Made by a program: the position numbers and the translations under genes. From NCBI RefSeq assembly GCF_023822005.2, contig NZ_CP098806.1:1426001-1490000 (forward strand): DNA of 64,000 nt, given 5' to 3'. Under the pieces are notes generated by a model. It was not told the DNA's origin. It saw only the letters and a list, made by a program, of their open reading frames with translations, and did no database searches. This document shows, in pieces, positions 1 through 64,000 of this stretch; position 1 is the stretch's first letter; every line of letters begins with the position of its first letter. This DNA is from Dyadobacter fanqingshengii. Lineage in GTDB: Bacteria; Bacteroidota; Bacteroidia; Cytophagales; Spirosomataceae.

Positions 1-289
1 GCGCATAATCTACCCGCAAACGACCGCGGCGAAGCATAAAACGGTTATTGGCCAGCGCGGAGAAGTTTCCGCCGCCATAAGTTTCGGCGCCTTTTTTCGT
101 AATGAATTGAAATTGAGGCTGTATATAGCCGCTGATCCGCACCCGGTTGTATCGCTCGTAAATGGAAAGCATCCCTTTTCCCATTTGGTTGGTTGTATCC
201 ACCAGGTCCATGAGGAAGCGTTGAGAAAATGCTTCCGAGTTACTGAATAGGACAAACAGGAATAACAGACCGGTAATGCGGTATTTCAT
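1..289 (-). CDS. Phosphate-selective porin (OprP/OprO)-like protein, N-terminal fragment
   Basis: The gene runs off the left edge; only its first 96 codons are visible. The ATG at 289 opens a clear Sec signal peptide (residues 1-23, hydrophobic core LLFLFVLF, ending SEAFSQ). After a short helical stretch (24-50) come SGYIQPQFQF (53-62) and NNRFMLRRGRLRVDY (81-95), the typical opening beta-strands of the OprP/OprO porin family, in which an alternating arginine-rich strand follows an R-x-SGY-x-QPQF strand. It is expected to be a trimeric outer-membrane channel; the substrate cannot be told from this part. A frame-shifted reading of the same strand (10-255) is open but has no signal peptide or family resemblance and was discarded. 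Confidence 0.75.
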   Translation of the reverse strand, partial: MKYRITGLLFLFVLFSNSEAFSQRFLMDLVDTTNQMGKGMLSIYERYNRVRISGYIQPQFQFITKKGAETYGGGNFSALANNRFMLRRGRLRVDYA

Positions 290-720
290 TGGAAGGAAGT
301 TGGTGTCAGCAAATGGGCTACAAAGAACTTTATTTTCCGCCAATAATGTTGCCCGCCGGTGATAACTTTCTTCCTGACACATGTACGCGTAAGCTGCGAT
401 CCATGGTTTAATTCATTGTGTCATGTGAATAGCGGAGGGTATTTTTATTTGAATATTTCCAATAAAAGGAAAATAGAAGGGATTTGTAAATGTGGAATAC
501 TTATCGAAGAAAAGTGAAAGTATAAAATGTATCTATTTAAATATTCATTTAAAAATGTCTTTATGTATAATACTTTTAAAATGTATTATATGTGAAATAT
601 GTTTTATTATTATGAATATTTTTATTTGTATAAATAGGCTTGAATGAATGTTATTTATATTGAATATCAAACATTCAATACTATTTATACAAACGAATAA
701 CGTAATCAGCTTTAAATCAA
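290..720. other. AT-rich intergenic region, no gene seen
   Basis: This 431-base stretch separates the porin start from the end of the NAD(P)-binding protein gene. The first 120 bases have ordinary composition and should contain the porin promoter. The rest is very AT-rich and ends in the nested inverted repeat at 625-693. The 20-base block TATAATACTTTTAAAATGTA (566-585) recurs with one mismatch at 2053-2072, on the other side of the two-gene unit. No open frame here has coding character. Confidence 0.6.
625..693. terminator. Nested inverted repeat, probable terminator of the SDR gene
   Basis: TTTGTATAAATAG (625-637) is perfectly repeated in inverse at 681-693. After a 2x2 internal mismatch (gc/ta) a second arm TTGAATG (640-646) pairs with CATTCAA (672-678), leaving a 25-base loop. 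It lies 27 bases beyond the stop codon of the minus-strand SDR gene, where a terminator is expected. It is AT-rich and has no strong U-tract, so it could instead be a small palindromic repeat element. Confidence 0.5.
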
Positions 721-1374
721 TTAGTACGCAACTGTGAACCGTTTCTTTGCGAACTGCGGATTTTCAACTTCATCAACCACAGCCACCGAAAGATCTTCTA
801 CTGCAATAATGCTTCTGCCTTGTTCATTGTACACAGGCGTGTCCAGTGATGTGCGGTAAGTTCCCGTGCGTTTGCCCGAAGTGCCTGGGTGCATCTCAAT
901 AGCAGGGCTGAGATAGGTCCAATGCAAGGCATCTTCTTCTTTGATCATGCCTTGGTATTTACGGGCAGCGCCGGCTCCCGCTTTGTATTCTTCCGGGAAA
1001 TCAGGAGTGTCGATCAATTGTAATCCAGGGGCTACTTCCAGGCTCCCTGCACCGCCTATGACGATGAATCTTTTTACTCCGGCTTGCTTCACCCCGGTTT
1101 GAATGGATTGCGCGCCTTCAAGATATTCGGCGTAAATATTAGGGTTGGTCCAGCCGGGATTATAAGCGCTGACAACAATATCCGAGCCGGCAACAGCTTC
1201 TTCTACTTGGGAAGTGTTGAGCACATCCGCCTGCATGGGCGTTACCAGGTCACTGTCTGTTGGGATCTTTCCAATGTTTCTGGCGATTGCGGTAACCTGG
1301 TGGCCGCGTGATATCAACTCCTGCAAGAGGGGAGCGCCGACAAATCCTGTTGCGCCAATTAATGCTACTTTCAT
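721..1374 (-). CDS. NAD(P)-binding atypical SDR-family protein (YwnB-like)
   Basis: A 217-residue protein with the Rossmann dinucleotide-binding loop GATGFVG at residues 7-13, a positively charged AIARN after beta-2 (suggesting NADPH), the conserved D near 'QADVLNTSQV' and the IVIGGAGSL strand. This matches the NAD(P)H-binding, NmrA-like atypical short-chain dehydrogenases of the YwnB/YesF group, which lack the classical YxxxK pair. The reaction is unknown; relatives are treated as redox-sensing or quinone/flavin reductase-like. It starts 47 bases after the Rrf2 regulator gene on the same strand. In Bacillus subtilis the equivalent genes ywnA (Rrf2) and ywnB also sit side by side, so regulation by the neighbour is likely. 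Confidence 0.85.
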   Translation of the reverse strand: MKVALIGATGFVGAPLLQELISRGHQVTAIARNIGKIPTDSDLVTPMQADVLNTSQVEEAVAGSDIVVSAYNPGWTNPNIYAEYLEGAQSIQTGVKQAGVKRFIVIGGAGSLEVAPGLQLIDTPDFPEEYKAGAGAARKYQGMIKEEDALHWTYLSPAIEMHPGTSGKRTGTYRTSLDTPVYNEQGRSIIAVEDLSVAVVDEVENPQFAKKRFTVAY

Positions 1375-1421
1375 TCTTGGGTTTTGGTTTAAAATGGAAC
1401 TGATTGAGATAGATAAAAGGG

Positions 1422-1850
1422 TTAATTTTTTGTGTGCTCAGACTCGAAGTTTTGACAAAAATCGGCCAAAGATTTTTTGCCTAAAACGGACCTTAATGCG
1501 AGCTCTGCTTCGGTGTAAAGATCGCCAAGATAATCATTAATTTGACGGCCCACATTACACTCCGGATTGGGAGAATTAATGCTCTTTCCAAGAAGGTCAT
1601 TCTGCCGAACTGCATCGTATATTTCAGACATAAAAATGGACTCCGCCGACCTGGCCAGTTTGCTTCCTCCAGTCTTTCCTTCCTTACTGATAACAAGTCC
1701 ATGTGCACGAAGATTGCCGAGCTCCTTCCGAACCAGCACCGGATTAATGTTAATGCTTCCCGCTAAAAACTCCGACGACAACCATCCTTCCGGCTCGAAT
1801 GCAAGCAAGGAAAGAATATGCACCGATATAGCAAAGCGACCATTATTCAT
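1422..1850 (-). CDS. Rrf2-family transcriptional regulator (YwnA-like)
   Basis: A 142-residue protein with the Rrf2 winged helix: helix-turn-helix around residues 25-50 (SEFLAGSININPVLVRKEL), then the wing 'GLVISKEGKTGGSKLAR' and the C-terminal dimerisation helix. Iron-sulfur Rrf2 proteins such as IscR and NsrR have three clustered cysteines; here only one cysteine lies in that region (NPEC), plus one near the C-terminus (FCQN), so a cluster is unlikely. YwnA/CymR-like members without a cluster sense small molecules or redox state. It is first in a two-gene unit with the SDR protein and probably autoregulates it. The upstream AT-rich sequence contains a short palindrome overlapping its start (tactgtaatg...attacagta, 1851-1875) that could be its operator. 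Confidence 0.85.
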   Translation of the reverse strand: MNNGRFAISVHILSLLAFEPEGWLSSEFLAGSININPVLVRKELGNLRAHGLVISKEGKTGGSKLARSAESIFMSEIYDAVRQNDLLGKSINSPNPECNVGRQINDYLGDLYTEAELALRSVLGKKSLADFCQNFESEHTKN

Positions 1851-1875
1851 TACTGTAATGTTTATTATTACAGTA
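1851..1875. promoter_or_regulatory. Candidate operator of the Rrf2 regulator
   Basis: Immediately upstream of the start codon the sequence reads TACTGTAAT, gtttatt, ATTACAGTA: a perfect 9-base inverted repeat with a 7-base spacer. An AT-rich dyad of about 25 bases overlapping the promoter is typical of Rrf2-family operators, and the placement directly in front of the regulator's own ATG suggests autorepression. No second copy was noticed elsewhere in the window. Confidence 0.55.
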
Positions 1876-2284
1876 TAAATCTGATTATTTAAAATCGAAA
1901 AACCAAGAAATCTGAATAAAATATTAGTTAATGCGATTGAGGCTGCAAATGAGAGTCTAGTGCGATTGGAAATAATATATTGATTACCAGTATTTTAATA
2001 AATTGCCTTTTTATAATCTCAGATGTATTAAACTTTAATTTAATACATTGCATATAATACTTTTAATATGTAAATACTTTTTTTAATGTATTTTATGGAC
2101 ATTACTTTTGGTATAAATCAATGTATCTTACTGTGAATACTAATAATACATTTGAAAAGTATATGTAGTATCATATGCTGCAATAGTATAGTACTAGAAG
2201 AAAATATAGGCTGTTGAATACATTGTGTCAAATTCCAATGTATTCAACAGCTTATAAGTAACAACCAAACTAAAGTTTAGCAAG
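1876..2284. other. AT-rich intergenic region, no gene seen
   Basis: The region between the Rrf2 gene and the end of the T9SS cargo gene is strongly AT-rich. It contains the second copy (2053-2072) of a 20-base block also found at 566-585, several loose variants of AATGTATT/AATACATT, and the stem-loop at 2210-2251. No coding frame is credible. Confidence 0.6.
2210..2251 (-). terminator. Perfect 16-bp stem-loop after the T9SS cargo gene
   Basis: GCTGTTGAATACATTG (2210-2225) is perfectly inverted at 2236-2251 with a 10-base loop. It lies 33 bases past the stop codon of the minus-strand gene ending at 2285, and is followed on that strand by TATATTTTCTTCT. This is a good candidate for an intrinsic terminator with a poor T-tract. 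Confidence 0.65.
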
Positions 2285-4489
2285 TTATTTGAGGATGGTT
2301 AACCCGCCTTTGTATGACTTTTTGGTGTACTGCACGACGTAATAATAGTAGCCCTGAGAAATGCTGGTAGGGCACCAGTTTTTCCTGATTTTAGAGTAAT
2401 AAACCTGCTTGCCCCAGCGGTTGAAAATGGTCACATCTTTGAACTGGTTTACACAGTTATCGGCGGGCAAATGTTCTAAAACAAAGCAGTCATTTTTGCC
2501 ATCATTGTTTGGCGTTATCACGTTTGGAAATTCGGGAATCACGTCCGAAGTATCGTCCTTCACAATCACTTTCACAGTGGTTGTGTCGGTGGCGGCAGCG
2601 CAGCTTTTATCCTGGGTGATGAAGTCGATCGTGAATGTTCTTTCGGACTCTCCTTCGAGCATTGAACATTCTGGTGACCAGGCGTAAGGCGACGTTACCT
2701 GCTTCACGCCGGTCTTGTTCGCAAACTTCATCCCGGCATCGCTAATGCTGAACCCGCGGCCGGCTGCGGCGAGGCTGATCGTGTTGGTGTCAGGGTCGGT
2801 GGCCAGGACGTCAAAGATGATTTCAGAGCTGCTGCCAATCGTATAGGTGATCTCTGGTGTGGCCAGGGATGTTTCGACCGCAGGAGGGTTGTTAGGCGAC
2901 TGGTCAATGATAAAGTAAACCGGCTTGGAAACAGCGAGCGGGTTTCCGACGCAGCGCATATCTTCTACTTTGAAATCCACGGCCAGCGTGTCGCCCTTTT
3001 TGGCATTACAAGGCGGCGTCCATTTGAATGTCTGCTGGATCTGCGCTTTTCCACTGGTAGCTTTGAAATCCATGGCCATATCCACCATATTGAAATCCTG
3101 CCCGCGGCCAGAAAGCGCAATGCTGTCTTTGTCAATGTCCTTTCCATACACGGTGAAAGTGATTGGCACGCCCGCCGTCACATGCACATACTGGCCGGGT
3201 AGGGAAGTGGTGACCTCGGGCGATTTGTTGCCGCTGCTTTCCCGGCGTATCAGAATGCTCAGCGTGTCCATCAGCGGGACCGGGCAGCTTTCGTCTTCTG
3301 CGATCAGCTCAATCTTGATGGGGCGCTCGTCATACGTCACAAAACATTCATCCAGGCAGACCTCGAATTTCAGCGTGTCGTTAGCAATTTTAGTTTTGAA
3401 TTCGGCCGGCAGAATTGTAAAGTAGTCCTTGGAATTGTTGACGGCACGGCCATTGATGCGGATGATCTGATTGATGGTCGGATCGGTGACCATTACTTCA
3501 ATACAGTTTGGGTCACCCTCTTTGACGGTTATGATCTCGTTTTCAGTATAATAAGTATTTTTACCTTTTGGTTTAAACAACAATTTCGGCGCGTCCATCT
3601 TCGGGCAATCGACCACTTTCAGCTGGAAATCGCGGGTTAGGCTGCCAATTTTCACACCATTCCGGAACTCGTCCACCTGCACCGCAAACACATACAACCC
3701 CACATTTCCCGGCGTGACGGAAAGCATTCCCGTTTTAGCATTGACCGTTAATGGCTTGGGGCCGGGAATAATATTGGCTTCCGAAATCCCTGGCAGCCAG
3801 GTAAGGCGCGGATAATTGGACGACCCTCGAGCCTCCACACTCGGGTTGGCCTTGTCCGAAAATCCCTGCATCGGCGTGATCAGCTTATAGGTAAGACTGT
3901 CGCCATCCGCATCGGTTCCTCCGAAATCAAAGAAGAACGGAGAATTTACACAGGCATAATCGCCTTTTATTGCAGGAAAAACAGGGGAGGAGTTCTTGAA
4001 ATTTGCATTGTTTTTAAAAAGCGGGGGGAATTCGAGATAAAAAAGGCTTCCTGCGTCGCCGGGCGCCTGAATGTTGGTGATCGTGCCGTTTCGGCAGCAA
4101 CGGTCCCAAACCATATAATAGCCTTGCGGATCGCTGAAATCGGTAGGTTCCAGCCGCAGAGACGAGCTGTAAGTGATCATATATGTTTCCAGCGACGATA
4201 TTCCGCACTGCGGATTAGCATACGTGACCGATTTTCGTTCTATTTTTGGGGCCTGAAGATACCCGATCGGCTGATTGTCGCGTTTTCGGAAGACGTAAAT
4301 GTTAACAAACGGGTCTTCTGCGCCTGGGTTACCATTGAGGGCATCGAAATACATCGTTAAGCCGATGTTGTAATTATAATAGTTGTTTGGATTTTCAGTG
4401 ATAAAGAGCTGACCGCCAACGATATGAGTTGCATAAGTTTTGGAAAAGGCAAACAGCATCAGCATGAATAAGATATACCGTTTTTTCAT
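2285..4489 (-). CDS. Secreted protein with T9SS type B (gliding-motility-associated) C-terminal domain
   Basis: A 734-residue protein with a Sec signal peptide (about 1-20, ending TYA) directly followed by THIVGGQL, the start of a conserved N-terminal region found in large Bacteroidota surface proteins. It contains paired cysteines (WDRCCRNG), a PKD/cadherin-like 'GTDADGDSLTYKL' segment and several repeated Ig-like modules with 'SPNNPPAVETSL' linkers. The last 85 residues, ITPNNDGKNDCF...FNRWGKQVYY...YYYYVVQY...LTILK, form the CHU_C/type B sorting domain that directs export by the T9SS and surface anchoring. The function is unknown, probably adhesion or an extracellular scaffold. It is paralogous to the 40596-42506 gene. 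It is transcribed away from rlmD. Confidence 0.85.
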   Translation of the reverse strand: MKKRYILFMLMLFAFSKTYATHIVGGQLFITENPNNYYNYNIGLTMYFDALNGNPGAEDPFVNIYVFRKRDNQPIGYLQAPKIERKSVTYANPQCGISSLETYMITYSSSLRLEPTDFSDPQGYYMVWDRCCRNGTITNIQAPGDAGSLFYLEFPPLFKNNANFKNSSPVFPAIKGDYACVNSPFFFDFGGTDADGDSLTYKLITPMQGFSDKANPSVEARGSSNYPRLTWLPGISEANIIPGPKPLTVNAKTGMLSVTPGNVGLYVFAVQVDEFRNGVKIGSLTRDFQLKVVDCPKMDAPKLLFKPKGKNTYYTENEIITVKEGDPNCIEVMVTDPTINQIIRINGRAVNNSKDYFTILPAEFKTKIANDTLKFEVCLDECFVTYDERPIKIELIAEDESCPVPLMDTLSILIRRESSGNKSPEVTTSLPGQYVHVTAGVPITFTVYGKDIDKDSIALSGRGQDFNMVDMAMDFKATSGKAQIQQTFKWTPPCNAKKGDTLAVDFKVEDMRCVGNPLAVSKPVYFIIDQSPNNPPAVETSLATPEITYTIGSSSEIIFDVLATDPDTNTISLAAAGRGFSISDAGMKFANKTGVKQVTSPYAWSPECSMLEGESERTFTIDFITQDKSCAAATDTTTVKVIVKDDTSDVIPEFPNVITPNNDGKNDCFVLEHLPADNCVNQFKDVTIFNRWGKQVYYSKIRKNWCPTSISQGYYYYVVQYTKKSYKGGLTILK

Positions 4490-4551
4490 GGCTTGACAAG
4501 GGAGTAGAATTTATCCGATAGGATTTGGAATTAGAAATTTAAAAAAGAAAT

Positions 4552-5949
4552 ATGGTTAAGAATATCAAGTATGAATACGTTGAAATTACCGATTTTGCGG
4601 CAGAAGGCAAATGTATATTTAAATCAGAAGACGGCGTAATTTTTGTAGAAGGAAATGTGGCTCCCGGTGACATAGTTGATTTACAAGTTGTAAAAACCAA
4701 GAAAAAATTAAAGGAGGCGATCGTTACCAAGATCCATTCGCACTCGCCTCTTAGGACAGACCCATATTGCCTGCATAACGTTGTATGCGGTGGCTGCAAA
4801 TGGCAACATATCGCCTATGAGCATCAGTTGAAATTCAAAAGACAACAGGTTGTTGACCATTTCCAGCGGATAGGACACATTAAAAATGTCAGCATCAATG
4901 AGATTATTGCTGCTCCGAAAACGGAGTATTACCGCAACAAACTCGAATTTACTTTTTCAAACTGGCGCTGGCTGACAAAAGATCAATTGGATTCCGGTGC
5001 GAAATTCACAAAACACGCGCTCGGCTTTCACGTCCCGAAGCGTTTTGACAAAATATTTACCGTAGACCATTGCCACCTGCAACCGGACCCTTCCAATACG
5101 ATCCGAAATTCGTTGCATCATTTCGGTGAGCTGCATAACATTCCTTACTATGATGTAAAGTTCAACGTGGGAACGCTGCGCAACCTGGTGGTAAGGACGG
5201 CCAATTCGGGCGATGTGATGGTTATCGTGCAGTTTGGCGAGCAGAATGATGAAGCCATCGAGCAGGTGATGCAGTATTTGCATAAAACCCACAGCGAAAT
5301 CACCTCATTGAATTACATTGTTAATTTAAAAGGAAATGATTCCTACCAGGATCAGGAAGTGATCCATTATGCAGGTGAAACGACAATCCGGGAGACGATG
5401 GAAGACTTGACTTTCCTCGTCGGTCCCAAGTCTTTCTATCAAACCAATTCGGAGCAGGCTTACCAGCTTTTCAGCGTAGCGCGTGAATTTGCGGGTTTGA
5501 CCGGCAATGAGTCCGTGTATGATCTTTATACTGGGACGGGCACGATAGCCAATTTTGTAGCGCGCAGGGCCGGGAAAGTTGTAGGCGTTGAATATGTTGA
5601 AGCTGCGGTGCAGGACGCCAGAAAGAACTCAGAACTGAACGGAATTACAAACACATCCTTTTTCGCAGGTGACATGCGGGGCATCATGAACGAAAGCTTC
5701 CTGAAAGAACACGGAAGGCCCGATGTCATCATTACCGATCCGCCGCGTGCAGGAATGGATCAGCCCGTTGTAGAAACGATCCTGAAAGCAGCGCCCGACC
5801 GCATTGTGTACGTAAGTTGCAATACAGCCACACAAGCGCGGGACCTCGCGTTAATGACGGGTGATTATGAGGTAACAAAGGTGCAGCCGGTTGATATGTT
5901 CCCGAATACGCACCACGTAGAGAATGTAGCGTTGCTGGTAAGGCGTTAG
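4552..5949 (+). CDS. rlmD: 23S rRNA (uracil-C5)-methyltransferase RlmD
   Basis: A 465-residue protein of the RumA/TrmA family, which methylates U1939-type uridine in 23S rRNA using S-adenosylmethionine. Visible are the N-terminal TRAM domain (about 5-62), the 4Fe-4S cysteines C73, C79, C82 and C174, the SAM-binding YDLYTGTGTIANF (323-335), the DPPR motif (396-399) and the catalytic nucleophile in VYVSCN (C423). The presence of all four cluster cysteines favours RlmD over TrmA. RlmCD-type enzymes of Gram-positives could share this profile, so the exact target uridine is inferred. Its stop overlaps the stop of convergent dnaB by four bases. Confidence 0.9.
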   Translation: MVKNIKYEYVEITDFAAEGKCIFKSEDGVIFVEGNVAPGDIVDLQVVKTKKKLKEAIVTKIHSHSPLRTDPYCLHNVVCGGCKWQHIAYEHQLKFKRQQVVDHFQRIGHIKNVSINEIIAAPKTEYYRNKLEFTFSNWRWLTKDQLDSGAKFTKHALGFHVPKRFDKIFTVDHCHLQPDPSNTIRNSLHHFGELHNIPYYDVKFNVGTLRNLVVRTANSGDVMVIVQFGEQNDEAIEQVMQYLHKTHSEITSLNYIVNLKGNDSYQDQEVIHYAGETTIRETMEDLTFLVGPKSFYQTNSEQAYQLFSVAREFAGLTGNESVYDLYTGTGTIANFVARRAGKVVGVEYVEAAVQDARKNSELNGITNTSFFAGDMRGIMNESFLKEHGRPDVIITDPPRAGMDQPVVETILKAAPDRIVYVSCNTATQARDLALMTGDYEVTKVQPVDMFPNTHHVENVALLVRR

Positions 5950-7559
5950 AATGGTGGTTCGCTATCCGGGCCTTTATAATCGAAATTACTCAAATCATTT
6001 GCCCTGCTCCGGAGCGTGCCGCCTGCCGGAGCGGGCTTACTTTGGCTTTCGAACGATGCGATCGGGTTTGTGGTTTGAATAGGGCGGTCTACAGAGAATG
6101 GTGCCGGGGTGAATTGTGAGTCCAGGTCCGTGAATTTGGTATACTTTCCAATAAACCTTAACTGAACCGTATCCAGCGATCCCGCACGGTTTTTGGCAAC
6201 GATCACTTCACCAATCCCAGCAACAGAATTTCCGGATTCATCTTCTGTAATCCCATAATATTCAGGACGATACAAGAAAAGGACCATATCTGCATCCTGT
6301 TCGATCGATCCCGATTCCCTTAAATCCGAAAGCTGCGGCCTTTTTTCACCACCACGCGTTTCAACCGCGCGGCTCAGCTGTGACAATGCAATAACGGGCA
6401 CATCCAGCTCTTTTGCAAGGTTTTTGAGCGAACGCGAGATCATCGCAATTTCCTGCTCGCGGTTACCGGCTCCTTTTCCACCTGTGTCCCCGGTCATTAA
6501 CTGGAGATAGTCAATCACGATCATTTGGATGTCGTGCTGGGCTTTGAGGCGTCGGCATTTGGCCCGCAGTTCGAGAATGGATAGGGCAGGGGTGTCGTCA
6601 ATGTAAATGGGTGCATTGGTGAGCCGGTGAATGCGATGGTGCAATTGCTCCCATTCGTGCGGCGCCAGACTTCCCTTCCTGATTTTTTCACTATCAATCT
6701 CAGCCTCAGCGGAAATCAGACGATTAACCAGCTGAACGGAGGACATTTCGAGGGAGAAAATGGCAACAGGCATATTAAAATCCACAGCCGCATTGCGCAG
6801 CGATGAAACGACAAATGCTGTTTTCCCCATACCCGGACGGGCTGCGAGAATCATTAATTCCGTTTTCTGCCAGCCCGAAGTCAGTCTGTCCAGGGCACTG
6901 AATCCGGATGGAACTCCGGTAAGACCGTCCTTATTATTCTTTTTCTGATCGAGTTCTGCCAGTGCCTGACGCATCAGCGCACCCATATCAGCATAATTCT
7001 TCTTGATATTGGATTCGGAAATCTGGAACAGATTCTGTTCTGTTTTATCCAAAAGCCTGAAAACGTCGGTTGTGTCTTCAAATGCTTCTCGCTGGATCTC
7101 CGACGCGACCTTAATAAGCTCACGTTTGATGAAAGCCTGCGAAATGATCCGCGCATGGAATTCAATGTTGGCCGCAGAGTTGACCTTGGAAGTCAGCTCC
7201 ATAATGTATTGCGCCCCGCCGATGAGTTCAAGTTCCCCAGTGCTACGGAGTTTAGCGGTGACAGTAAGCATGTCAATCGGCTCCGAATCGGCAAAAAGGG
7301 TGATAATTGCGGTATAGATCCGGACGTGCGCTTCCTTGTAGAAACTGTCTGGCCGAAGGATATCTGCGACAGCCGTCAGTGCATCTTTCTCAATCATTAA
7401 AGCACCCAAAACAGCCTCTTCCAGGTCCACCGCCTGAGGAGGTAACTTGCTGAAAGTCTGCTCGATACCAGGTGTTCTGGCGCCCATTGGCTTGCGCCCC
7501 TGATTGCTTTGCTTAGATCCTGATTTGTTGAAATTGCCGGGTGCCTTGTCGTTTTCCAT
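5946..7559 (-). CDS. dnaB: Replicative DNA helicase DnaB
   Basis: A 537-residue hexameric helicase that unwinds DNA ahead of the replication fork. After a 40-residue basic, disordered N-terminal extension come the DnaB N-terminal helical domain (about 42-145), a linker, and the RecA-like C-terminal domain with Walker A RPGMGKTA (241-248) preceded by TSGWQKTELMILAA, Walker B MIVIDYLQLM (346-355), and the arginine-finger region 'LSQLSRAVETR'. There is no intein. The C-terminal tail beyond about residue 470 is low-complexity. It is convergent with rlmD and divergent from phoH. Confidence 0.96.
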   Translation of the reverse strand: MENDKAPGNFNKSGSKQSNQGRKPMGARTPGIEQTFSKLPPQAVDLEEAVLGALMIEKDALTAVADILRPDSFYKEAHVRIYTAIITLFADSEPIDMLTVTAKLRSTGELELIGGAQYIMELTSKVNSAANIEFHARIISQAFIKRELIKVASEIQREAFEDTTDVFRLLDKTEQNLFQISESNIKKNYADMGALMRQALAELDQKKNNKDGLTGVPSGFSALDRLTSGWQKTELMILAARPGMGKTAFVVSSLRNAAVDFNMPVAIFSLEMSSVQLVNRLISAEAEIDSEKIRKGSLAPHEWEQLHHRIHRLTNAPIYIDDTPALSILELRAKCRRLKAQHDIQMIVIDYLQLMTGDTGGKGAGNREQEIAMISRSLKNLAKELDVPVIALSQLSRAVETRGGEKRPQLSDLRESGSIEQDADMVLFLYRPEYYGITEDESGNSVAGIGEVIVAKNRAGSLDTVQLRFIGKYTKFTDLDSQFTPAPFSVDRPIQTTNPIASFESQSKPAPAGGTLRSRANDLSNFDYKGPDSEPPF

Positions 7560-7805
7560 GTTAAGACAAAGTTAAGGAAAGCGGGACGCGTAAGAAAGAA
7601 AGGAAGGTTAAGTTCAATCATTTATTTTTTTTCGAAAAACGAATGATTTTGTCCGGCTCTGATAATGAAAGAGTTGATCAGAATATGCTAAATTTTCGTC
7701 TCTAAATCTGTCATGATAATTGTAATTCTCAGCTTTTGTTTTACAATTGTTGGTTATTATTACTAAATTTTAGAACAAATAGAGAAACACTAAACTTTAA
7801 TTCAT

Positions 7806-8753
7806 TTGCTGGAAAAAATCATCACGCTCGAGGACGTTTCAATGGTTGATTTTTTGGGTATTCATAATTCGAATATCAAGGAAGTTGCAGCCGCTTTCCC
7901 TGGAAGCAAAATTATTTCACGCGGAAACGAGATCCGCATTCAGGGCACGGCCCCGGAAATTATCCGTATCACAGATGTAATGGACTCATTGATAGCCCAT
8001 TATCAAAAATACGGAAAGGTGACGAATGACAATGTAAAGGGTTATTTAAATGGTGTTGTGAAATCGCCGGTTACCAGTGCAGAGGATGATGCGGATGTGA
8101 TCATTTATGGCAACAAAGGGCTGGTAGTCAAAGCCAAAACACCGAACCAGAAGTTGCTGGTAGAGCAGGCCGAGAAATTTGACCTCGTGTTTGCAGTAGG
8201 GCCGGCCGGAACCGGAAAAACATACACGGCGGTGGCTATCGCCGTGCGGGCTTTGAAAAACAAGGAAGTTAGGAAGATCATTATAACGCGTCCTGCTGTT
8301 GAAGCTGGGGAAAACCTGGGCTTTTTGCCGGGGGACCTGAAAGAGAAAATCGATCCGTATCTACGCCCGATCTACGACGCACTGGACGATATGATCGCGC
8401 CGGAAAAACTGAAACTTTATCTGGAAAGCCGCGTGATCGAAATTGCGCCCCTGGCCTATATGCGCGGACGAACATTGAATAATGCATTCATTTTGCTGGA
8501 TGAGGCCCAAAATACGACGCCTATGCAAATGAAGATGTTCCTGACCAGGATGGGACCGAGTTCAAAAGCCATCATTACAGGAGATAAATCCCAGATCGAT
8601 TTGCCCAAAAATCTTAAATCGGGGTTAATTGATTCGTTAGCAGTGCTCAAAGGCATTAAAGGGATAAGTTTTGTGGAATTGGATGGATCCGATGTGGTCA
8701 GACACCGTTTGGTTAAAGATATTCTTGCAGCTTATGACAAATCTGAGCAGTAA
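7806..8753 (+). CDS. PhoH-family ATPase
   Basis: A 315-residue P-loop ATPase of the PhoH/YbeZ family, which in other bacteria works with YbeY in rRNA and ribosome quality control. An N-terminal KH-like segment ('NIKEVAAAFPGSKIISRGNE', 23-42) is followed by Walker A GPAGTGKT (132-139), 'TRPAVEAGENLGFLPGD' (161-177) and Walker B FILLDEAQ (228-235). The start is taken as TTG at 7806 because homologues carry the 'EKxITLExVSxVDFLG' leader; the first ATG is 36 bases further in (7842) and would remove it. Its last 20 bases overlap the next gene, implying translational coupling. Confidence 0.93.
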   Translation: MLEKIITLEDVSMVDFLGIHNSNIKEVAAAFPGSKIISRGNEIRIQGTAPEIIRITDVMDSLIAHYQKYGKVTNDNVKGYLNGVVKSPVTSAEDDADVIIYGNKGLVVKAKTPNQKLLVEQAEKFDLVFAVGPAGTGKTYTAVAIAVRALKNKEVRKIIITRPAVEAGENLGFLPGDLKEKIDPYLRPIYDALDDMIAPEKLKLYLESRVIEIAPLAYMRGRTLNNAFILLDEAQNTTPMQMKMFLTRMGPSSKAIITGDKSQIDLPKNLKSGLIDSLAVLKGIKGISFVELDGSDVVRHRLVKDILAAYDKSEQ

Positions 8754-10023
8754 GCTTCTGCTGGTCTTTTTATTGATTATCATTTCAAAAACGTTCGTGC
8801 TGGCGCAGGAAAGCGACGCGCTGCTTAACCGCTGCGCCAGCACCGAACGGGATGCGCTGATGATCTCCAAATTTCCTGCGTTGCAAAACCTGCGGATAAA
8901 GTCAGAGGAAGCCATTCAAAAGCGTATCAAAGCAAACAAGACATCATTACGTGCCAATGCGGATGAGATCATAACAATTCCGGTTGTCGTGCATGTTGTG
9001 CATAGCGAGGAAGGCAAAACGATCGGCGGGCAAGGCAATGCGAACATTACAGATGCACAGGTTCAAAGTCAGATCGACGTTTTGAACGAAGATTATGGCA
9101 ATGCATCGGGTTACAAGGGTTTTTACACAGATTCATTGGGTATCGACACAGGAATTCGGTTCAGGTTGGTGACCGTTGTGCGGACGTTTAACGAGAAAGA
9201 ACAATTCAGTCCCATCACAGATGCCGACCAGCTGGCCGAAATTTCTCCCGCGTGGCTGACTAACCGTTATCTCAACATCTGGGTTTGCCGGTTATCTGAC
9301 CGTTATTTGGGGACGTCCCAGTTCCCGGTCGTGACGGAGCTTAATGATCTTACTGCGGGCCTGTCCACGGCCGAGGACGGAGCTGTACGATCATTAACCG
9401 ATGGTGTTATCATTGACTTTCGTTATTTCGGCAGGAATTCGCCTGCGATTACAAGCTCAGTTTACAATCTCGGCCGCACTACCACGCATGAAGTAGGGCA
9501 TTGGCTCGGGCTGATCCACATTTGGGGCGACAGGAATTGCGGGACCGATCATTGCGAGGATACGCCAACGGCATTTACCAAAAATGAAACAACCGACATT
9601 TCGTGTACACCCGTCTTTTCCGAATGCCGCGGAGTAACAACGCGGAACATGATTGAAAACTACATGGATTATTCTCCTGATGTTTGTATGAGTGTTTTTA
9701 CCAATGATCAGAAGGAGCGGATGCACGCGGTGCTCGAATTAAGTCCGAGGCGGGCGAAACTGGTGGAATATTCAAAGATCACCGGCGAAGATCTGCTCGT
9801 TGAATTGTATCCCAATCCGGTTAGTGAAACATTGACAGCGAATGTTTTTACACCCAACTTTCAGCTTTTTACAGTTGAGGTTATCAATCAGCGCGGCCAG
9901 CGCATGGTTTCCGGCGCGACGAATTTGAATTATCTGGACGTTGAAAAGTTTCCCAGCGGATTGTATTATTACAAAGTTTCTTCCGGCGGACAAACGGTCA
10001 CCAAACGGTTCGTAGTTCGTTAG
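8734..10023 (+). CDS. Secreted M43-family zinc metalloprotease with T9SS type A sorting domain
   Basis: A 429-residue protein. The ATG at 8734, 20 bases inside the end of phoH, starts a proper signal peptide (LLLVFLLIIISKTFVLAQ); longer readings would bury it. The zinc site HEVGHWLGLIH (252-262) is the extended metzincin motif of M43 (pappalysin/cytophagalysin) peptidases, with the downstream Met-turn in YMDY (M311) and cysteines in 'NCGTDHCEDTP'. The last 75 residues (ELYPNPVSE...GQRM...FPSGLYYYKV...KRFVVR) are a type A T9SS C-terminal sorting domain. An extracellular protease for nutrient acquisition is inferred. It is read between phoH and comEC. Confidence 0.93.
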   Translation: MTNLSSKLLLVFLLIIISKTFVLAQESDALLNRCASTERDALMISKFPALQNLRIKSEEAIQKRIKANKTSLRANADEIITIPVVVHVVHSEEGKTIGGQGNANITDAQVQSQIDVLNEDYGNASGYKGFYTDSLGIDTGIRFRLVTVVRTFNEKEQFSPITDADQLAEISPAWLTNRYLNIWVCRLSDRYLGTSQFPVVTELNDLTAGLSTAEDGAVRSLTDGVIIDFRYFGRNSPAITSSVYNLGRTTTHEVGHWLGLIHIWGDRNCGTDHCEDTPTAFTKNETTDISCTPVFSECRGVTTRNMIENYMDYSPDVCMSVFTNDQKERMHAVLELSPRRAKLVEYSKITGEDLLVELYPNPVSETLTANVFTPNFQLFTVEVINQRGQRMVSGATNLNYLDVEKFPSGLYYYKVSSGGQTVTKRFVVR

Positions 10024-10024
10024 T

Positions 10025-11806
10025 ATGCTGCCACGTTCACCATTTGTCGGCATTGTTTTGTTCTATATGACCGGCATTTTGCTCAGCGAAATTGTTCCTG
10101 CATCGGACCTGTCGGCAACATTGCTCATTACGCTGTCTGGTTTGCTCCTTATCACTTGTTTTATTTTGTATTTCAAAAGCCTTAAAACTGCATTTGGAAT
10201 AACCTTTTCGCTTTTCCTGGTCTCGCTGGGCGCATTTACCATGCTTACTTTTGAGCGGGCCAATGACGCAAATATTGCCGCATTAACCAGTGTCAATTAT
10301 TCGGCCTATGAAGCGGAAATCAAGAGCTTACCGGAAAAACGCACCAAATCGGTTCGCTATGAGGCGCATATAACCCGTATTAAAACGCAGGAAGGCTGGG
10401 TTAATGTTGATCTGAGAGCATTGGTGAACGTTAGTCTGCAATCTTCGGTCATGCCCGAACCAGGCAACAAACTGATCGTTCGCGGCACATTGGATCGCCC
10501 GATGGCTGCCCAAAATCCCATGCAGTTTGACTATCGTCAATATCTTAGAAATAAAGGCATTGTGGGGACGGACTATCTGGATGAGCATTCTTTCCAGTTG
10601 GTCTCTGTTACCGATCAATCCTTTTATCTGACACAATGGAGCACCGGCATTTCCAAATGGGCGGCCGGAGTGCTGAGGGAAAATGTGGATGACGATGCGG
10701 CTTATGGATTGATCAAAGCCATGCTACTCGGCAGGAGAGACGATCTGCAATCGGATCAGGTAAGCGATTATACGACTTCCGGCACAGTGCACATTCTGTC
10801 GGTTTCGGGCATGCACGTTGCGATTATCTTCCTGGTTATCAGTTATTTATTTGGATGGATGAAGCGGTGGCCGGCTGGAAACTTTGCCTATCTGGCGCTG
10901 ATAATCGGCTTACTAGGCTTTTATGCACTGGTTACGGGCTTGCCTCCGTCGGTGCAGCGCGCAACGCTCATGTGCATTGTTTTTGTCATGGCCGAAGTGT
11001 TCAGCCGTAAGCAGAACGCAATGAATACGCTTGCCTTCTCTGCTCTGCTAATTTTGCTTGTGGATCCTGCGGCAATTTACGATGTGGGTTTTCAACTTTC
11101 TTACCTGGCGATGAGTGGGATTTTTCTATTGTATGAGCCTTTGAAAGCCATTTTCAATCCCGCGAACAGGATCTTGAAATTTGTCTGGCAGATTTCAGCA
11201 TTGTCCTTCGCTGCACAGCTTGCTACATTTCCGCTGAGTCTGTTTTATTTTCATCAATTTCCCAGTTATTTCTGGTTGGTTAACCCGTTTGTCATTGCAT
11301 TCACCAATGTGCTGTTACCGGCTGCGTTAGTCTTGTTGTTAGTATCGCCTCTGCACGTGTTCTGGCTGCAATGGATTGTAAATAAAGCAGTTTGGTTATC
11401 CGCATACCTGACCAACATTGCTGTTGCTGTTCCCAAATCATTGCCTGGTTATTTGGTCGAAAACCTTAATCTGGATAAAGTTGAAGTTGTTTTGTTATAT
11501 GCCGTACTCTTCACAATCTGGTATGGTTATCACTCAGGAGTTTATCAATATCTCAAATTTTCGTATTTGCTGGTGATCGTTTTCGCAACGTATTCAGTTT
11601 CCAGGAGCATTCAAATCCGGCTTTCAGATCAAAGGGTGGTGCATTCGGTTCCCAAGCATCGGGTCGTTAGTTTCAAGAAGGGGAGTTCGCTTTATGTAGT
11701 GAGCGATAAGGCATTTGAGCGAGACGTTGATGCTTATAATTTTTACATCAAAAACTACGCAACCAGCCAGGAAATAAGCAAAACGGTGTTTGTCACAGAA
11801 AAGTGA
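10025..11806 (+). CDS. comEC: ComEC/Rec2-family DNA-uptake channel protein
   Basis: A 593-residue multi-pass inner-membrane protein. The first ~70 residues contain two to three transmembrane segments, then a DUF4131-type soluble OB-like domain (about 90-200, 'GNKLIVRGTLDRPMAAQNPMQFDYRQYL') and the Competence domain with 'GLIKAMLLGRRDDL' and the signature ILSVSGMHVAII (about 257-268), followed by many hydrophobic helices. There is no C-terminal metallo-beta-lactamase HxHxDH motif; the protein ends in a short soluble tail of about 90 residues. It would carry single-stranded DNA across the inner membrane during natural transformation. The ATG is one base after the protease stop codon, so the two genes are probably co-transcribed. 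Confidence 0.88.
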   Translation: MLPRSPFVGIVLFYMTGILLSEIVPASDLSATLLITLSGLLLITCFILYFKSLKTAFGITFSLFLVSLGAFTMLTFERANDANIAALTSVNYSAYEAEIKSLPEKRTKSVRYEAHITRIKTQEGWVNVDLRALVNVSLQSSVMPEPGNKLIVRGTLDRPMAAQNPMQFDYRQYLRNKGIVGTDYLDEHSFQLVSVTDQSFYLTQWSTGISKWAAGVLRENVDDDAAYGLIKAMLLGRRDDLQSDQVSDYTTSGTVHILSVSGMHVAIIFLVISYLFGWMKRWPAGNFAYLALIIGLLGFYALVTGLPPSVQRATLMCIVFVMAEVFSRKQNAMNTLAFSALLILLVDPAAIYDVGFQLSYLAMSGIFLLYEPLKAIFNPANRILKFVWQISALSFAAQLATFPLSLFYFHQFPSYFWLVNPFVIAFTNVLLPAALVLLLVSPLHVFWLQWIVNKAVWLSAYLTNIAVAVPKSLPGYLVENLNLDKVEVVLLYAVLFTIWYGYHSGVYQYLKFSYLLVIVFATYSVSRSIQIRLSDQRVVHSVPKHRVVSFKKGSSLYVVSDKAFERDVDAYNFYIKNYATSQEISKTVFVTEK

Positions 11807-11840
11807 CCAACTTTGACGATATCTGGCATCATTCACACCA

Positions 11841-12923
11841 TTACTGCACTGCGTAAACGGCTGAGATTTCACCTGCAATTTTCCGGTCCCACGCAGCTTG
11901 TGCGCCCGCGTTGAGGCCGTGACCCGTTTCGCCGTCATAGCGTTCCTGATCGGTATTCATTTCCCTGAAAGCTTCCAGAAACTGATATTGAATTTCGCTG
12001 TCATAATCTTCAATGGTCAGATCGGCTTTGAGGAGCCGGGCTTTGAATTTTTCAACAACCAGCCTGGTAATGTCGAAATGGATCTGCTCATGTCGTAATG
12101 TGCTTGCATTTCTGGACTCCGGCCGACCCCAGGACATGCTTTTTACCATAAATGTCTTCAAGCCTATTTCAACGACGAGATCCTCGTCTTTCGGGTAAGA
12201 CCTGCCTTCATAACCAAAACTGGTAAACACCGCCGCCGCGTATCTGCTGCCGGGTTTGGGGCTCCGCACCTTAAAATCTTCCCATATCAGTGGTCTTTTG
12301 GGTGAATAGAAAACCGTATCCGGATCATTGTTCACGATTTCCTTAAAAACCAGTTGAATATCCCTGGCCAGCGCCGGGTTCTTTCCCGCATTCAGCGTCA
12401 TCCATTTCTGAAAATGTGCCAATGATTGATCCAGAAGCTGTTTTACAAGCTTTTCATAATCATATTCCCTCTCGGGGCGGGTGTAATTGGCGGCGGTTTG
12501 ATAATTCGTTAATTCCACCGGCTGCATATTCCTGTACCAGCGGAATTTTACAGAGAGCTTCACCTCACCCGTGACTTTATTTGGGGCAACGCGCTTTTCG
12601 TTTAAAGACAGTTCTTTAATACTAATGTATAATGGCAGGTAAGTCTGTTCTTTTTTAGGCGCGGCAAAAGACCAATAGGTAAAAAGTTCTTTCTCTGCTT
12701 TCCCCGGCAACATAGCTGGAACATCTTTTCCAAACAAAACCACCTTTCCCAAACCCGCACCGGGAATAATGCGCTGATCCTCAACTTCCTGAATGAAGAA
12801 TTTATAGGTTTTAAGCAATGACGCCGGATCTTGCGCAAGCTTCAACACAACCTTTTCCTGCTGTGAAAAAGCAGGTAGGAATGTTGAAACCATTAAAAGA
12901 GCTAGCAAAAAACTTCTGATCAT
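11841..12923 (-). CDS. DUF922-type secreted putative zinc peptidase
   Basis: A 360-residue protein with a signal peptide (1-20, ending PAFS-QQ). The C-terminal half contains 'RPLIWEDFKVRSPKPGSRYAAAVFTSFGY' and HEQIH (278-282, in LRHEQIHFDI), which resembles the HExxH zinc site of DUF922-like proteins. Peptidase activity is a prediction only. The N-terminal 200 residues show nothing recognisable. It is convergent with comEC (34-base gap) and divergent from the deaminase gene. Confidence 0.7.
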   Translation of the reverse strand: MIRSFLLALLMVSTFLPAFSQQEKVVLKLAQDPASLLKTYKFFIQEVEDQRIIPGAGLGKVVLFGKDVPAMLPGKAEKELFTYWSFAAPKKEQTYLPLYISIKELSLNEKRVAPNKVTGEVKLSVKFRWYRNMQPVELTNYQTAANYTRPEREYDYEKLVKQLLDQSLAHFQKWMTLNAGKNPALARDIQLVFKEIVNNDPDTVFYSPKRPLIWEDFKVRSPKPGSRYAAAVFTSFGYEGRSYPKDEDLVVEIGLKTFMVKSMSWGRPESRNASTLRHEQIHFDITRLVVEKFKARLLKADLTIEDYDSEIQYQFLEAFREMNTDQERYDGETGHGLNAGAQAAWDRKIAGEISAVYAVQ

Positions 12924-12992
12924 ACTTCAAAATCTTGTGTTGAATCCCGTTTTCAATTCGATAAGTTTGTATAAAAATTATTGAAAAGACGA

Positions 12993-13472
12993 ATGACATT
13001 ACCTACAACGAATTTGCGCCCGAAATTTGATGATATCTACATGGAATTAGCAAAAAATCTGGCGCTGCGTTCACATTGTATCAAAGCACAGGTCGGTGCG
13101 GTATTAACGAAGGATACGCGAATTATTTCAATCGGTTATAACGGCCCGCCGGCAGGAACCCATAATTGTGACGAGGAGTTTCCGGAAGTGGGTTGCCCGA
13201 GAGACGCAAAAGGCAGCTGCTCACTCGCTTTGCACGCAGAACAAAATGCTATTCTATTTGCCGTAAAAAATGGCTCAAATATCGAAGGGTCGACGCTTTT
13301 TGTAACGTTAGCGCCATGCATTGCCTGCGCCAGGGTTATTTATACAATGAAAATCAAAAAAGTAATTTTCCTGCATTCCTACGCCGCGTACAAGGGAATC
13401 GCGATTGAGGAGGGAGTAGAGTTTTTGAGGCGGTTCGGAGTTGAAGTGGAGCAGTATGTAGTCAATGAGTGA
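12993..13472 (+). CDS. Deoxycytidylate (dCMP) deaminase
   Basis: A 159-residue zinc-dependent deaminase converting dCMP to dUMP for thymidylate synthesis. It has the catalytic HAEQNA (H81, E83) and the zinc ligands PCIACA (C109, C112), plus 'IGYNGPPAGTHNCDE' and a cysteine-rich insert (CPRDAKGSC) typical of the ComEB/dCMP deaminase group. An in-frame TTG lies 12 bases upstream, but the ATG at 12993 gives the usual N-terminus. Its stop codon lies inside the left arm of the octamer-repeat palindrome at 13465-13525. Confidence 0.92.
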   Translation: MTLPTTNLRPKFDDIYMELAKNLALRSHCIKAQVGAVLTKDTRIISIGYNGPPAGTHNCDEEFPEVGCPRDAKGSCSLALHAEQNAILFAVKNGSNIEGSTLFVTLAPCIACARVIYTMKIKKVIFLHSYAAYKGIAIEEGVEFLRRFGVEVEQYVVNE

Positions 13473-13525
13473 ATGACTGAATGAATGTTTTCTTTTCCTA
13501 TTCACTCATTCACTCATTCAATCAT
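13465..13525. repeat. ATTCACTC octamer inverted-repeat array, copy 1
   Basis: The left arm (13465-13487) is a run of GAATGAGT-like octamers and the right arm (13500-13525) a run of ATTCACTC octamers, so the two pair over about 22 bases with three mismatches around a T-rich loop. It lies exactly between convergent genes (dCMP deaminase and SlyD-like), overlapping the former's stop codon, and may act as a bidirectional terminator. A larger copy is at 56970-57123. Confidence 0.75.
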
Positions 13526-13549
13526 CGCCCGGCGACCCGGTCAAAATTA

Positions 13550-14065
13550 TCAATGATGATGCACCCCACCAGCACCATGCACATGACCATGGCTGATCTC
13601 TTCTGCTGTGGCTGGGCGGATTGAGATGATTTGTCCTTTGAAATGCATTTCTTTTCCAGCCAATGGGTGGTTGAAATTCATAACAACCAAATCGTCTTTG
13701 ATTTCGACAACCTGTCCGTGCATGCGCTCGCCGTCCTCATTGGTCATTGGAATGATGTTCCCGATCTGCAATAGTTCCTCCTGGTTCACATCTTCCATCT
13801 GGAAAACTGCCTTTGGTAATTCAACGATCGCTTCTTCATCAAACTCACCGTAACCTTCTTCCGGCGCCACGGTAAATTCGAAAATGTCTCCCGCAACAAG
13901 TCCTTCGATCTGATTTTCAAAACCCTCGGGAAGGCCGCTGATGCCTTGAATGAAGTACATTGGATCTTCTTCTGTCACCACTTCGACGACATCCGTTTCA
14001 CCATCTGTATCAGGAATTCTCAGGCTGTATGTTAACGCTATCACGTTATTTTTTTCGACTTTCAT
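13550..14065 (-). CDS. SlyD-like FKBP-type peptidyl-prolyl isomerase
   Basis: A 171-residue cytoplasmic protein (no signal peptide). The FKBP half-barrel (1-70, 140-160) is interrupted by an insert-in-flap chaperone domain around residues 75-130 ('GYGEFDEEAIVELPKAVF'), and 'MNFNHPLAGKEMHFKGQIISI' is the characteristic closing strand of the SlyD family. The last residues (HGHVHGAGGVHHH) are histidine-rich, as in SlyD proteins that bind nickel. It assists proline isomerisation and folding and may act in metal delivery. It stands alone on this strand. Confidence 0.9.
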   Translation of the reverse strand: MKVEKNNVIALTYSLRIPDTDGETDVVEVVTEEDPMYFIQGISGLPEGFENQIEGLVAGDIFEFTVAPEEGYGEFDEEAIVELPKAVFQMEDVNQEELLQIGNIIPMTNEDGERMHGQVVEIKDDLVVMNFNHPLAGKEMHFKGQIISIRPATAEEISHGHVHGAGGVHHH

Positions 14066-14161
14066 TTGCTAGTTTGATTAAAATAATTGTTGTTGTAAAA
14101 AATTGTTCCAAGAGGAGTAGCGAAAACAAACGTACGGCAAATTTGCCAAAATGCCATTTAG

Positions 14162-14758
14162 ATGAATTTTTTAGCACACATTTTGCTGTCAGGAACGAAG
14201 GAGGGCGTGATTATGGGCAATTATGTGGGCGATTTCATTAAGGGCCGCCTGACCGATGAAAAAACGGAAACATGGGACCCCGACTTCGTCACCGGATTGA
14301 AGCTTCACCGGTTCATCGATTTCTTCACAGATAAGCATGAGATTGTTCGGGAAGCGACGCACAGAGCGGCCTTGTCGCAGGGGAAATTGGCTGGCATTGT
14401 GATGGACATTTATTTTGATTATTTCCTGGCCAAACATTTTGATCAGTTTTCCCACGAGCCGCTTTTTACTTACACACGAAACATTTACGCGCTTGTCAAA
14501 GCCAATGAACAACACATTCCTGCGGACATGACGCGGATGGTGCAGGCAATGATCCGCGAAGACTGGCTTACGAGTTACGCAACATTCGAGGGCGTGGACC
14601 TGACTTTTCACCGGATGTCGCGCCGTGCCACCTACCTTGTACCGCTACGCAATGCTATACTCGAGCTGCGCGAGCATGAAGATTTCTATCGCGACAAATT
14701 TTTCAGCTTCTTCCCGGAACTTCAAAAAGCGTCGGAAGAGTTTATATTAACACATTAA
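14162..14758 (+). CDS. ACP phosphodiesterase (AcpH/DUF479 family)
   Basis: A 198-residue protein beginning MNFLAHILLSG and containing 'MGNYVGDFIKGR', 'GLKLHRFIDFFTDKHEIV' and 'AGIVMDIYFDYFLAKHF', the conserved helices and metal-binding His/Asp residues of the AcpH family. AcpH removes the 4-phosphopantetheine group from acyl carrier protein, regenerating apo-ACP; some relatives have other HD-like phosphodiesterase roles. The next gene, holA, starts 27 bases downstream on the same strand and may be co-transcribed. Confidence 0.88.
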   Translation: MNFLAHILLSGTKEGVIMGNYVGDFIKGRLTDEKTETWDPDFVTGLKLHRFIDFFTDKHEIVREATHRAALSQGKLAGIVMDIYFDYFLAKHFDQFSHEPLFTYTRNIYALVKANEQHIPADMTRMVQAMIREDWLTSYATFEGVDLTFHRMSRRATYLVPLRNAILELREHEDFYRDKFFSFFPELQKASEEFILTH

Positions 14759-14785
14759 CATTATCATCGCTTACCGGCATCCCCA

Positions 14786-15805
14786 ATGGCCCAAACACCG
14801 GATATTGTCCTTAAAGAGATCAGAAGTAAGAAATTCAGGCCCATCTATTTCCTGCACGGCGACGAGCCGTATTACATTGATTCCATTGCCGAAGAGCTGG
14901 AAAAACGCGTCGTGCCTGAGTCTGAGAAGGGCTTTAACCAGTTTGTTTTATATGGAAAAGACACGGATATGGCTGGCGTGCTGAGTTATGCAAGGCGTTT
15001 CCCGTTTATGGCCGAGAGGCAGTTGATTTTGGTAAAAGATGCCAATAAGCTGGGTGGGATTGAGCAGAAAGAGCAGCAGGCCAGGCTTGAAGATTATGCT
15101 GCTAATCCGCTGAACAGCACGGTGCTCGTTTTTTGTTTTCATGCCAATGCCGATGAGCGCAAGACTTTTATCAAATCCATTAATACGAATGGTGTGGTTG
15201 TGCAATCCAAAAAGATGTACGACAATAAATTGCCGGAATGGGTCACTTCTTTTTGTCAGCACGAAGGCGTGAAAATCAGTCCGAAGGCCGTGCAAATGCT
15301 GGTTGATAACATTGGCAATGATTTGAAGCGACTATCCAACGAGATCAGGAAAATAATGGTCAACCTGCGCGTGGATGAAGGAATTGATGCTTCGGCCATT
15401 GAACGGTTTGTGGGGATCAGTAAGGAATACAATGTATTTGAATTTCAAAAGGCATTGATGACGCGTGATGTCATGAAGGCCAATCAGATCGCCACTTATT
15501 TCTCAGCAAATTCAAAGGACAATCCGCTGGCGCCGATACTCATTATCCTTTTTGGATTTTACACAAAAGTGCTTCTTGCGCACGCCAGCAAAGACAAGAC
15601 AGAAAAAGGGCTTGCTACCGAACTTGGCGTAAACCCGTATTTTGTAAAGGATTATCTGCTTGCGATCCGCAATTATCCGCTACCCAAAGTGGCCAATATC
15701 ATTCACTATTTGCGGGAATGTGATGCCAGGCTCAAAGGGCTGGACGGCGTGAGCATTCCGGAAGGTGAGCTGCTCAAAGAATTGGTTTTCAAAATCGTAC
15801 ATTAA
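14786..15805 (+). CDS. holA: DNA polymerase III subunit delta
   Basis: A 339-residue clamp-loader subunit that opens the sliding clamp. 'KFRPIYFLHGDEPYYIDSIAEEL' at the N-terminus is the family's degenerate P-loop region, followed by 'VLYGKDTDMAGVLSYARRFPFMAERQLILVKDA', and the helical C-terminal collar domain (about 215-335, 'LLKELVFKIV'). Length and order match bacterial delta proteins. The GEPYYID-type loop lacks a functional Walker lysine, as expected. Confidence 0.92.
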   Translation: MAQTPDIVLKEIRSKKFRPIYFLHGDEPYYIDSIAEELEKRVVPESEKGFNQFVLYGKDTDMAGVLSYARRFPFMAERQLILVKDANKLGGIEQKEQQARLEDYAANPLNSTVLVFCFHANADERKTFIKSINTNGVVVQSKKMYDNKLPEWVTSFCQHEGVKISPKAVQMLVDNIGNDLKRLSNEIRKIMVNLRVDEGIDASAIERFVGISKEYNVFEFQKALMTRDVMKANQIATYFSANSKDNPLAPILIILFGFYTKVLLAHASKDKTEKGLATELGVNPYFVKDYLLAIRNYPLPKVANIIHYLRECDARLKGLDGVSIPEGELLKELVFKIVH

Positions 15806-15865
15806 GATCTATAATGCAGCAAGAAACGGGTTTTGGCTTGTTTTTGGCTGTCCTACATTTGGTAA

Positions 15866-16777
15866 ATGAATAGTGAAAATAAGATCCTGATCCCTATCCC
15901 GGCGCTTTTTAGTTTTGAAGAATGTCTGTGGTTTCTCAATCGGAACTATGATGATTGTCTGCACATTATAAAGGGCGACACGATTTTTAAAGCACTGGAA
16001 ATAGGGGAGGATATCCTGCTGATCTCGATCAAAGAACACGCAGGTTTTCTCGAACTAAACATTATAAAAGGGGAACCCACGCAGGAAAATAAAGCGTATC
16101 TGATTGATTATGTGCGGGAATGGTTTGATATGGACACCAACATTCAACCTTTTTACGACCTGCTCAAAACAGACGGACGCATTGCTTACATGACCGAAAC
16201 TTATAAAGGTTTGCGGTTGATTGGCATTTCAAATCTCTTCGAGGCCATTTGCTGGTGCATTATCGGCCAGCAGATTAATTTGTCGTTCGCCTACAAAGTG
16301 AAACGCAGGCTGGTGGAACATTACGGGAAGCGTATTGACCACGAAAATGATTCCTACTATGTTTTTCCCGAGCCCGAGGTGCTCGCTGCCGCTGATCCTG
16401 ATCTGTTGAAAGAGATGCAGTTTTCGAAACAAAAATCGGATTACGTGATTGGCATTGCCAAAGCATTTGCCAATGGCAGCATCGATAAAGAAGCTTTACG
16501 CGCGTTACCCAGTTTCGCCGCCCGGAAAAAAGCACTCACGGATCACAAAGGAATCGGCGTTTGGACGGCCAATTATGCATTAATGAAATCCCTGAAAGAA
16601 CCGGGTGGCATTCCGCATGGGGATATTGGCTTACTAAATGCGCTTTCCAATCACAACATTATCCAGGATCGGAGCGAAACTGCGAAAATCGAAGGGCTTT
16701 TTCAGCAGTTTGCAGGCTGGGAAAGTTATTTGGTTTTTTATCTCTGGCGAAGTCTTACCGTCAAGGTTTTGGAATAA
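15866..16777 (+). CDS. DNA-3-methyladenine glycosylase II-like (AlkA) base-excision enzyme
   Basis: A 303-residue HhH-GPD DNA glycosylase. The central part has 'AICWCIIGQQINLSFAYKVKRRL' (127-148), the hairpin-helix-hairpin LTDHKGIGVWTANYALM (224-240) and the catalytic aspartate D253 in PHGDIGL. It would remove alkylated purines, leaving an abasic site. The N-terminal 110 residues resemble the AlkA_N TBP-like domain. Its stop overlaps the Ada-type zinc gene on the opposite strand by 17 bases; with the 2OG-Fe(II) oxygenase beyond, the three form an alkylation-damage group. Confidence 0.9.
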   Translation: MNSENKILIPIPALFSFEECLWFLNRNYDDCLHIIKGDTIFKALEIGEDILLISIKEHAGFLELNIIKGEPTQENKAYLIDYVREWFDMDTNIQPFYDLLKTDGRIAYMTETYKGLRLIGISNLFEAICWCIIGQQINLSFAYKVKRRLVEHYGKRIDHENDSYYVFPEPEVLAAADPDLLKEMQFSKQKSDYVIGIAKAFANGSIDKEALRALPSFAARKKALTDHKGIGVWTANYALMKSLKEPGGIPHGDIGLLNALSNHNIIQDRSETAKIEGLFQQFAGWESYLVFYLWRSLTVKVLE

Positions 16778-17039
16778 TCTCCTGATTCGCTTTCCATCTC
16801 AAATAAGCCTCGCGGAGGCAATGTCCGCATGGGCGAAATCCTTGCGCAACAGCTTCTTGTTCAGAACTAAAAAATACGCGGTTCGACACTTTCATGCGCT
16901 TTCCGGAAGCACATTGCAATGTTCCGTAAATTTTGAGCCTGGCATTGCCGCCGTATCTTACCAATTGATCGTCAATCAGTCGTTTCAACTCTCGGCTTGT
17001 TCCCATCGACGCGGGACCGAGCTCTGCATGTTTGATCAT
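16761..17039 (-). CDS. Short Ada-type metal-binding-domain protein
   Basis: A 92-residue protein that consists mostly of an Ada-like zinc domain: 'YGTLQCASGKRMKVSNRVFF' then 'GFRPCGHCLREAY' with cysteines C43, C71 and C74. Full Ada proteins use four cysteines; the second (C-x3-C) is a lysine here, so the methyl-phosphotriester-accepting chemistry may be lost or altered. This shortened, HTH-less form occurs in other Bacteroidota. It starts three bases after the stop of the 2OG oxygenase gene, forming a tight two-gene unit with it. Confidence 0.8.
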   Translation of the reverse strand: MIKHAELGPASMGTSRELKRLIDDQLVRYGGNARLKIYGTLQCASGKRMKVSNRVFFSSEQEAVAQGFRPCGHCLREAYLRWKANQEIIPKP

Positions 17040-17042
17040 ATG

Positions 17043-17744
17043 TTAGCTTAACGCATCGTGAAAAATGATCCCTAATGTGTAGCGGCTCCCGGATTGAACC
17101 TCGCTCACCCCATGCTTCATATTGACCCGGTAATAGCCTTTCGTTCCTTTTACCGGTTTGAAATTGGTTGTGAAAAGCAGGATATCGCCTTTTTTTGGTT
17201 TTAAGACAATGGCTTTTGATTGCGCACGGGGCGTTTGCTGGGTAAGGACAAATTCGCCTCCTTCATAATCTGTACCGGGTTCGCTCAGGAAAATGACGAG
17301 TTGGATTGGGAAGAAAATGTCGCCATACAAATCCTTATGCAATGTATTATGGCCGCCTTCACCATATTTAAGGATCAGAACCGTGGTTTTGGTTTGATGC
17401 TTCTCATGACATTGTGTTTGGAAATCTCGAAAAACGGCAGGATAATGTTGGTTGATATTCAGGACTTGCATCCATTTGTTGGCTACCGGCGCGAGTTTCG
17501 AATAAATGCTTTCACGCAAATGTTGGATAACGGCTGGCAACGGATATTGGAAATACTTATATTCCCCCAACCCAAACCGGTAACGTTCCATCACAATGGT
17601 TTTACGGTAATGTACTGGCTCATTGTAAGATATAATCAGTTGATCACATTCATCCTTTGACAGGACCTGATCGATCAAGCCATATCCTTTATTGTGCAGA
17701 TCTTCGGTAATGTGTTGCCAGTCTAACGTGTCAATTTCTTTCAT
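17043..17744 (-). CDS. 2-oxoglutarate/Fe(II)-dependent oxygenase
   Basis: A 233-residue protein with the double-stranded beta-helix fold. The iron ligands are H136 and D138 (LHKDLYGD) and H211 (MKHGVSE), with R221 (SRYTLGIIFHD) positioned to bind 2-oxoglutarate. This subgroup is repeatedly found beside ada and alkA genes in Bacteroidota, suggesting an AlkB-like role in oxidative dealkylation of nucleic acid, but it lacks the exact AlkB signature, so the substrate is inferred. It is the first gene of a unit with the Ada-type zinc protein. Confidence 0.82.
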   Translation of the reverse strand: MKEIDTLDWQHITEDLHNKGYGLIDQVLSKDECDQLIISYNEPVHYRKTIVMERYRFGLGEYKYFQYPLPAVIQHLRESIYSKLAPVANKWMQVLNINQHYPAVFRDFQTQCHEKHQTKTTVLILKYGEGGHNTLHKDLYGDIFFPIQLVIFLSEPGTDYEGGEFVLTQQTPRAQSKAIVLKPKKGDILLFTTNFKPVKGTKGYYRVNMKHGVSEVQSGSRYTLGIIFHDALS

Positions 17745-17846
17745 CGGTCTGATTTTCTGTTTGTTGCCTCATTTTGATAAGACAAAAATATGGATCATCA
17801 GACTGATGAAAAACCTGATTCTTGCTAGCTTTTGACCACTAGTAAG

Positions 17847-19622
17847 CTATGAAAGCACCGTCTCATCTTTACGCTCGCCGATTTGCTGGCGCCACATGGC
17901 GTAGTACAAACCTTTTTCATCAAGCAAAGCATGATGGCTGCCGGTTTCGACAATGTTGCCTTTTTCCAAAACGTAAATCCTGTCTGCATGCATAATGGTC
18001 GACAACCGGTGTGCGATCATCACCGTAATGTGCTGACGCTGATCGGTAATGTTGCGGATGGTGTTTGAAATTTCTTCTTCCGTTAATGAATCCAGTGCAG
18101 AAGTAGCTTCATCAAATATGATCAGATGCGGCACGCGCAGCAGCGCACGGGCAATGGATAAACGCTGACGTTCACCACCCGAAAGTTTCAATCCGCCTTC
18201 GCCAATGACTGTGTCGATCCCATTTTCTGCCCGGGACAGCAAATTGTAACAAGCCGCTTTCAGCAGGACATCGTTAATCATTTCATCCGTCGCATCGGGA
18301 TTGACAAAAAGCAGATTTTCTTTGATTGTTCCGGAGAAAAGCTGCGTATCCTGCGTTACAAAGCCTATTTTATTTCTTATTTCATCAAAATCAATGCTGT
18401 TACCATTGATGCCATTGTAATAAACAGCGCCGGTGATCGGATGATAAAGGCCTACAAGCAATTTTACCAATGTGGTTTTCCCGGAACCGGATGGCCCCAC
18501 AAATGCGATCGTTTCACCTCTCTTAACATCAAAAGAAATGTCTTCCAGCGCTGGCCTGTTCGCAGATTGATGCTGAAAAAGGACATGGTCAAATCGCAGC
18601 TCTTCAATTTCCGTAATCACTTCCGGATTTGCCGGTTTGTGTTCCACAGGCCTTGCCAGTAACGTTTGCAGGTTGTTCAGCGACGCTTCGGCTTCGCGGT
18701 AGGAGAGGATCACATTACCCAGTTCCTGCAACGGCCCGAAAATGAAGAAGGAATAAAACTGCATCATCATCATCTGACCCACTGTAATCCGGTCTTTGAA
18801 CACAAAAAACAGCAGTGCGAACATGATACATTGTTGAAGGAAATTCACGAACGTGCCTTGTATAAAGCTGATAGATCGAATGCTTTTGACCTTTCTGAGT
18901 TCCAGTTTGAGGATTTTGAATGTTGTTGTGTTCAGGCGGCTGATTTCCTGCTGGGTTAACCCGAGACTTTTTACGAGCTCAATGTTCCGCAGGGATTCGG
19001 TGGTTGAACCCGCCAGCGCGGTGGTTTCTTTAACGATGTTCTTTTGAATAACCTTAATTTTCCGGCTCAGAACACTCGTCAGAATAGCCAAAACCACAGA
19101 CCCAACCAGATAAATAAGCGGCAGTGAGGGGCTGAGCTTAAATGCGACAATGACGACGAAAACGATCCCTACCAATGTAGCAAAGAGCACATTAACGAAA
19201 CTGGTAATGAACTTTTCACAATCGGCCCTGACCTTTTGCAGCACCGAAAGCGTTTCCCCGCTGCGCTGATCTTCAAAATCCTGAAAAGGCAGCCGCAATG
19301 CATGGCGTAACCCATCCGTGTAAAGGCTCGCACCGAATTTCTGGATCACGACATTGACCACATAATCCTGAAATGCCTTGGCAATGCGTGAGACCATGGC
19401 CACGCCGATGATCATGAGCAATCCCATCAGGACGCCTTTGTAAAATGCATCGTCCAGGCCATTATCGCGGTAATATTGGGCTTTGTTGGCGTAAGGGTCG
19501 ATCAGGTAATTGCCGAGAATGTAAGGGTTCAGGAGAGAAAATACCTGATTGATTGCGGCCAGTACAAGCGCCAGAAAAATAAGGGCTTTGTACCGGCTAA
19601 GGTATTGTATTAATAATTTCAT
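17847..19622 (-). CDS. ABC exporter, fused permease and ATPase (MsbA/lipid-type)
   Basis: A 591-residue half-transporter. The first ~320 residues are a six-helix type IV exporter transmembrane domain with hydrophobic spans near 11-35, 62-85, 140-165, 168-188, 255-275 and 283-305. The nucleotide-binding domain has Walker A GPSGSGKT (376-383), Q-loop FVTQDTQLF (421-429), signature LSGGE (480-484), Walker B LIIFDEA (500-506) and H-loop IAHR. It works as a homodimer in the inner membrane; lipid, peptide or drug export are all possible. No dedicated partner is adjacent, and the neighbouring tRNA has its own promoter. Confidence 0.92.
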   Translation of the reverse strand: MKLLIQYLSRYKALIFLALVLAAINQVFSLLNPYILGNYLIDPYANKAQYYRDNGLDDAFYKGVLMGLLMIIGVAMVSRIAKAFQDYVVNVVIQKFGASLYTDGLRHALRLPFQDFEDQRSGETLSVLQKVRADCEKFITSFVNVLFATLVGIVFVVIVAFKLSPSLPLIYLVGSVVLAILTSVLSRKIKVIQKNIVKETTALAGSTTESLRNIELVKSLGLTQQEISRLNTTTFKILKLELRKVKSIRSISFIQGTFVNFLQQCIMFALLFFVFKDRITVGQMMMMQFYSFFIFGPLQELGNVILSYREAEASLNNLQTLLARPVEHKPANPEVITEIEELRFDHVLFQHQSANRPALEDISFDVKRGETIAFVGPSGSGKTTLVKLLVGLYHPITGAVYYNGINGNSIDFDEIRNKIGFVTQDTQLFSGTIKENLLFVNPDATDEMINDVLLKAACYNLLSRAENGIDTVIGEGGLKLSGGERQRLSIARALLRVPHLIIFDEATSALDSLTEEEISNTIRNITDQRQHITVMIAHRLSTIMHADRIYVLEKGNIVETGSHHALLDEKGLYYAMWRQQIGERKDETVLS

Positions 19623-19750
19623 GGTGAATAAGAGGCGAATCAGCGTTTGACTATAAATGCAAACCGAAAATTTGAGAATTTAATTCTCGTTAGACGCCAA
19701 AGGTTGCAGCATGAGCAACAAAAAAGACATCCGCAGGGATGTCTGAACTT

Positions 19751-19827
19751 TGGTAGCGGGGAGCAGGATCGAACTGCCGACCTTAGGGTTATGAATCCTA
19801 CGCTCTAACCATCTGAGCTACCCCGCC
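19751..19827 (-). tRNA. tRNA-Met (anticodon CAT)
   Basis: On the minus strand the sequence folds as a complete cloverleaf: acceptor stem GGCGGGG/CCCCGCT with an encoded CCA end (19751-19753), D-arm 'GCTCAGATGGTTAGAGC', anticodon loop TTCATAA, variable loop, and T-arm GGCAGTTCGATCCTGCT. One A-C mismatch closes the anticodon loop. The CAT anticodon could also be decoded as tRNA-Ile2 after lysidine modification, which sequence alone cannot exclude, and the G-rich acceptor end is not the mismatched type of initiator tRNA. Confidence 0.93.
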
Positions 19828-19841
19828 GTGTTATTGTGGTG

Positions 19842-19872
19842 CAAAAGTATGTTAAATAAAATTAAACTCCAA
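19842..19872 (-). promoter_or_regulatory. tRNA-Met promoter, Bacteroidota -33/-7 type
   Basis: Read on the minus strand, TTG (19870-19872) is followed after 20 bases by TACTTTTG (19842-19849), an exact match to the TAnnTTTG -7 element with the -33 TTG at normal spacing. It lies 15 bases upstream of the mature tRNA 5' end. Confidence 0.75.
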
Positions 19873-20028
19873 CCAGTTTTTCCAATTTTAAGGCTAAATT
19901 TCCGTTACGGTAAAAGAGCAAAAATTAACTTTGATGACATTTATTGTCGAATTATGCTATATTACAACTTTTAAAATCAGCATATAAGGCGGTACTGTTG
20001 TGGTTAACCCTTTTTAATTTTAGTTCGT

Positions 20029-20421
20029 ATGGAAAAATATAAATTTGTTACTGAATTTGAATTGCGCTCCTCACCAAAAGTACTCTTTCCATATATATCG
20101 ACGCCTTCGGGACTGGAACAATGGTTTGCCGAAAAAGTCACTGTACTGCCAGATCACCGCTTCGATTTCCAGTGGGACGGTGACAGCCACATTGCCAGAC
20201 AAACGGGTTTAAGGATAAATAAGGCGGTGCGATTTGATTTTGAAAACACGAGTGATGACAACCTTGACAATAACCATGTGGAACTTAAACTTGAAGTAAG
20301 CGAGTTAACCCAGACGACATTCCTGCGCGTGACAGATTACTCTGCAAACCGCGATGAACGTGAGCTTGCTTCCTTATGGGATGGTTTCATTGATAATTTA
20401 AAAGATATAGTAGGAAGTTGA
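20029..20421 (+). CDS. START-like (SRPBCC) domain protein
   Basis: A 130-residue protein opening 'FVTEFELRSSPKVLFPYISTPSGLEQWFAEKV', the N-terminal strand and helix of the SRPBCC/START-like helix-grip fold, and ending with the long C-terminal helix 'ASLWDGFIDNLKDIV'. No signal peptide. These proteins bind hydrophobic ligands in a cavity; the ligand is unknown. Its TGA overlaps the ATG of the LptF/G-type permease by one base, and it may be functionally linked to it in envelope lipid handling. Confidence 0.8.
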   Translation: MEKYKFVTEFELRSSPKVLFPYISTPSGLEQWFAEKVTVLPDHRFDFQWDGDSHIARQTGLRINKAVRFDFENTSDDNLDNNHVELKLEVSELTQTTFLRVTDYSANRDERELASLWDGFIDNLKDIVGS

Positions 20422-21920
20422 TGAAAAAGCTTGATAAGCTTATTTTAATGTCCTTTTGGGGGCCATTTGTGATAACAATGTCCGTCGTGGTCTTCGTTTT
20501 TCTGATGCGGATCATGATTTTTTATATCGATGATTTCGTCTCGAAAGATCTCGGAATCACGGACTATGCGCAATTATTCTTCTTTTTTAGCCTCATAACG
20601 GTTCCTACTGCACTTCCGCTGGCGATGTTGCTTTCGTCGCTGATGGCATTTGGAAACCTCGGGGAATTTTTTGAGCTCACGGCTATTAAAAGCGCTGGGA
20701 TATCGGTCGTGCGGGCTATGGCGCCGCTTTTTATCGTTGCCGTAGCAGTCAGTGTGTTTTCCTTTTATTTCAATGACCGGGTTTCTCCCTGGGCTAACTT
20801 AAAGGGTTACAGCCTTTTATATGACATTAAAACAACGAAGGCCACATTAAAGATTAAAGAAGGGATTTTCTATAACGATTTGCCGGGATTCAGCATTAAG
20901 GTGGATAAGAAGGAAGAGAATGGCAAGCTGAAAGGAATGGTGATCTACAAGCATAGCAACCGTTCCTATGAAGTGGGCAACACCGAGATCATCCTGGCTG
21001 ATTCTGGCCGGATGTATTCAATTAATGATAATCGTTACCTGGTCATCGAGCTTTACAATGGCACGCGTTACACGGATGAGGTGAGTTCAGGCGGCGCAAG
21101 GCCTGCGTATATCTCTTCACCGATAGGCGGAAGCAGTGCTCCTAATTATTCCAATTTCAGCCGTAACTCATTCAAGCATTTCCGCTTAACCGAAAGCCTT
21201 TCATCCTTTGGTATGAAGAGGACCGATGAAGGACAATTCAAATACCATGAGTTCATGAAGAACATCAGTGACCTGACTTCGACGGCGGATTCACTGCGCA
21301 ATTCCTACAACGAAACGCGGAAGAATCTGGTGGCCGGAAGTCAGCAATATTATTCTTACAATTATCGGGAAGGGACCGATAAAACATTGAAAAAGGGTCC
21401 CTGGATTGATTCTTTGCTGGTTAAGCCGGTTTCGGACAGTTTGAGAAAAGAGATCCTGATGAATACCAAGAGCGCTGCCAACAGCATGCTTAGTTATACC
21501 AAATCACAGAAGGATTATTTGCAGACAAAGTTGAAGGATGCAAACAAGTATGAATTGGAAAAACACCATAAATATACCAATGCATTGTCGTGCCTGATCA
21601 TGTTCCTGATCGGTGCACCGCTGGGTGCGATCATTAAAAAAGGCGGCTTTGGGGTGCCTGTACTGGTGTCGATTATTTTCTTTATCCTGCTATATGTTCT
21701 CACAAACCAGGGTGATAAATGGGTGAAGGAAGGCTTACTCATTGTGCCCGTGGGAGCATGGATGGCCAATACAGTTTTGTTTTTGACCGGATTGTATTTC
21801 ATCGACCGGGCCAGAAGCGACTCACGGTTATTTGAAAAAGACGTCTACATCATGCTGATTAAAAGAATAAAAGAAAAGTGGGCAAGTAGATTTGGAAAAA
21901 CCCAGCTTATTCAATCATAG
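20421..21920 (+). CDS. LptF/LptG-family lipopolysaccharide transport permease
   Basis: A 499-residue YjgP/YjgQ-family inner-membrane protein. Three N-terminal transmembrane spans ('FWGPFVITMSVVVFVFLMRIMIF' region, 'YAQLFFFFSLITVPTALPLAMLLSSLMAFG', 'MAPLFIVAVAVSVFSFYFNDRVSPWAN') precede a large periplasmic beta-jellyroll-type domain (about 125-375) and three C-terminal spans from 'TNALSCLIMFLIGAPLGAIIKKGGFG'. With LptB and its partner permease it would pull lipopolysaccharide from the inner membrane. LptF versus LptG cannot be decided by eye. The ATG at 20421 shares one base with the preceding stop; the alternative TTG three bases earlier is less likely. Confidence 0.9.
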   Translation: MKKLDKLILMSFWGPFVITMSVVVFVFLMRIMIFYIDDFVSKDLGITDYAQLFFFFSLITVPTALPLAMLLSSLMAFGNLGEFFELTAIKSAGISVVRAMAPLFIVAVAVSVFSFYFNDRVSPWANLKGYSLLYDIKTTKATLKIKEGIFYNDLPGFSIKVDKKEENGKLKGMVIYKHSNRSYEVGNTEIILADSGRMYSINDNRYLVIELYNGTRYTDEVSSGGARPAYISSPIGGSSAPNYSNFSRNSFKHFRLTESLSSFGMKRTDEGQFKYHEFMKNISDLTSTADSLRNSYNETRKNLVAGSQQYYSYNYREGTDKTLKKGPWIDSLLVKPVSDSLRKEILMNTKSAANSMLSYTKSQKDYLQTKLKDANKYELEKHHKYTNALSCLIMFLIGAPLGAIIKKGGFGVPVLVSIIFFILLYVLTNQGDKWVKEGLLIVPVGAWMANTVLFLTGLYFIDRARSDSRLFEKDVYIMLIKRIKEKWASRFGKTQLIQS

Positions 21921-21954
21921 TAAAATTACATTTTTTAATTCGGGTCAAAAACCG

Positions 21955-21962
21955 TAATTTTG
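21955..21962 (+). promoter_or_regulatory. rpsO promoter -7 element
   Basis: TAATTTTG (21955-21962) exactly matches the Bacteroidota TAnnTTTG -7 consensus and is placed about 60 bases ahead of the S15 start codon. No clear TTG -33 box is present at standard spacing upstream. Confidence 0.5.
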
Positions 21963-22023
21963 CGTCCTTATTTACGGCAGGGTGCTGTAAAAAGTTGAAA
22001 ATAATTAATCTGTTGTTACAATT

Positions 22024-22299
22024 ATGTATTTAACCGCGGAAAAGAAGGCTGAGATCTTCGAATCAAAAGGTTTTAAGAAAGAAGGCGGAGACACTGGATC
22101 TGCTGAATCACAAATTGCTTTATTTACGTATCGTATCAACTATTTGAACGAGCACTTAAAAACGCACAAGAAAGATAACGATACAAGACTTGGTCTACTC
22201 AAAATGGTAGGAAAGCGCCGTAGATTGTTGGATTATCTGTTCAAAAAAGATATTAACCGCTACCGTGCGATTATTGCCGAATTGAACATACGTAAGTAA
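22024..22299 (+). CDS. rpsO: 30S ribosomal protein S15
   Basis: A 91-residue protein with the S15 signature '[50 protein letters not shown]'; it binds 16S rRNA helices 20-22 in the 30S platform. The length is two residues over the usual 89. It is followed by a terminator hairpin and then pnp, the conserved rpsO-pnp order. Confidence 0.98.
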
Positions 22300-22303
22300 T
22301 TTG

Positions 22304-22346
22304 AAAATCAGGGAACTTCATCAAGATGAAAGTTCCCTGATTTTTT
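22304..22346 (+). terminator. rpsO terminator
   Basis: An extended hairpin AATCAGGGAACTTCATC / GATGAAAGTTCCCTGATT with one bulged base and a loop of about three bases is followed by six T. It lies five bases past the S15 stop codon and 64 bases before the pnp start, so pnp must be transcribed by read-through or from its own promoter. Confidence 0.85.
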
Positions 22347-22409
22347 GCGGAATTAACAAACATTTGGAACGTCAGGATGGCGTTTCGCAGCTACAAAAAA
22401 CATCTTTTT

Positions 22410-24548
22410 ATGCTCTTTAATATAGTTACGAAGACTATACCCTTACCAGACGGCAGGGAAATCACCATTGAAACAGGAAAATTAGCAAAGCAAGCCGACG
22501 GTTCGGTTGTAGTTCGTTTGGGTAACACCATGTTACTTGCGACAGTTGTAGCTAATAAAGATATTAAAGAAGGTCTTGACTTCTTGCCATTATCGGTTGA
22601 CTATCAAGAAAAATTTGCTTCTGCCGGGCGTATTCCAGGCAGCTTCCAACGTCGTGAAGGCAGGCTTTCGGATCCGGAAGTTTTGATAAGCCGCCTGGTG
22701 GACCGCGTTTTGCGTCCATTGTTCCCGGATGATTACCACGCAGAAGTTCAGGTAAACATATTGCTGATGTCGGCTGATGCAACTGCATTGCCTGATGCAT
22801 TGGCAGCTTTGGCCGCTTCTGCTGCACTTGCAGCTTCTGATATTCCTTTCGGCGGACCCGTTTCAGAAGTTCGTGTTGCTAAAATCGATGGCCAGTATGT
22901 CGTTAACCCAGGTTCAGCGGATCTGGAACGTGCTACATTGGAATTGATGGTAGGCGCGACTTACGATGACATCGCGATGGTGGAAGGTGAAATGAGCGAA
23001 GTTTCCGAAGAAGAAGTTGTGGAAGCTTTGAAGGTTGCACATGAAGTCATTAAGAAGCAATGCCTTGCTTTGAAAGAATTTGAAGCGGCGGTTGGCAAAA
23101 CAGAAAAGAGAGAATATGTAGGCGATGCAGCTGACGAGGCGCTTGAAGCACGTTTGAGAGCATTTGCTTATGACAAAATATATGCGGTAACGCAATTGGG
23201 TTCTACCAACAAAACGGTTAGAAAAGACGGTTTCAAGGCAGTTTGGGAAGAATTTACGGCTTCTATTCCGGAAGACGAAGAAGGATTCGACAAAGGACTG
23301 GCGAAACGTTATTTCAATGACCTTGTATGGGAGGCATCACGTCGCCTTGTTTTGGACGAAAGGATTCGTCTGGATGGCCGTAAACTGGATGAAGTTCGTC
23401 CTATCGCTTCCGAAGTTGACTTTTTGCCAAATGCACACGGTTCTGCTTTGTTTACAAGAGGAGAAACGCAGTCTTTGACAACGGTTACTTTGGGTACAAA
23501 AAATGACGAGCAGATTGTTGATACGCCGATGAAATACGGTTACAGCAAATTCATGCTGCATTACAACTTCCCGGGATTTTCAACAGGTGAAGTAAAACCA
23601 AACCGTGGTCCTGGCCGTCGTGAGGTTGGACATGGTAACCTGGCTTTACGTGCATTGAAGAAAGTATTGCCCGTAGCTGAGGATAATCCTTACACAATCC
23701 GTATCGTTTCCGACATTCTTGAATCAAATGGCTCGTCTTCTATGGCAACTGTTTGCGCAGGATCACTCGCATTGATGGATTCAGGTTTGAAAATCAAAGC
23801 ACCTGTTTCAGGAATTGCAATGGGATTGATCTCGGATGAAAAAACCGGCAAGTATGCGGTTCTTTCGGACATTTTGGGTGATGAAGATCACTTGGGAGAT
23901 ATGGACTTCAAAGTAACAGGAACTGAAAAAGGGATCACAGCATGCCAGATGGACATGAAAGTGAATGGTCTTTCTTTTGAAGTGCTTACAGAAGCGCTTA
24001 TGCAGGCGAAAGCAGGCAGGTTGCACATTCTGGGTGAAATGAATAAGACGATGACAGAAAGCCGTGCTGATCTTAAACCACATACACCACGCGCTATCGT
24101 TATCAAGATTGACCGTGAAATGATTGGAGCCGTAATCGGGCCTGGTGGCAAGGTTGTTCAGGATATTCAGAAAGAATCTGGTGCTACGGTTTCTATTGAA
24201 GAAAAAGATGGAGCAGGATTTGTAAGTATATTCTCTGCTGACAAGACTTCGATGGATAAAGCGGTTACGCGTATCAAAGGAATCATTCTTGTGCCTGAAA
24301 TCGGAGAGGTTTATTCTGGTAAAGTGAAGTCAATTATGCCATTTGGCGCGTTTGTTGAGTTCTTGCCAGGAAAAGACGGCTTGCTTCACATTTCCGAAAT
24401 TAAGTGGGAACGTCTTGAAAAAATGGACGGAGTTCTTGAAGTGGGAGAGGAAGTTCAGGTTAAATTGGTTGAAATTGATAAGAAGACCGGTAAATACCGC
24501 CTATCCCGTAAAGTGTTGCTGCCGAAGCCAGAGAACAAAAATGATTAA
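22410..24548 (+). CDS. pnp: Polyribonucleotide nucleotidyltransferase (PNPase)
   Basis: A 712-residue phosphorolytic 3'-5' exoribonuclease. It has two RNase PH domains (about 10-225 and 315-535; '[16 protein letters not shown]' carries the catalytic aspartates of the second core), a KH domain with the GxxG loop '[17 protein letters not shown]' and a C-terminal S1 domain ('[33 protein letters not shown]'). The ATG at 22410 gives the standard N-terminus [17 protein letters not shown]; the upstream in-frame ATG at 22377 adds eleven atypical residues. A trimer is expected. Confidence 0.97.
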
Positions 24549-24612
24549 AATAGTGTTTTTGGTAACAGGGGCAATATTTAATGTCGTTATATATAAAATT
24601 AATAAAAGATAG

Positions 24613-25476
24613 ATGAGACAGCTAAAGATCAGTAAGCAAATTACCAACCGTGAGAGTCAGTCGTTAGACAAGTATTTGCAAGAAATCGGGAAGGTGGATT
24701 TGTTGACGCCGGACGAGGAAGTGACGTTAGCTCAGAAAATTAGGGATGGTGATCAGCTTGCATTGGAAAGACTTACCAAAGCAAATCTTCGCTTTGTTGT
24801 GTCTGTGGCCAAGCAATATCAGAATCAGGGCTTATCGTTGGGTGACTTGATCAATGAAGGTAACTTGGGTTTGATAAAAGCTGCTCAGCGTTTTGATGAA
24901 ACAAGAGGTTTTAAATTCATTTCTTACGCAGTTTGGTGGATTCGCCAGTCTATCCTGCAGGCACTTGCCGAGCAGTCGAGGATTGTACGTTTACCCCTCA
25001 ACCGTGTAGGTTCTTTAAATAAAATATCAAAGACTTTTTCAGAACTGGAGCAGCGTTTCGAACGTGAACCTTCTCCTGAGGAGTTGGCGGAAGTGCTTGA
25101 AATTTCTTCTTCTGAGGTTGTTGACACCATGAAGATTTCGGGCCGTCACGTTTCCATGGACGCTCCATTCGTTCAAGGCGAGGAAAACAGCCTTCTTGAC
25201 GTATTGGAGAATGATTTGGAAGACAAACCTGATTCCGGTTTGGTGAATGAGTCATTGCGCAAGGAAGTGCAGCGTGCACTTTGCACATTGACACAGCGTG
25301 AAGCAGACGTGATCGCATTGTATTTCGGCTTGAATGGCGAGCATGCTATGACGCTTGAAGAGATCGGTGAGAAGTTTAACCTTACCCGTGAACGCGTTCG
25401 TCAGATCAAAGAAAAAGCGATCAGAAGATTGCGTCACGTATCAAGAAGCAAAGCATTGAAAACATATCTGGGTTAA
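24613..25476 (+). CDS. rpoD: Primary sigma factor RpoD (sigma-70/SigA), short form
   Basis: A 287-residue sigma factor with region 1.2 ('[31 protein letters not shown]', about 17-47), region 2 ('[37 protein letters not shown]' and '[16 protein letters not shown]'), region 3 and region 4 ending with the HTH '[29 protein letters not shown]'. Region 1.1 and the non-conserved insert are absent, as is usual for the Bacteroidota housekeeping sigma, which recognises TTG/TAnnTTTG promoters. It follows pnp by 64 bases and ends before a terminator. Confidence 0.97.
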
Positions 25477-25527
25477 TTTGAACGGATGATGTCACAGTTA
25501 AACCAGTATTTGATACAGTATTAATTA

Positions 25528-25555
25528 AATAGCCTCTTAATGAGGCTATTTTTAT
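25528..25555 (+). terminator. rpoD terminator
   Basis: AATAGCCTC - TTAAT - GAGGCTATT followed by TTTA: a perfect 9-bp stem with a 5-base loop. It lies about 50 bases after the rpoD stop and ends 9 bases before the menD start codon, so menD transcription either reads through or starts within this sequence. Confidence 0.85.
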
Positions 25556-25563
25556 TTATAAAT

Positions 25564-27279
25564 ATGGCCATTTTACAACCCTTGGTGGATCTTGCCGCCA
25601 TTTGCTATGCGCAGGGTGTGAGACACGTTGTGGTTTCGCCCGGCTCGCGCAGTGCAGCGCTTACGCTCGCTTTTACACGCTTCGGGCGGTTCACGATTCA
25701 TGTGTGTATGGATGAGCGCTCGGCGGGCTTCATAGGACTCGGAATAGCGCAGCAAACGGGCGTTCCCGTGGTGTTGATCTGCACGTCTGGGAGTGCAGTC
25801 TATAATTTCGCTCCGGCGGTTTCTGAGGCGTTTTTCCAGCACATTCCGTTGCTTGTTATTTCCGCTGATCGCCCAAAGGAATGGCTTCATCAATATGACG
25901 GACAAACAATTTACCAGAACGAGATATTTGGCAAGCATATCAAGCGTTCTTTTGAATTTTCCGCGGATTACGGTCATGCAGATGTCAAATGGGCCATTAA
26001 CCGAATGTCCAATGAAGCGGTAACCCTTACTTCTACGGTTCCAATGGGGCCAGTTCATATCAATGTTCCTATCAGGGAGCCATTTTACCCGGCATTGGGA
26101 GAAGAAATGCTTCCTTCGGCTGATCTCAAAATAATAAAACGGCAGCCAGCCGAAATGATTCTCGCACCAGAAGTTTGGAATGCATTATTGGATGAGTTCG
26201 AAGAGTATCCCAAGATTTTAATTGCCGCAGGCCAGAATATGCCGGATCATAAGCTCAGCGAAGTGCTGAATAAGATCTCGGAAGAGTGGGATATACCGGT
26301 CCTCGCAGACAGCATCGGTAATGTATCAGGGGTAAGCATTATTCGAAATCACGACTTGTTTTTGAGCAGTAAAAATGCGGAAGACTTGGTTCCTGATCTG
26401 TTAATCACATTCGGTTTGTCATTCATTTCGAAGGATTTCAAGCAATTTATTAGAAAGAACCCTCCAAAAGCGCATTGGCATATTGGCGAAGATGCATTTT
26501 TAGCCGACCCTACGCAATCTTTAACCAGGACGATCCCGGTTTCTCCTGATTATTTCTTCAAGAATTTATATGAAAAGATTGATTATCAGCTGTTTATCCA
26601 AAATTCTGACCCTGAAACGGATTCATCCTTTTTACGGAAATGGTCCGCAAAGGATTTGATGTCCGCGCAGATAAAGCGCGACTACTGCAATAATCTACCT
26701 AAGTTATCTGATTTAACATCGTTAGATTCGATGTTTAAGTATATTGATCGAGTATTTCAGTTACATGTTGCTAACAGCATGTCTGTCCGGTATATCAATT
26801 TGCTTGACTTGGGAAGTAATGTTCGGAGCGTGTTTTGTAACAGAGGAACGAGTGGAATTGATGGCTGCGTAAGCACAGCAATCGGCGCTGCTTTGGTGAA
26901 TGAAGAAGAGACCTTGCTGGTAGTTGGTGATGTGGCATTCATGTATGACCGGAACGGTTTGCTCATCAACACGCTTCTGCAAAATTTGAAAATCGTGGTC
27001 ATCAATAATGCCGGCGGTAATATTTTCAGGATGATCGACGGACCGTCCGGCCTGCCGGAAATAGAGACTTACTTCGAGACCAGACATGCATTCTCCGCCA
27101 GGCGAACTTGTGAGGATTCAAACATAGCTTATTTCAGCTGCAAAGAATTTGAGGCGTTGGAACATTCCGTCAAAGCATTTCTTGAAAACAAGGGCATTGC
27201 CTTGTTAGAGATTTTTACGGATCCGTACGAAAACGAAACAGTCTGGAAGGAGCTTAGAAAGTTAGGTCGTGAACAGTGA
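25564..27279 (+). CDS. menD: SEPHCHC synthase MenD (menaquinone biosynthesis)
   Basis: A 571-residue thiamine-diphosphate enzyme joining isochorismate and 2-oxoglutarate in menaquinone synthesis. Visible: the N-terminal PYR domain with 'VVSPGSRSAALTLAF' and 'CTSGSAVYNFAPAVSEAF', a middle domain, and the PP domain with the ThDP/metal motif GDVAFMYDRNGLL...NNAGGNIFRMI. The ATG at 25564 gives MAILQPLVDLAA, the family start; an upstream ATG at 25540 lies inside the terminator hairpin. Its stop abuts the stop of the convergent TPR gene with no gap. Confidence 0.95.
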   Translation: MAILQPLVDLAAICYAQGVRHVVVSPGSRSAALTLAFTRFGRFTIHVCMDERSAGFIGLGIAQQTGVPVVLICTSGSAVYNFAPAVSEAFFQHIPLLVISADRPKEWLHQYDGQTIYQNEIFGKHIKRSFEFSADYGHADVKWAINRMSNEAVTLTSTVPMGPVHINVPIREPFYPALGEEMLPSADLKIIKRQPAEMILAPEVWNALLDEFEEYPKILIAAGQNMPDHKLSEVLNKISEEWDIPVLADSIGNVSGVSIIRNHDLFLSSKNAEDLVPDLLITFGLSFISKDFKQFIRKNPPKAHWHIGEDAFLADPTQSLTRTIPVSPDYFFKNLYEKIDYQLFIQNSDPETDSSFLRKWSAKDLMSAQIKRDYCNNLPKLSDLTSLDSMFKYIDRVFQLHVANSMSVRYINLLDLGSNVRSVFCNRGTSGIDGCVSTAIGAALVNEEETLLVVGDVAFMYDRNGLLINTLLQNLKIVVINNAGGNIFRMIDGPSGLPEIETYFETRHAFSARRTCEDSNIAYFSCKEFEALEHSVKAFLENKGIALLEIFTDPYENETVWKELRKLGREQ

Positions 27280-28314
27280 TCACGGGCAATTTTTTGCGGA
27301 TTCAGCAATGGCAATTGAGTCCTTTAATACAATGCCTTGCTTCCAGATTTTACATGCTGCTGTGATATTTTTTTGCTGGAAGTATGCTCCTCCCGCCAGT
27401 CCGAAGAGCATGTCCACCGGCTCGGCAATATCAATTGCTTTTGAGAAGGCTTCGATCGCCTTCTCCGGTTGCCCGGCCTTTTGATAATAAATCCCGAGGT
27501 TCCGAAAGGCATATCCATTTTTTGGCAACTTATCCAGGGATTTCTCGATCAACTCCTTTGCCTGATCAGGTGATCCGGTTTGCAAAAGCACATAACCTTT
27601 GTTGTTGAGCGAGTACGCATCGTCCGGAGTAACCGAAAGCACTTTGTCAAAATAGGAGAGTGCCGACTTCCAGTTCCGCTCTTTTGTCGCAATTAGTCCC
27701 AAATTGTTGAGCGCTTGTGGTTGGGCAGGATTCAATGCAAGTGCATTCTGGAAATCTTCCTTAGCAGATTTAAGGTTTTTCAGCCCGTAGTATATGGCAC
27801 CCCGGTTTACATAAGCTTCCACATTCAATTTTTGTAACTGGATAGAACGGTCATAGTCCGCAAGCGCCAGGGAAGCATTGCCCTCAGCGCCGAGCAGATT
27901 CCCACGGACCAGAAAAAATCGGGCAGAGTCTTTGTAGTCTTTCTCGATCTGCTGTAAATCCTGCTTCGCTTCGCGCAACCTGCCCAAATCAAGCCCGGAT
28001 TCAGCCCTTACGAGGTTTGCCTGTGTGAGTGTCGGGTCAATTTTAATTGCTTCTGTCAAAATCTCATAAGCATCATTTGGCATTCCCATTTTCAATAAAG
28101 TTATTCCTTTATTGAGATAGGCGTCTGAAAAATCTGCATTTTTGGCAATTGCTTCGTCATACAGGCGTAATGCTTCGGCATAGTTCTTTTGATTAAGCGC
28201 CTGGTTGCCTTTTAAGAAAAAGTCAGCTGCATCTTTCTTGTCCTGACTGGAACACGACGAGATAATTAGCGCTAATAATATTAGTATTTTATTTAGTTTA
28301 ATACTGATAACCAT
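27280..28314 (-). CDS. TPR-repeat lipoprotein
   Basis: A 344-residue protein. The start at 28314 gives a lipoprotein signal, KLNKILILLALIISSC, whose cysteine would be acylated; a longer reading from 28368 adds a non-signal leader. The mature part is about eight tetratricopeptide repeats ('GNQALNQKNYAEALRLYDEAI', 'AYLNKGITLLKMGMPNDAYEILTEAI', 'AFRNLGIYYQKAGQPEKAIEAFSKAI' and others), forming a superhelical protein-binding scaffold, probably on the periplasmic side of a membrane. The partner is unknown. It is divergent from the small gene at 28337. Confidence 0.85.
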   Translation of the reverse strand: MVISIKLNKILILLALIISSCSSQDKKDAADFFLKGNQALNQKNYAEALRLYDEAIAKNADFSDAYLNKGITLLKMGMPNDAYEILTEAIKIDPTLTQANLVRAESGLDLGRLREAKQDLQQIEKDYKDSARFFLVRGNLLGAEGNASLALADYDRSIQLQKLNVEAYVNRGAIYYGLKNLKSAKEDFQNALALNPAQPQALNNLGLIATKERNWKSALSYFDKVLSVTPDDAYSLNNKGYVLLQTGSPDQAKELIEKSLDKLPKNGYAFRNLGIYYQKAGQPEKAIEAFSKAIDIAEPVDMLFGLAGGAYFQQKNITAACKIWKQGIVLKDSIAIAESAKNCP

Positions 28315-28336
28315 ACAGTTGCAATAATTTAATACA

Positions 28337-28588
28337 ATGAGATATATTAAGGATATACCCAACGACAAATTTAAGATCGGCCTTTACCAATGGAACAACA
28401 AATACATTATTAAGATTGAATCGGGCATGTACGAGCAAACTTACAAAATCGATGACTATGAAATCGAAAGTGCAGCAGAATTAGAGCGCTGTATCGACGA
28501 ATCATTTATTGCCGCAATTGCCAATCGTTTTGATGCAATGCATGAGGATTTTTCGGGGTCATTAAGGCGAAATGAAGTAATCTTCTAG
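28337..28588 (+). CDS. Conserved hypothetical 83-residue protein
   Basis: A small acidic protein (MRYIKDIPNDKFKIGLYQWNN...) with alternating strands and one predicted helix ('SAAELERCIDESFIAAIANRF'). There is no signal peptide, membrane segment or recognisable domain. It begins 23 bases beyond the divergent TPR lipoprotein start, in a shared promoter region, and has good coding character up to its TAG. Confidence 0.7.
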   Translation: MRYIKDIPNDKFKIGLYQWNNKYIIKIESGMYEQTYKIDDYEIESAAELERCIDESFIAAIANRFDAMHEDFSGSLRRNEVIF

Positions 28589-28697
28589 GATATTGAATAA
28601 TGCGTTTACCCCCAACGTATACGGTTTTAGTACACTTTTCGTTAGATAGCAAACAATTTTAAGAGGTAAGAGCGCACCAAAATACTCTTTAAAAGAT

Positions 28698-31600
28698 ATG
28701 GTCAATGACATTAATTCAAATCAAAAATTCACCAACTCAGTCTCTATGGTTTTTAAACACGGCGCCTCCACTTTCGGAATGCTTTTATATGTTGGCGCAT
28801 CTTCGGTTTTTGCTCAGAATACATTAAGTATTACAGAACCGGAAGCCCATTTTCGTAACGGCCTGGAATATTATGAAAAGTCAAATTACGTTGCTGCCAG
28901 GCAAGAATTCAACGAATTTCTGGGCAGTGATGATAAGTTGCTGAGTACCACGGATTACAATAAAGTTACTGCTGAATATTATGTGGCTGTGACTGGTTTG
29001 TATCTGAATTACCCCGAGGCGGAAGTGCAGGTAGATCGATTCGTCAAGAACCATTCAGAACACCCGAAAGCACAGCAGATATATGGTGACCTGGGTCGTT
29101 ATTATTACGAGTCAGGACAATATGACAAAGCCATCACATATTTAGAAAAGGCTGTTAATGTTGCAGGAAGTGGTGCCAATAAGCTTGAAAGTGCTTATCA
29201 GCTGGCCATGTCTTATTATAATACGCAGCAACTGGATGCAGCTTTGCCATTGTTCAACCAGGTGAAAACGGAGACTTCCTTTGCCAATGCAGGCGACGCT
29301 TCGTTTTACGCGGGTGTTATCAATTATCAAAAAAATAAGTTTGAAGAGGCCTACCAGGATTTTCAGCGCATTGAGGATCATCCTTATTATAAGAATGAGG
29401 CACCTAACTGGATCATTTCATCATTATACCAATTAAAACGGTATGATGAGCTTTTAACATACGGTGAAAAGATCCTTAAATCACAAAGAGGCAATACTAA
29501 ACTTGATGATGTCGCATTATATGTGGCAGAAGTATATTATGAAAAAGGCGACTATGCTGCGGCCGTAACATCATACGAACGTTATAAGCGCATGAAACCG
29601 GGCGTTGTGCCTCCGACTGTGGCACTTCATTATGGTCATGCGCAGTTCAGAAATGGTAATTATGAAGGTGCTATAACGAACCTGAAACCGATCGGACCGG
29701 GTAAAGATTCTGTTTCGCAGTACGCATCTTACATACTGGGAATCAGCTACTTAAAGACTTCTAATTTAAGTTTTGCTTTAACCTCCTTTGACGACGCATC
29801 AAAGCTTGACTTTAACCCTGTTGTTAAGGAAGAAGCAGCTTACAACCATGCGAAAGTCCAGTTGGAGTCTGGAAACAACAATGAGGCTGTAAAGGAGTTC
29901 AACGACTTCATGACTAAGTATCCTGAGAGTAAACATACGGAGGAAGCGACCGAGTTAGTAGCCGAAGGATACGCCAGCGCAAGCAATTCAGTAGGGGCTA
30001 TAAAGTACATTGAGGGCCTTTCTAAGCGGAATACTAAAATTAATGGCACTTATCAGCGGCTCACTTACAACCAAGGCGTGCTGGATTTCAACGCACAACG
30101 TTTCGATAACGCCATCGCCATGTTTGATAAGTCTATTAAGTTTCCGCTGGACGAACAGCTTTTTATTTCTGCGACTTACTATAAAGCGGAATCAACTTAT
30201 GGTTTGAACAAGGTCGACGAAGCAGCCAACCTTTACACGCAGATCTCCAAGAATCCCAAAGCAGGAGTTTATGCAAGGAAGAGCTTGTACGCATTAGGAT
30301 ACATTTATTATAACCAGAAGAAATACGCGCAGGCATTAACTTACTTTAAGGAGTTCACCAGCAACATTGAGGGCATTGAGCCGCTCATGATAGAGGATGG
30401 CTTTTCGAGATTAGCGGATTGCTATCTGGCTGCGAAAAATTACAACGAAGCGATCAAGACATACGAGCAGGTTTCGGCCAAGGGTAAAGTGGATAAGGAT
30501 TACGCATTGTTCCAGAAGGCCCGTGCGTATGTGTACATGAACCGCGAGCAAGAGGCGCGTAAACAATTTGATCAACTGATCAGCCAGTATCCGCAGTCGA
30601 GATATCTGGATGATGCTTATTTCCAGCTGGCAGACATTGATTTTCAGAAACAAAGTTACTCTGCCGCGGTGAAAGGTTTCACCCGAATGATCAATGAAAA
30701 GCCGAAAAGTAACGCAATTCCTGCAGCGTTGCTTCGCAGGGCGCAGTCATACTATAACTTACAGGTTTACGAACAAGCGATCGTCGATTTCCGCAAGATC
30801 CTGACAGAATATCCAGATTCGCCTTCGGCAAGCAGTGCGTTGGAAGGAATTCAGGAAGCTTACACGGCTGTGGGTCGTCCGGAAGAATTTACGCAGGTTC
30901 TTGGCGTGGTAAGAAAGAACAATCCGGGTAATGAGAAACTGGAAGAAGTTGAGTTTGACAACGTTCGTAACCTCTATTATGCAGAGAAATACGAGAATGC
31001 TATCAATTCCCTGCAAAGCTTTATCCAGAGCTATCCTGCCAGCAAGCATCAAGCAGATGCCACTTACTTCATCGCTTCATCTTATGACAAGATTGGTAAA
31101 GTGAATGAAGCACTGGAATTCTTTGGTAAAGTGGTTCAGCAAAACAAATCAACATTCGTGGCCGCAGCGGCGCAACGTTCGGCTGAACTGGAAATTGGTC
31201 GCGGTAACTATAACAATGCGGTTTCTAATTTCCGCGTGCTGCTTCGTAATTCGGAGAGCAAGAAAGAACAGGCTCAGGCATGGGTGGGTCTGATGGACAC
31301 CTATTATACATTGAAAAGCTACGACTCGACGCTGTATTATGCGAAAGAAGTGATCAATGCCGGTAACCTGATCCCGGGTGCAGTAGGGAAAGCGCAACTG
31401 TATGCTGGTAAGGTCCCTTTTGAGCTCGGCGATTTTACAAAGGCCGGCGAAGAGTTCAGGAAAATAGCCGCTTCTTCCAAAGACGAATATGGTGCTGAGG
31501 CAAGTTACTGGTCTGCGATGGTGCTTTATAAAAACAAAAAATATAAAGAGGCCGAGACAGCGATCATTGATATGGGAAAAAATTTCGAGGGATATGATTA

Positions 31601-31757
31601 CTGGCGCGTAAGGTCTTTTATACTGCTTGCTGAGGTGTATGTCGGATTGAATGAGATGGGACAGGCTAAGGCGACATTAACCTCCATCATCGACAATTCC
31701 GACGATAAGGAAGCAGTTGAGCTTGCAAAGGAAAAGTTGGCTCAGATCAGTAAATAA
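28698..31757 (+). CDS. Large TPR-repeat periplasmic protein
   Basis: A 1019-residue protein with an N-terminal signal-like segment ('FGMLLYVGASSVFAQ', cleavage near residue 40; the ATG at 28746 would shorten the leader) and TPR-like repeats over essentially its whole length, e.g. 'AHFRNGLEYYEKSNYVAARQEFNEFL', 'KAQQIYGDLGRYYYESGQYDKAITYLEKAV', 'DDAYFQLADIDFQKQSYSAAVKGFTRMI'. It resembles BamD/YbgF-like envelope scaffolds. It leads a run with the outer-membrane barrel 42 bases downstream and the HU-CCDC81/SPOR protein, suggesting a cell-envelope assembly role. Confidence 0.85.
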   Translation: MVNDINSNQKFTNSVSMVFKHGASTFGMLLYVGASSVFAQNTLSITEPEAHFRNGLEYYEKSNYVAARQEFNEFLGSDDKLLSTTDYNKVTAEYYVAVTGLYLNYPEAEVQVDRFVKNHSEHPKAQQIYGDLGRYYYESGQYDKAITYLEKAVNVAGSGANKLESAYQLAMSYYNTQQLDAALPLFNQVKTETSFANAGDASFYAGVINYQKNKFEEAYQDFQRIEDHPYYKNEAPNWIISSLYQLKRYDELLTYGEKILKSQRGNTKLDDVALYVAEVYYEKGDYAAAVTSYERYKRMKPGVVPPTVALHYGHAQFRNGNYEGAITNLKPIGPGKDSVSQYASYILGISYLKTSNLSFALTSFDDASKLDFNPVVKEEAAYNHAKVQLESGNNNEAVKEFNDFMTKYPESKHTEEATELVAEGYASASNSVGAIKYIEGLSKRNTKINGTYQRLTYNQGVLDFNAQRFDNAIAMFDKSIKFPLDEQLFISATYYKAESTYGLNKVDEAANLYTQISKNPKAGVYARKSLYALGYIYYNQKKYAQALTYFKEFTSNIEGIEPLMIEDGFSRLADCYLAAKNYNEAIKTYEQVSAKGKVDKDYALFQKARAYVYMNREQEARKQFDQLISQYPQSRYLDDAYFQLADIDFQKQSYSAAVKGFTRMINEKPKSNAIPAALLRRAQSYYNLQVYEQAIVDFRKILTEYPDSPSASSALEGIQEAYTAVGRPEEFTQVLGVVRKNNPGNEKLEEVEFDNVRNLYYAEKYENAINSLQSFIQSYPASKHQADATYFIASSYDKIGKVNEALEFFGKVVQQNKSTFVAAAAQRSAELEIGRGNYNNAVSNFRVLLRNSESKKEQAQAWVGLMDTYYTLKSYDSTLYYAKEVINAGNLIPGAVGKAQLYAGKVPFELGDFTKAGEEFRKIAASSKDEYGAEASYWSAMVLYKNKKYKEAETAIIDMGKNFEGYDYWRVRSFILLAEVYVGLNEMGQAKATLTSIIDNSDDKEAVELAKEKLAQISK

Positions 31758-31799
31758 AAAGATTCATTCCTGCGGGACAAACAGAAAATATTAAGACTC

Positions 31800-33470
31800 A
31801 TGACGAAATCCACCGCGATACGTTCTTCCTTATTTTTATTGACACTTGGCTTTTCTTCCCAGTTTGCATTCGCGCAGCGGGGGGAGATTGAAAGCCAGAC
31901 TTACGAGATTGTTAAAGAGAAAAGCATTGAATTTGCTCCGGCTAACCGGGTTTATGATAAAGTGGATCCTATCAAAGGAGAAACAGGCAAGAAAAAGGTT
32001 GATTATCAGATCATTGATCCGCAAATAGACCTTTCTTCGCCAAAGCTTACGCCTAGCGTGGCGGCATCCTCCGATGAGCAGAAACGCAAAGATGAACCCG
32101 ACGTGCTGAATAACTATGTTAAGCTCGGAGCGGGTAACTACGGGCGTTTCCTGGGCGAAGCATTTGTTGGCGGTCGTCCTTCCGAAGATTTGGTTTTCAC
32201 TACGCAGCTCAAACATTTGTCCGCCGCCAATGGTCCGGTCGATGACAAGAATTCCGCAAATGCAGCCACGAATTTCAGGGTTGGTGGGAAATATATCCGA
32301 AGCAAGTATAAAGTCGAGGCAGCGCTGGATTATGACCGTAAGAACTATTATTTCTATGGTTATCAACCACAGCCTGAAACAGTTCAGGTTAACCGGGACA
32401 GCATTCGGCAAACCATCAACCGCTTTGGCGTTGCACTGGGTTTTGAAAACACTGACGCATCCGTGTTGGTGGACTATTCTGTAAAAACGAGCCTGCATAC
32501 ACTGCGCGACCGTTATGAAGCATCGGAGCTGGACTGGGGAACCAAGTTAATGGCCTCTGTGCCTTTATCCGAATCATTCCATGCGCTGCTGGAAGCGGAT
32601 GCCTTCGTTACACAGCGGGTTGACAGATTCACTTTCAATAGAAATTTATTCCGCGTAAAACCAACATTCAAATATACATCGGAGCTCTTTTCGGTCACAG
32701 CGGGTATCAATGTTGCCAACGAAACCGACAGCGAGCTTGAAATTAACAGGACAAAGGCCTTTCCAGTGTTAAATATTGATGTCGCGCCGTTTGCAGGATT
32801 GCACATTTTTGCCGGATGGAATGGTGATATGGTAAGGAATACTTTGAAAAGTATGCTGGGTGAAAACCAATGGCTGGGTCCCAATGTTCAAATACTTAAC
32901 ACTGATAAGGACTATGAAATCAGTGGCGGTGTGAAGGGTGAAGGATTGGCAGGGTTTAACTACGAGGGTAAAGTGGCTTACACGCAATACAGGAATTTCT
33001 ACTATTTCAACAATTCGCTTGCGGACACTTCCAAGTTTGCTATTTTGTATGATCCGGGCAAAACGAAAGTGCTAAGCATTTCTGGTCAGGCAGGCTATAA
33101 TTTCAATGATTTATTCAAAACATCTCTTAAAGTAAACTTCTTCGACTACTCCGTTTCAGACCTGGAAGAGCCTTGGCACCGTCCTGATCTTACGTTAAAC
33201 TGGTTTAATGCGCTTTCCATCAGCAAAAAATTGTTTGTAACGGCCGATTTTTACATGCTTCGAGGAATTAAAGCAAAAAATTTCCAGACCGGCGAGGTGA
33301 CGAAATTACCTGTAATAGCAGATCTGAATTTCAAGATTGATTATCTGTTAACCAGGAACTTCTCTGCGTTTGTGGCACTGAACAATGTATTGGGCAAACA
33401 GTATCAGCGTTATCAATATTACCCGCAGCAAGGGCTAAACTTTATTGGAGGATTATCATTTTCTTTTTAA
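31800..33470 (+). CDS. TonB-dependent-receptor-like outer-membrane beta-barrel protein without plug
   Basis: A 556-residue protein with a signal peptide (1-26, ending FAFAQ), a 60-residue charged linker, then a beta-barrel of alternating amphipathic strands ('YVKLGAGNYGRFLGEAFVGG', 'FRVGGKYIRSKYKVEAALDYDRKNYYFYGY') that ends 'RNFSAFVALNNVLGKQYQRYQYYPQQGLNFIGGLSFSF'. This ending with a terminal phenylalanine is that of TonB-dependent receptors, but no plug domain or TonB box is visible. It probably acts structurally or in export with the TPR protein upstream. Confidence 0.8.
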   Translation: MTKSTAIRSSLFLLTLGFSSQFAFAQRGEIESQTYEIVKEKSIEFAPANRVYDKVDPIKGETGKKKVDYQIIDPQIDLSSPKLTPSVAASSDEQKRKDEPDVLNNYVKLGAGNYGRFLGEAFVGGRPSEDLVFTTQLKHLSAANGPVDDKNSANAATNFRVGGKYIRSKYKVEAALDYDRKNYYFYGYQPQPETVQVNRDSIRQTINRFGVALGFENTDASVLVDYSVKTSLHTLRDRYEASELDWGTKLMASVPLSESFHALLEADAFVTQRVDRFTFNRNLFRVKPTFKYTSELFSVTAGINVANETDSELEINRTKAFPVLNIDVAPFAGLHIFAGWNGDMVRNTLKSMLGENQWLGPNVQILNTDKDYEISGGVKGEGLAGFNYEGKVAYTQYRNFYYFNNSLADTSKFAILYDPGKTKVLSISGQAGYNFNDLFKTSLKVNFFDYSVSDLEEPWHRPDLTLNWFNALSISKKLFVTADFYMLRGIKAKNFQTGEVTKLPVIADLNFKIDYLLTRNFSAFVALNNVLGKQYQRYQYYPQQGLNFIGGLSFSF

Positions 33471-33498
33471 CTTCGCTCAGTTAACTGAAAAAACGTTC

Positions 33499-34587
33499 AT
33501 GATAGCAGTCGAAACAGTAATCCGAAAACTTGTAGGTGAATATGAATTTGTAATCATTCCAGGATTCGGAGCATTGCTTTCGCACCAGATTCCGGCTGCT
33601 TATGATAACATGTCACAAACTTTTTCTCCGCCTGCCAAGAAGCTAGCATTCAATGAGTTTCTGAAACTGGACGACGGACTTCTGGCCAATTACATTTCGC
33701 GCCATGAGACATTGTCGCATCTGGAAGCAGTGGATTATGTGAAACGTTATACGGACGAGTTGCGCCAGAATCTGGAACAACGCGGCCAGGCCCAGATTAC
33801 CGGGATTGGCGATTTCAGTAAAAATATCGAGGGTAAACTTGTTTTCGAGCCCAATACGGAGAAATATTTTAAAGATGAATGGTACGGCTTCGAGAAGATT
33901 AGAGCCAAGCAAATTGATAAAAAGCTAGTTCCGGTTGCAGCAGCAGAATCCTACATGGCCGAAGAACAGGTTGAAATCATTGAGGCAGAGGAAGAAAGAT
34001 CTAATTCGTTTAAGTGGGCACGTTGGGCTGCAGCGGCAGTGATAGCAACGGTTATCTGCGGTTTAAGCGTGTTTTTGGTAAATTCGAGAAACGGTGACAT
34101 TCAAAGCACATTAAATCCCTTTACTGAGCTGTTCTCAAAGTCAGAAGCTGTTGTTGAAGAAAAAACAGAAACAGTTGCAGTACCGGCGGAGATTACTCCT
34201 TTAACCAAAACGCAGCCGGTTGTTGATTCTGCAGCGATCGTCGCGAAGCCTGTTGAGGTGGTTGCAGCTGTTAAAATTGATTCAGCTAAGGAGGAAGCGG
34301 TTGCTCCTGCTGTAAGGCCGGAGCCTGCTGCCTCTGTTGAACCTGCCAAAACGTCTAAGTTTTACGTGATAGCAGGAACATTTAAGGGGACCAGACAAGC
34401 AAATGTTCTCTTGGCTCAATTGAAGGAAAAGGGCTTCGCAGATGCGAGCATCCTGCCTCCGGACAGATTTGGTAAAAAAGTGAAGGTGGCGGTGAACGGC
34501 TACGGAAATGAAACCGATGCGTATCGTGCTTCCGCAAAATTGCAGGGAGTTATTGGCGAGGCAGGCTGGGTTTACAAGAAAAAATAA
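33499..34587 (+). CDS. HU-CCDC81 and SPOR domain membrane protein
   Basis: A 362-residue protein. Its N-terminus (1-130) contains the two HU-CCDC81-type IHF-like domains ('VIRKLVGEYEFVIIPGFGALLSHQIPA' and 'QRGQAQITGIGDFSKNIEGKLVFEPN'). A single transmembrane segment (WARWAAAAVIATVICGLSVF, about 173-192) is followed by an alanine/valine/proline-rich periplasmic linker and a C-terminal SPOR domain ('KFYVIAGTFKGTRQANVLLAQLKEKGF'), which binds denuded septal peptidoglycan. The start at 33499 gives the standard N-terminus. It probably links cytoplasmic DNA or filament binding with the division septum. It is followed by a terminator. Confidence 0.88.
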   Translation: MIAVETVIRKLVGEYEFVIIPGFGALLSHQIPAAYDNMSQTFSPPAKKLAFNEFLKLDDGLLANYISRHETLSHLEAVDYVKRYTDELRQNLEQRGQAQITGIGDFSKNIEGKLVFEPNTEKYFKDEWYGFEKIRAKQIDKKLVPVAAAESYMAEEQVEIIEAEEERSNSFKWARWAAAAVIATVICGLSVFLVNSRNGDIQSTLNPFTELFSKSEAVVEEKTETVAVPAEITPLTKTQPVVDSAAIVAKPVEVVAAVKIDSAKEEAVAPAVRPEPAASVEPAKTSKFYVIAGTFKGTRQANVLLAQLKEKGFADASILPPDRFGKKVKVAVNGYGNETDAYRASAKLQGVIGEAGWVYKKK

Positions 34588-34608
34588 GCAGTCAGGATAT
34601 AAGAGAGA

Positions 34609-34633
34609 GGAAGCAGTAAGTGCTTCCTTTTTT
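34609..34633 (+). terminator. Terminator after the SPOR protein gene
   Basis: GGAAGCA - GTAAG - TGCTTCC followed by six T: a perfect 7-bp stem and strong T-tract, ending the TPR/barrel/SPOR transcription unit and separating it from the TonB-like gene. Confidence 0.85.
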
Positions 34634-34693
34634 CGTAACACACGATTTTTTTTAATTTTACGTTGTTGAGAAAGTAAAATAATAGCAAATACA

Positions 34694-35620
34694 ATGATTG
34701 TATTACAAGCCGAAGATCGTCAGCGAATTGCAGTTTCCTGGGCTATGTCCGTGGGAATTACGGTTGCATTGCTGGGCATATTCTTCTTTATCAGGCTCAA
34801 TAGTTCACTGCCAAAAGTGGAGCCTATGGAGCTGTTTGTGGAGGTAAACTACGGAACAAGCAAAGTTGGTAAAGGCGATGTTCAAACATTTAATAAACCC
34901 AATGATAGCAAGGTTGCAGAAAACATGCGCGCCGACGCGGACGAGGTAAAAAAGGTGAAATCTGTTGCAACGCCAAAACCTACACCGCCTACGCCCCCGA
35001 AAATTGAGCCGGTTAAACCCACGAAAACGGTTGCAGAGAAGCCCGTAATTACATCCAAGGCAGAAAGTCCGGTGGAAGCGCCGGAAAAGAACGAAAGCAA
35101 AAAATCAACCGGCTCGGAAGCGTCGTCAGCACCTGCTGCCAAGCCAACGCCGGAAAAAGCGGTGAATAAGGATGCCTTGTTTACCAAATCCTCCGGAAGC
35201 AAGTCGGGTAGCAATGGCACGAACGGCACAAAAAGCGGTGTCGGCGGGAATAACAACGGAGACGATGCAGAAGGAGTAGGCGATAAAGGTTCGAAAAGCG
35301 GAAGCCTTTTCGCAAAAACATACAAAGGTGAAGGTGGCGGCGGTGGAACCGCAGTAGGATTGAGCCTGTCGGGATGGAGCTGGTCTAGAAGGCCAGTTGT
35401 AGATGATAATTCGGATGCCACAGGCGACATTACATTCAAAATTACCGTAGACAAGAATGGCCGTGTAAAGAGCATTATCACGCAAAACACGACTGTTACA
35501 GACTACGCAGTAGTCAATAAATATAAGAGCGCAGTTCGGGACCTGACTTTTATTCCCAAGTCTTCCAATGTGCCGGACGAGTCAATAGGAACGATCACAT
35601 TCAAAATCCGTTCCCAATAG
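34694..35620 (+). CDS. TonB/TolA-like energy-transducer protein
   Basis: A 308-residue protein with one N-terminal transmembrane helix ('AMSVGITVALLGIFFFIRL', about 17-35), a long proline/lysine/glycine-rich periplasmic spacer (about 85-215, 'PKPTPPTPPKIEPVKPTK') and a compact C-terminal domain ('DDNSDATGDITFKITVDKNGRVKSIITQNTTV' ... 'DESIGTITFKI') like the TonB_C fold. It would pass proton-motive energy to outer-membrane receptors. No exbB/exbD is in the window. In other Bacteroidota a similar gene precedes folC, as it does here 9 bases downstream. Confidence 0.8.
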   Translation: MIVLQAEDRQRIAVSWAMSVGITVALLGIFFFIRLNSSLPKVEPMELFVEVNYGTSKVGKGDVQTFNKPNDSKVAENMRADADEVKKVKSVATPKPTPPTPPKIEPVKPTKTVAEKPVITSKAESPVEAPEKNESKKSTGSEASSAPAAKPTPEKAVNKDALFTKSSGSKSGSNGTNGTKSGVGGNNNGDDAEGVGDKGSKSGSLFAKTYKGEGGGGGTAVGLSLSGWSWSRRPVVDDNSDATGDITFKITVDKNGRVKSIITQNTTVTDYAVVNKYKSAVRDLTFIPKSSNVPDESIGTITFKIRSQ

Positions 35621-35629
35621 TTTTTAAGA

Positions 35630-36931
35630 ATGAATTACCAGGAAACATTGGATTATCTGTACAGCCGCCTGCCGGTTTTTCAGAATGTTGGGGCCCGTGC
35701 TTTTAAGCCGGGCCTTCATACTACCCGGGAGCTTTGCAAATTCCTTGGAGACCCTCAGAATGACTATCCTACATTGCATATAGCAGGAACAAACGGCAAG
35801 GGAAGCACGTCCCATATGCTTGCAGCCATACTTCAACAAGCAGGATACAAGGTCGGACTTTATACTTCGCCTCATTTAAAGGATTTTAGAGAAAGAATTA
35901 GAGTTAATGGGGCATTTATTGGGGAAAACTTCATTACGGAGTTTATCAGTGAAAATAAATCTAACATTGAAAGATTGTCTCCTTCTTTCTTTGAGGCTAC
36001 GGTAGCAATGGCATTCTCCTATTTTTCGAAGGAATTGGTAGACATCGCCGTAATTGAGGTAGGCATGGGTGGCCGACTAGATTCAACTAACATTATAACC
36101 CCAGCATTGTCACTGATCACCAATATCAGCCTGGACCACACGCAGTTTCTAGGGGAAACGCTGGAAGAAATAGCAGCTGAAAAAGCCGGAATCATTAAGC
36201 CGGGAGTGCCTGTAGTGATAAGTGAAAGACAAACTGATTCAATCGCTGAGGTATTTTCCACGGCGGCTGAGCGGGTGAATGCACCAGTGGTCTTTGCTTC
36301 CAATGTGTATGAGGTCAACAAAACAGGCTTTCAGAATGGTCTGATGGAGATCGATGTGATTGAAAAAGAATCACTTAAACCAGTCTATGCCGGTCTGCGT
36401 TTAGACCTTACCGGTGCTTATCAGTTGAAGAATATCGGCGGGGTTATCGCTGCCATTGAAATCCTCAGAGAAAAAGGTTGGGCGTTGCAGGATGCAGATG
36501 TGCGCGCAGCGCTTGCGTCTGTAACGACGTTGACGGGCTTGAAAGGACGCTGGCAAAAGCTAGGGGAGAAGCCCGACATTTACTGCGACACAGGCCATAA
36601 TACAGCTGGCCTGGCTTCCGCTTTGGAGCAGTTCGAGAGCGTTGCAAGCGGTTGTCAGCGCTTTGTTGTCGGTTTTGTGGGTGATAAGGACATTTCCGCT
36701 ATGCTGCAACTTTTCCCTTCGCAAGGGATATTTTATTTTTGCCAACCCTCCAATATGCGCGCGCTAGACTCGACGCAATTGATGCACCTGGCCGCTGCAT
36801 ACGGCCTCAAAGGAAAGGCTTTTGTGAATGTGAATGATGCGCTGGAAGCCGCAAAACGCGAATCCGATCCAAATGACACGATCTATGTGGGAGGAAGCAC
36901 TTTTGTGGTGGCAGACATTATAGATTGGTAA
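35630..36931 (+). CDS. folC: Bifunctional folylpolyglutamate/dihydrofolate synthase FolC
   Basis: A 433-residue ATP-dependent ligase adding glutamate to dihydropteroate and folates. It contains the Mur-ligase P-loop GTNGKGST (53-60), 'GLYTSPHLKDFRERIRVNG', the omega-loop region 'EVGMGGRLDSTNII' and 'SLDHTQFLGETLEEIAAEKAGIIKPG'. It starts nine bases after the TonB-like stop and is followed by trmB with 14 bases between. Confidence 0.95.
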   Translation: MNYQETLDYLYSRLPVFQNVGARAFKPGLHTTRELCKFLGDPQNDYPTLHIAGTNGKGSTSHMLAAILQQAGYKVGLYTSPHLKDFRERIRVNGAFIGENFITEFISENKSNIERLSPSFFEATVAMAFSYFSKELVDIAVIEVGMGGRLDSTNIITPALSLITNISLDHTQFLGETLEEIAAEKAGIIKPGVPVVISERQTDSIAEVFSTAAERVNAPVVFASNVYEVNKTGFQNGLMEIDVIEKESLKPVYAGLRLDLTGAYQLKNIGGVIAAIEILREKGWALQDADVRAALASVTTLTGLKGRWQKLGEKPDIYCDTGHNTAGLASALEQFESVASGCQRFVVGFVGDKDISAMLQLFPSQGIFYFCQPSNMRALDSTQLMHLAAAYGLKGKAFVNVNDALEAAKRESDPNDTIYVGGSTFVVADIIDW

Positions 36932-36945
36932 TTGATATTAATAGA

Positions 36946-37605
36946 ATGACAAGAAGAAAATTAGAACACTACCAGTTTAGTGCCCAGGCGGCAAATGTAA
37001 TTGAGGCGGGAAAACCATTATATACGCAAATCAAAGGCCATTGGAACCAGTTATACTTTGAGAATAACAAGCCTATCATTGTCGAGCTCGCATGCGGAAA
37101 GGGCGAATATACAGTGGGGTTAGGGAAGCAATTTCCGGAAAAGAATTTTATAGGAATGGACATTAAAGGTGATCGCATTGCCAGAGGCAGTCTGGTCGCA
37201 ACGGAGCATGGTCTCACTAATGTCGCTTTTTTAAGGGCAGGAATTCAGTATGCGGACGAGTTTTTCGATGAAAGCGAGCTGAGTGAGATCTGGCTGATCC
37301 ATCCGGACCCGCAGGTAAGGGACCGGGATGAGAACAAAAGACTTACAAATCCCACATTCCTTTCGCGTTACGCCAGGTATTTGAAGCCGGGTGGAATGTT
37401 TTATCTCAAAACAGACAGCACGTTTCTATACGAATATACCCTGGAAAAGCTGAGCGAATCGGATCAATTCAAATTGATTGAACATACCGATCACCTTTAC
37501 GAATCCCCATTACATGATGAACATTATGGAGTGAAAACACATTATGAAGGTATTTTCGTCTCGAAGGGATACACAATAAAATACATTAAGGCAGTGGTCC
37601 TGTAA
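36946..37605 (+). CDS. trmB: tRNA (guanine-N7)-methyltransferase TrmB
   Basis: A 219-residue SAM-dependent enzyme methylating G46 of tRNA. The SAM site is VELACGKGEYTVGLG, 'IGMDIKGDRIARG' is the acidic motif, and 'EIWLIHPDPQVRDRDENKRLTNPTFL' is the TrmB active-site signature. The ATG at 36946 is preferred over an in-frame TTG at 36925 that overlaps the folC stop. A bidirectional terminator follows. Confidence 0.93.
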   Translation: MTRRKLEHYQFSAQAANVIEAGKPLYTQIKGHWNQLYFENNKPIIVELACGKGEYTVGLGKQFPEKNFIGMDIKGDRIARGSLVATEHGLTNVAFLRAGIQYADEFFDESELSEIWLIHPDPQVRDRDENKRLTNPTFLSRYARYLKPGGMFYLKTDSTFLYEYTLEKLSESDQFKLIEHTDHLYESPLHDEHYGVKTHYEGIFVSKGYTIKYIKAVVL

Positions 37606-37648
37606 ACGAAAAGGCCTTTCTATCAAGCGATAAAAAGGCCTTTTCGTT
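37606..37648. terminator. Bidirectional terminator between trmB and gap
   Basis: ACGAAAAGGCCTTT and AAAAGGCCTTTTCGT form a long stem whose ends carry A- and T-runs on both sides, directly after the trmB stop and just before the convergent gap gene end. Confidence 0.85.
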
Positions 37649-37664
37649 AAAGCTAATTTGAATA

Positions 37665-38678
37665 TTACTTGCCGATCAAGCCTGCGAAGTAGTAAACTGT
37701 TCTTACCAATTGAGACACATATGACATTTCATTGTCATACCAAGCCACGGTTCTAACGATCTGTGTATCACCTACTTTCTGCACTCTTGTTTGTGTAGCG
37801 TCAAATAGCGATCCGTAGCTGATGCCGATGATATCGCTGCTTACGATTTCGTCCTCAGTATATCCGTAGCTTTCGTTCGATGCATCTTTCATTGCAGCAT
37901 TGATCTCTTCCACGGAAGTCTCTTTGCCAAGGATAACCGTTAATTCGGTTAATGAACCAGTCAATGTTGGTACACGTTGTGCAGATCCATCCAATTTACC
38001 TTTCAAAGCAGGAAGAACAAGTCCGATTGCTTTTGCAGCACCGGTGCTGTTAGGAACAATGTTCTGTGCAGCTGCACGGGCTCTTCTCAAATCTCCTTTT
38101 GGGTGTGGAGAATCTTGTGTATTCTGATCGTTTGTATATGCGTGGATGGTTGTCATTAAACCATTTACAATGCCGAATTTCTCTTCCAACACCTGTGCCA
38201 TTGGCGCAAGACAATTGGTTGTACAAGAAGCACCGCTGATAATTGTTTCCGAGCCGTCCAGAATGTCATGGTTGACATTGAACACAATTGTTTTAAGATC
38301 GCCGGTTGCAGGAGCGGAGATAACCACTTTTTTCGCACCAGCTTTAATGTGGGCACTTGCAGACTCCTGGCTTGTAAAGAAACCTGTACATTCCAGAACA
38401 ACATCTACATCATGTGATCCCCAGGGAATTTGTGAAGGGTCACGCTGTGCGTAAATGACAATGTTTTCACCATTCACAACGACTGAATTGTCAGTAGACT
38501 TCACATCAGCATCAAAACGGCCTTGTGCAGTGTCATATTTAAGCAGGTGAGCCAATACTTTTGGGCTGGTAAGGTCATTGATAGCAACTATATCGATGCC
38601 TTCCATATTATAAATCTGACGATAAACCAGACGGCCAATGCGGCCAAATCCATTGATAGCAACTTTTACTTTCGACAT
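37665..38678 (-). CDS. gapA: Type I glyceraldehyde-3-phosphate dehydrogenase
   Basis: A 337-residue glycolytic NAD enzyme. The N-terminal Rossmann motif INGFGRIGR (8-16), the catalytic cysteine C152 in SGASCTTNC, the '[45 protein letters not shown]' sulphate-binding stretch and '[15 protein letters not shown]' near the end are all intact. Asp33-type 'INDLTSP' after beta-2 indicates NAD preference. Confidence 0.97.
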
Positions 38679-39077
38679 GTCTTTCTAGTGATTGTTTATT
38701 TCGAAGGCGAAATTAATAAAAATGTGCCCTTAATTAAAGGATTTGCGTAAAAAAGTCGGAGTAGTGATTATTTTGAATTACTATTATAATTAGCAAATTT
38801 ACGAAAAAGCCATTTTTGTTAGTATTTTGGATAATTTACTAAATATTGTAGTATATATTTCATGTACTTTATTTATCCTCTTTGATATATGTGTTTATAT
38901 TTGTGTTGGTCAGTAGAAACTTGTGTCTCGGAAATGGGCGGAACCAAATTTGAGCCGAAAATTGACTTTTTTCATGATTTTGTGAAAACTCATATTTTGA
39001 ATGTTTCACATTGAGCAATCTCATAACTATCTATATTACAGTACTTTAAAACAATTTAACTAATCTAATACTTAAAC
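38679..39077. other. Intergenic region between divergent gap and dapD
   Basis: This 399-base AT-rich stretch must contain both promoters. TATATTTG at 38896-38903 matches the -7 consensus but has no TTG at normal spacing. No hairpin or coding frame of note was seen. Confidence 0.5.
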
Positions 39078-39893
39078 ATGTTTATTGCAGAAAAGATTGA
39101 GTCTTATTGGTCAGATCGGGAATTATTAAAGGATCCTGCTTCGGTGAATTACATTAAGGATGTCATTGAAGAGGTTGATAAAGGCCGTCTTCGTGTAGCC
39201 GAACCGCAAGAAGACGGCTCCTGGAAAGTAAATGAGGCGTTGAAAAAGGCTATTATCCTGTACTTTCCTATTCAACAGATGTCTGTTAGTGAAGTTGGCA
39301 TTTTTGAATACCACGATAAAATGAAATTGAAGACCGGCTATGATAAGCTGGGCGTGAGAGTCGTGCCTCCGGCAGTTGCTCGCTATGGCGCCTACATATC
39401 AAAAGGCGTTGTGCTCATGCCATCATACGTTAACATTGGTGCCTATATAGATGAAGGCACAATGGTTGACACCTGGGCAACTGTCGGCAGCTGCGCGCAG
39501 ATCGGCAAGAATGTCCACCTGAGTGGTGGCGTAGGAATCGGCGGTGTATTGGAGCCTGTACAAGCTGCTCCTGTCATCATTGAAGATGGAGCATTCATAG
39601 GATCCCGCTGTATTGTTGTAGAAGGCGCCCACATTGGAAAGAGAGCAGTTTTGGGGGCGGGCGTTACCATTACAGGCAGTTCGAAAATCATTGATGTGAC
39701 AGGCAGCGAGCCAGTTGAGTATAAGGGTTTCGTTCCGGCGGATTCTGTGGTTATCCCTGGCACACTTCCAAAAGAATTTGCGGCTGGAACCTATCACGTT
39801 CCCTGCGCATTGATCATTGGAAAGCGCAAAGCAAGCACAGATTTGAAAACATCCTTAAACGATGCACTGCGTGAAAACAATGTAACAGTTTAA
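39078..39893 (+). CDS. dapD: Tetrahydrodipicolinate N-succinyltransferase DapD
   Basis: A 271-residue lysine/meso-diaminopimelate pathway enzyme. The hexapeptide-repeat left-handed beta-helix spans about 100-220 ('VLMPSYVNIGAYIDEGTMVDTWATVGSCAQIGKNVHLSGGVGIGG'), preceded by an alpha-helical N-terminal domain. The length and the 'GSEPVEYKGFVPADSVVIPG' loop fit DapD and not acetyltransferase relatives. A terminator follows. Confidence 0.95.
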   Translation: MFIAEKIESYWSDRELLKDPASVNYIKDVIEEVDKGRLRVAEPQEDGSWKVNEALKKAIILYFPIQQMSVSEVGIFEYHDKMKLKTGYDKLGVRVVPPAVARYGAYISKGVVLMPSYVNIGAYIDEGTMVDTWATVGSCAQIGKNVHLSGGVGIGGVLEPVQAAPVIIEDGAFIGSRCIVVEGAHIGKRAVLGAGVTITGSSKIIDVTGSEPVEYKGFVPADSVVIPGTLPKEFAAGTYHVPCALIIGKRKASTDLKTSLNDALRENNVTV

Positions 39894-39913
39894 TTTAATA
39901 AATTGTTAGTTGG

Positions 39914-39945
39914 AAAGGGCGTTATCATGGATAACGCCCTTTTTT
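39914..39945 (+). terminator. dapD terminator
   Basis: AAAGGGCGTTATC - ATG - GATAACGCCCTTT with a T-tract: a perfect 13-bp stem and three-base loop, 21 bases after the dapD stop. Confidence 0.9.
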
Positions 39946-40115
39946 GCATTAGCTGCATAAAAAAGCAGTAGTATGATTGATTGATAAATGTAAATTATAA
40001 TTATTAACATTATTAAACTATAATAGATTAAATTGATTTAAAATTAAACTTTACTCTTGTAAACAATGATTGTATTTAGTAACTTGCACATAACATTGTA
40101 AACTGATGTGTGCGC

Positions 40116-40556
40116 ATGGATTTAAATGACAAGATTAAACAGATATTAACCGATAAAAATATATCTCCATCGTTGTTTGCAGATGAGATCGGCATTCAAC
40201 GATCCAGCATGTCCCACATTCTCGCAGGTCGGAATAAGCCAAGCCTGGATATCGTACAGAAGATTGTCAAACGCTTCCCGGAACTCGGGACGAGCTGGAT
40301 ACTGGACGACGAAGACTTGCCACAAATTTCAGCCGACTTCTCTGGTGATAATAGATCGGGGCAATATCCGACTTCAGATGGAGCAGCAAATTCGTTTTCA
40401 GCTAGCTCAAAATCCAACACAAAACGAGATGCAAATCGTTTTAGACCAAGTGCAAATGCACCAATCACAGCAGGGGGACTGATGCAAAGCAGACGAATTG
40501 AAAAGATATTAATTTTTTATTCGGATGGGACGTTTGAAGAGGTCAAACCAGCTTAG
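40116..40556 (+). CDS. XRE-family small HTH transcriptional regulator
   Basis: A 146-residue protein with a Cro/CI helix-turn-helix in the first ~65 residues ('ISPSLFADEIGIQRSSMSHILAGRNKPSLDIVQKIVKRFP') and a disordered Ser/Asn-rich middle ending in a conserved-looking 'RRIEKILIFYSDGTFEEVKPA' tail. The ATG at 40116 is used; a GTG at 40110 is an alternative. Similar short regulators are common in Cytophagales; the target is unknown. It is convergent with the T9SS gene. Confidence 0.85.
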   Translation: MDLNDKIKQILTDKNISPSLFADEIGIQRSSMSHILAGRNKPSLDIVQKIVKRFPELGTSWILDDEDLPQISADFSGDNRSGQYPTSDGAANSFSASSKSNTKRDANRFRPSANAPITAGGLMQSRRIEKILIFYSDGTFEEVKPA

Positions 40557-40595
40557 TTAACAATGTTAGATTATCGACCAATTGTAAAGTTGGGC

Positions 40596-42506
40596 TCATT
40601 TCAAAAGCATAATAGTGCCATTCAGGCTTTGCTCAGCCGTTTTAATAACGTAGGGATAACTTCCGGCAGGAACAGGTGTTTTATTCTTGTATGTTCCGTT
40701 CCATGGTACGGAGTAACCCTTTGAAGCATATATGAGCTCGCCCCAGCGGTTATAAATCCGCATTTCCAAGATCTGATCTTTGGCATTATATATTTCAAAA
40801 CTGTCATTATGCCCATCATTATTGGGCGTAAAGGAGGTTGGTATATGCATTTTGTCTATCACAAATACGTCGGTTGAAGCCTGAGCTTGACAGCCATTCA
40901 CCGACTCGACCGTAATGGTGTAACGTGTATCAGCAAGCGGCCCCACAATTGCATCACGAACATCATTTGCCGAAACCAAGCCATCCGGTGGCGACCAGGA
41001 ATACTTATACGTGGGTTCCAGAGGACTGACCACCGGCGAAAGTGTAACTTTTGACCCCTCAATAACGCCCTTCCTTGCCGGCAGCGATACCGAAATGGTT
41101 TCTTTTGTTACGAGTAACGTATCTGAACCTGAGCATCCGGTTTCTTCATTTGAAATTTTGAGCAAATAGGATCCCTGGTCTTTCACTTCAAGCGTTGCTT
41201 GCTTCTCTTTTAATAGATTATTGTCCCTGTTCCAGGAAATCACGAGGCCATCAGGGACAGTTCCTCCATTAGCTACCAAGTTGGCCACTTCTCCTTCGCA
41301 AATAACACGCTTATCAGCCGTAATAGTGGCTTCAATCGGCGGAGCAAGCGCGACGGTCACCATAAGGGAGGACGTATCCCGCGAACATTTCTTGGTATAG
41401 CTTTTCACGACTGAATAAACGCCTGTGTCGTTCACGGCTATGGTCGCGGCAACTGCGCCGGGGATGTTCAGGCCGTTGCGCTGCCATTGATAAGCCCAGT
41501 CCTGCGAGCTCTCGGTTTCCAGCGTGACCGGCCGTTCCGGACAAAACAAAACTTCTTTGACCGGCGTTGCATTCATCATAATCACAGGCTGCTCCGGCTG
41601 GTCATCATTGCAATCGATCACCAGGAGTTGGAAATCCCTTCTGACCAGACCAATTTTTTTGCCATTTCTAAACTCTTCCACCTGAATTGCAAACACATAT
41701 AAGCCTAATTTGTTGGCCGTAACCGTAAGTTTCCCAGTGTTATCAATAGCCAGCGGATTTGGCCCGGGAATTGAGTTAGCAAGGGAGATGCCATTTTCCC
41801 AGGAAACCAGGGGATAACCAGACTTCGGCGCGCTGTTACCATTGATCAGATTAGGCGAAGTATAACCCCGCAAAGGCGTCGCCAGGGAATAGCGCAGCTG
41901 ATCACCGTCCCGATCCGAAGCAGACATATTCATCGAAAATGACCGATTGCTACATATATACTGCCCATTAGGCGACGAAAAAACCGGAGAGTCATTTTTG
42001 GTCGTGACGGGTGGAAATTCAAGATAAAAGACCATTCCCATATCACCGGGCAGCTTGATATTATTGATGTCCGAGTTACGGCAGCACCTTTCCCAAACAA
42101 TGTAATAGCCATCGGGATCATTATAGTCCTGCTCAGACAGCGTCACATTGCCTTTATAGGTGCCGATTACCGTGTTCAACGATCTCAGGTTTGCACAAGC
42201 CTTATTTTGATATGGGATAATTTCCGTAGAAATATAGCGGACCCGGACCTGCTGTTTGAACTGGTTGTCCCGCTTTCGATAGATAAAAAGCTCCGCAAAT
42301 TCGTCCCTGTTACCGTTGCCATCCGGCGTTGGTTCCTGCAAATTGTTCTTATCCCAGAATTGGATCAGCGTAACCTCAAATATCCCCGGATTTCCTTGCG
42401 GACGCATAAGTAGCTCTCCGCCAACAATATGATCAGCAATGCCAATCAATGGAAGAAATACTACCATCGATAGAAGTATGAGAATGGTATATAAATATCT
42501 CGTCAT
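40596..42506 (-). CDS. Secreted protein with T9SS type B (gliding-motility-associated) C-terminal domain, paralog
   Basis: A 636-residue protein; the ATG at 42506 gives the signal peptide YTILILLSMVVFLPLIGIA and DHIVGGELL. The N-terminal ~290 residues (HIVGGELL, 'YIVWERCCRN', 'FYLEFPPV', 'YVFAIQVEEFRNGKKIGLVRRDFQLLVIDC') align with the 2285-4489 gene; the middle differs, with Ig-like 'CSRDTSS', 'CSGSDTLLV' modules. The C-terminus (TPNNDGHNDSFEIYNA...YNRWGELIYASKGY...GTYKNKTPVPAGSYPYVIK...GTIMLLK) is a type B sorting domain. Its role is probably cell-surface adhesion or gliding-associated. Confidence 0.87.
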   Translation of the reverse strand: MTRYLYTILILLSMVVFLPLIGIADHIVGGELLMRPQGNPGIFEVTLIQFWDKNNLQEPTPDGNGNRDEFAELFIYRKRDNQFKQQVRVRYISTEIIPYQNKACANLRSLNTVIGTYKGNVTLSEQDYNDPDGYYIVWERCCRNSDINNIKLPGDMGMVFYLEFPPVTTKNDSPVFSSPNGQYICSNRSFSMNMSASDRDGDQLRYSLATPLRGYTSPNLINGNSAPKSGYPLVSWENGISLANSIPGPNPLAIDNTGKLTVTANKLGLYVFAIQVEEFRNGKKIGLVRRDFQLLVIDCNDDQPEQPVIMMNATPVKEVLFCPERPVTLETESSQDWAYQWQRNGLNIPGAVAATIAVNDTGVYSVVKSYTKKCSRDTSSLMVTVALAPPIEATITADKRVICEGEVANLVANGGTVPDGLVISWNRDNNLLKEKQATLEVKDQGSYLLKISNEETGCSGSDTLLVTKETISVSLPARKGVIEGSKVTLSPVVSPLEPTYKYSWSPPDGLVSANDVRDAIVGPLADTRYTITVESVNGCQAQASTDVFVIDKMHIPTSFTPNNDGHNDSFEIYNAKDQILEMRIYNRWGELIYASKGYSVPWNGTYKNKTPVPAGSYPYVIKTAEQSLNGTIMLLK

Positions 42507-42874
42507 CAGCAACACGGTATGTGAACGAAGCCCCCCATAAATTTAGCGATAGATTGCTTAAATGGCATCCATGACGTCAAATAAATTGATGAAGGGAATG
42601 TTAAATTAATTATTTCTCTGATCCAATTTCCCCTGCAACCGGACAGAGCAGGATAGTATGAACCACAAATACGCATACTATTGCCACATTAATACAATTC
42701 ATATCATTAATTGGATTTATTAAATATCATAAGCTTCTCTTGCAATAAATAAATGCTTACTTTCCACTTAATTCTCATCTATGGTCAGACGCGCTGAAAA
42801 CCCACTTGAAACTCTCCGAACAAACTTTATCATCAGTCGATTCACTTTTTTTAAACACTCAAACCCCTTAGCGT
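42507..42874. other. Intergenic region holding the susC1 promoter
   Basis: Apart from the regulon element at 42642-42683 nothing else is evident; the 190-base leader between the -7 box and susC1 has no hairpin that I can support. Confidence 0.5.
42642..42683 (+). promoter_or_regulatory. Regulon element copy A, upstream of susC1
   Basis: GACAGAGCAGGATAGT (42642-42657), 21 bases, TATTG (42679-42683; TACTATTG from 42676). The latter resembles the Bacteroidota -7 element TAnnTTTG; the former replaces or overlaps the -33 box. The same arrangement occurs at 47802, 51965 and 57137. It is 191 bases ahead of the start codon. Confidence 0.8.
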
Positions 42875-45800
42875 ATGAATGAAATTCGACAATCAAAACT
42901 GGGCACTTGTTTGCGGCTATTTGGGAAAATAGCATTGAGCCAGATCCTGATTGGTACAGCCCTTACCGACATTTCGGAAGCAGGAAACGTACCAAACCTT
43001 TTCCCCAATCACATTGCGCCGAAAGCAGACCGTTCGGTGAAGGGTAAAGTGGCCGACGACAAAGGAATCGGCCTGCCTGGTGTTAGCGTTATACTGAAAG
43101 GATCCAGCACCGGAACGGTGACGGATTCGGAGGGAAGCTATAACCTGAACATCCCCGAATCCGGAGAAAATGTCTTAGTCTTTTCCTTCGTCGGGTACGT
43201 ACCAAAGGAAATAAATGTGGGAAATCAGTCTTCGGTAAATGTGGAATTGCTGGTGGACACCAGAGCGCTGGAAGAAGTAGTCGTGGTTGGTTACGGAACG
43301 CAGCGCAAGCGCGATATTACATCTGCAGTATCGGTTATCAGCATGGAAGACATTGGCGAAGTGCCCAAGTCCAACGTAACGCGGATGCTGCAGGGACAAG
43401 CACCGGGTGTTATCATCAAACAAAAAAGTGGGACACCGGGACAGCAGTTTGAAGTAAAAGTGCGTGGTATCAGCTCATTAGGGGCGGGAAGTGATCCATT
43501 ATATGTCATTGACGGTTTCCCGGTCGGCACATCGGCAGGGCAGAACCTTAACCCTAACGACATTGAAACCATTTCCATCCTGAAAGATGCTGCCGCAACG
43601 GCCATTTATGGTGCACGTGGTTCTAATGGTGTAGTGCTTATCACGACGAAAGCAGCGAAGGAAGGTAAAACCAGCCTCAACATTTCCGTCGACTACGGTA
43701 TCCAAAATGTGCCGGAAGGCAGGAAAACGAAGGTGCTGAACGGGCAGGATTTTGCCCAGTTCAAGCGGGAAGTTTTTATCGGACGCTATGTTTTGGCAAA
43801 TAAAAAGCAACCCGAAGAAACCGATATCCCCATTGATTTTCGTAATCCGCAGGATACCAAATATTCAACGAACTGGTTTGACCTGATTCTCCATAACAAT
43901 GCACCTTACAAGGACGTTAACCTGACATTATCGTCTGGAAAAGGCCCGATAAAATCCGTGCTCTCCGCGGGTTATTATAAAGAAGACGGCGCATTGCAGT
44001 ACACAGGCTACGACCGTGCCTCTTTGCGGACTAACCTTGCGGGCGAAGTGAACAAGTTCATTACCATTGGAATGAACATTGCGGGAAGTTACTCCCGGTC
44101 CAGTCTGTCCAGCACCGATGGTCGTAATGCGCAAGTAGGGTTAACACTGATCAGCGATCCCCGTTATCCGGCGTATGATGAGCAAGGTGAATTGATCCCT
44201 TATTACAATGGTGTGGGCGACATTTTTGGATTTCCAAATCCGCTTTATATGCTCAAAAACATCAAAAGGAACCGGAACATTGCCGATGTGCTCGCCAGCG
44301 GTTATGTTGAATTGAACATTGCAAAAGGCCTTAGATTCCGGTCTTCTGTAAATGCGAAGATCAATTACAACAGCTACAAGGAATATGTGCCCTCCACGAT
44401 CGGTTTACCTGTGCAAACGGGAACGAACGGCGCGCCTCCGCGTATCGCTACCGAACGGGATGATTCGGAAGAGTTGAAAAACTATGCTGCTGACCAGGTT
44501 CTGACTTACACGCCGACACTCGGAAAAGATCACGCGCTGGAAGCAACAGTCGGCTATTCTGCTCAGCAGGAAGTTGTAAAAGGGTTGTACGGATCCGGTA
44601 ACACATTCCCGGATGACTTAGCGCCATTCCTGGGCAATGCAACCATTCGTTCTTCCAATTCTATGGAAAGAAAATGGACCATGATTGCCTATATCGCCAG
44701 GTTAAACTATTCATTCAGAGACAAGTATCTGTTTTCTGCCACATTCCGGCGGGAAGGCAGTTCCAGGTTCAGTGAAGGGCACAAATTCGGCAATTTCCCT
44801 GCTGTCTCCTTAGGTTGGAGGCTTTCGGAAGAATCATTTATACCAAAAGCTTCCTGGCTCACCGACCTGAAATTGAGAGGAAGCTGGGGTATGACCGGGA
44901 ACAACACCTATCGCGTGAGCGCCAACAACAACTTTGGTGTAGCTCAAAACGCAGGTGACGATGGAAATTACGAGAGTTTGTCATTCCTTGGCGTGAACAA
45001 CTACATTTTCAACAACTCTTTGGCCTCTGGAAAATCGGTGACACGCTTCGCCAACCCCGAGCTGACCTGGGAAACTTCCAATCAGCTGGACATTGGTTTC
45101 GATTTGGCGACTTTTGACAACAGGCTGGTTTTCACGGCAGAGTATTACAAAAAGATCACGGATGACATGTTGCTTGGTTACAGCATTCCAGCAGTATCAG
45201 GATTCACTTCAACCCTGAAAAACCTCGGTAAGGTGCAAAATCAAGGCATTGAACTTGCGGCAACTTACCGTATCAAAGTGGGACAGGTTAACCTGAGAAC
45301 CAACGCCAACATTACATTCAACCGCAATAAAGTGCTGGCGATCAGAGGACAAAACGACTTTATCTTGCAAGGAAGCCAGTATGGCGGCTACAACATTCAG
45401 CAAGTGGGTCGTCCGATCGGGATGATTTTCGGTTACCGTAAGCTGGGCATTTTCAATACGCAGGCTGAAATTGATGCGGCCCCGTTGCAGGAAGGTGCGG
45501 TGCCGGGCGCTATGAAATTCGCGGATCTACACGGTGCAGCGGACGGTGGGCCAGACGGAATTGTTTCTTACGATACAAAAGACATGACCGAAATTGGCAA
45601 CCCAAACCCCAAATTCAACTGGGCATGGACCGTGGGTGCCGATTACAAGCGGTTTGATGTGAGCGTGTTGCTGATGGGTGCTTACAAATATGACATTTAC
45701 CGGAATATCGAAGCATCTACAATGAATATGGACGGCGTTTTCAATGTGTTGGAAAAAGCAAAAGACAGATGGAGATCTCCCGAAAATCCGGGCTCAAACC

Positions 45801-46108
45801 CCAATGCTAAAAATTCGCAGGGTGGAACGGATTATTTCAAATGGTCGCGCGAGAGCAGCGAGCGTTATGTATACGACGGCACGCATATGTGGATCAAAAA
45901 CGTAACGATTGGCTATACGCTTCCTAACGTGAAAGGCATTCTTTCAGATGCACGGATATTCGTGAATGCGGCCAACTTGCTTCTTGTGACCAAATATCCA
46001 GGAAACAACCCGGATGCAGGCGTTAGAGGCGGTACAGAGCTCAATAACGACGATGAGTCATATCCTGTGCCCAGAACATTCTCCGCCGGCCTAAAACTTA
46101 ATTTCTAA
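42875..46108 (+). CDS. SusC/RagA-family TonB-linked outer-membrane transporter 1
   Basis: A 1077-residue protein. A signal-like N-terminus (about 1-38) is followed by a carboxypeptidase-regulatory-like domain ('VKGKVADDKGIGLPGVSVILKGSSTGTVTDSEGSYNLNIP', 55-130), the SusC TonB-box-like EEVVVVGYG (133-141), a plug with 'DPLYVIDGFPVG' and 'IYGARGSNGVVLITTK', and a 22-strand barrel ending AGLKLNF. No STN (FecR-interacting) domain is present, so an anti-sigma signalling loop is unlikely. It would import a ligand handed over by the SusD lipoprotein encoded five bases downstream. Confidence 0.94.
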   Translation: MNEIRQSKLGTCLRLFGKIALSQILIGTALTDISEAGNVPNLFPNHIAPKADRSVKGKVADDKGIGLPGVSVILKGSSTGTVTDSEGSYNLNIPESGENVLVFSFVGYVPKEINVGNQSSVNVELLVDTRALEEVVVVGYGTQRKRDITSAVSVISMEDIGEVPKSNVTRMLQGQAPGVIIKQKSGTPGQQFEVKVRGISSLGAGSDPLYVIDGFPVGTSAGQNLNPNDIETISILKDAAATAIYGARGSNGVVLITTKAAKEGKTSLNISVDYGIQNVPEGRKTKVLNGQDFAQFKREVFIGRYVLANKKQPEETDIPIDFRNPQDTKYSTNWFDLILHNNAPYKDVNLTLSSGKGPIKSVLSAGYYKEDGALQYTGYDRASLRTNLAGEVNKFITIGMNIAGSYSRSSLSSTDGRNAQVGLTLISDPRYPAYDEQGELIPYYNGVGDIFGFPNPLYMLKNIKRNRNIADVLASGYVELNIAKGLRFRSSVNAKINYNSYKEYVPSTIGLPVQTGTNGAPPRIATERDDSEELKNYAADQVLTYTPTLGKDHALEATVGYSAQQEVVKGLYGSGNTFPDDLAPFLGNATIRSSNSMERKWTMIAYIARLNYSFRDKYLFSATFRREGSSRFSEGHKFGNFPAVSLGWRLSEESFIPKASWLTDLKLRGSWGMTGNNTYRVSANNNFGVAQNAGDDGNYESLSFLGVNNYIFNNSLASGKSVTRFANPELTWETSNQLDIGFDLATFDNRLVFTAEYYKKITDDMLLGYSIPAVSGFTSTLKNLGKVQNQGIELAATYRIKVGQVNLRTNANITFNRNKVLAIRGQNDFILQGSQYGGYNIQQVGRPIGMIFGYRKLGIFNTQAEIDAAPLQEGAVPGAMKFADLHGAADGGPDGIVSYDTKDMTEIGNPNPKFNWAWTVGADYKRFDVSVLLMGAYKYDIYRNIEASTMNMDGVFNVLEKAKDRWRSPENPGSNPNAKNSQGGTDYFKWSRESSERYVYDGTHMWIKNVTIGYTLPNVKGILSDARIFVNAANLLLVTKYPGNNPDAGVRGGTELNNDDESYPVPRTFSAGLKLNF

Positions 46109-46113
46109 ATCTG

Positions 46114-47628
46114 ATGAAAATGAAAAAAATTACAGCAATAGGTTTAGTCGTGCTCCCGCTGCTCATGTCCTCCTGTGGCGAAGATTTCCTGAACCAGACC
46201 GACCCGACGAAGGTGAATGTCGATTTGTTTTATAAAAATGAAGCACAAGCCAAACAAGCGCTGAATGGTGTTTACGGACAACTTCAAGGCATTACAAACA
46301 CGGCTTATCTGGCTGGTGAATTCCAAACCGATAATACGACCATTGACCTGAACCCTTCCGATCGGGGTGGCGCGGGCGGCTGGGAAGCATTTGAGTTTTC
46401 AACTGTTAATTCTGGCAATGGCGAAATCGCCGCGATTTGGAATAATTACTATGCAACCTTATACAACGCAAATCTCACGCTCGAAAAACTGGTGGATGCA
46501 GAGATTGCCGATGGCCCTAAAAAGGAGATTGAAGGTCAATTGAAGTTCCTGAGGGCTTATCTGCATTTCAATCTGGTGCAGTATTTTGGTGATGCAGTAA
46601 TCGTAACCAGCACATTCGCAGTTCCAGAACCCACTTTTGATCTCGTAAGATCTCCGCAGACGGAAGTTTGGGCGCAGGTGGAAAAAGACCTGAAAGAGGC
46701 CATCGCATTGCTTCCTGCAAAATATGCAGCAGCGGGCGACAAAGGACGGGCGACAAAAGGTGCAGCATTGTCGTTGCTTGGCAAAACCTATTTGACCACT
46801 AAAAAATATGCGGATGCCGTTACGACACTCAAAGAAGTGACTACGCTCGGTTATGCATTAAACGCGAGTTATGCGGATAACTTCGATCCTGCACCCGCCA
46901 AGAAAAACGGGCCCGAGTCGATATTTGAAATACAATATCAGGGGGACAATGACCTTGGCGAGCAGAGCAGTTTTCAGTATGTTTTTGCGCCAAGGGTTTC
47001 CAAAGGTGCTGTTACCGGCTTCGCTGCGGGAGGAAATGGCGGCAGAAATTCGCCAACGAATGATATGATAGCGGCTTACGAAACGGGCGACTTGCGGAAA
47101 GATCTTTCGCTTAAAACCAGTTTCACGCTCGATGGAAAGGTTTATCCGATCCCATACGTGGCCAAATACAACTATCCGCATACGATTGTTCAGCGAACCA
47201 ACACAAACTGGCCCGTTTTGCGCTATTCGGATGTTTTGTTAATGCTTGCAGAATCCATTAACGAACAAACGGGACCAACCGCAGAAGCCGCTGACTACCT
47301 GAACCAGGTAAGGAAGCGTGCAGGACTGGCAGCGACAAAAGCCACAAGCAAAGCAGACTTCCGGACAGCGGTCCTCAAAGAAAGAAGGGTGGAGCTAGCT
47401 TTTGAAAACCACCGCTGGTTTGATTTGAAAAGAACCAAAACCCCTGCGGAGTGGGCAGCATTCATGAATGCACACGGCGCGGCTGAAAGGGCGAAGCCTA
47501 CCATCGATAGGGGCAATGTTCCTTTTAATTCAACAGATTACGTGTTTACTGAGAACGAATATCTGTTACCAATCCCTGCGCCTCAGATTCTCATTAATGC
47601 TAAACTGACGCAAAATCCGGGATATTAA
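46114..47628 (+). CDS. RagB/SusD-family nutrient-binding lipoprotein 1
   Basis: A 504-residue surface lipoprotein; lipobox LLMSSC with acylated C22. It shows the SusD_RagB fold with 'NQTDPTKVNVDLFYKNEAQAKQALNGVYGQLQGI', the TPR-like helices ('GQLKFLRAYLHFNLVQYFGDAVIVT', 'KGAALSLLGKTYLTTKKYADAVTTLKEV') and the C-terminal 'NQVRKRAGL...FRTAVLKERRVELAFENHRWFDLKR' signature. It forms the lid over the SusC1 channel. A terminator follows. Confidence 0.94.
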   Translation: MKMKKITAIGLVVLPLLMSSCGEDFLNQTDPTKVNVDLFYKNEAQAKQALNGVYGQLQGITNTAYLAGEFQTDNTTIDLNPSDRGGAGGWEAFEFSTVNSGNGEIAAIWNNYYATLYNANLTLEKLVDAEIADGPKKEIEGQLKFLRAYLHFNLVQYFGDAVIVTSTFAVPEPTFDLVRSPQTEVWAQVEKDLKEAIALLPAKYAAAGDKGRATKGAALSLLGKTYLTTKKYADAVTTLKEVTTLGYALNASYADNFDPAPAKKNGPESIFEIQYQGDNDLGEQSSFQYVFAPRVSKGAVTGFAAGGNGGRNSPTNDMIAAYETGDLRKDLSLKTSFTLDGKVYPIPYVAKYNYPHTIVQRTNTNWPVLRYSDVLLMLAESINEQTGPTAEAADYLNQVRKRAGLAATKATSKADFRTAVLKERRVELAFENHRWFDLKRTKTPAEWAAFMNAHGAAERAKPTIDRGNVPFNSTDYVFTENEYLLPIPAPQILINAKLTQNPGY

Positions 47629-47654
47629 GTGTCCGAATGGATTTGAATTAAATC

Positions 47655-47702
47655 ATAATAAGGAGAAGCGCTGGAAGCCGGCTGTTTCTCCTTATTATTT
47701 TT
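47655..47702 (+). terminator. Terminator after susD1
   Basis: ATAATAAGGAGAA (47655-47667) pairs perfectly with TTCTCCTTATTAT (47686-47698), 18-base loop, followed by T-rich sequence. Confidence 0.85.
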
Positions 47703-47801
47703 ACAAGGAAATCAGTAATTATTTCGTTATAAAATAGACCCCTAACCATTCATTTATTGGAAACCTTCTAAAAAGTCACGGTAATTAAATAAATCGAACA
47801 A

Positions 47802-47843
47802 GACAGAACAGGATAGTCGGTACACCGATTCGTTCTAGTATTG
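47802..47843 (+). promoter_or_regulatory. Regulon element copy B, upstream of the DUF1553 gene
   Basis: GACAGAACAGGATAGT (47802-47817), 21 bases, TATTG (47839-47843; TAGTATTG from 47836). It is 55 bases ahead of the GTG start, which places it as a promoter rather than a distant operator. Confidence 0.85.
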
Positions 47844-47898
47844 TACTAAATTACAGGCTGACATTTACCGAATTCCTGAACCACTAATCCGCTACATT

Positions 47899-50262
47899 GT
47901 GTTACTTGAAGCAACCGAAACTTTCTGGCTTTGGCAATTTTTAGGACGATTGCACCCTATGATGGTGCATTTTCCTATCGGGCTTTTGCTTGTTGCCCTA
48001 ATTCTCGAATTAATAGATTGGAAACGCAAATCCACCGGTTTGCGCGATGCCGTAAACATTTTAACCTGGATAGGCGTCGCAAGTGCCGCCTTTTCCGTCA
48101 CATTTGGCTTGTTGCTTTCAGATTCGGAGCAGTCCGAAGGCCAGACATTTGAAATACACCGCTGGGCTGGCTTTATCACACTGGGGCTGGCCATACTGGC
48201 CACCATCTCGCTCCGCAATGCTAACAGGAACATTTACCGGGCATTGTTATTCGTGACGGTGTTTGGCGTATCGTTTGCGGGCCATTATGGTGCAATGATC
48301 ACGCACGGCGACGATTATCTTACCAGCGTGATGCCATCGTCCGTTGAACCCGAACAGGAACAGTCCAACGAAGATCCCGCCGATTTTGTGCTTACCAATA
48401 ATGGTGCGCTTAATCCTCAGCAAGTGCAGGATTTGAACGTGGAAGTAAGGACGATCCTGGCACATAACTGTTACAGCTGCCACGGTGAAGCCAAATCCAA
48501 GGGCGATTTGCGGCTCGATAGCAAAGACGCCATCATGAAAGGCGGAGAAAATGGCGTTGTCGTAGTTCCGAACCACCCCGACAAAAGTGAAATGATACGT
48601 CGCATCTCCTTGCCAAAAGGAGATAAGGAAGCGATGCCGACCAAAGGCAAGCGCTTGACTGATAGAGAAATCAAAGTGCTCAAATATTGGGTTGAAAAAG
48701 GCGCATTATGGCCCGATGGCCAGGAGAAAAGCATTTACCGTGTTGCTGCACTGGAACCAAGGATTCCTGCGCTTCCGGCTGCGAGTGGCGACATTGTGCT
48801 GCCAGTGGACCGTTTGGTGAATGCGTATTTTCAAAAAAACAAAATTGCCTGGAAACCGGCTGTAAATGACCGGATCTACATTCGCAGGGTTTATCTGGAT
48901 ATCATAGGCTTATTACCGCCACCGGAAAAAGTGGAAGCTTTTGTAGCAGACGAACGTCCCGACAAGAGAGAACAGTTGGCAAAAGAACTCCTGAACCGCA
49001 ACGACGACTATGCTCAGCATTGGATGTCATTCTGGAACGACGCGCTCAGGAACGACTATTCAGGGACAGGATACATTACAGGCGGGCGGTTCGACATTAC
49101 CAAATGGCTTTACGCATCTTTGGAGGTGAATAAACCTTATAATTGGTTTGTGAAAGAATTGATCAGTCCTACCAAAGAATCAGCAGGTTTTATCAAAGGG
49201 ATCAAATGGCGCGGAACGATCAATTCCAGCCAGCGCACCGAAATGCAGGCTGCTCAGAACGTGTCCCAGGTTTTCCTTGGGCTGAACCTCAAATGCGCAT
49301 CCTGTCACGATAGTTTTGTCAGCGACTGGAAGTTGGCGGATTCCTACGCATTCGCAAACATTTTCGCGGATACATTGCTGGAAATAAACCGTTGCGATAA
49401 GCCAACGGGAAAAATCGCCGGAACGAAAATATTATTCCCTGAGCTCGGCGAGATCAGCGTGAACGCAAGCACCGAGAAAAAACTCCGTGAACTGGCCGAC
49501 TTCCTGGTGCAACCAAAGGACGGACGCCTTTACCGGACAGCAGTCAACCGCATATGGGCACAGCTGATGGGCCGCGGTATTGTGGAGCCCGTTGACGTGA
49601 TGGACAACATACCATGGAGCGAGGATCTGCTCGACTGGCTGGCATCCGATTTCGTGGCCAACGGTTATGACATGAAAAAATTGATCTACACCATTGTCAC
49701 TTCGAAAACATATCAGCTCCCGTCCTCATCGGTAAAGGAGGCGAGCGACATTATGGCCAATGACTATAAGTTTACAGGCATGGTAAGAAGGAGGCTCACT
49801 GCCGAGCAATTCTCGGACGCGATCAGCACCGCATTCAACCCCATGTATGCCGACTCGGCAATTGTGTACAAACTGCTTCCGCAGGATATCAAAACGCGCC
49901 TGCCATTTGCCCGCGCTGCCTTCGTAAAAAATGATCCGTTCCAAACATCATTAGGGCGGCCAAACCGGGAAACGGTGAGCACTTCGCGCACCTCACAAGC
50001 CAACCTTTTGCAAGCGCTTGAATTGACAAACGGAAGCAAATTCACAACTACATTGAAGCAAGGTTCGAAAGTCTGGAAGGCAAAATACCCGACTTCCGAT
50101 TCGCTGGTGACAGCCCTTTATCAGAAAGCATTGGGCAGGACACCGCTGGGTAAAGAGCTGGCCGCGGCGAAAAGGATCCTGGGCCCGGTGCCAAACGAGG
50201 AAAGCATTCAGGATCTGGTGTGGGCGATTGCCCTCGTTCCTGAGTTTCAGTTAATATATTAA
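47899..50262 (+). CDS. DUF2231 membrane / c-type cytochrome / DUF1549-DUF1553 fusion protein
   Basis: A 787-residue protein. The N-terminal ~145 residues form four transmembrane helices of the DUF2231 type ('LHPMMVHFPIGLLLVALILELIDW', 'HRWAGFITLGLAILATISL'). Then follow a PSCyt1/planctomycete-type cytochrome segment with heme motif CYSCH (191-195), a DUF1549 region containing a second CxxCH, CASCH (466-470), and the DUF1553 region at the end ('GRLYRTAVNRIWAQLMGRGIVEPVDVMDNIPWS', 'RRRLTAEQFSDAISTAFNP'). These families always occur together with DUF1501 proteins but have no assigned reaction; periplasmic electron transfer from an unknown substrate is inferred. GTG is the start. It heads a two-gene unit with the DUF1501 gene. 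Confidence 0.85.
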   Translation: MLLEATETFWLWQFLGRLHPMMVHFPIGLLLVALILELIDWKRKSTGLRDAVNILTWIGVASAAFSVTFGLLLSDSEQSEGQTFEIHRWAGFITLGLAILATISLRNANRNIYRALLFVTVFGVSFAGHYGAMITHGDDYLTSVMPSSVEPEQEQSNEDPADFVLTNNGALNPQQVQDLNVEVRTILAHNCYSCHGEAKSKGDLRLDSKDAIMKGGENGVVVVPNHPDKSEMIRRISLPKGDKEAMPTKGKRLTDREIKVLKYWVEKGALWPDGQEKSIYRVAALEPRIPALPAASGDIVLPVDRLVNAYFQKNKIAWKPAVNDRIYIRRVYLDIIGLLPPPEKVEAFVADERPDKREQLAKELLNRNDDYAQHWMSFWNDALRNDYSGTGYITGGRFDITKWLYASLEVNKPYNWFVKELISPTKESAGFIKGIKWRGTINSSQRTEMQAAQNVSQVFLGLNLKCASCHDSFVSDWKLADSYAFANIFADTLLEINRCDKPTGKIAGTKILFPELGEISVNASTEKKLRELADFLVQPKDGRLYRTAVNRIWAQLMGRGIVEPVDVMDNIPWSEDLLDWLASDFVANGYDMKKLIYTIVTSKTYQLPSSSVKEASDIMANDYKFTGMVRRRLTAEQFSDAISTAFNPMYADSAIVYKLLPQDIKTRLPFARAAFVKNDPFQTSLGRPNRETVSTSRTSQANLLQALELTNGSKFTTTLKQGSKVWKAKYPTSDSLVTALYQKALGRTPLGKELAAAKRILGPVPNEESIQDLVWAIALVPEFQLIY

Positions 50263-50436
50263 GTAACAAATGGTCTGTGATTATTAAAAGATCACTCCAT
50301 TCGATATTTATAAAAAGTAAATAATTATAATACATATTAAATTTAAAATACATTACATTAATATAAAAAGTATTAATAGTTTTAAATGTAAAATTTATAA
50401 TGTGTTAATATAGAACCCATTAAATATTTAGAAAAG

Positions 50437-51864
50437 ATGAGCATTATATGGAATAGGAGGGAATTTCTGCAAAGAGCCAGCGCCGCAACAATGGCTGCAC
50501 TGGCTGCCGGAGCACCTGTATCGAGCATTCTTTCATCTTGCAAAGGAAAATCCGGATCCGATTCTTCTGCTGATACGGTCATTTTATTATGGATGGCAGG
50601 CGGCATGGCGCATACTGAAACATTTGATCCAAAGCTTTACACGCCTTTTGAAAAGGACATGGAAGGCAACAGAGTGCTCAGCACTTTCAAGTCTGTTCCA
50701 ACAATCCTTGACGGAATCCATTTTTCTGATGGCCTGCAATCCATTGGGAAAGTAATGGACAAAGGAACATTGATCCGCTCGTACGTAGCCGCGGATATGG
50801 GTCACATTCTGCACTCGAGGCATCAATACCATTGGCATACATGTTACGAACCGCCGCAGACCGTAGCAGCTCCGCACATGGGCTCCTGGATCGCGAAAGA
50901 ACTCGGTCCAAAGAACCCGGTTATCCCGGCATTCGTGGACATTGGCCAGCGATTTACAGTGGGAGAAGCAGAAGAGTTGAAGGCTTTTCACACAGCCGGA
51001 TTTCTGGGTAATGAGTTCGGTCCGTTCTTTATTCCGGATCCGAGCCAGGGGCTGGACAGCGTGCGGCCGCCGGTGGGTATGGACGCCAAACGGTTTGAGC
51101 GCAGAAACCAGCTTTACAATGAACTGATCAACAATAGTCCGGTCGGCGAATTTGGCAGCGATTATCAGCGCGAATCTTTAAAACGGTCCATGGAACAGGC
51201 ATATGCATTGTTGAATTCACCCGAATCCAAAGCATTTGACCTGAGTACGGAGCCAAAAGAAAGTTACAATATTTACAATACGGGCAAGTTTGGCCTTGGC
51301 TGTCTGCTGGCCCGCCGTCTCACCGAGCAAGGCGCCAGGTTTATCAGCGTAACCACCGAATATGAGCCATTTAAAGGCTGGGACACGCATGAAAACGGCC
51401 ATACGAGACTGGAAGATATGAAGAAACAGATCGACGGTCCGATTGCCCAGTTGATAAAAGATCTCGACAAACAAGGTTTGCTGGACCGCACAATGGTGGT
51501 TCTCGCCAGTGAGTTCAGCCGGGATATGATGGTGGAAGGAAAGCCGGACGCAAAAGTGCTTGAACAAGTGCAGCAGCCCGACATTCTTTCTGAATTGAAA
51601 TTTTACGGAATGCACCGTCATTTTACTGATGGCGGCTCCATGTTAATGTTCGGGGGCGGGATTAAGAAGGGCTTTGTTTACGGAAAGACGGCAGATGAGC
51701 GTCCTTGCAAAACGATTGAAAATCCAATCAAGATCGACGGCGTTCACCAAACGATTTATCACGCGCTCGGCATTCCCGAAGACACCCAATACGAGGTCGA
51801 AAAACGGCCGTTTTATACAACCCCGGACGGGAAAGGAAAAGCAGTGATGGAGTTATTGTCGTAA
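50437..51864 (+). CDS. DUF1501-family protein, Tat-exported putative lipoprotein
   Basis: A 475-residue alkaline-phosphatase-superfamily-like DUF1501 protein. The N-terminus carries a twin-arginine signal (NRREFLQRASAATMAALAAG) ending in a lipobox-like ILSSC. The body has 'LLWMAGGMAHTETFDPK', 'HSRHQYHWHTCYEPPQ', 'GWDTHENGH' and 'MVVLASEFSRD', which are His/Asp-rich positions expected for metal binding. It is the standard partner of DUF1549/DUF1553 proteins. Exact catalysis is unknown. It follows the DUF1553 gene after a 174-base AT-rich gap, so a second promoter cannot be excluded. A terminator follows. Confidence 0.86.
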   Translation: MSIIWNRREFLQRASAATMAALAAGAPVSSILSSCKGKSGSDSSADTVILLWMAGGMAHTETFDPKLYTPFEKDMEGNRVLSTFKSVPTILDGIHFSDGLQSIGKVMDKGTLIRSYVAADMGHILHSRHQYHWHTCYEPPQTVAAPHMGSWIAKELGPKNPVIPAFVDIGQRFTVGEAEELKAFHTAGFLGNEFGPFFIPDPSQGLDSVRPPVGMDAKRFERRNQLYNELINNSPVGEFGSDYQRESLKRSMEQAYALLNSPESKAFDLSTEPKESYNIYNTGKFGLGCLLARRLTEQGARFISVTTEYEPFKGWDTHENGHTRLEDMKKQIDGPIAQLIKDLDKQGLLDRTMVVLASEFSRDMMVEGKPDAKVLEQVQQPDILSELKFYGMHRHFTDGGSMLMFGGGIKKGFVYGKTADERPCKTIENPIKIDGVHQTIYHALGIPEDTQYEVEKRPFYTTPDGKGKAVMELLS

Positions 51865-51879
51865 TAGTTAAACTGAATC

Positions 51880-51916
51880 AAAATCGCCGGGCAGAATCTG
51901 TCTGGCGATTTTTTTA
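51880..51916 (+). terminator. Terminator after the DUF1501 gene
   Basis: AAAATCGCCGGGCA ... TGTCTGGCGATTTT with G-T wobbles and a five-base loop, followed by seven T, ending the DUF1553-DUF1501 unit. Confidence 0.85.
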
Positions 51917-51964
51917 TGGGTTATATCCAAAAAACTCCTGCTAATTAAATATTAATTAAAACCA

Positions 51965-52006
51965 GACAGAGCAGGATAGTCCGTTGTGTCAATCATTCTA
52001 GTATTG
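51965..52006 (+). promoter_or_regulatory. Regulon element copy C, upstream of susC2
   Basis: GACAGAGCAGGATAGT (51965-51980), identical to copy A, 21 bases, TATTG (52002-52006; TAGTATTG from 51999). It is 203 bases ahead of the susC2 start codon. Confidence 0.85.
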
Positions 52007-52209
52007 CAACAATATTACTATAAGAATTAATTTTTGTCATATACGAATACAAGAGCTGGTTCCTTTCGATCCTCAATGTCATTTCCTGAACCCTTACCAA
52101 ACGTACTCACTTAACCATGATTCCTATGAAAACATGAACCATCCCAAAAAAGCCGTCGACACCGAACGGTAAAACCCTGCTAATCACTAAATCGCTAAAA
52201 CATCATCTT

Positions 52210-55200
52210 ATGAATCAATCTCGACAATCATCTTATTGTGCACGGTTGAATTCCCTCATCAAGCTTTCTCTGAGCCAGGTGCTCATTGGCACGGCCTGCG
52301 GGATTTCGGCCATTGCAACTCCGCTTTTTACGCCTAACCCTGTTTTAAAAAACAAAACCATTTCCGTTGACAAAACCATAAAAGGAAAGGTTAGCGACGA
52401 AGCCGGTGAAAAAGTGCCAGGCGTAAGCATCGTTTTAAAAGGCTCCACGACCGGTACCGTTACCGATGCGGAAGGAACTTACACCATTAATGTCCCCGAC
52501 GCTGGCGGAACATTGATTTTTTCGTCGGTAGGCTTTCTGTCTCAGGAAGTTCCAATCGGAAGCAGCGAAAATATTGATGTTAAGCTGGCAACCGACAGCA
52601 AAGCGCTGACCGAAGTGGTGGTTGTGGGTTATGGTAGCCAATTGAAAAGAGAAATTACGGGTGCTGTGCAAACAGTAAGTGCAGCGGACATTAAGGACGT
52701 GCCGGTTTCTCAGATCACCCAAAAATTACAGGGACGTCTTGCCGGTGTGCAGATCAACCAGACCACGGGTAAGCCAGGACAGGGAATGTCCGTTCGTGTT
52801 CGTGGCCAGGTATCGGTTTCCGCTGGTAGCGATCCATTATATGTTATCGACGGTTTCCCTATCACGGGCAATATCGCTGCTTTGAACCCGGATGAGATTG
52901 AGGATATTTCGGTATTAAAAGATGCCGCGTCGACTTCTCTTTACGGTTCGCGTGCAGCCAACGGCGTAGTGCTTATCACAACGAAACGTGGCAAACCGGG
53001 TGAAACCAATGTTGGGTTCACTGCCTATTATGGTATTCAAAATGTTCCTGAAAAAGGCCGGGTTAAAATGTTGAATGCTCAGGAATTCGCCCAGTTCAAA
53101 AAAGAACTTTACGAGGATGAGAATAAACCAGTGCCCGTACAATTTCAAAATCCCTCTGAGTATGCCGATAAAGACAATGATTGGTATGATGCCGTTTTGC
53201 GGTCAGCACCGATTCAAAGTTATAACCTTACCATCTCGTCTAATAAAGATAAGCTAAAAACCTCCCTTGTGGCGGGTATTTTCAATCAAAAAGGAGTTGT
53301 AATCAATAATGACTATAAGCGTTATTCTTTGCGGATGAACTCTGAGTACGATCTGTCTGACAAAATTCAGATCGGGTTCAATATTGCTCCGCAATACATT
53401 TACGACAATACGCCAAGAACAGATGGTGACCGCGGAACAGGCATTCTGTTCAATGCATTGCACACCTGGCCAGTCATGCCGATCAGGGATGCCAATGGCG
53501 AGCTGACAAAATCTAACAAGTTCCCTGAGGGCACCGGTAATATTTTTGAATATCCAAACTGGGTCAGGGCGGCACAAGAATTAATAAACGAAAACAAAAA
53601 CACCAAGCTGCTCGGTAACACGTATCTGGTTTACAGCCCGATCAAAGGACTTAAACTTAGAACAACGTTGAACATAGAGTATGAAAACAATAGGTTTTTC
53701 TTCTTCAATCCCTCTACGGCAACCAGCAATATTAACGTCGCTATTCCTACCACAGCAGTTTCTACGCGTCAAAGTTTGGAAAATGTTGGTTGGTTAAATG
53801 AGAATACGGCGGTTTACAACCGCAGCTTTGGCGACCATAATTTCGAATTACTGGCAGGTTTTACCCAACAGCGTTATCGTCAGGATTTCACCAGCATAAC
53901 GGCAGATACTTATACGGATGACAGACTTCCAACCGTACAAGGAGCAATCAACATCAACCGTGGCGGAACACAAACCGGCGCGAACGAGTGGGCATTGACA
54001 TCTTATCTTTCCCGCCTTTCTTACAACTACAAGGGGAAATATCTTTTCACTGCGGCTGTACGTGCTGATGGTTCGTCCCGTTTCGGAACTGATAACCTTT
54101 GGGGAACATTCCCATCTGCTTCTGCTGGCTGGGTAATTTCTGATGAAGAATTCCTTAAAAATGTAAGACAAGTTTCTTTTGCAAAAATTCGTGGTAGTTT
54201 CGGTGTGATCGGTAACAACAATATTGGTAACTACACCCAATATGCACTTGTTAACAACACTACCAATGCCGTTTTCGGTGGTACTGTGGCAACCGGTGCT
54301 GTTGTAACATCTTTGGCAAACAGAAACCTGGGCTGGGAAACAACCAAGCAATTTGATTTGGGACTTGATTTGGGATTGTTCAACGATCGTATACAGTTTA
54401 TCTACGACTATTACACCAAGCGGACAACAAATTTACTTTATGCTGTGCAGGTTCCGCAGGAATCAGGTTTTCCGTTCTACAATGACAACATCGGAGCGAT
54501 TAAATTGTGGGGTCATGAATTCTCTTTAACAACCAGAAACCTCGACGGAAAATTGAAATGGACCACCAACGCAAACATTTCCTTCAACAGAAATAAAGTG
54601 GTGGAACTAGCGCCTGGCATCGACCGCGTTTACGGATCATTCCACATTACGCAGGTTGGTCAGCCATTTGGTCAATTCTATGGAATGGTGAAAGAAGGTT
54701 TTTACACAAGCGCAGAAGATCTTGCTAACAACCCAGTAATTCCCGGACGTTCAGCAATTGGAACAATCAAATTGAAAGACGTGAATGGTGACGGTAAAAT
54801 CACTTATGGTGGTGATGCCGATGACCGGACCATTATCGGTAACCCGTTTCCTAAGTTTACTTACGGAATTGTTAATGACCTGAAATACGGCAACTGGGAT
54901 TTCTCTATTGCTGGATCCGGCTCATATGGCAACGAACTTTGGGTTCGCCACCTTTACAGTACTGCTAACCTCGACGGTGTATTCAATATGGTTGCGGGAG
55001 TAAAAGACCGTTTCCGCGTAAAAAATACAACGGTTAATGGAATTGGTGTGGCAACGACGGTGATCAGTCAAGGCGATGGAATGTACGGAGCAACCAACAA
55101 TGGCGGTAACTTCACGGGTATCGAGCGTGACTGGAACAGTTCACATTTCGTAGCAGATGCTTCTTATTTTACGATCAAGAACATCACAATAGGCTATAAC

Positions 55201-55413
55201 ATTGGCAAAGTGAACAAATTCTTCAAGTCTGCCCGTGTTTATGGCTCTATCCAGCAGGTGTATGTATTTACCAAATACTGGGGTGGACCAAACCCTGAAA
55301 CCAGTGCACAAGGTGATGGAAACGGCAACGGTGGTAACCTGAGCCAGGGTGTGGATTTCTCCAACTATCCTGTGCCACGTACCTGGACTTTGGGTGTAAA
55401 TTTCAACTTCTAA
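52210..55413 (+). CDS. SusC/RagA-family TonB-linked outer-membrane transporter 2
   Basis: A 1067-residue protein paralogous to SusC1. It shares the same layout: signal-like N-terminus, carboxypeptidase-regulatory-like domain ('IKGKVSDEAGEKVPGVSIVLKGSTTGTVTDAEGTY', 57-130), TonB-box-like TEVVVVGYG, plug ('DPLYVIDGFPI', 'LYGSRAANGVVLITTKRG') and barrel ending TLGVNFNF. An acidic calcium-type loop 'LKDVNGDGKITYGGDADDRTI' lies in the barrel region. No STN domain. Its partner SusD2 is encoded 38 bases downstream. Confidence 0.94.
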   Translation: MNQSRQSSYCARLNSLIKLSLSQVLIGTACGISAIATPLFTPNPVLKNKTISVDKTIKGKVSDEAGEKVPGVSIVLKGSTTGTVTDAEGTYTINVPDAGGTLIFSSVGFLSQEVPIGSSENIDVKLATDSKALTEVVVVGYGSQLKREITGAVQTVSAADIKDVPVSQITQKLQGRLAGVQINQTTGKPGQGMSVRVRGQVSVSAGSDPLYVIDGFPITGNIAALNPDEIEDISVLKDAASTSLYGSRAANGVVLITTKRGKPGETNVGFTAYYGIQNVPEKGRVKMLNAQEFAQFKKELYEDENKPVPVQFQNPSEYADKDNDWYDAVLRSAPIQSYNLTISSNKDKLKTSLVAGIFNQKGVVINNDYKRYSLRMNSEYDLSDKIQIGFNIAPQYIYDNTPRTDGDRGTGILFNALHTWPVMPIRDANGELTKSNKFPEGTGNIFEYPNWVRAAQELINENKNTKLLGNTYLVYSPIKGLKLRTTLNIEYENNRFFFFNPSTATSNINVAIPTTAVSTRQSLENVGWLNENTAVYNRSFGDHNFELLAGFTQQRYRQDFTSITADTYTDDRLPTVQGAININRGGTQTGANEWALTSYLSRLSYNYKGKYLFTAAVRADGSSRFGTDNLWGTFPSASAGWVISDEEFLKNVRQVSFAKIRGSFGVIGNNNIGNYTQYALVNNTTNAVFGGTVATGAVVTSLANRNLGWETTKQFDLGLDLGLFNDRIQFIYDYYTKRTTNLLYAVQVPQESGFPFYNDNIGAIKLWGHEFSLTTRNLDGKLKWTTNANISFNRNKVVELAPGIDRVYGSFHITQVGQPFGQFYGMVKEGFYTSAEDLANNPVIPGRSAIGTIKLKDVNGDGKITYGGDADDRTIIGNPFPKFTYGIVNDLKYGNWDFSIAGSGSYGNELWVRHLYSTANLDGVFNMVAGVKDRFRVKNTTVNGIGVATTVISQGDGMYGATNNGGNFTGIERDWNSSHFVADASYFTIKNITIGYNIGKVNKFFKSARVYGSIQQVYVFTKYWGGPNPETSAQGDGNGNGGNLSQGVDFSNYPVPRTWTLGVNFNF

Positions 55414-55451
55414 GCCAGCCCTTCATTCAATTCATTATTTAATTATCAGAT

Positions 55452-56960
55452 ATGAAAACAAGATATATAGCAACCTGGCTACTGACATTTGCCCTGGCCG
55501 GTTGCCGCGAAGAATTCTTAACCGTCGTCCCGGAAACAGCATTGAGTTCCGCCACGTTTTTTGTAACGCAATCGGATTTTCAGCAAGCTGTGAATGCGGC
55601 TTATGTTCCCTTGCGCCAGATGTACAACGAACGTGCATGGGTACTGGAAGAAATGCACTCGGATAACACGTATTACGCAAGAAACACCCTATATGGTGCT
55701 GTGGATCCAACGGAGAACGTTGCAGATTTCGCCGTTCCTACGGCGGGTGGCGTAACCGCAAATGATAACGTTTTGGTTCAGTATCGCCTTAATTATCAAA
55801 TCATTGCGAGAGCCAACCAGATCCTGGCATTGATCGACGGTGTAGATTTTGCGGAAGCCTCAAAAAGTAACCTGAAAGGACAAGCATTGTTCCTGAGAGC
55901 CTTCGCTTATTTTGATTTGGTGCGTTTGTTCGGTAAAGTGCCGCTTCACCTTGTCCCTGTAGTTGGACGTGAAGACGCGGCATCTCCGCTGGCCGGCACT
56001 GAGGAAATCTATGCACAGATTGAAAAGGACGCAAAAGAAGCAAGCACATTGCTTCCCAATAAAGCAAAACAGGAAGCTGGTCGCGCAACCTCCGGTGCAG
56101 CCAAGACCGTTCTTGCTAACCTTTACATCACTCAAAAGAAATGGGCTCTGGCAGAGCCGGTCTTGAAAGACGTGATTACTAATGATGGCTACACCTTGAT
56201 GCCTGATTACAACAATGCGTTTTCGACGACGACTGCCAATAAAAACAATGCAGAATCCGTATTCGAGATCCAGTATATGGAAGGATCGGCAGGATACAAT
56301 GGTAATCAGATTTACCGTTTCATTCCGTCCCCAATTTCTGCAACCGAAATTGCACCTATAACCGGTACGTCCAACCCTCAGGCGACTTCTCAGGAAAGCA
56401 ATAACATTCCAACGCCTGACCTGATAGCTGCATACGAAGTAGGTGATAAGCGCAAGGATGCTTCGATCGCTTATGTGACATTGAGTGGCACTCTGGCAGA
56501 AAATAAGGTTTATCCTTATATCAAGAAATACGCAAAAACGCACTCGCTGCATAACAACACAGGTCAAAACTGGCCGGTTTATCGTTACGCCGAAGTTTTG
56601 CTTTTCATGGCAGAAACGCTTAACGAGCAAGGAAAATTAGCAGAAGCAGCCACTTACCTGAACCAGATTCGCACGCGTGCAGGTCTTGCTGCTACAAAGG
56701 CAACCTCACAGGCAACGATGCGCGAAGCGATTTTCAAAGAAAGGAGAGTTGAGCTTGCATTTGAAAACAAACGCTGGTTTGATTTGACTCGCACGGGTCG
56801 TGTGAAAGAGATCATCGGTGCTTATGGTGCAAAAGTGAAAGCCAATCCACAAGCTTACTACTTCCCCAAAGGAGCAGTTCCTCCGCCAAATGCATTCACC
56901 GTTCTGGACGACTATTATGGACTTCCTGCCGTAGAAGCAGCATTGACGCCGCATTTTTAA
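55452..56960 (+). CDS. RagB/SusD-family nutrient-binding lipoprotein 2
   Basis: A 502-residue surface lipoprotein; lipobox ALAGC acylated near residue 18. It shows the SusD_RagB TPR-like fold ('SNLKGQALFLRAFAYFDLVRLFGKVPLHLVPV', 'SGAAKTVLANLYITQKKWALAEPVLKDVI') and the C-terminal 'NQIRTRAGL...REAIFKERRVELAFENKRWFDLTR' signature. It forms a pair with SusC2. It is followed by a large octamer-repeat palindrome. Confidence 0.93.
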   Translation: MKTRYIATWLLTFALAGCREEFLTVVPETALSSATFFVTQSDFQQAVNAAYVPLRQMYNERAWVLEEMHSDNTYYARNTLYGAVDPTENVADFAVPTAGGVTANDNVLVQYRLNYQIIARANQILALIDGVDFAEASKSNLKGQALFLRAFAYFDLVRLFGKVPLHLVPVVGREDAASPLAGTEEIYAQIEKDAKEASTLLPNKAKQEAGRATSGAAKTVLANLYITQKKWALAEPVLKDVITNDGYTLMPDYNNAFSTTTANKNNAESVFEIQYMEGSAGYNGNQIYRFIPSPISATEIAPITGTSNPQATSQESNNIPTPDLIAAYEVGDKRKDASIAYVTLSGTLAENKVYPYIKKYAKTHSLHNNTGQNWPVYRYAEVLLFMAETLNEQGKLAEAATYLNQIRTRAGLAATKATSQATMREAIFKERRVELAFENKRWFDLTRTGRVKEIIGAYGAKVKANPQAYYFPKGAVPPPNAFTVLDDYYGLPAVEAALTPHF

Positions 56961-56969
56961 GAGCACAAT

Positions 56970-57123
56970 GTTGAATGAGTGAATGAGCTCAATTTTGAAT
57001 GAGTGAATGAGTGAATGAGTGAATGGTTGACTATTTATCAATGATTCATAACTTCAATCATTCACTCATTTTTTTATTCACTCACTCACTGACTCACTCA
57101 CTCACTCATTTCACTCATTCAAC
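56970..57123. repeat. ATTCACTC octamer inverted-repeat array, copy 2
   Basis: Runs of GAATGAGT octamers on the left (56970-57025) and ATTCACTC/CACTCACT units on the right (57058-57123) face each other. The outermost arms, GTTGAATGAGTGAATGAG and its inverse ending ATTCAAC, match with one extra base. The array starts 10 bases after the susD2 stop and may serve as terminator; repeats this regular are expected to vary in number. Confidence 0.75.
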
Positions 57124-57136
57124 ATTGACTTTTCCC

Positions 57137-57178
57137 GACACAACAGGATAGTCTAAAGCCCGTTTCCTCTTAATATTG
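57137..57178 (+). promoter_or_regulatory. Regulon element copy D, upstream of the beta-propeller/cytochrome gene
   Basis: GACACAACAGGATAGT (57137-57152), 21 bases, TATTG (57174-57178; TAATATTG from 57171). It is 110 bases ahead of the start codon. It differs from copies A and C by two bases in the upstream half, while CAGGATAGT and the spacing are unchanged. Confidence 0.85.
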
Positions 57179-57288
57179 TATCTACCAGATTATTTAAAGT
57201 TTTAATTTGCTTTATTTAAGATTGTTACATTTCATTGTCACCCTGAACGAATGCTTTTTTCACATTTACTTTAACTCTTAGCTGTAAA

Positions 57289-59985
57289 ATGTACACTAAA
57301 AAACAATGGTCTAAACTTCCTATGACACTCGCCGTGCTGCTTGCAGTAGGCGTTTTCTGCGGAGTTATGCTCAGTAACCGAACCGCTAAACATCGTCCGC
57401 CGGGTAACAAGGTTGACAAAATTAAGCTTCCCGAAGGCTTCAAAGCAGAACATTTATATAGTCCTTCCGAAGAAAAAAATGGCTCATGGGTTTCCATGAC
57501 ATTTGACGACAAAGGCAGGATGATCACTTCCGATCAATACGGTGGCTTGTTCCGTCTTGTACTGCCTCCGATTGGCTCCACGGAGAAACCAACTGTGGAA
57601 GCATTGAAAGTAGAAGGCGACACGGCAAAGGTGGCTATGGGTTATGCGCATGGTTTGCTATATGCATTCAACAGTCTCTACGTCATGATCAACAACCGTG
57701 AAAGCGCCAAATTTCCAAAAGGAAGTGGTTTTTACAGGTTGCAAGACACGGATGGAAACGATCAATATGATAAAATCACGTTGATCAAACCGTTAAAAGG
57801 GGAAGGCGAGCACGGGCCACACAGCATTGTGCTTTCACCAGACAAAAAATCGCTTTACGTGGTTGCCGGTAACTTCACCGATCTTCCAAAAATGGACAGC
57901 TATCGCCTGATGCCTAACTGGAAGAACGACAACCTTTTTCCATTTATCAAAGACCCTCGCGGCCACGCGGCTGACAGACATGCACCAGGTGGCTGGATTG
58001 CGAAAACCGATCCTGACGGAAAATCCTGGGAGTTGGTCAGTGCAGGATATCGTAACTCATACGACATTGCATTCAACGAAGCAGGTGATCTTTTCATTTA
58101 TGACTCGGATATGGAATGGGATTTCGGTACGCCGTGGTATCGCCCAACCCGCGTTTGTCACGCAACAAGCGGTGGTGACTATGGATGGAGAACCGGATCG
58201 GCCAACACATCCCCAGCATTTGCAGACTTCCTTTCCCCAATTATGAACATTGGTCAGGGATCGCCTACGAACCTTATTTATCTGAGTGACGCAAGATTTC
58301 CTGCTAAATACAAAAATACGCTGCTGGCATTTGACTGGAGTTTTGGTATCGTTCACGGATTGCATTTGAAACCGAATGGTTCCACTTACTCAGCAGACCA
58401 CGAAGAATTCCTTTCAGGAGCACCGCTTCCATTGACCGACGGAGCAATTGGTCCTGATGGCGCATTGTATTTTTTAACAGGTGGTCGTCGCCTGGAATCA
58501 GATCTTTACCGTGTGTATTATGGTGATTATAAGAACATTCCGGCCGGTGCAAACACGGTTAAGCCTGTTCTTACAACCGAGCACAAGCAACGTACAGACC
58601 TGGAAAAATTCCATGCAGTTAAAGATCCAAAAGCAGTTGAAACTTCCTGGCCATACTTGAAAAGTCCGGATCGTTTCTTACGCTTCGCAGCGCGTTTAGC
58701 CATTGAGCATCAACCTGTTGCAGAATGGGAAAGCAAAGTGTACGCTGAAAAAGATCCGCAAACATTGATTTATGCATCCATTGCATTAGCGCGTGAAGGC
58801 GATTCCACGAAAGTAGGAGGGCCTATTCTGAAAGGTCTGACAAAAATCGATTATGCGAAATTAAACGACCTTCAAAAACAGGCACTTTTACGTGCAGTTG
58901 AACTGACCATTTACCGCACAGGACAGCCGGACGCAGAGACCAAACAAGCCATTATTGCTTATTTGAACCCAAAATACCCATCGCCAAGCGCATTGCAAAA
59001 TCGTTTTTTAAGCAAAATTCTGATCACGCTCGAAGCACCGAAAGCAGTTGAAAAAACACTTGGTCTGATCGCGAAAAATGAGAAATTTGATGATAAGGAC
59101 AATGAAATGGTAACCGCTTCTGCCGACCTTATCCTTCGAAACCCGCAGTATGGTCTTGACCTGGCTGGTCTTTTGGAAAAAATGCCGCCGCAGCAACAAT
59201 CCTTCTACGCAATTATGCTCAGCAGTGCTAAAACAGGCTGGACACCTGCTTTGAGCGAACAGTATTTCAAATGGTTCCACAAAGCATTCAGCTATCAGGG
59301 CGGTCGCAGCTACATTGGCTTTATTGACAAGGCGCGTCAATTGGCTTTGAAAAATGTACCAAAGGACAAAGTGGAATACTACAACAAGTTGTCTGGCGCT
59401 GAATTACTTACAGGAAGCGGTAATGACCTGGTAAAAATGTATTCACCAAAAGGCCCGGGACGCAGCTGGAAACTCGAAGAAGCTGTTGCACTGGTTCAGG
59501 ATAGTCTTGCTCACCGTGATTTTGACAAAGGAAAGATGATTTTTTCTGCCGTGCTTTGCAACCGTTGCCACGTAATTCAGGGCGAAGGCAATGATGTTGG
59601 CCCGGATCTGACGCAATTGGGAACCCGTTTTTCTGCGAAAGACATGCTGGAATCGATCATTGACCCAAATAAAACAATCTCTGATCAATTCGGATCAATT
59701 GCTTATACGATGAAAAACGGTGAGTCCATCGTCGGTCGTCAGATCAATGAAGATGCAAATTTCTATTATATTGCACAAAATCCATTTGATTCGAAAACCA
59801 TCCGGAAACTGGGCAAAAAAGAGGTTGTTTCTACCAAAATGTCAACGGTTTCTGTCATGCTACCTGGCTTGATCAACAGCTTAAATCCAAATGAATTGAG
59901 AGATCTTGTTGCTTACCTGATGTCCGGAGGCAATAAAAACAACCCGATTTATACGGAAGCTTCGGCTCCGAAAGGCGGGAAATAG
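57289..59985 (+). CDS. PVC-type beta-propeller/HEAT/c-type cytochrome protein
   Basis: An 898-residue protein anchored or exported by an N-terminal hydrophobic segment ('LAVLLAVGVFCGVML', 14-28). A six-bladed propeller like L-sorbosone or PQQ-glucose dehydrogenases spans about 45-410 ('GFKAEHLYSPSEEKNGSWVSMTFDDKGRM', 'GDLFIYDSDMEWDFGTPWYRPTRV'), a HEAT-like helical domain about 430-735, and a class I cytochrome c domain with heme motif CNRCH (757-761) and a plausible distal methionine region (TKMSTVSVMLPG). Related proteins are widespread in planctomycetes and Bacteroidota. An electron-transferring periplasmic sugar or alcohol dehydrogenase is the best guess. Confidence 0.86.
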   Translation: MYTKKQWSKLPMTLAVLLAVGVFCGVMLSNRTAKHRPPGNKVDKIKLPEGFKAEHLYSPSEEKNGSWVSMTFDDKGRMITSDQYGGLFRLVLPPIGSTEKPTVEALKVEGDTAKVAMGYAHGLLYAFNSLYVMINNRESAKFPKGSGFYRLQDTDGNDQYDKITLIKPLKGEGEHGPHSIVLSPDKKSLYVVAGNFTDLPKMDSYRLMPNWKNDNLFPFIKDPRGHAADRHAPGGWIAKTDPDGKSWELVSAGYRNSYDIAFNEAGDLFIYDSDMEWDFGTPWYRPTRVCHATSGGDYGWRTGSANTSPAFADFLSPIMNIGQGSPTNLIYLSDARFPAKYKNTLLAFDWSFGIVHGLHLKPNGSTYSADHEEFLSGAPLPLTDGAIGPDGALYFLTGGRRLESDLYRVYYGDYKNIPAGANTVKPVLTTEHKQRTDLEKFHAVKDPKAVETSWPYLKSPDRFLRFAARLAIEHQPVAEWESKVYAEKDPQTLIYASIALAREGDSTKVGGPILKGLTKIDYAKLNDLQKQALLRAVELTIYRTGQPDAETKQAIIAYLNPKYPSPSALQNRFLSKILITLEAPKAVEKTLGLIAKNEKFDDKDNEMVTASADLILRNPQYGLDLAGLLEKMPPQQQSFYAIMLSSAKTGWTPALSEQYFKWFHKAFSYQGGRSYIGFIDKARQLALKNVPKDKVEYYNKLSGAELLTGSGNDLVKMYSPKGPGRSWKLEEAVALVQDSLAHRDFDKGKMIFSAVLCNRCHVIQGEGNDVGPDLTQLGTRFSAKDMLESIIDPNKTISDQFGSIAYTMKNGESIVGRQINEDANFYYIAQNPFDSKTIRKLGKKEVVSTKMSTVSVMLPGLINSLNPNELRDLVAYLMSGGNKNNPIYTEASAPKGGK

Positions 59986-60029
59986 ATCATCAATTTTTTG
60001 AGTAGATTATGTTTTATTGAGCTTAATAT

Positions 60030-60063
60030 AGTGGTGCAGGGAATCCTTGCACCACTACTTTTT
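60030..60063 (+). terminator. Hairpin between cytochrome and isomerase genes
   Basis: AGTGGTGCAGGG (60030-60041) pairs with CCTTGCACCACT (60045-60056) with one G-T pair and a three-base loop, followed by ACTTTTTC. It has terminator form but lies between the cytochrome gene and two TIM-barrel genes that look like its operon partners, 30 bases before the first ATG. Partial termination would lower isomerase expression. Confidence 0.7.
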
Positions 60064-60093
60064 CTATCCAGTTCCACAATTTTCAGCATGCAA

Positions 60094-60987
60094 ATGAAAC
60101 GTATCGAAAGACGTTCTGTTTTAAAAAATATTGCCGCCGGCGCGGGATTGATTACGCTACCCGTTTCTTTGGCCGATGCATTCGCCGCTTCGGAAAAGGC
60201 ACTCGGCCCGAAACTAAATGGCAAGATCAATCACTCCGTTTGTAAATGGTGTTACGGAAAAATCCCATTGGAGACTTTCGCACAGGATTGTAAAAAGATC
60301 GGGTTAACATCCATTGAACTGCTGGGACCAGCTGAATGGCCGGTTATTAAAAAATACGGTCTTACTTGCGCATTGCCCTGGGGTGAAGGTCTTACCAGAA
60401 ATATTGAAAAAGGTTTCAATGATCCGGCCAATCACGAAGAACTGATCAAAGGCTTTGAAGATGTAATTCCAAAAGTGCAGGCAGCAGGTTATGACAAGAT
60501 TATTTGTTTTTCGGGAAACCGCCGCGGAATGTCAGACACTGACGGATTGCGCAATTGCGCCGTAGGATTGAAAAGATTGATTCCGATTGCGGAAAAGCAC
60601 AATGTAACATTGGTCATGGAATTGCTCAACAGCAAAGTGAATCACCGGGATTACCAGTGCGACCGGACGGAGTGGGGGGCAGCCCTTTGTGAAATGGTCG
60701 GCTCGGAAAAATTCAAGTTGCTTTACGACATTTACCATATGCAGATCCAGGAAGGCGACGTAATTGCGACCATCAAAAAATATCACAAATACATTGCCCA
60801 TTATCACACGGGCGGCGTTCCGGGACGTAACGAAATTGATGAAACGCAGGAATTATATTATCCTTCAATTATGAAGGCAATTGTGGAAACGGGCTACAAA
60901 GGCTTTGTAGGTCAGGAGTTTATCCCAAGCCGCAAAGATGACATTGCATCTCTGAAACAGGGTGTTACCATTTGTGACATCGCCTGA
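60094..60987 (+). CDS. TIM-barrel sugar isomerase/epimerase-like protein 1, Tat-type leader
   Basis: A 297-residue xylose-isomerase-like (AP endonuclease 2 superfamily) protein. Its leader ERRSVLKNIAAGAG is a twin-arginine-type signal followed by a weak hydrophobic stretch to about residue 30. The barrel has 'HSVCKWCYGKIPLETF', 'SIELLGPAEWP', 'IICFSGNRRGMSDTDGLRNC', 'LVMELLNSKVNHRDYQCD', 'FKLLYDIYHMQIQEGD' and 'HYHTGGVPGRNEIDETQEL', where E, D, H and E supply the metal site. It resembles hydroxypyruvate isomerase. The ATG at 60094 is chosen; an ATG at 60088 is nearly equivalent. The second copy follows after 25 bases. Confidence 0.85.
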   Translation: MKRIERRSVLKNIAAGAGLITLPVSLADAFAASEKALGPKLNGKINHSVCKWCYGKIPLETFAQDCKKIGLTSIELLGPAEWPVIKKYGLTCALPWGEGLTRNIEKGFNDPANHEELIKGFEDVIPKVQAAGYDKIICFSGNRRGMSDTDGLRNCAVGLKRLIPIAEKHNVTLVMELLNSKVNHRDYQCDRTEWGAALCEMVGSEKFKLLYDIYHMQIQEGDVIATIKKYHKYIAHYHTGGVPGRNEIDETQELYYPSIMKAIVETGYKGFVGQEFIPSRKDDIASLKQGVTICDIA

Positions 60988-61012
60988 TATTTCATTTCAA
61001 AAAAATACTAAC

Positions 61013-61879
61013 ATGTCTACGAGACGATCTGTTTTAAAAAGTTTAGCGGCAGGCACCGGCGTGTTTTCGCTATCCGAAGTTTTTGCTGCTAATGAAAAAG
61101 CCCTTGGTGCTAAATTGAATGGTAAGATTAACCATTCCGTTTGTAAATGGTGTTATGGAAAAATTCCTCTGGATACTTTCGCAAAGGAATGTAAAGAAAT
61201 GGGAATTACATCCATTGAACTCCTGGGGCCGGAAGATTGGCCTACACTCAAAAAATATGGCCTGACTTGTGCGCTGCCAAATGGCGCAGGAATGGGGATC
61301 GAGAAAGGTTTTAATGATCTCGCATTACATGATGAGCTAGTGAAAAGCTATGAGGACCTTTTTCCAAAATTGAAAGAAGCTGGTTACACAACGGTCATTT
61401 GTTTTTCAGGAAACCGTCGCGGCATGTCAGACATTGACGGTATGCGCAACTGTGCCATCGGACTTAGAAGATTGATGCCATCCGCGGAAAAGTATGGAAT
61501 TACAATGATCATGGAGTTGCTTAACAGCAAAGTGAATCATAAGGATTACATGTGCGATCACACTGCATGGGGTGCGGGATTATGCGAAATGGTTGGTTCA
61601 GAGCACTTTAAGTTGCTTTATGACATCTACCACATGTCCATTATGGAAGGAGATGTGATTGCAACCATCAAAAAATATCATAAATACATTGGACATTATC
61701 ACACGGGGGGAGTCCCTGGCAGAAATGAGATTGACGAAGGCCAGGAGTTATATTATCCGGCGATCATGAAAGCCATTGTGGAAACGGGCTTCAAAGGTTA
61801 CGTCGCTCAGGAATTTATTCCAAAACGAGAACCACTGGCTTCGCTGAAACAATGTGTTCAGATTTGCGACATTGCTTAA
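61013..61879 (+). CDS. TIM-barrel sugar isomerase/epimerase-like protein 2, Tat-type leader
   Basis: A 288-residue paralog of the preceding gene, aligned along its full length and sharing most residues, with leader TRRSVLKSLAAGTG and the same metal motifs ('ICFSGNRRGMSDIDGMRNC', 'MIMELLNSKVNHKDYMCD', 'LLYDIYHMSIMEGD', 'HYHTGGVPGRNEIDEGQEL'). The ATG at 61013 gives the short Tat leader; upstream in-frame sequence lies inside the first copy. Tandem duplication is evident. The two may form a heteromer or act on different substrates. Confidence 0.85.
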   Translation: MSTRRSVLKSLAAGTGVFSLSEVFAANEKALGAKLNGKINHSVCKWCYGKIPLDTFAKECKEMGITSIELLGPEDWPTLKKYGLTCALPNGAGMGIEKGFNDLALHDELVKSYEDLFPKLKEAGYTTVICFSGNRRGMSDIDGMRNCAIGLRRLMPSAEKYGITMIMELLNSKVNHKDYMCDHTAWGAGLCEMVGSEHFKLLYDIYHMSIMEGDVIATIKKYHKYIGHYHTGGVPGRNEIDEGQELYYPAIMKAIVETGFKGYVAQEFIPKREPLASLKQCVQICDIA

Positions 61880-61887
61880 ATGACGAG

Positions 61888-61929
61888 CAGCGAGATTGTT
61901 ATAATTATTAATCAAAAACAATCTCGCTG
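61888..61929. terminator. Bidirectional terminator between isomerase 2 and DKNYY gene
   Basis: CAGCGAGATTGTT (61888-61900) pairs perfectly with AACAATCTCGCTG (61917-61929), 16-base AT-rich loop. It is nine bases after the isomerase stop, and its right arm overlaps the last codons of the convergent gene. Confidence 0.8.
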
Positions 61930-62837
61930 TCGTTACAATATTTGTATTTTTTGCCAGCCGGAAATTTGGCCGGATCTGCATTGGGGACAATTTTATTGTG
62001 ATGATAAACCCGCTTATCGTCACAACTGCAATGATGCTCTTCGCTTATAATCTTAAACGTTCCGGGATTTGCATCGGTTAATTTCTCGCCACGCCAAAAG
62101 ACACTCACAGCATCCTTCGTGTAAAATTCAGAGATTACCTGAAAACTTTTCGCATCTGCGTCTTTCAAAATTTCCAGCTTGGTTGTTTCAAGGAGAAAGA
62201 CTTGTGACTTATCAACCGAATAGCCATGGTCCAGGGGTCTAAATGTTGCAACATCTGCTGAGTCGATTCTGGTCCTGCCAGACATAATGCCTCTGGAATC
62301 GCTGTGATAAGAATGATAGCCGACAGTGCCAAGGAATTTCAAACTTTCAGGATCATCGGATACAATTTTGTCTCCACTGTAAACATGCTTGCTGTCTTTT
62401 TTCAATCCGCCTTTTGCATCAACATAATGCTGAGCATCGTCCGAAACAATCGAATACCAGGAATAAACGTTGCGAGCATCTTTTCCCCAACCGTATCCCA
62501 ACACTTCAAACGTTTGACCATCTGCATCTTTGATCCGCCCGCCATTAAAATAAACATGTTTTCCGTCACTGGCATATGACGACGCAAATTCAACATTTGG
62601 AAATTTCTCGTCAAGCGTTATAAATGATTTTGCATTAGCGCTCGTCAGCTCAATGAGTTCCGCATTACTAAAACCGCCATACCAATAAGCCTTTCCATTC
62701 TTGACATAATAACCTCTGGCAGTCAGCAAGCCGGGCTTGAATCCGGATTTACTGTCCGAACAAGAAAACAGGTTTGAGAAAAATCCAAGTAAGCCCATAA
62801 TGACAAAAGTTCGTCTGATTTGATTTGTGAGAGCCAT
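61908..62837 (-). CDS. DKNYY-repeat putative lipoprotein
   Basis: A 309-residue protein; the N-terminus (about 8-27) is hydrophobic and ends SNLFSC, a possible lipobox. The rest consists of DKNYY-family repeats, each with a D-x-x-x-V-Y/F-x-x-x-x-x-I/L motif ('ASDGKHVYFNGGRIKDADGQTF', 'GKDARNVYSWYSIVSDD', 'KKDSKHVYSGDKIVSDDPESLKFLG'). This family has no known biochemical function and is sporadic in bacteria. It is convergent with the isomerase operon and lacks the regulon element. Confidence 0.8.
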   Translation of the reverse strand: MALTNQIRRTFVIMGLLGFFSNLFSCSDSKSGFKPGLLTARGYYVKNGKAYWYGGFSNAELIELTSANAKSFITLDEKFPNVEFASSYASDGKHVYFNGGRIKDADGQTFEVLGYGWGKDARNVYSWYSIVSDDAQHYVDAKGGLKKDSKHVYSGDKIVSDDPESLKFLGTVGYHSYHSDSRGIMSGRTRIDSADVATFRPLDHGYSVDKSQVFLLETTKLEILKDADAKSFQVISEFYTKDAVSVFWRGEKLTDANPGTFKIISEEHHCSCDDKRVYHHNKIVPNADPAKFPAGKKYKYCNDSEIVFD

Positions 62838-63288
62838 GTTAATTCAACGGTTGTTATCCCAAATATGGAAACTTCATTGGGAAATCAAGATTCACAACTC
62901 TTAAGTGGCTCCAATATTTACCCAAAGGCTGTTTTTAGGCAAAAGCAAATGCAAAATGAAAATCAGACGCAAGATTGTTATCCATGAAAAAACCAGCATT
63001 CGATTCTCAAAATCAGCATACTAGCTCTGCATGGAGGCCAATTTATTGCGCTTAGAATTGGATGAAACTACATATGCTACATAATGTCCCGGAATACTCA
63101 AATCTAAGCCTTATAGGATTGGCTTGAATTCTAATATATTTGTTGTATAATTTATATTATGTTAAATAGACTTTCTGAGGAGTAATGTTCATCTAACCGA
63201 TGGAAAGTTTATATCTACCCCTAGCTCATTGCTTTGCCTTCATGACTGAATAAATGTAAAAATTGGTTTCGGGAATTTACACGAATCA
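62838..63288. other. Intergenic region before the glycosyltransferase pseudogene
   Basis: This 451-base region has no credible coding frame. TATATTTG at 63135-63142 matches the -7 consensus but lacks a TTG at normal spacing. No strong hairpin was recognised. Confidence 0.5.
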
Positions 63289-64000
63289 ATGGACACACCA
63301 CTTATTTCTATTGCGCTTTGCACTTACAACGGGCAACGTTATCGCTTTATCCGACCAGGACGACATTTGGCATTATGATAAATTAAAAATACAATTAGCC
63401 AATATTACAACCCATCAACTTATTTATCATGATTCAGCATTCATGGACCACTATGGAAATCTGATTAATAAGAAGATGTCCGATGTGATAAATCTATATA
63501 GTGGTGACAATCCTAATGTATTTCTTTTTCTGAATTGCGTTTCGGGCCACAGTTGCTTTTTCCGCAAGGCGTTACTTGATGTTATTCTCCCCTTTCATCC
63601 TGATCATTTTCACGATCATTGGATTGCCTATGTGGCTGCCAATATTGGCACAGTTCATTATATTTCAGAATGCCTTGTTAATTATAGACAGCACCCTGAC
63701 AGTTCCACAGATATCCTAAATAAAAGGAAAATTTTAGATAGGCATTACCATGAAAACAGGGATATCAAGAAGTTGGAAAAAGAATTAAACTGGATTCAAT
63801 ATTGCTCAAAATTTAAATATAACAGGAATAATTGTCTCGCAAATGATCTCTCACGTCTGCTTGAACTTCGACTTAAGTCCTACATTTCTATTAAATATGC
63901 GAAATTGATTTACAATCATTTTGATTCCTTATACTGTATCCAGAAGAAAAGAAAATCCAAAAGAAACGCATTCATTTATCGGCAAATATGGGGATTAAAA
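63289..64000 (+). pseudogene. Family-2 glycosyltransferase, internally deleted and frameshifted (runs off the right edge)
   Basis: The ATG at 63289 opens DTPLISIALCTYNGQRY, the N-terminal strand of GT2 (GT-A) glycosyltransferases, but that frame stops at 63378. One frame over, ALSDQDDIWHYDKLK (from 63344) and 'FLNCVSGHSCFFRKALLDVILPF' continue to the window end with no stop. The junction near 63336-63343 falls where about 65 residues, including the first catalytic aspartate region, are usually found. A roughly 190-base deletion with a frameshift therefore joined the two parts. The DQDD element is intact. It probably belonged to a surface-glycan cluster beyond the edge. Translational coupling is unlikely to rescue it. 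Confidence 0.8.

Follow-up and report, generated by a model that had tools for sequence, protein, structure and literature searches.

GntR-family proteins act more often as repressors, and their operators are mostly palindromes, with direct repeats being a minority. AraR of Bacillus subtilis pairs a GntR DNA-binding domain with a LacI-like effector domain, the same type of pairing as in the candidate regulator described below, but it comes from a Firmicute and represses arabinose genes through palindromic operators, unlike the system described here. To our knowledge, few regulators of SusCD-type clusters outside Bacteroides have known operators. Direct repeats are bound through the GntR DNA-binding domain by FarR, NagQ, NanR, GabR and TauR, with repeat units of 10 letters in TauR and FarR (excerpts of PMC4494728). 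L-Rhamnose catabolism in Bacteroides thetaiotaomicron is governed by RhaR (BT3768), which excerpts of PMC3870299 and PMC3878776 present as an AraC-type protein with a direct-repeat operator of 21-bp period and a single target operon. Here, we describe in Dyadobacter fanqingshengii a tandem 10-bp direct repeat ahead of seven units, probably the site at which a GntR-type regulator of L-rhamnose genes (RhaR-type, with a PBP-like sugar-sensing domain), encoded at the rhamnose locus, would act as a class-II activator. Such a regulator would share its pathway, phylum and direct-repeat operator with BT3768, but would differ in protein family, repeat period and number of targets. The DNA-binding domain of AraR is among the closest solved structures to the candidate (4egy, E 8.6e-9); FarR, NagQ, NanR, GabR and TauR resemble it in their use of direct repeats and differ in effector domains or phyla, and in sequence.

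In the window, the whole 64-kb stretch of DNA analysed, the four sites are present at the positions reported in the initial annotation (42642, 47802, 51965 and 57137), all on the + strand and intergenic, each ahead of a different unit. CAGGATAGT-N21-TATTG occurs four times in it, against an expectation of 0.00 matches. The pattern GACANANCAGGATAGT likewise matched four times without mismatch, with 0.27 expected when two mismatches are allowed. Nor is the string frequent genome-wide: the 6,272,774 bases hold exactly four copies of CAGGATAGT-N21-TATTG, all in the window, and the sole further copy with one mismatch (608160) is likewise upstream of a PSCyt gene. A match at window position 39252 lies within a dapD-like gene (39078-39893) and was discarded as chance. 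The sites and the operons (protein assignments by Pfam) are as follows.

42639..42648, + strand: left 10-bp box CCGGACAGAG, susC1 promoter
42649..42657, + strand: right box CAGGATAGT, susC1 promoter
42676..42683, + strand: -7-like box TACTATTG, susC1 promoter, 18 bp after the right box
42875..47628, + strand: operon 1, SusC1 (42875-46108) and SusD1 (46114-47628)
47799..47808, + strand: left box CAAGACAGAA, PSCyt/DUF1553 promoter
47809..47817, + strand: right box CAGGATAGT, PSCyt/DUF1553 promoter
47836..47843, + strand: -7-like box TAGTATTG, PSCyt/DUF1553 promoter
47899..51864, + strand: operon 2, DUF2231-PSCyt1-DUF1549-DUF1553 protein (47899-50262, GTG start as listed) and DUF1501 protein (50437-51864)
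51962..51971, + strand: left box CCAGACAGAG, susC2 promoter
51972..51980, + strand: right box CAGGATAGT, susC2 promoter
51999..52006, + strand: -7-like box TAGTATTG, susC2 promoter
52210..56960, + strand: operon 3, SusC2 (52210-55413) and SusD2 (55452-56960)
57134..57143, + strand: left box CCCGACACAA, cytochrome promoter, more degenerate than the other three left boxes
57144..57152, + strand: right box CAGGATAGT, cytochrome promoter
57171..57178, + strand: -7-like box TAATATTG, cytochrome promoter
57289..61879, + strand: operon 4, cytochrome c protein (57289-59985) and two xylose-isomerase-like TIM-barrel proteins (59998-60987 and 60962-61879)

As initially annotated, SusC1 and SusC2 have no Pfam match to an STN domain, and Pfam identified no regulator gene among the nine cluster ORFs scanned; there was also no ECF gene among the window cluster ORFs scanned.

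The 16-mer recognized initially is conserved but covers only part of a longer structure. The full element, 19-20 bp in length, repeats a 10-bp unit directly in tandem, with CAGGTTAGTA CAGGATAGT as its best copy. The left box is degenerate at all of the window cluster sites, and the right box is CAGGATAGT in all four. Box-to-box identity is maximal at an offset of 10 (0.68), compared with 0.54 at offset 5 and at most 0.34 at other offsets, and none of 2,000 column shuffles reached the observed box match. Conservation in four promoter classes is confined mainly to the repeat and the -7 box; at 30 loci with a perfect repeat, the sequence upstream of the repeat varies between lineages. An 8-bp inverted repeat (ATAGTATG/CATACTAT) occurs at the first window site only, is absent at the other three and was judged a coincidence.

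The repeat ends 18 bp before a sigma-A-like -7 box, placing it at about -49 to -31. Excerpts of PMC9723704 give the Bacteroidota sigma-A -7 box as TAnnTTTG at -12 to -5, and the window boxes, TAnTATTG, are one base off this consensus, in line with their initial reading as -7-like. At sister sites of the regulon, the box at this distance from the repeat is close to the sigma-A -7 consensus, AATTTTTG and TAATCTTG each deviating from it by one base. The alignment A1 comprises 40 of 70 collected sites, and the cluster sites among the 70 were picked for their spacing to TATTG; the repeat-N18-(-7 box) spacing is also kept at DUF1080-type, rhaD and ECF sites, which were not selected for spacing, and is 17 rather than 18 in Larkinella PSCyt promoters. 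Compared with a Bacteroidota sigma-A promoter, the -7 box and its position are alike, whereas the window sites have TATTG for TTTG and the repeat replaces the -33 region, leaving no TTTG-like -33 box within it. The sequences support a promoter element in which a site for a dedicated regulator stands where the -33 box would be. Of the two possibilities raised initially for the upstream part, the dedicated site stands; the alternative sigma factor or -35 element does not agree with the 19-20-bp repeat and the sigma-A-like -7 boxes of the sister sites.

The four-operon set proposed initially proved to be part of a larger one. A profile scan of the genome returned only seven sites (E values from 1.5e-8 to 6.4e-5, against 0.51 for the next-best candidate), namely those of the four window operons, a second PSCyt/DUF1501 operon, a 3-keto-disaccharide-hydrolase cluster and the L-rhamnose catabolic genes rhaD-rhaI. 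Because the profile model, R1, was trained on these same seven own-genome sites, their scores are not independent; its value lies in the lack of an eighth site and in the scan of 48 Dyadobacter genomes, some of which supplied training sites, with 3-8 sites found in each. Loose patterns in the same genome were dominated by chance (42 matches versus 37 for the reversed pattern at up to two mismatches, 9 versus 4 at up to three, and 632 versus 342 in another search with three mismatches), and the analysis therefore relied solely on the profile and on sites that were exact or conserved. The repeat structure, the three further genome sites and a plausible regulator gene near rhaI all go beyond the initial annotation.

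For Dyadobacter cluster loci, in a count over 31 loci that included the window and from which any ORF beginning within 360 bases of either end was dropped beforehand, sites with at most two mismatches precede susC1 in 15/21 cases, PSCyt in 17/30, susC2 in 22/22 and the cytochrome gene in 23/25, compared with 1/235 other ORFs of these loci. A good match is missing at 6/21 susC1 and 13/30 PSCyt promoters, and at both susC2 genes located after ECF-FecR. The strong element is present in 72/222 genomes of the family; reversed-pattern controls gave 2/222 genomes, 0/222 in the rows of the strong-element search and 2/395 in the phylum search.

The element is linked to rhamnose genes in several families. 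A site lies ahead of rhaD-rhaI in all 12 Dyadobacter rhamnose loci read; the rhaD site, CAGGATACAA CAGGACGGT, differs at several positions from the cluster sites, and the one profile that covers both was trained on both. The rhaD protein scores above its NCBIfam cut-off and the rhaI homologue below the equivalog cut-off. Near rhaI, about 2.2 Mb from the window, lies the candidate regulator gene (G000:C1:3670399-3671415), whose product has an N-terminal GntR winged HTH (PF00392, 49.6 bits) and a C-terminal LacI/periplasmic-binding-like domain (Peripla_BP_3, PF13377, 41.3 bits), both above cut-off. The GntR gene adjoins rhaI in 11/12 Dyadobacter loci read, lying three ORFs away in this genome, and is present in 16/16 rhamnose loci. 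A regulator of this GntR and periplasmic-binding type, 81-100% identical, occurs in 48/48 Dyadobacter genomes; G051 and G055 encode a single such protein, yet carry cluster sites and a DUF1080-type site. In two other families, the element is upstream of rhaT or rhaD operons adjoining a regulator of the same type, and in the phylum sample 6/11 of the other genomes with the element have a site just upstream of a rhaT, rhaD or alpha-L-rhamnosidase gene, with the GntR gene in the same rha locus in four of those six. Two of the 11 (L282 and L283) have sites inside coding genes, which were scored as misses. Presence of a homologue does not itself discriminate, since 211/222 family genomes carry a GntR/PBP homologue at E<=1e-40 and 72/222 the strong element; among 11 non-Dyadobacter loci fetched around such homologues, four have the element and seven have none. 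The roughly 1.5 kb around the GntR gene lack the element in all 27 Dyadobacter-orthologue loci scanned, which therefore give no sign of autoregulation. Searches of open-licence papers turned up no account of a rhamnose regulator of GntR type from Bacteroidota.

Recognition helix and site vary together among relatives. In Spirosoma, the cluster has its own GntR paralogue, with an altered helix (K-G-T-V/I-E-R-A-Y in 7/7, versus R-D-T-V-E-K-A-Y) and altered repeats matching GGWARGTRWRGGAAAGT in 7/7 such clusters. Spirosoma loci with a GntR gene have AATATTTG at the -7 box distance in 10/12 sites. The Spirosoma-type repeat TAGGAAAGT is the counterpart of Dyadobacter CAGGATAGT. Among the contacts predicted for GntR proteins, Asp-C and Arg-G are frequent (excerpts of PMC4494728).

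We propose that the candidate GntR, presumably as a dimer, would occupy the two 10-bp repeats of the four window sites on one helix face, at about -49 to -31, beside RNA polymerase whose primary sigma factor would engage the -7 box. Binding of a sugar signal, putatively L-rhamnose or an intermediate, would then cause class II activation, jointly switching on rhaD-rhaI, the four window operons, the second PSCyt/DUF1501 operon and the 3-keto-disaccharide-hydrolase/isomerase cluster. Activation is most likely because the repeat sits where the -33 box would be and keeps a constant spacing to the -7 box. Given the degenerate left boxes in the window and the divergent rhaD site, two regulators may be involved.

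That GntR proteins are commonly repressors lends some weight to the same regulator and site acting negatively, by blocking the -33 region until released by the sugar signal. The -7 box location in excerpts of PMC9723704 would also have the site overlap the expected position of sigma region 4. We nonetheless regard repression as unlikely: it would not need the fixed repeat-N18-(-7 box) spacing, which is kept at DUF1080-type, rhaD, ECF and Spirosoma sites, and the repeat retains no TTTG-like -33 box. An AraC-family or other activator on the tandem repeat (an AraC-type RhaR or a hybrid two-component regulator) appears improbable, even though AraC monomers contact two grooves spaced by one turn, G228 carries a run of four tandem 10-mers and one Spirosoma-type site (L247) has an AraC-like gene nearby. 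The Bacteroides thetaiotaomicron rhamnose regulator is AraC-type (excerpts of PMC3870299 and PMC3878776), but its motif has a 21-bp period (PMC3870299) rather than the 10 bp found here. Moreover, the L247 protein as a probe, which singly may miss a distant AraC, matched 0/204 ORFs of 16 rhamnose loci, all 16 of which have the GntR gene.

Linked genes prompted two further readings, both rejected. That the upstream part is an ECF sigma -35 element is very improbable, as the 19-20 bp of repeated conservation exceed a -35 box, the sister-site -7 boxes are sigma-A-like and the element heads rhaT/rhaD operons. The element does precede ECF-FecR-SusC operons or lone ECF genes (L051, L053, L064, L215, L224, L226 and Larkinella loci; ECF and FecR Pfam-confirmed for L051 only, the remainder by eye), but these genes follow it and look like its targets, the linked ECF's best homologue in this genome lacks the element and the window cluster ORFs scanned include no ECF gene. 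The Larkinella susC1, susC2 and cytochrome promoters have no clear common ECF-type motif. A DeoR-family rhamnose repressor on 10-bp repeats seems scarcely credible: the gene near Spirosoma-type sites, with a 90%-identical protein in this genome (L240), is located in a different sugar cluster, and its own promoter carries a different 10-bp repeat, TTTTATTTTC (by eye). For DeoR-type RhaR in other groups, the motif consists of 10-11-bp direct repeats (excerpts of PMC3870299), which would fit such a repressor.

Extending the GntR activator reading, we tentatively suggest a widespread branch of GntR + PBP regulators in Bacteroidota that perform class-II activation from 10-bp direct repeats, arranged in tandem in place of the -33 box. 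Their code would be partly readable: the recognition-helix residue that follows Arg/Lys (Asp, Gly or Arg) would go with the base that opens the right repeat (C, T or G, respectively). L-Rhamnose would be the signal for the orphan planctomycete-type cytochrome/DUF1501/DUF1553 genes and their SusCD pairs, and the Spirosoma cluster would have passed to a diverged paralogue with diverged sites. Such variants of helix and operator offer a natural series for studying how GntR proteins read direct repeats. For a cluster with PSCyt, DUF1501 and DUF1553, Pfam names of unknown function, the analysis provides a specific operator together with candidates for the regulator and the inducer. Most likely, the element ties these poorly understood outer-membrane and cytochrome genes to the use of rhamnose.

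The promoter-like element that heads four operons of the window is real and conserved. Its copies lie exactly where the initial annotation placed them, and CAGGATAGT-N21-TATTG, for which 0.00 matches are expected in the window, turns up four times in the complete genome (6.27 Mb), always within the window. The 16-mer described there is indeed conserved but, in an alignment of 40 of the 70 sites collected, forms only a portion of a 19–20-bp tandem direct repeat. Identity between left and right boxes peaks at an offset of 10 (0.68; 0.54 at offset 5 and ≤0.34 at the remaining offsets), and 0 of 2000 column shuffles attain the observed match. The best copy in this genome, at 5433606, reads CAGGTTAGTA CAGGATAGT; the window sites combine a perfect right box with a degenerate left box (CCGGACAGAG, CAAGACAGAA, CCAGACAGAG and CCCGACACAA). 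Eighteen bases past the right box stands a box of eight bases, which reads TAnTATTG in the window, AATTTTTG at the DUF1080 site and TAATCTTG at rhaD. Taking the sigma-A -7 box to span -12 to -5 (PMC9723704) places the repeat at roughly -49 to -31. The element's repeats lack the -33 TTTG motif reported for Bacteroides fragilis, which was not identifiable in Flavobacterium johnsoniae (PMC7366714).

The downstream genes encode two SusC/SusD pairs, a DUF2231–PSCyt1–DUF1549–DUF1553 protein, a DUF1501 protein, a cytochrome c protein and two TIM-barrel isomerase-like proteins; neither SusC gives an STN match, in agreement with the initial annotation. A helix-turn-helix protein (40110–40556, + strand; XRE-like by eye), in a group of 11 members, adjoins the cluster. 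Between susD2 and the fourth site, a short-repeat tract at 56960–57130 (GAATGAGT... and CACTCACT...) could form a large imperfect hairpin.

Sites of the element and the candidate regulator gene in D. fanqingshengii (window positions for the first four, genome positions thereafter)
42642: precedes susC1–susD1
47802: precedes PSCyt/DUF1553–DUF1501
51965: precedes susC2–susD2
57137: precedes the cytochrome–isomerase genes
608149: precedes a second PSCyt/DUF1553, DUF1501 and PSCyt1 set
3678844: precedes rhaD–rhaI
5433606: precedes 3-keto-disaccharide hydrolase, TIM-barrel isomerase, ThuA, DUF4432 and Gfo/Idh genes
3670399–3671415: GntR + Peripla_BP_3 gene, near rhaI

These seven sites score E values of 1.5e-8 to 6.4e-5 with sequence profile R1, the next candidate scoring 0.51; as all seven belonged to the training set, the informative part is that the profile finds no eighth site. 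Across the genus, the profile finds 3 to 8 sites per genome (E ≤ 0.01) in 48/48 Dyadobacter. The rhaD product exceeds its NCBIfam cut-off, and rhaI is a clear homologue under the equivalog cut-off.

Among 31 Dyadobacter cluster loci, including the window, sites with ≤2 mismatches lie upstream of susC2 in 22/22, the cytochrome gene in 23/25, susC1 in 15/21 and the PSCyt gene in 17/30, leaving 6 susC1 and 13 PSCyt promoters without a good match; the control, the remaining ORFs of these loci, gives 1/235. Conserved positions focus on the repeat and the -7 box. The exact string occurs in 36/48 Dyadobacter genomes versus 6/174 others of the family, and the full repeat CAGGNNAGTACAGGATAGT (≤1 mismatch) in 46/48 versus 26/174. 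Where an ECF gene occupies the susC2 position, the site precedes it (2/2), and it is absent upstream of susC2 itself behind ECF–FecR (0/2). The Dyadobacter loci L051 and L053 have the element at the head of an ECF–FecR pair ahead of susC2 (11466–13360); here it stayed while the operon downstream changed. In seven Larkinella loci (L061, L070, L071, L076, L084, L088 and L092), an ECF-like gene divergent to the orthologous susC1 carries the tandem repeat CAGGTAAGTACAGGA upstream, suggesting a regulator-to-ECF cascade.

In a phylum sample of 395 genomes the element occurs in 11 apart from our own, in 6 of them beside rhamnose genes. Three of these genomes, from a single other family and possibly Flavobacterium-like (L274, L278 and L279), have it between a rhaT–rhaD–rhaI–sugar kinase operon and a divergent GntR + Peripla_BP_3 gene. 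In G228, from another family, it precedes rhaD–rhaI–kinase (L270), overlapping the preceding gene's end, with a GntR gene of the same type at the operon's far end (rhaI, rhaD and kinase labels in L270, L278 and L279 follow similarity to L274, by eye). It also lies upstream of rhaT in G387 and of an alpha-L-rhamnosidase gene in G399 (L272), again overlapping the preceding gene's end. Two of the 11 matches fall within coding sequence and seem fortuitous; in three (G519, G609 and G543) the neighbours are other or not clear. Within the family, one genus (G099 and relatives) has the element ahead of a rhaI-like gene, of rhaT, of a SusCD pair and of an ECF gene (SusCD and ECF by eye); elsewhere it stands before a GH106 rhamnosidase in L216 and, in L217, before a truncated ORF whose N-terminal domain is of GH78 type. 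All 12 Dyadobacter rhamnose loci read have a site upstream of rhaD–rhaI (the rhaD ORF is shortened in L363), and the GntR gene adjoins rhaI in 11/12, lying three ORFs away in our own genome.

This GntR protein has an orthologue in 48/48 Dyadobacter genomes (81–100% identical). G051 and G055, which have both cluster sites and a DUF1080-type site, hold no second GntR/PBP protein, so any binder of this type at the window sites in those two genomes would have to be that protein. Counting against it as the binder, the element is present in 4 and absent in 7 of 11 non-Dyadobacter loci around GntR homologues, and lies within about 1.5 kb of the Dyadobacter GntR gene in none of 27 loci scanned. An AraC probe gave zero matches against 204 ORFs in 16 rhamnose loci.

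Covariation of recognition helix and repeat, in a small hand-collected set, is suggestive. The Spirosoma cluster has its own GntR/PBP gene in seven loci, divergent to susC1 wherever susC1 occurs, with helix AKGTVERAY, SKGTVERAY or SKGTIERAY (7/7). All seven carry a variant repeat, GGWARGTRWRGGAAAGT (12 sites, 10 with AATATTTG 18 bases downstream), also seen in 2/3 further loci with no GntR/PBP gene in view and in none of the remaining loci of that search. GntR proteins linked to CAGG repeats have SRDTVEKAY or ARDTVEKAY; SKRTVERAY belongs to a Dyadobacter paralogue whose neighbour gene is preceded by GGGGACAGTT GAGGACAGTT, and SRNTIERVY to two paralogues with CAGGACAGTT AGGGACGGTT and CAGGACAGAT AGGGACAGTT upstream. 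As exceptions, the RD helix also accompanies A-initial left boxes (AAGGACAGTA in L274). Asp–C and Arg–G are listed among frequent predicted contacts of GntR proteins (PMC4494728).

Direct repeats are unusual yet documented in this family (FarR, NagQ, NanR, GabR and TauR; PMC4494728, PMC5320631), for which a comparative motif study tabulates one Bacteroidetes factor (PMC4494728). The Bacteroides rhamnose regulator, by contrast, is described as AraC-type with a 21-bp repeat, and DeoR-type rhamnose regulators of other groups use 10–11-bp direct repeats (PMC3870299). The candidate here, with its 10-bp repeat, is GntR/PBP (AraR-like) by domains, and the closest solved structures to its DNA-binding domain include AraR. 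Separately, a DeoR regulator heads a sugar cluster (L240/L245, G000:C1:1970265); it shares 90% identity with a DeoR protein encoded close to a Spirosoma-type site, and a tandem repeat of its own, TTTTATTTTC, lies upstream. Among the open-licence papers listed, none came up that describes the regulon proposed here.

The initial annotation entertained either a dedicated activator site or an alternative sigma-factor -35; we conclude that the element is not an alternative sigma promoter. A GntR dimer would bind one helix face and act by class-II activation, which fits the fixed 18-base spacing, the repeat beside the -7 box and the absent -33 motif; possibly the same protein represses instead. In G228, four 10-mers stand in tandem (L252; CAGGACACCA CAGGATAGAG CAGGACACTA CAGGATAGTT; L261 has a close variant), which suggests that a second dimer can align with the first. 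The inducer, judging from the linked genes, would be L-rhamnose or an intermediate. Most likely the element is the operator, as predicted here, of a GntR-type regulator of L-rhamnose use, tying the four window operons to three more units.
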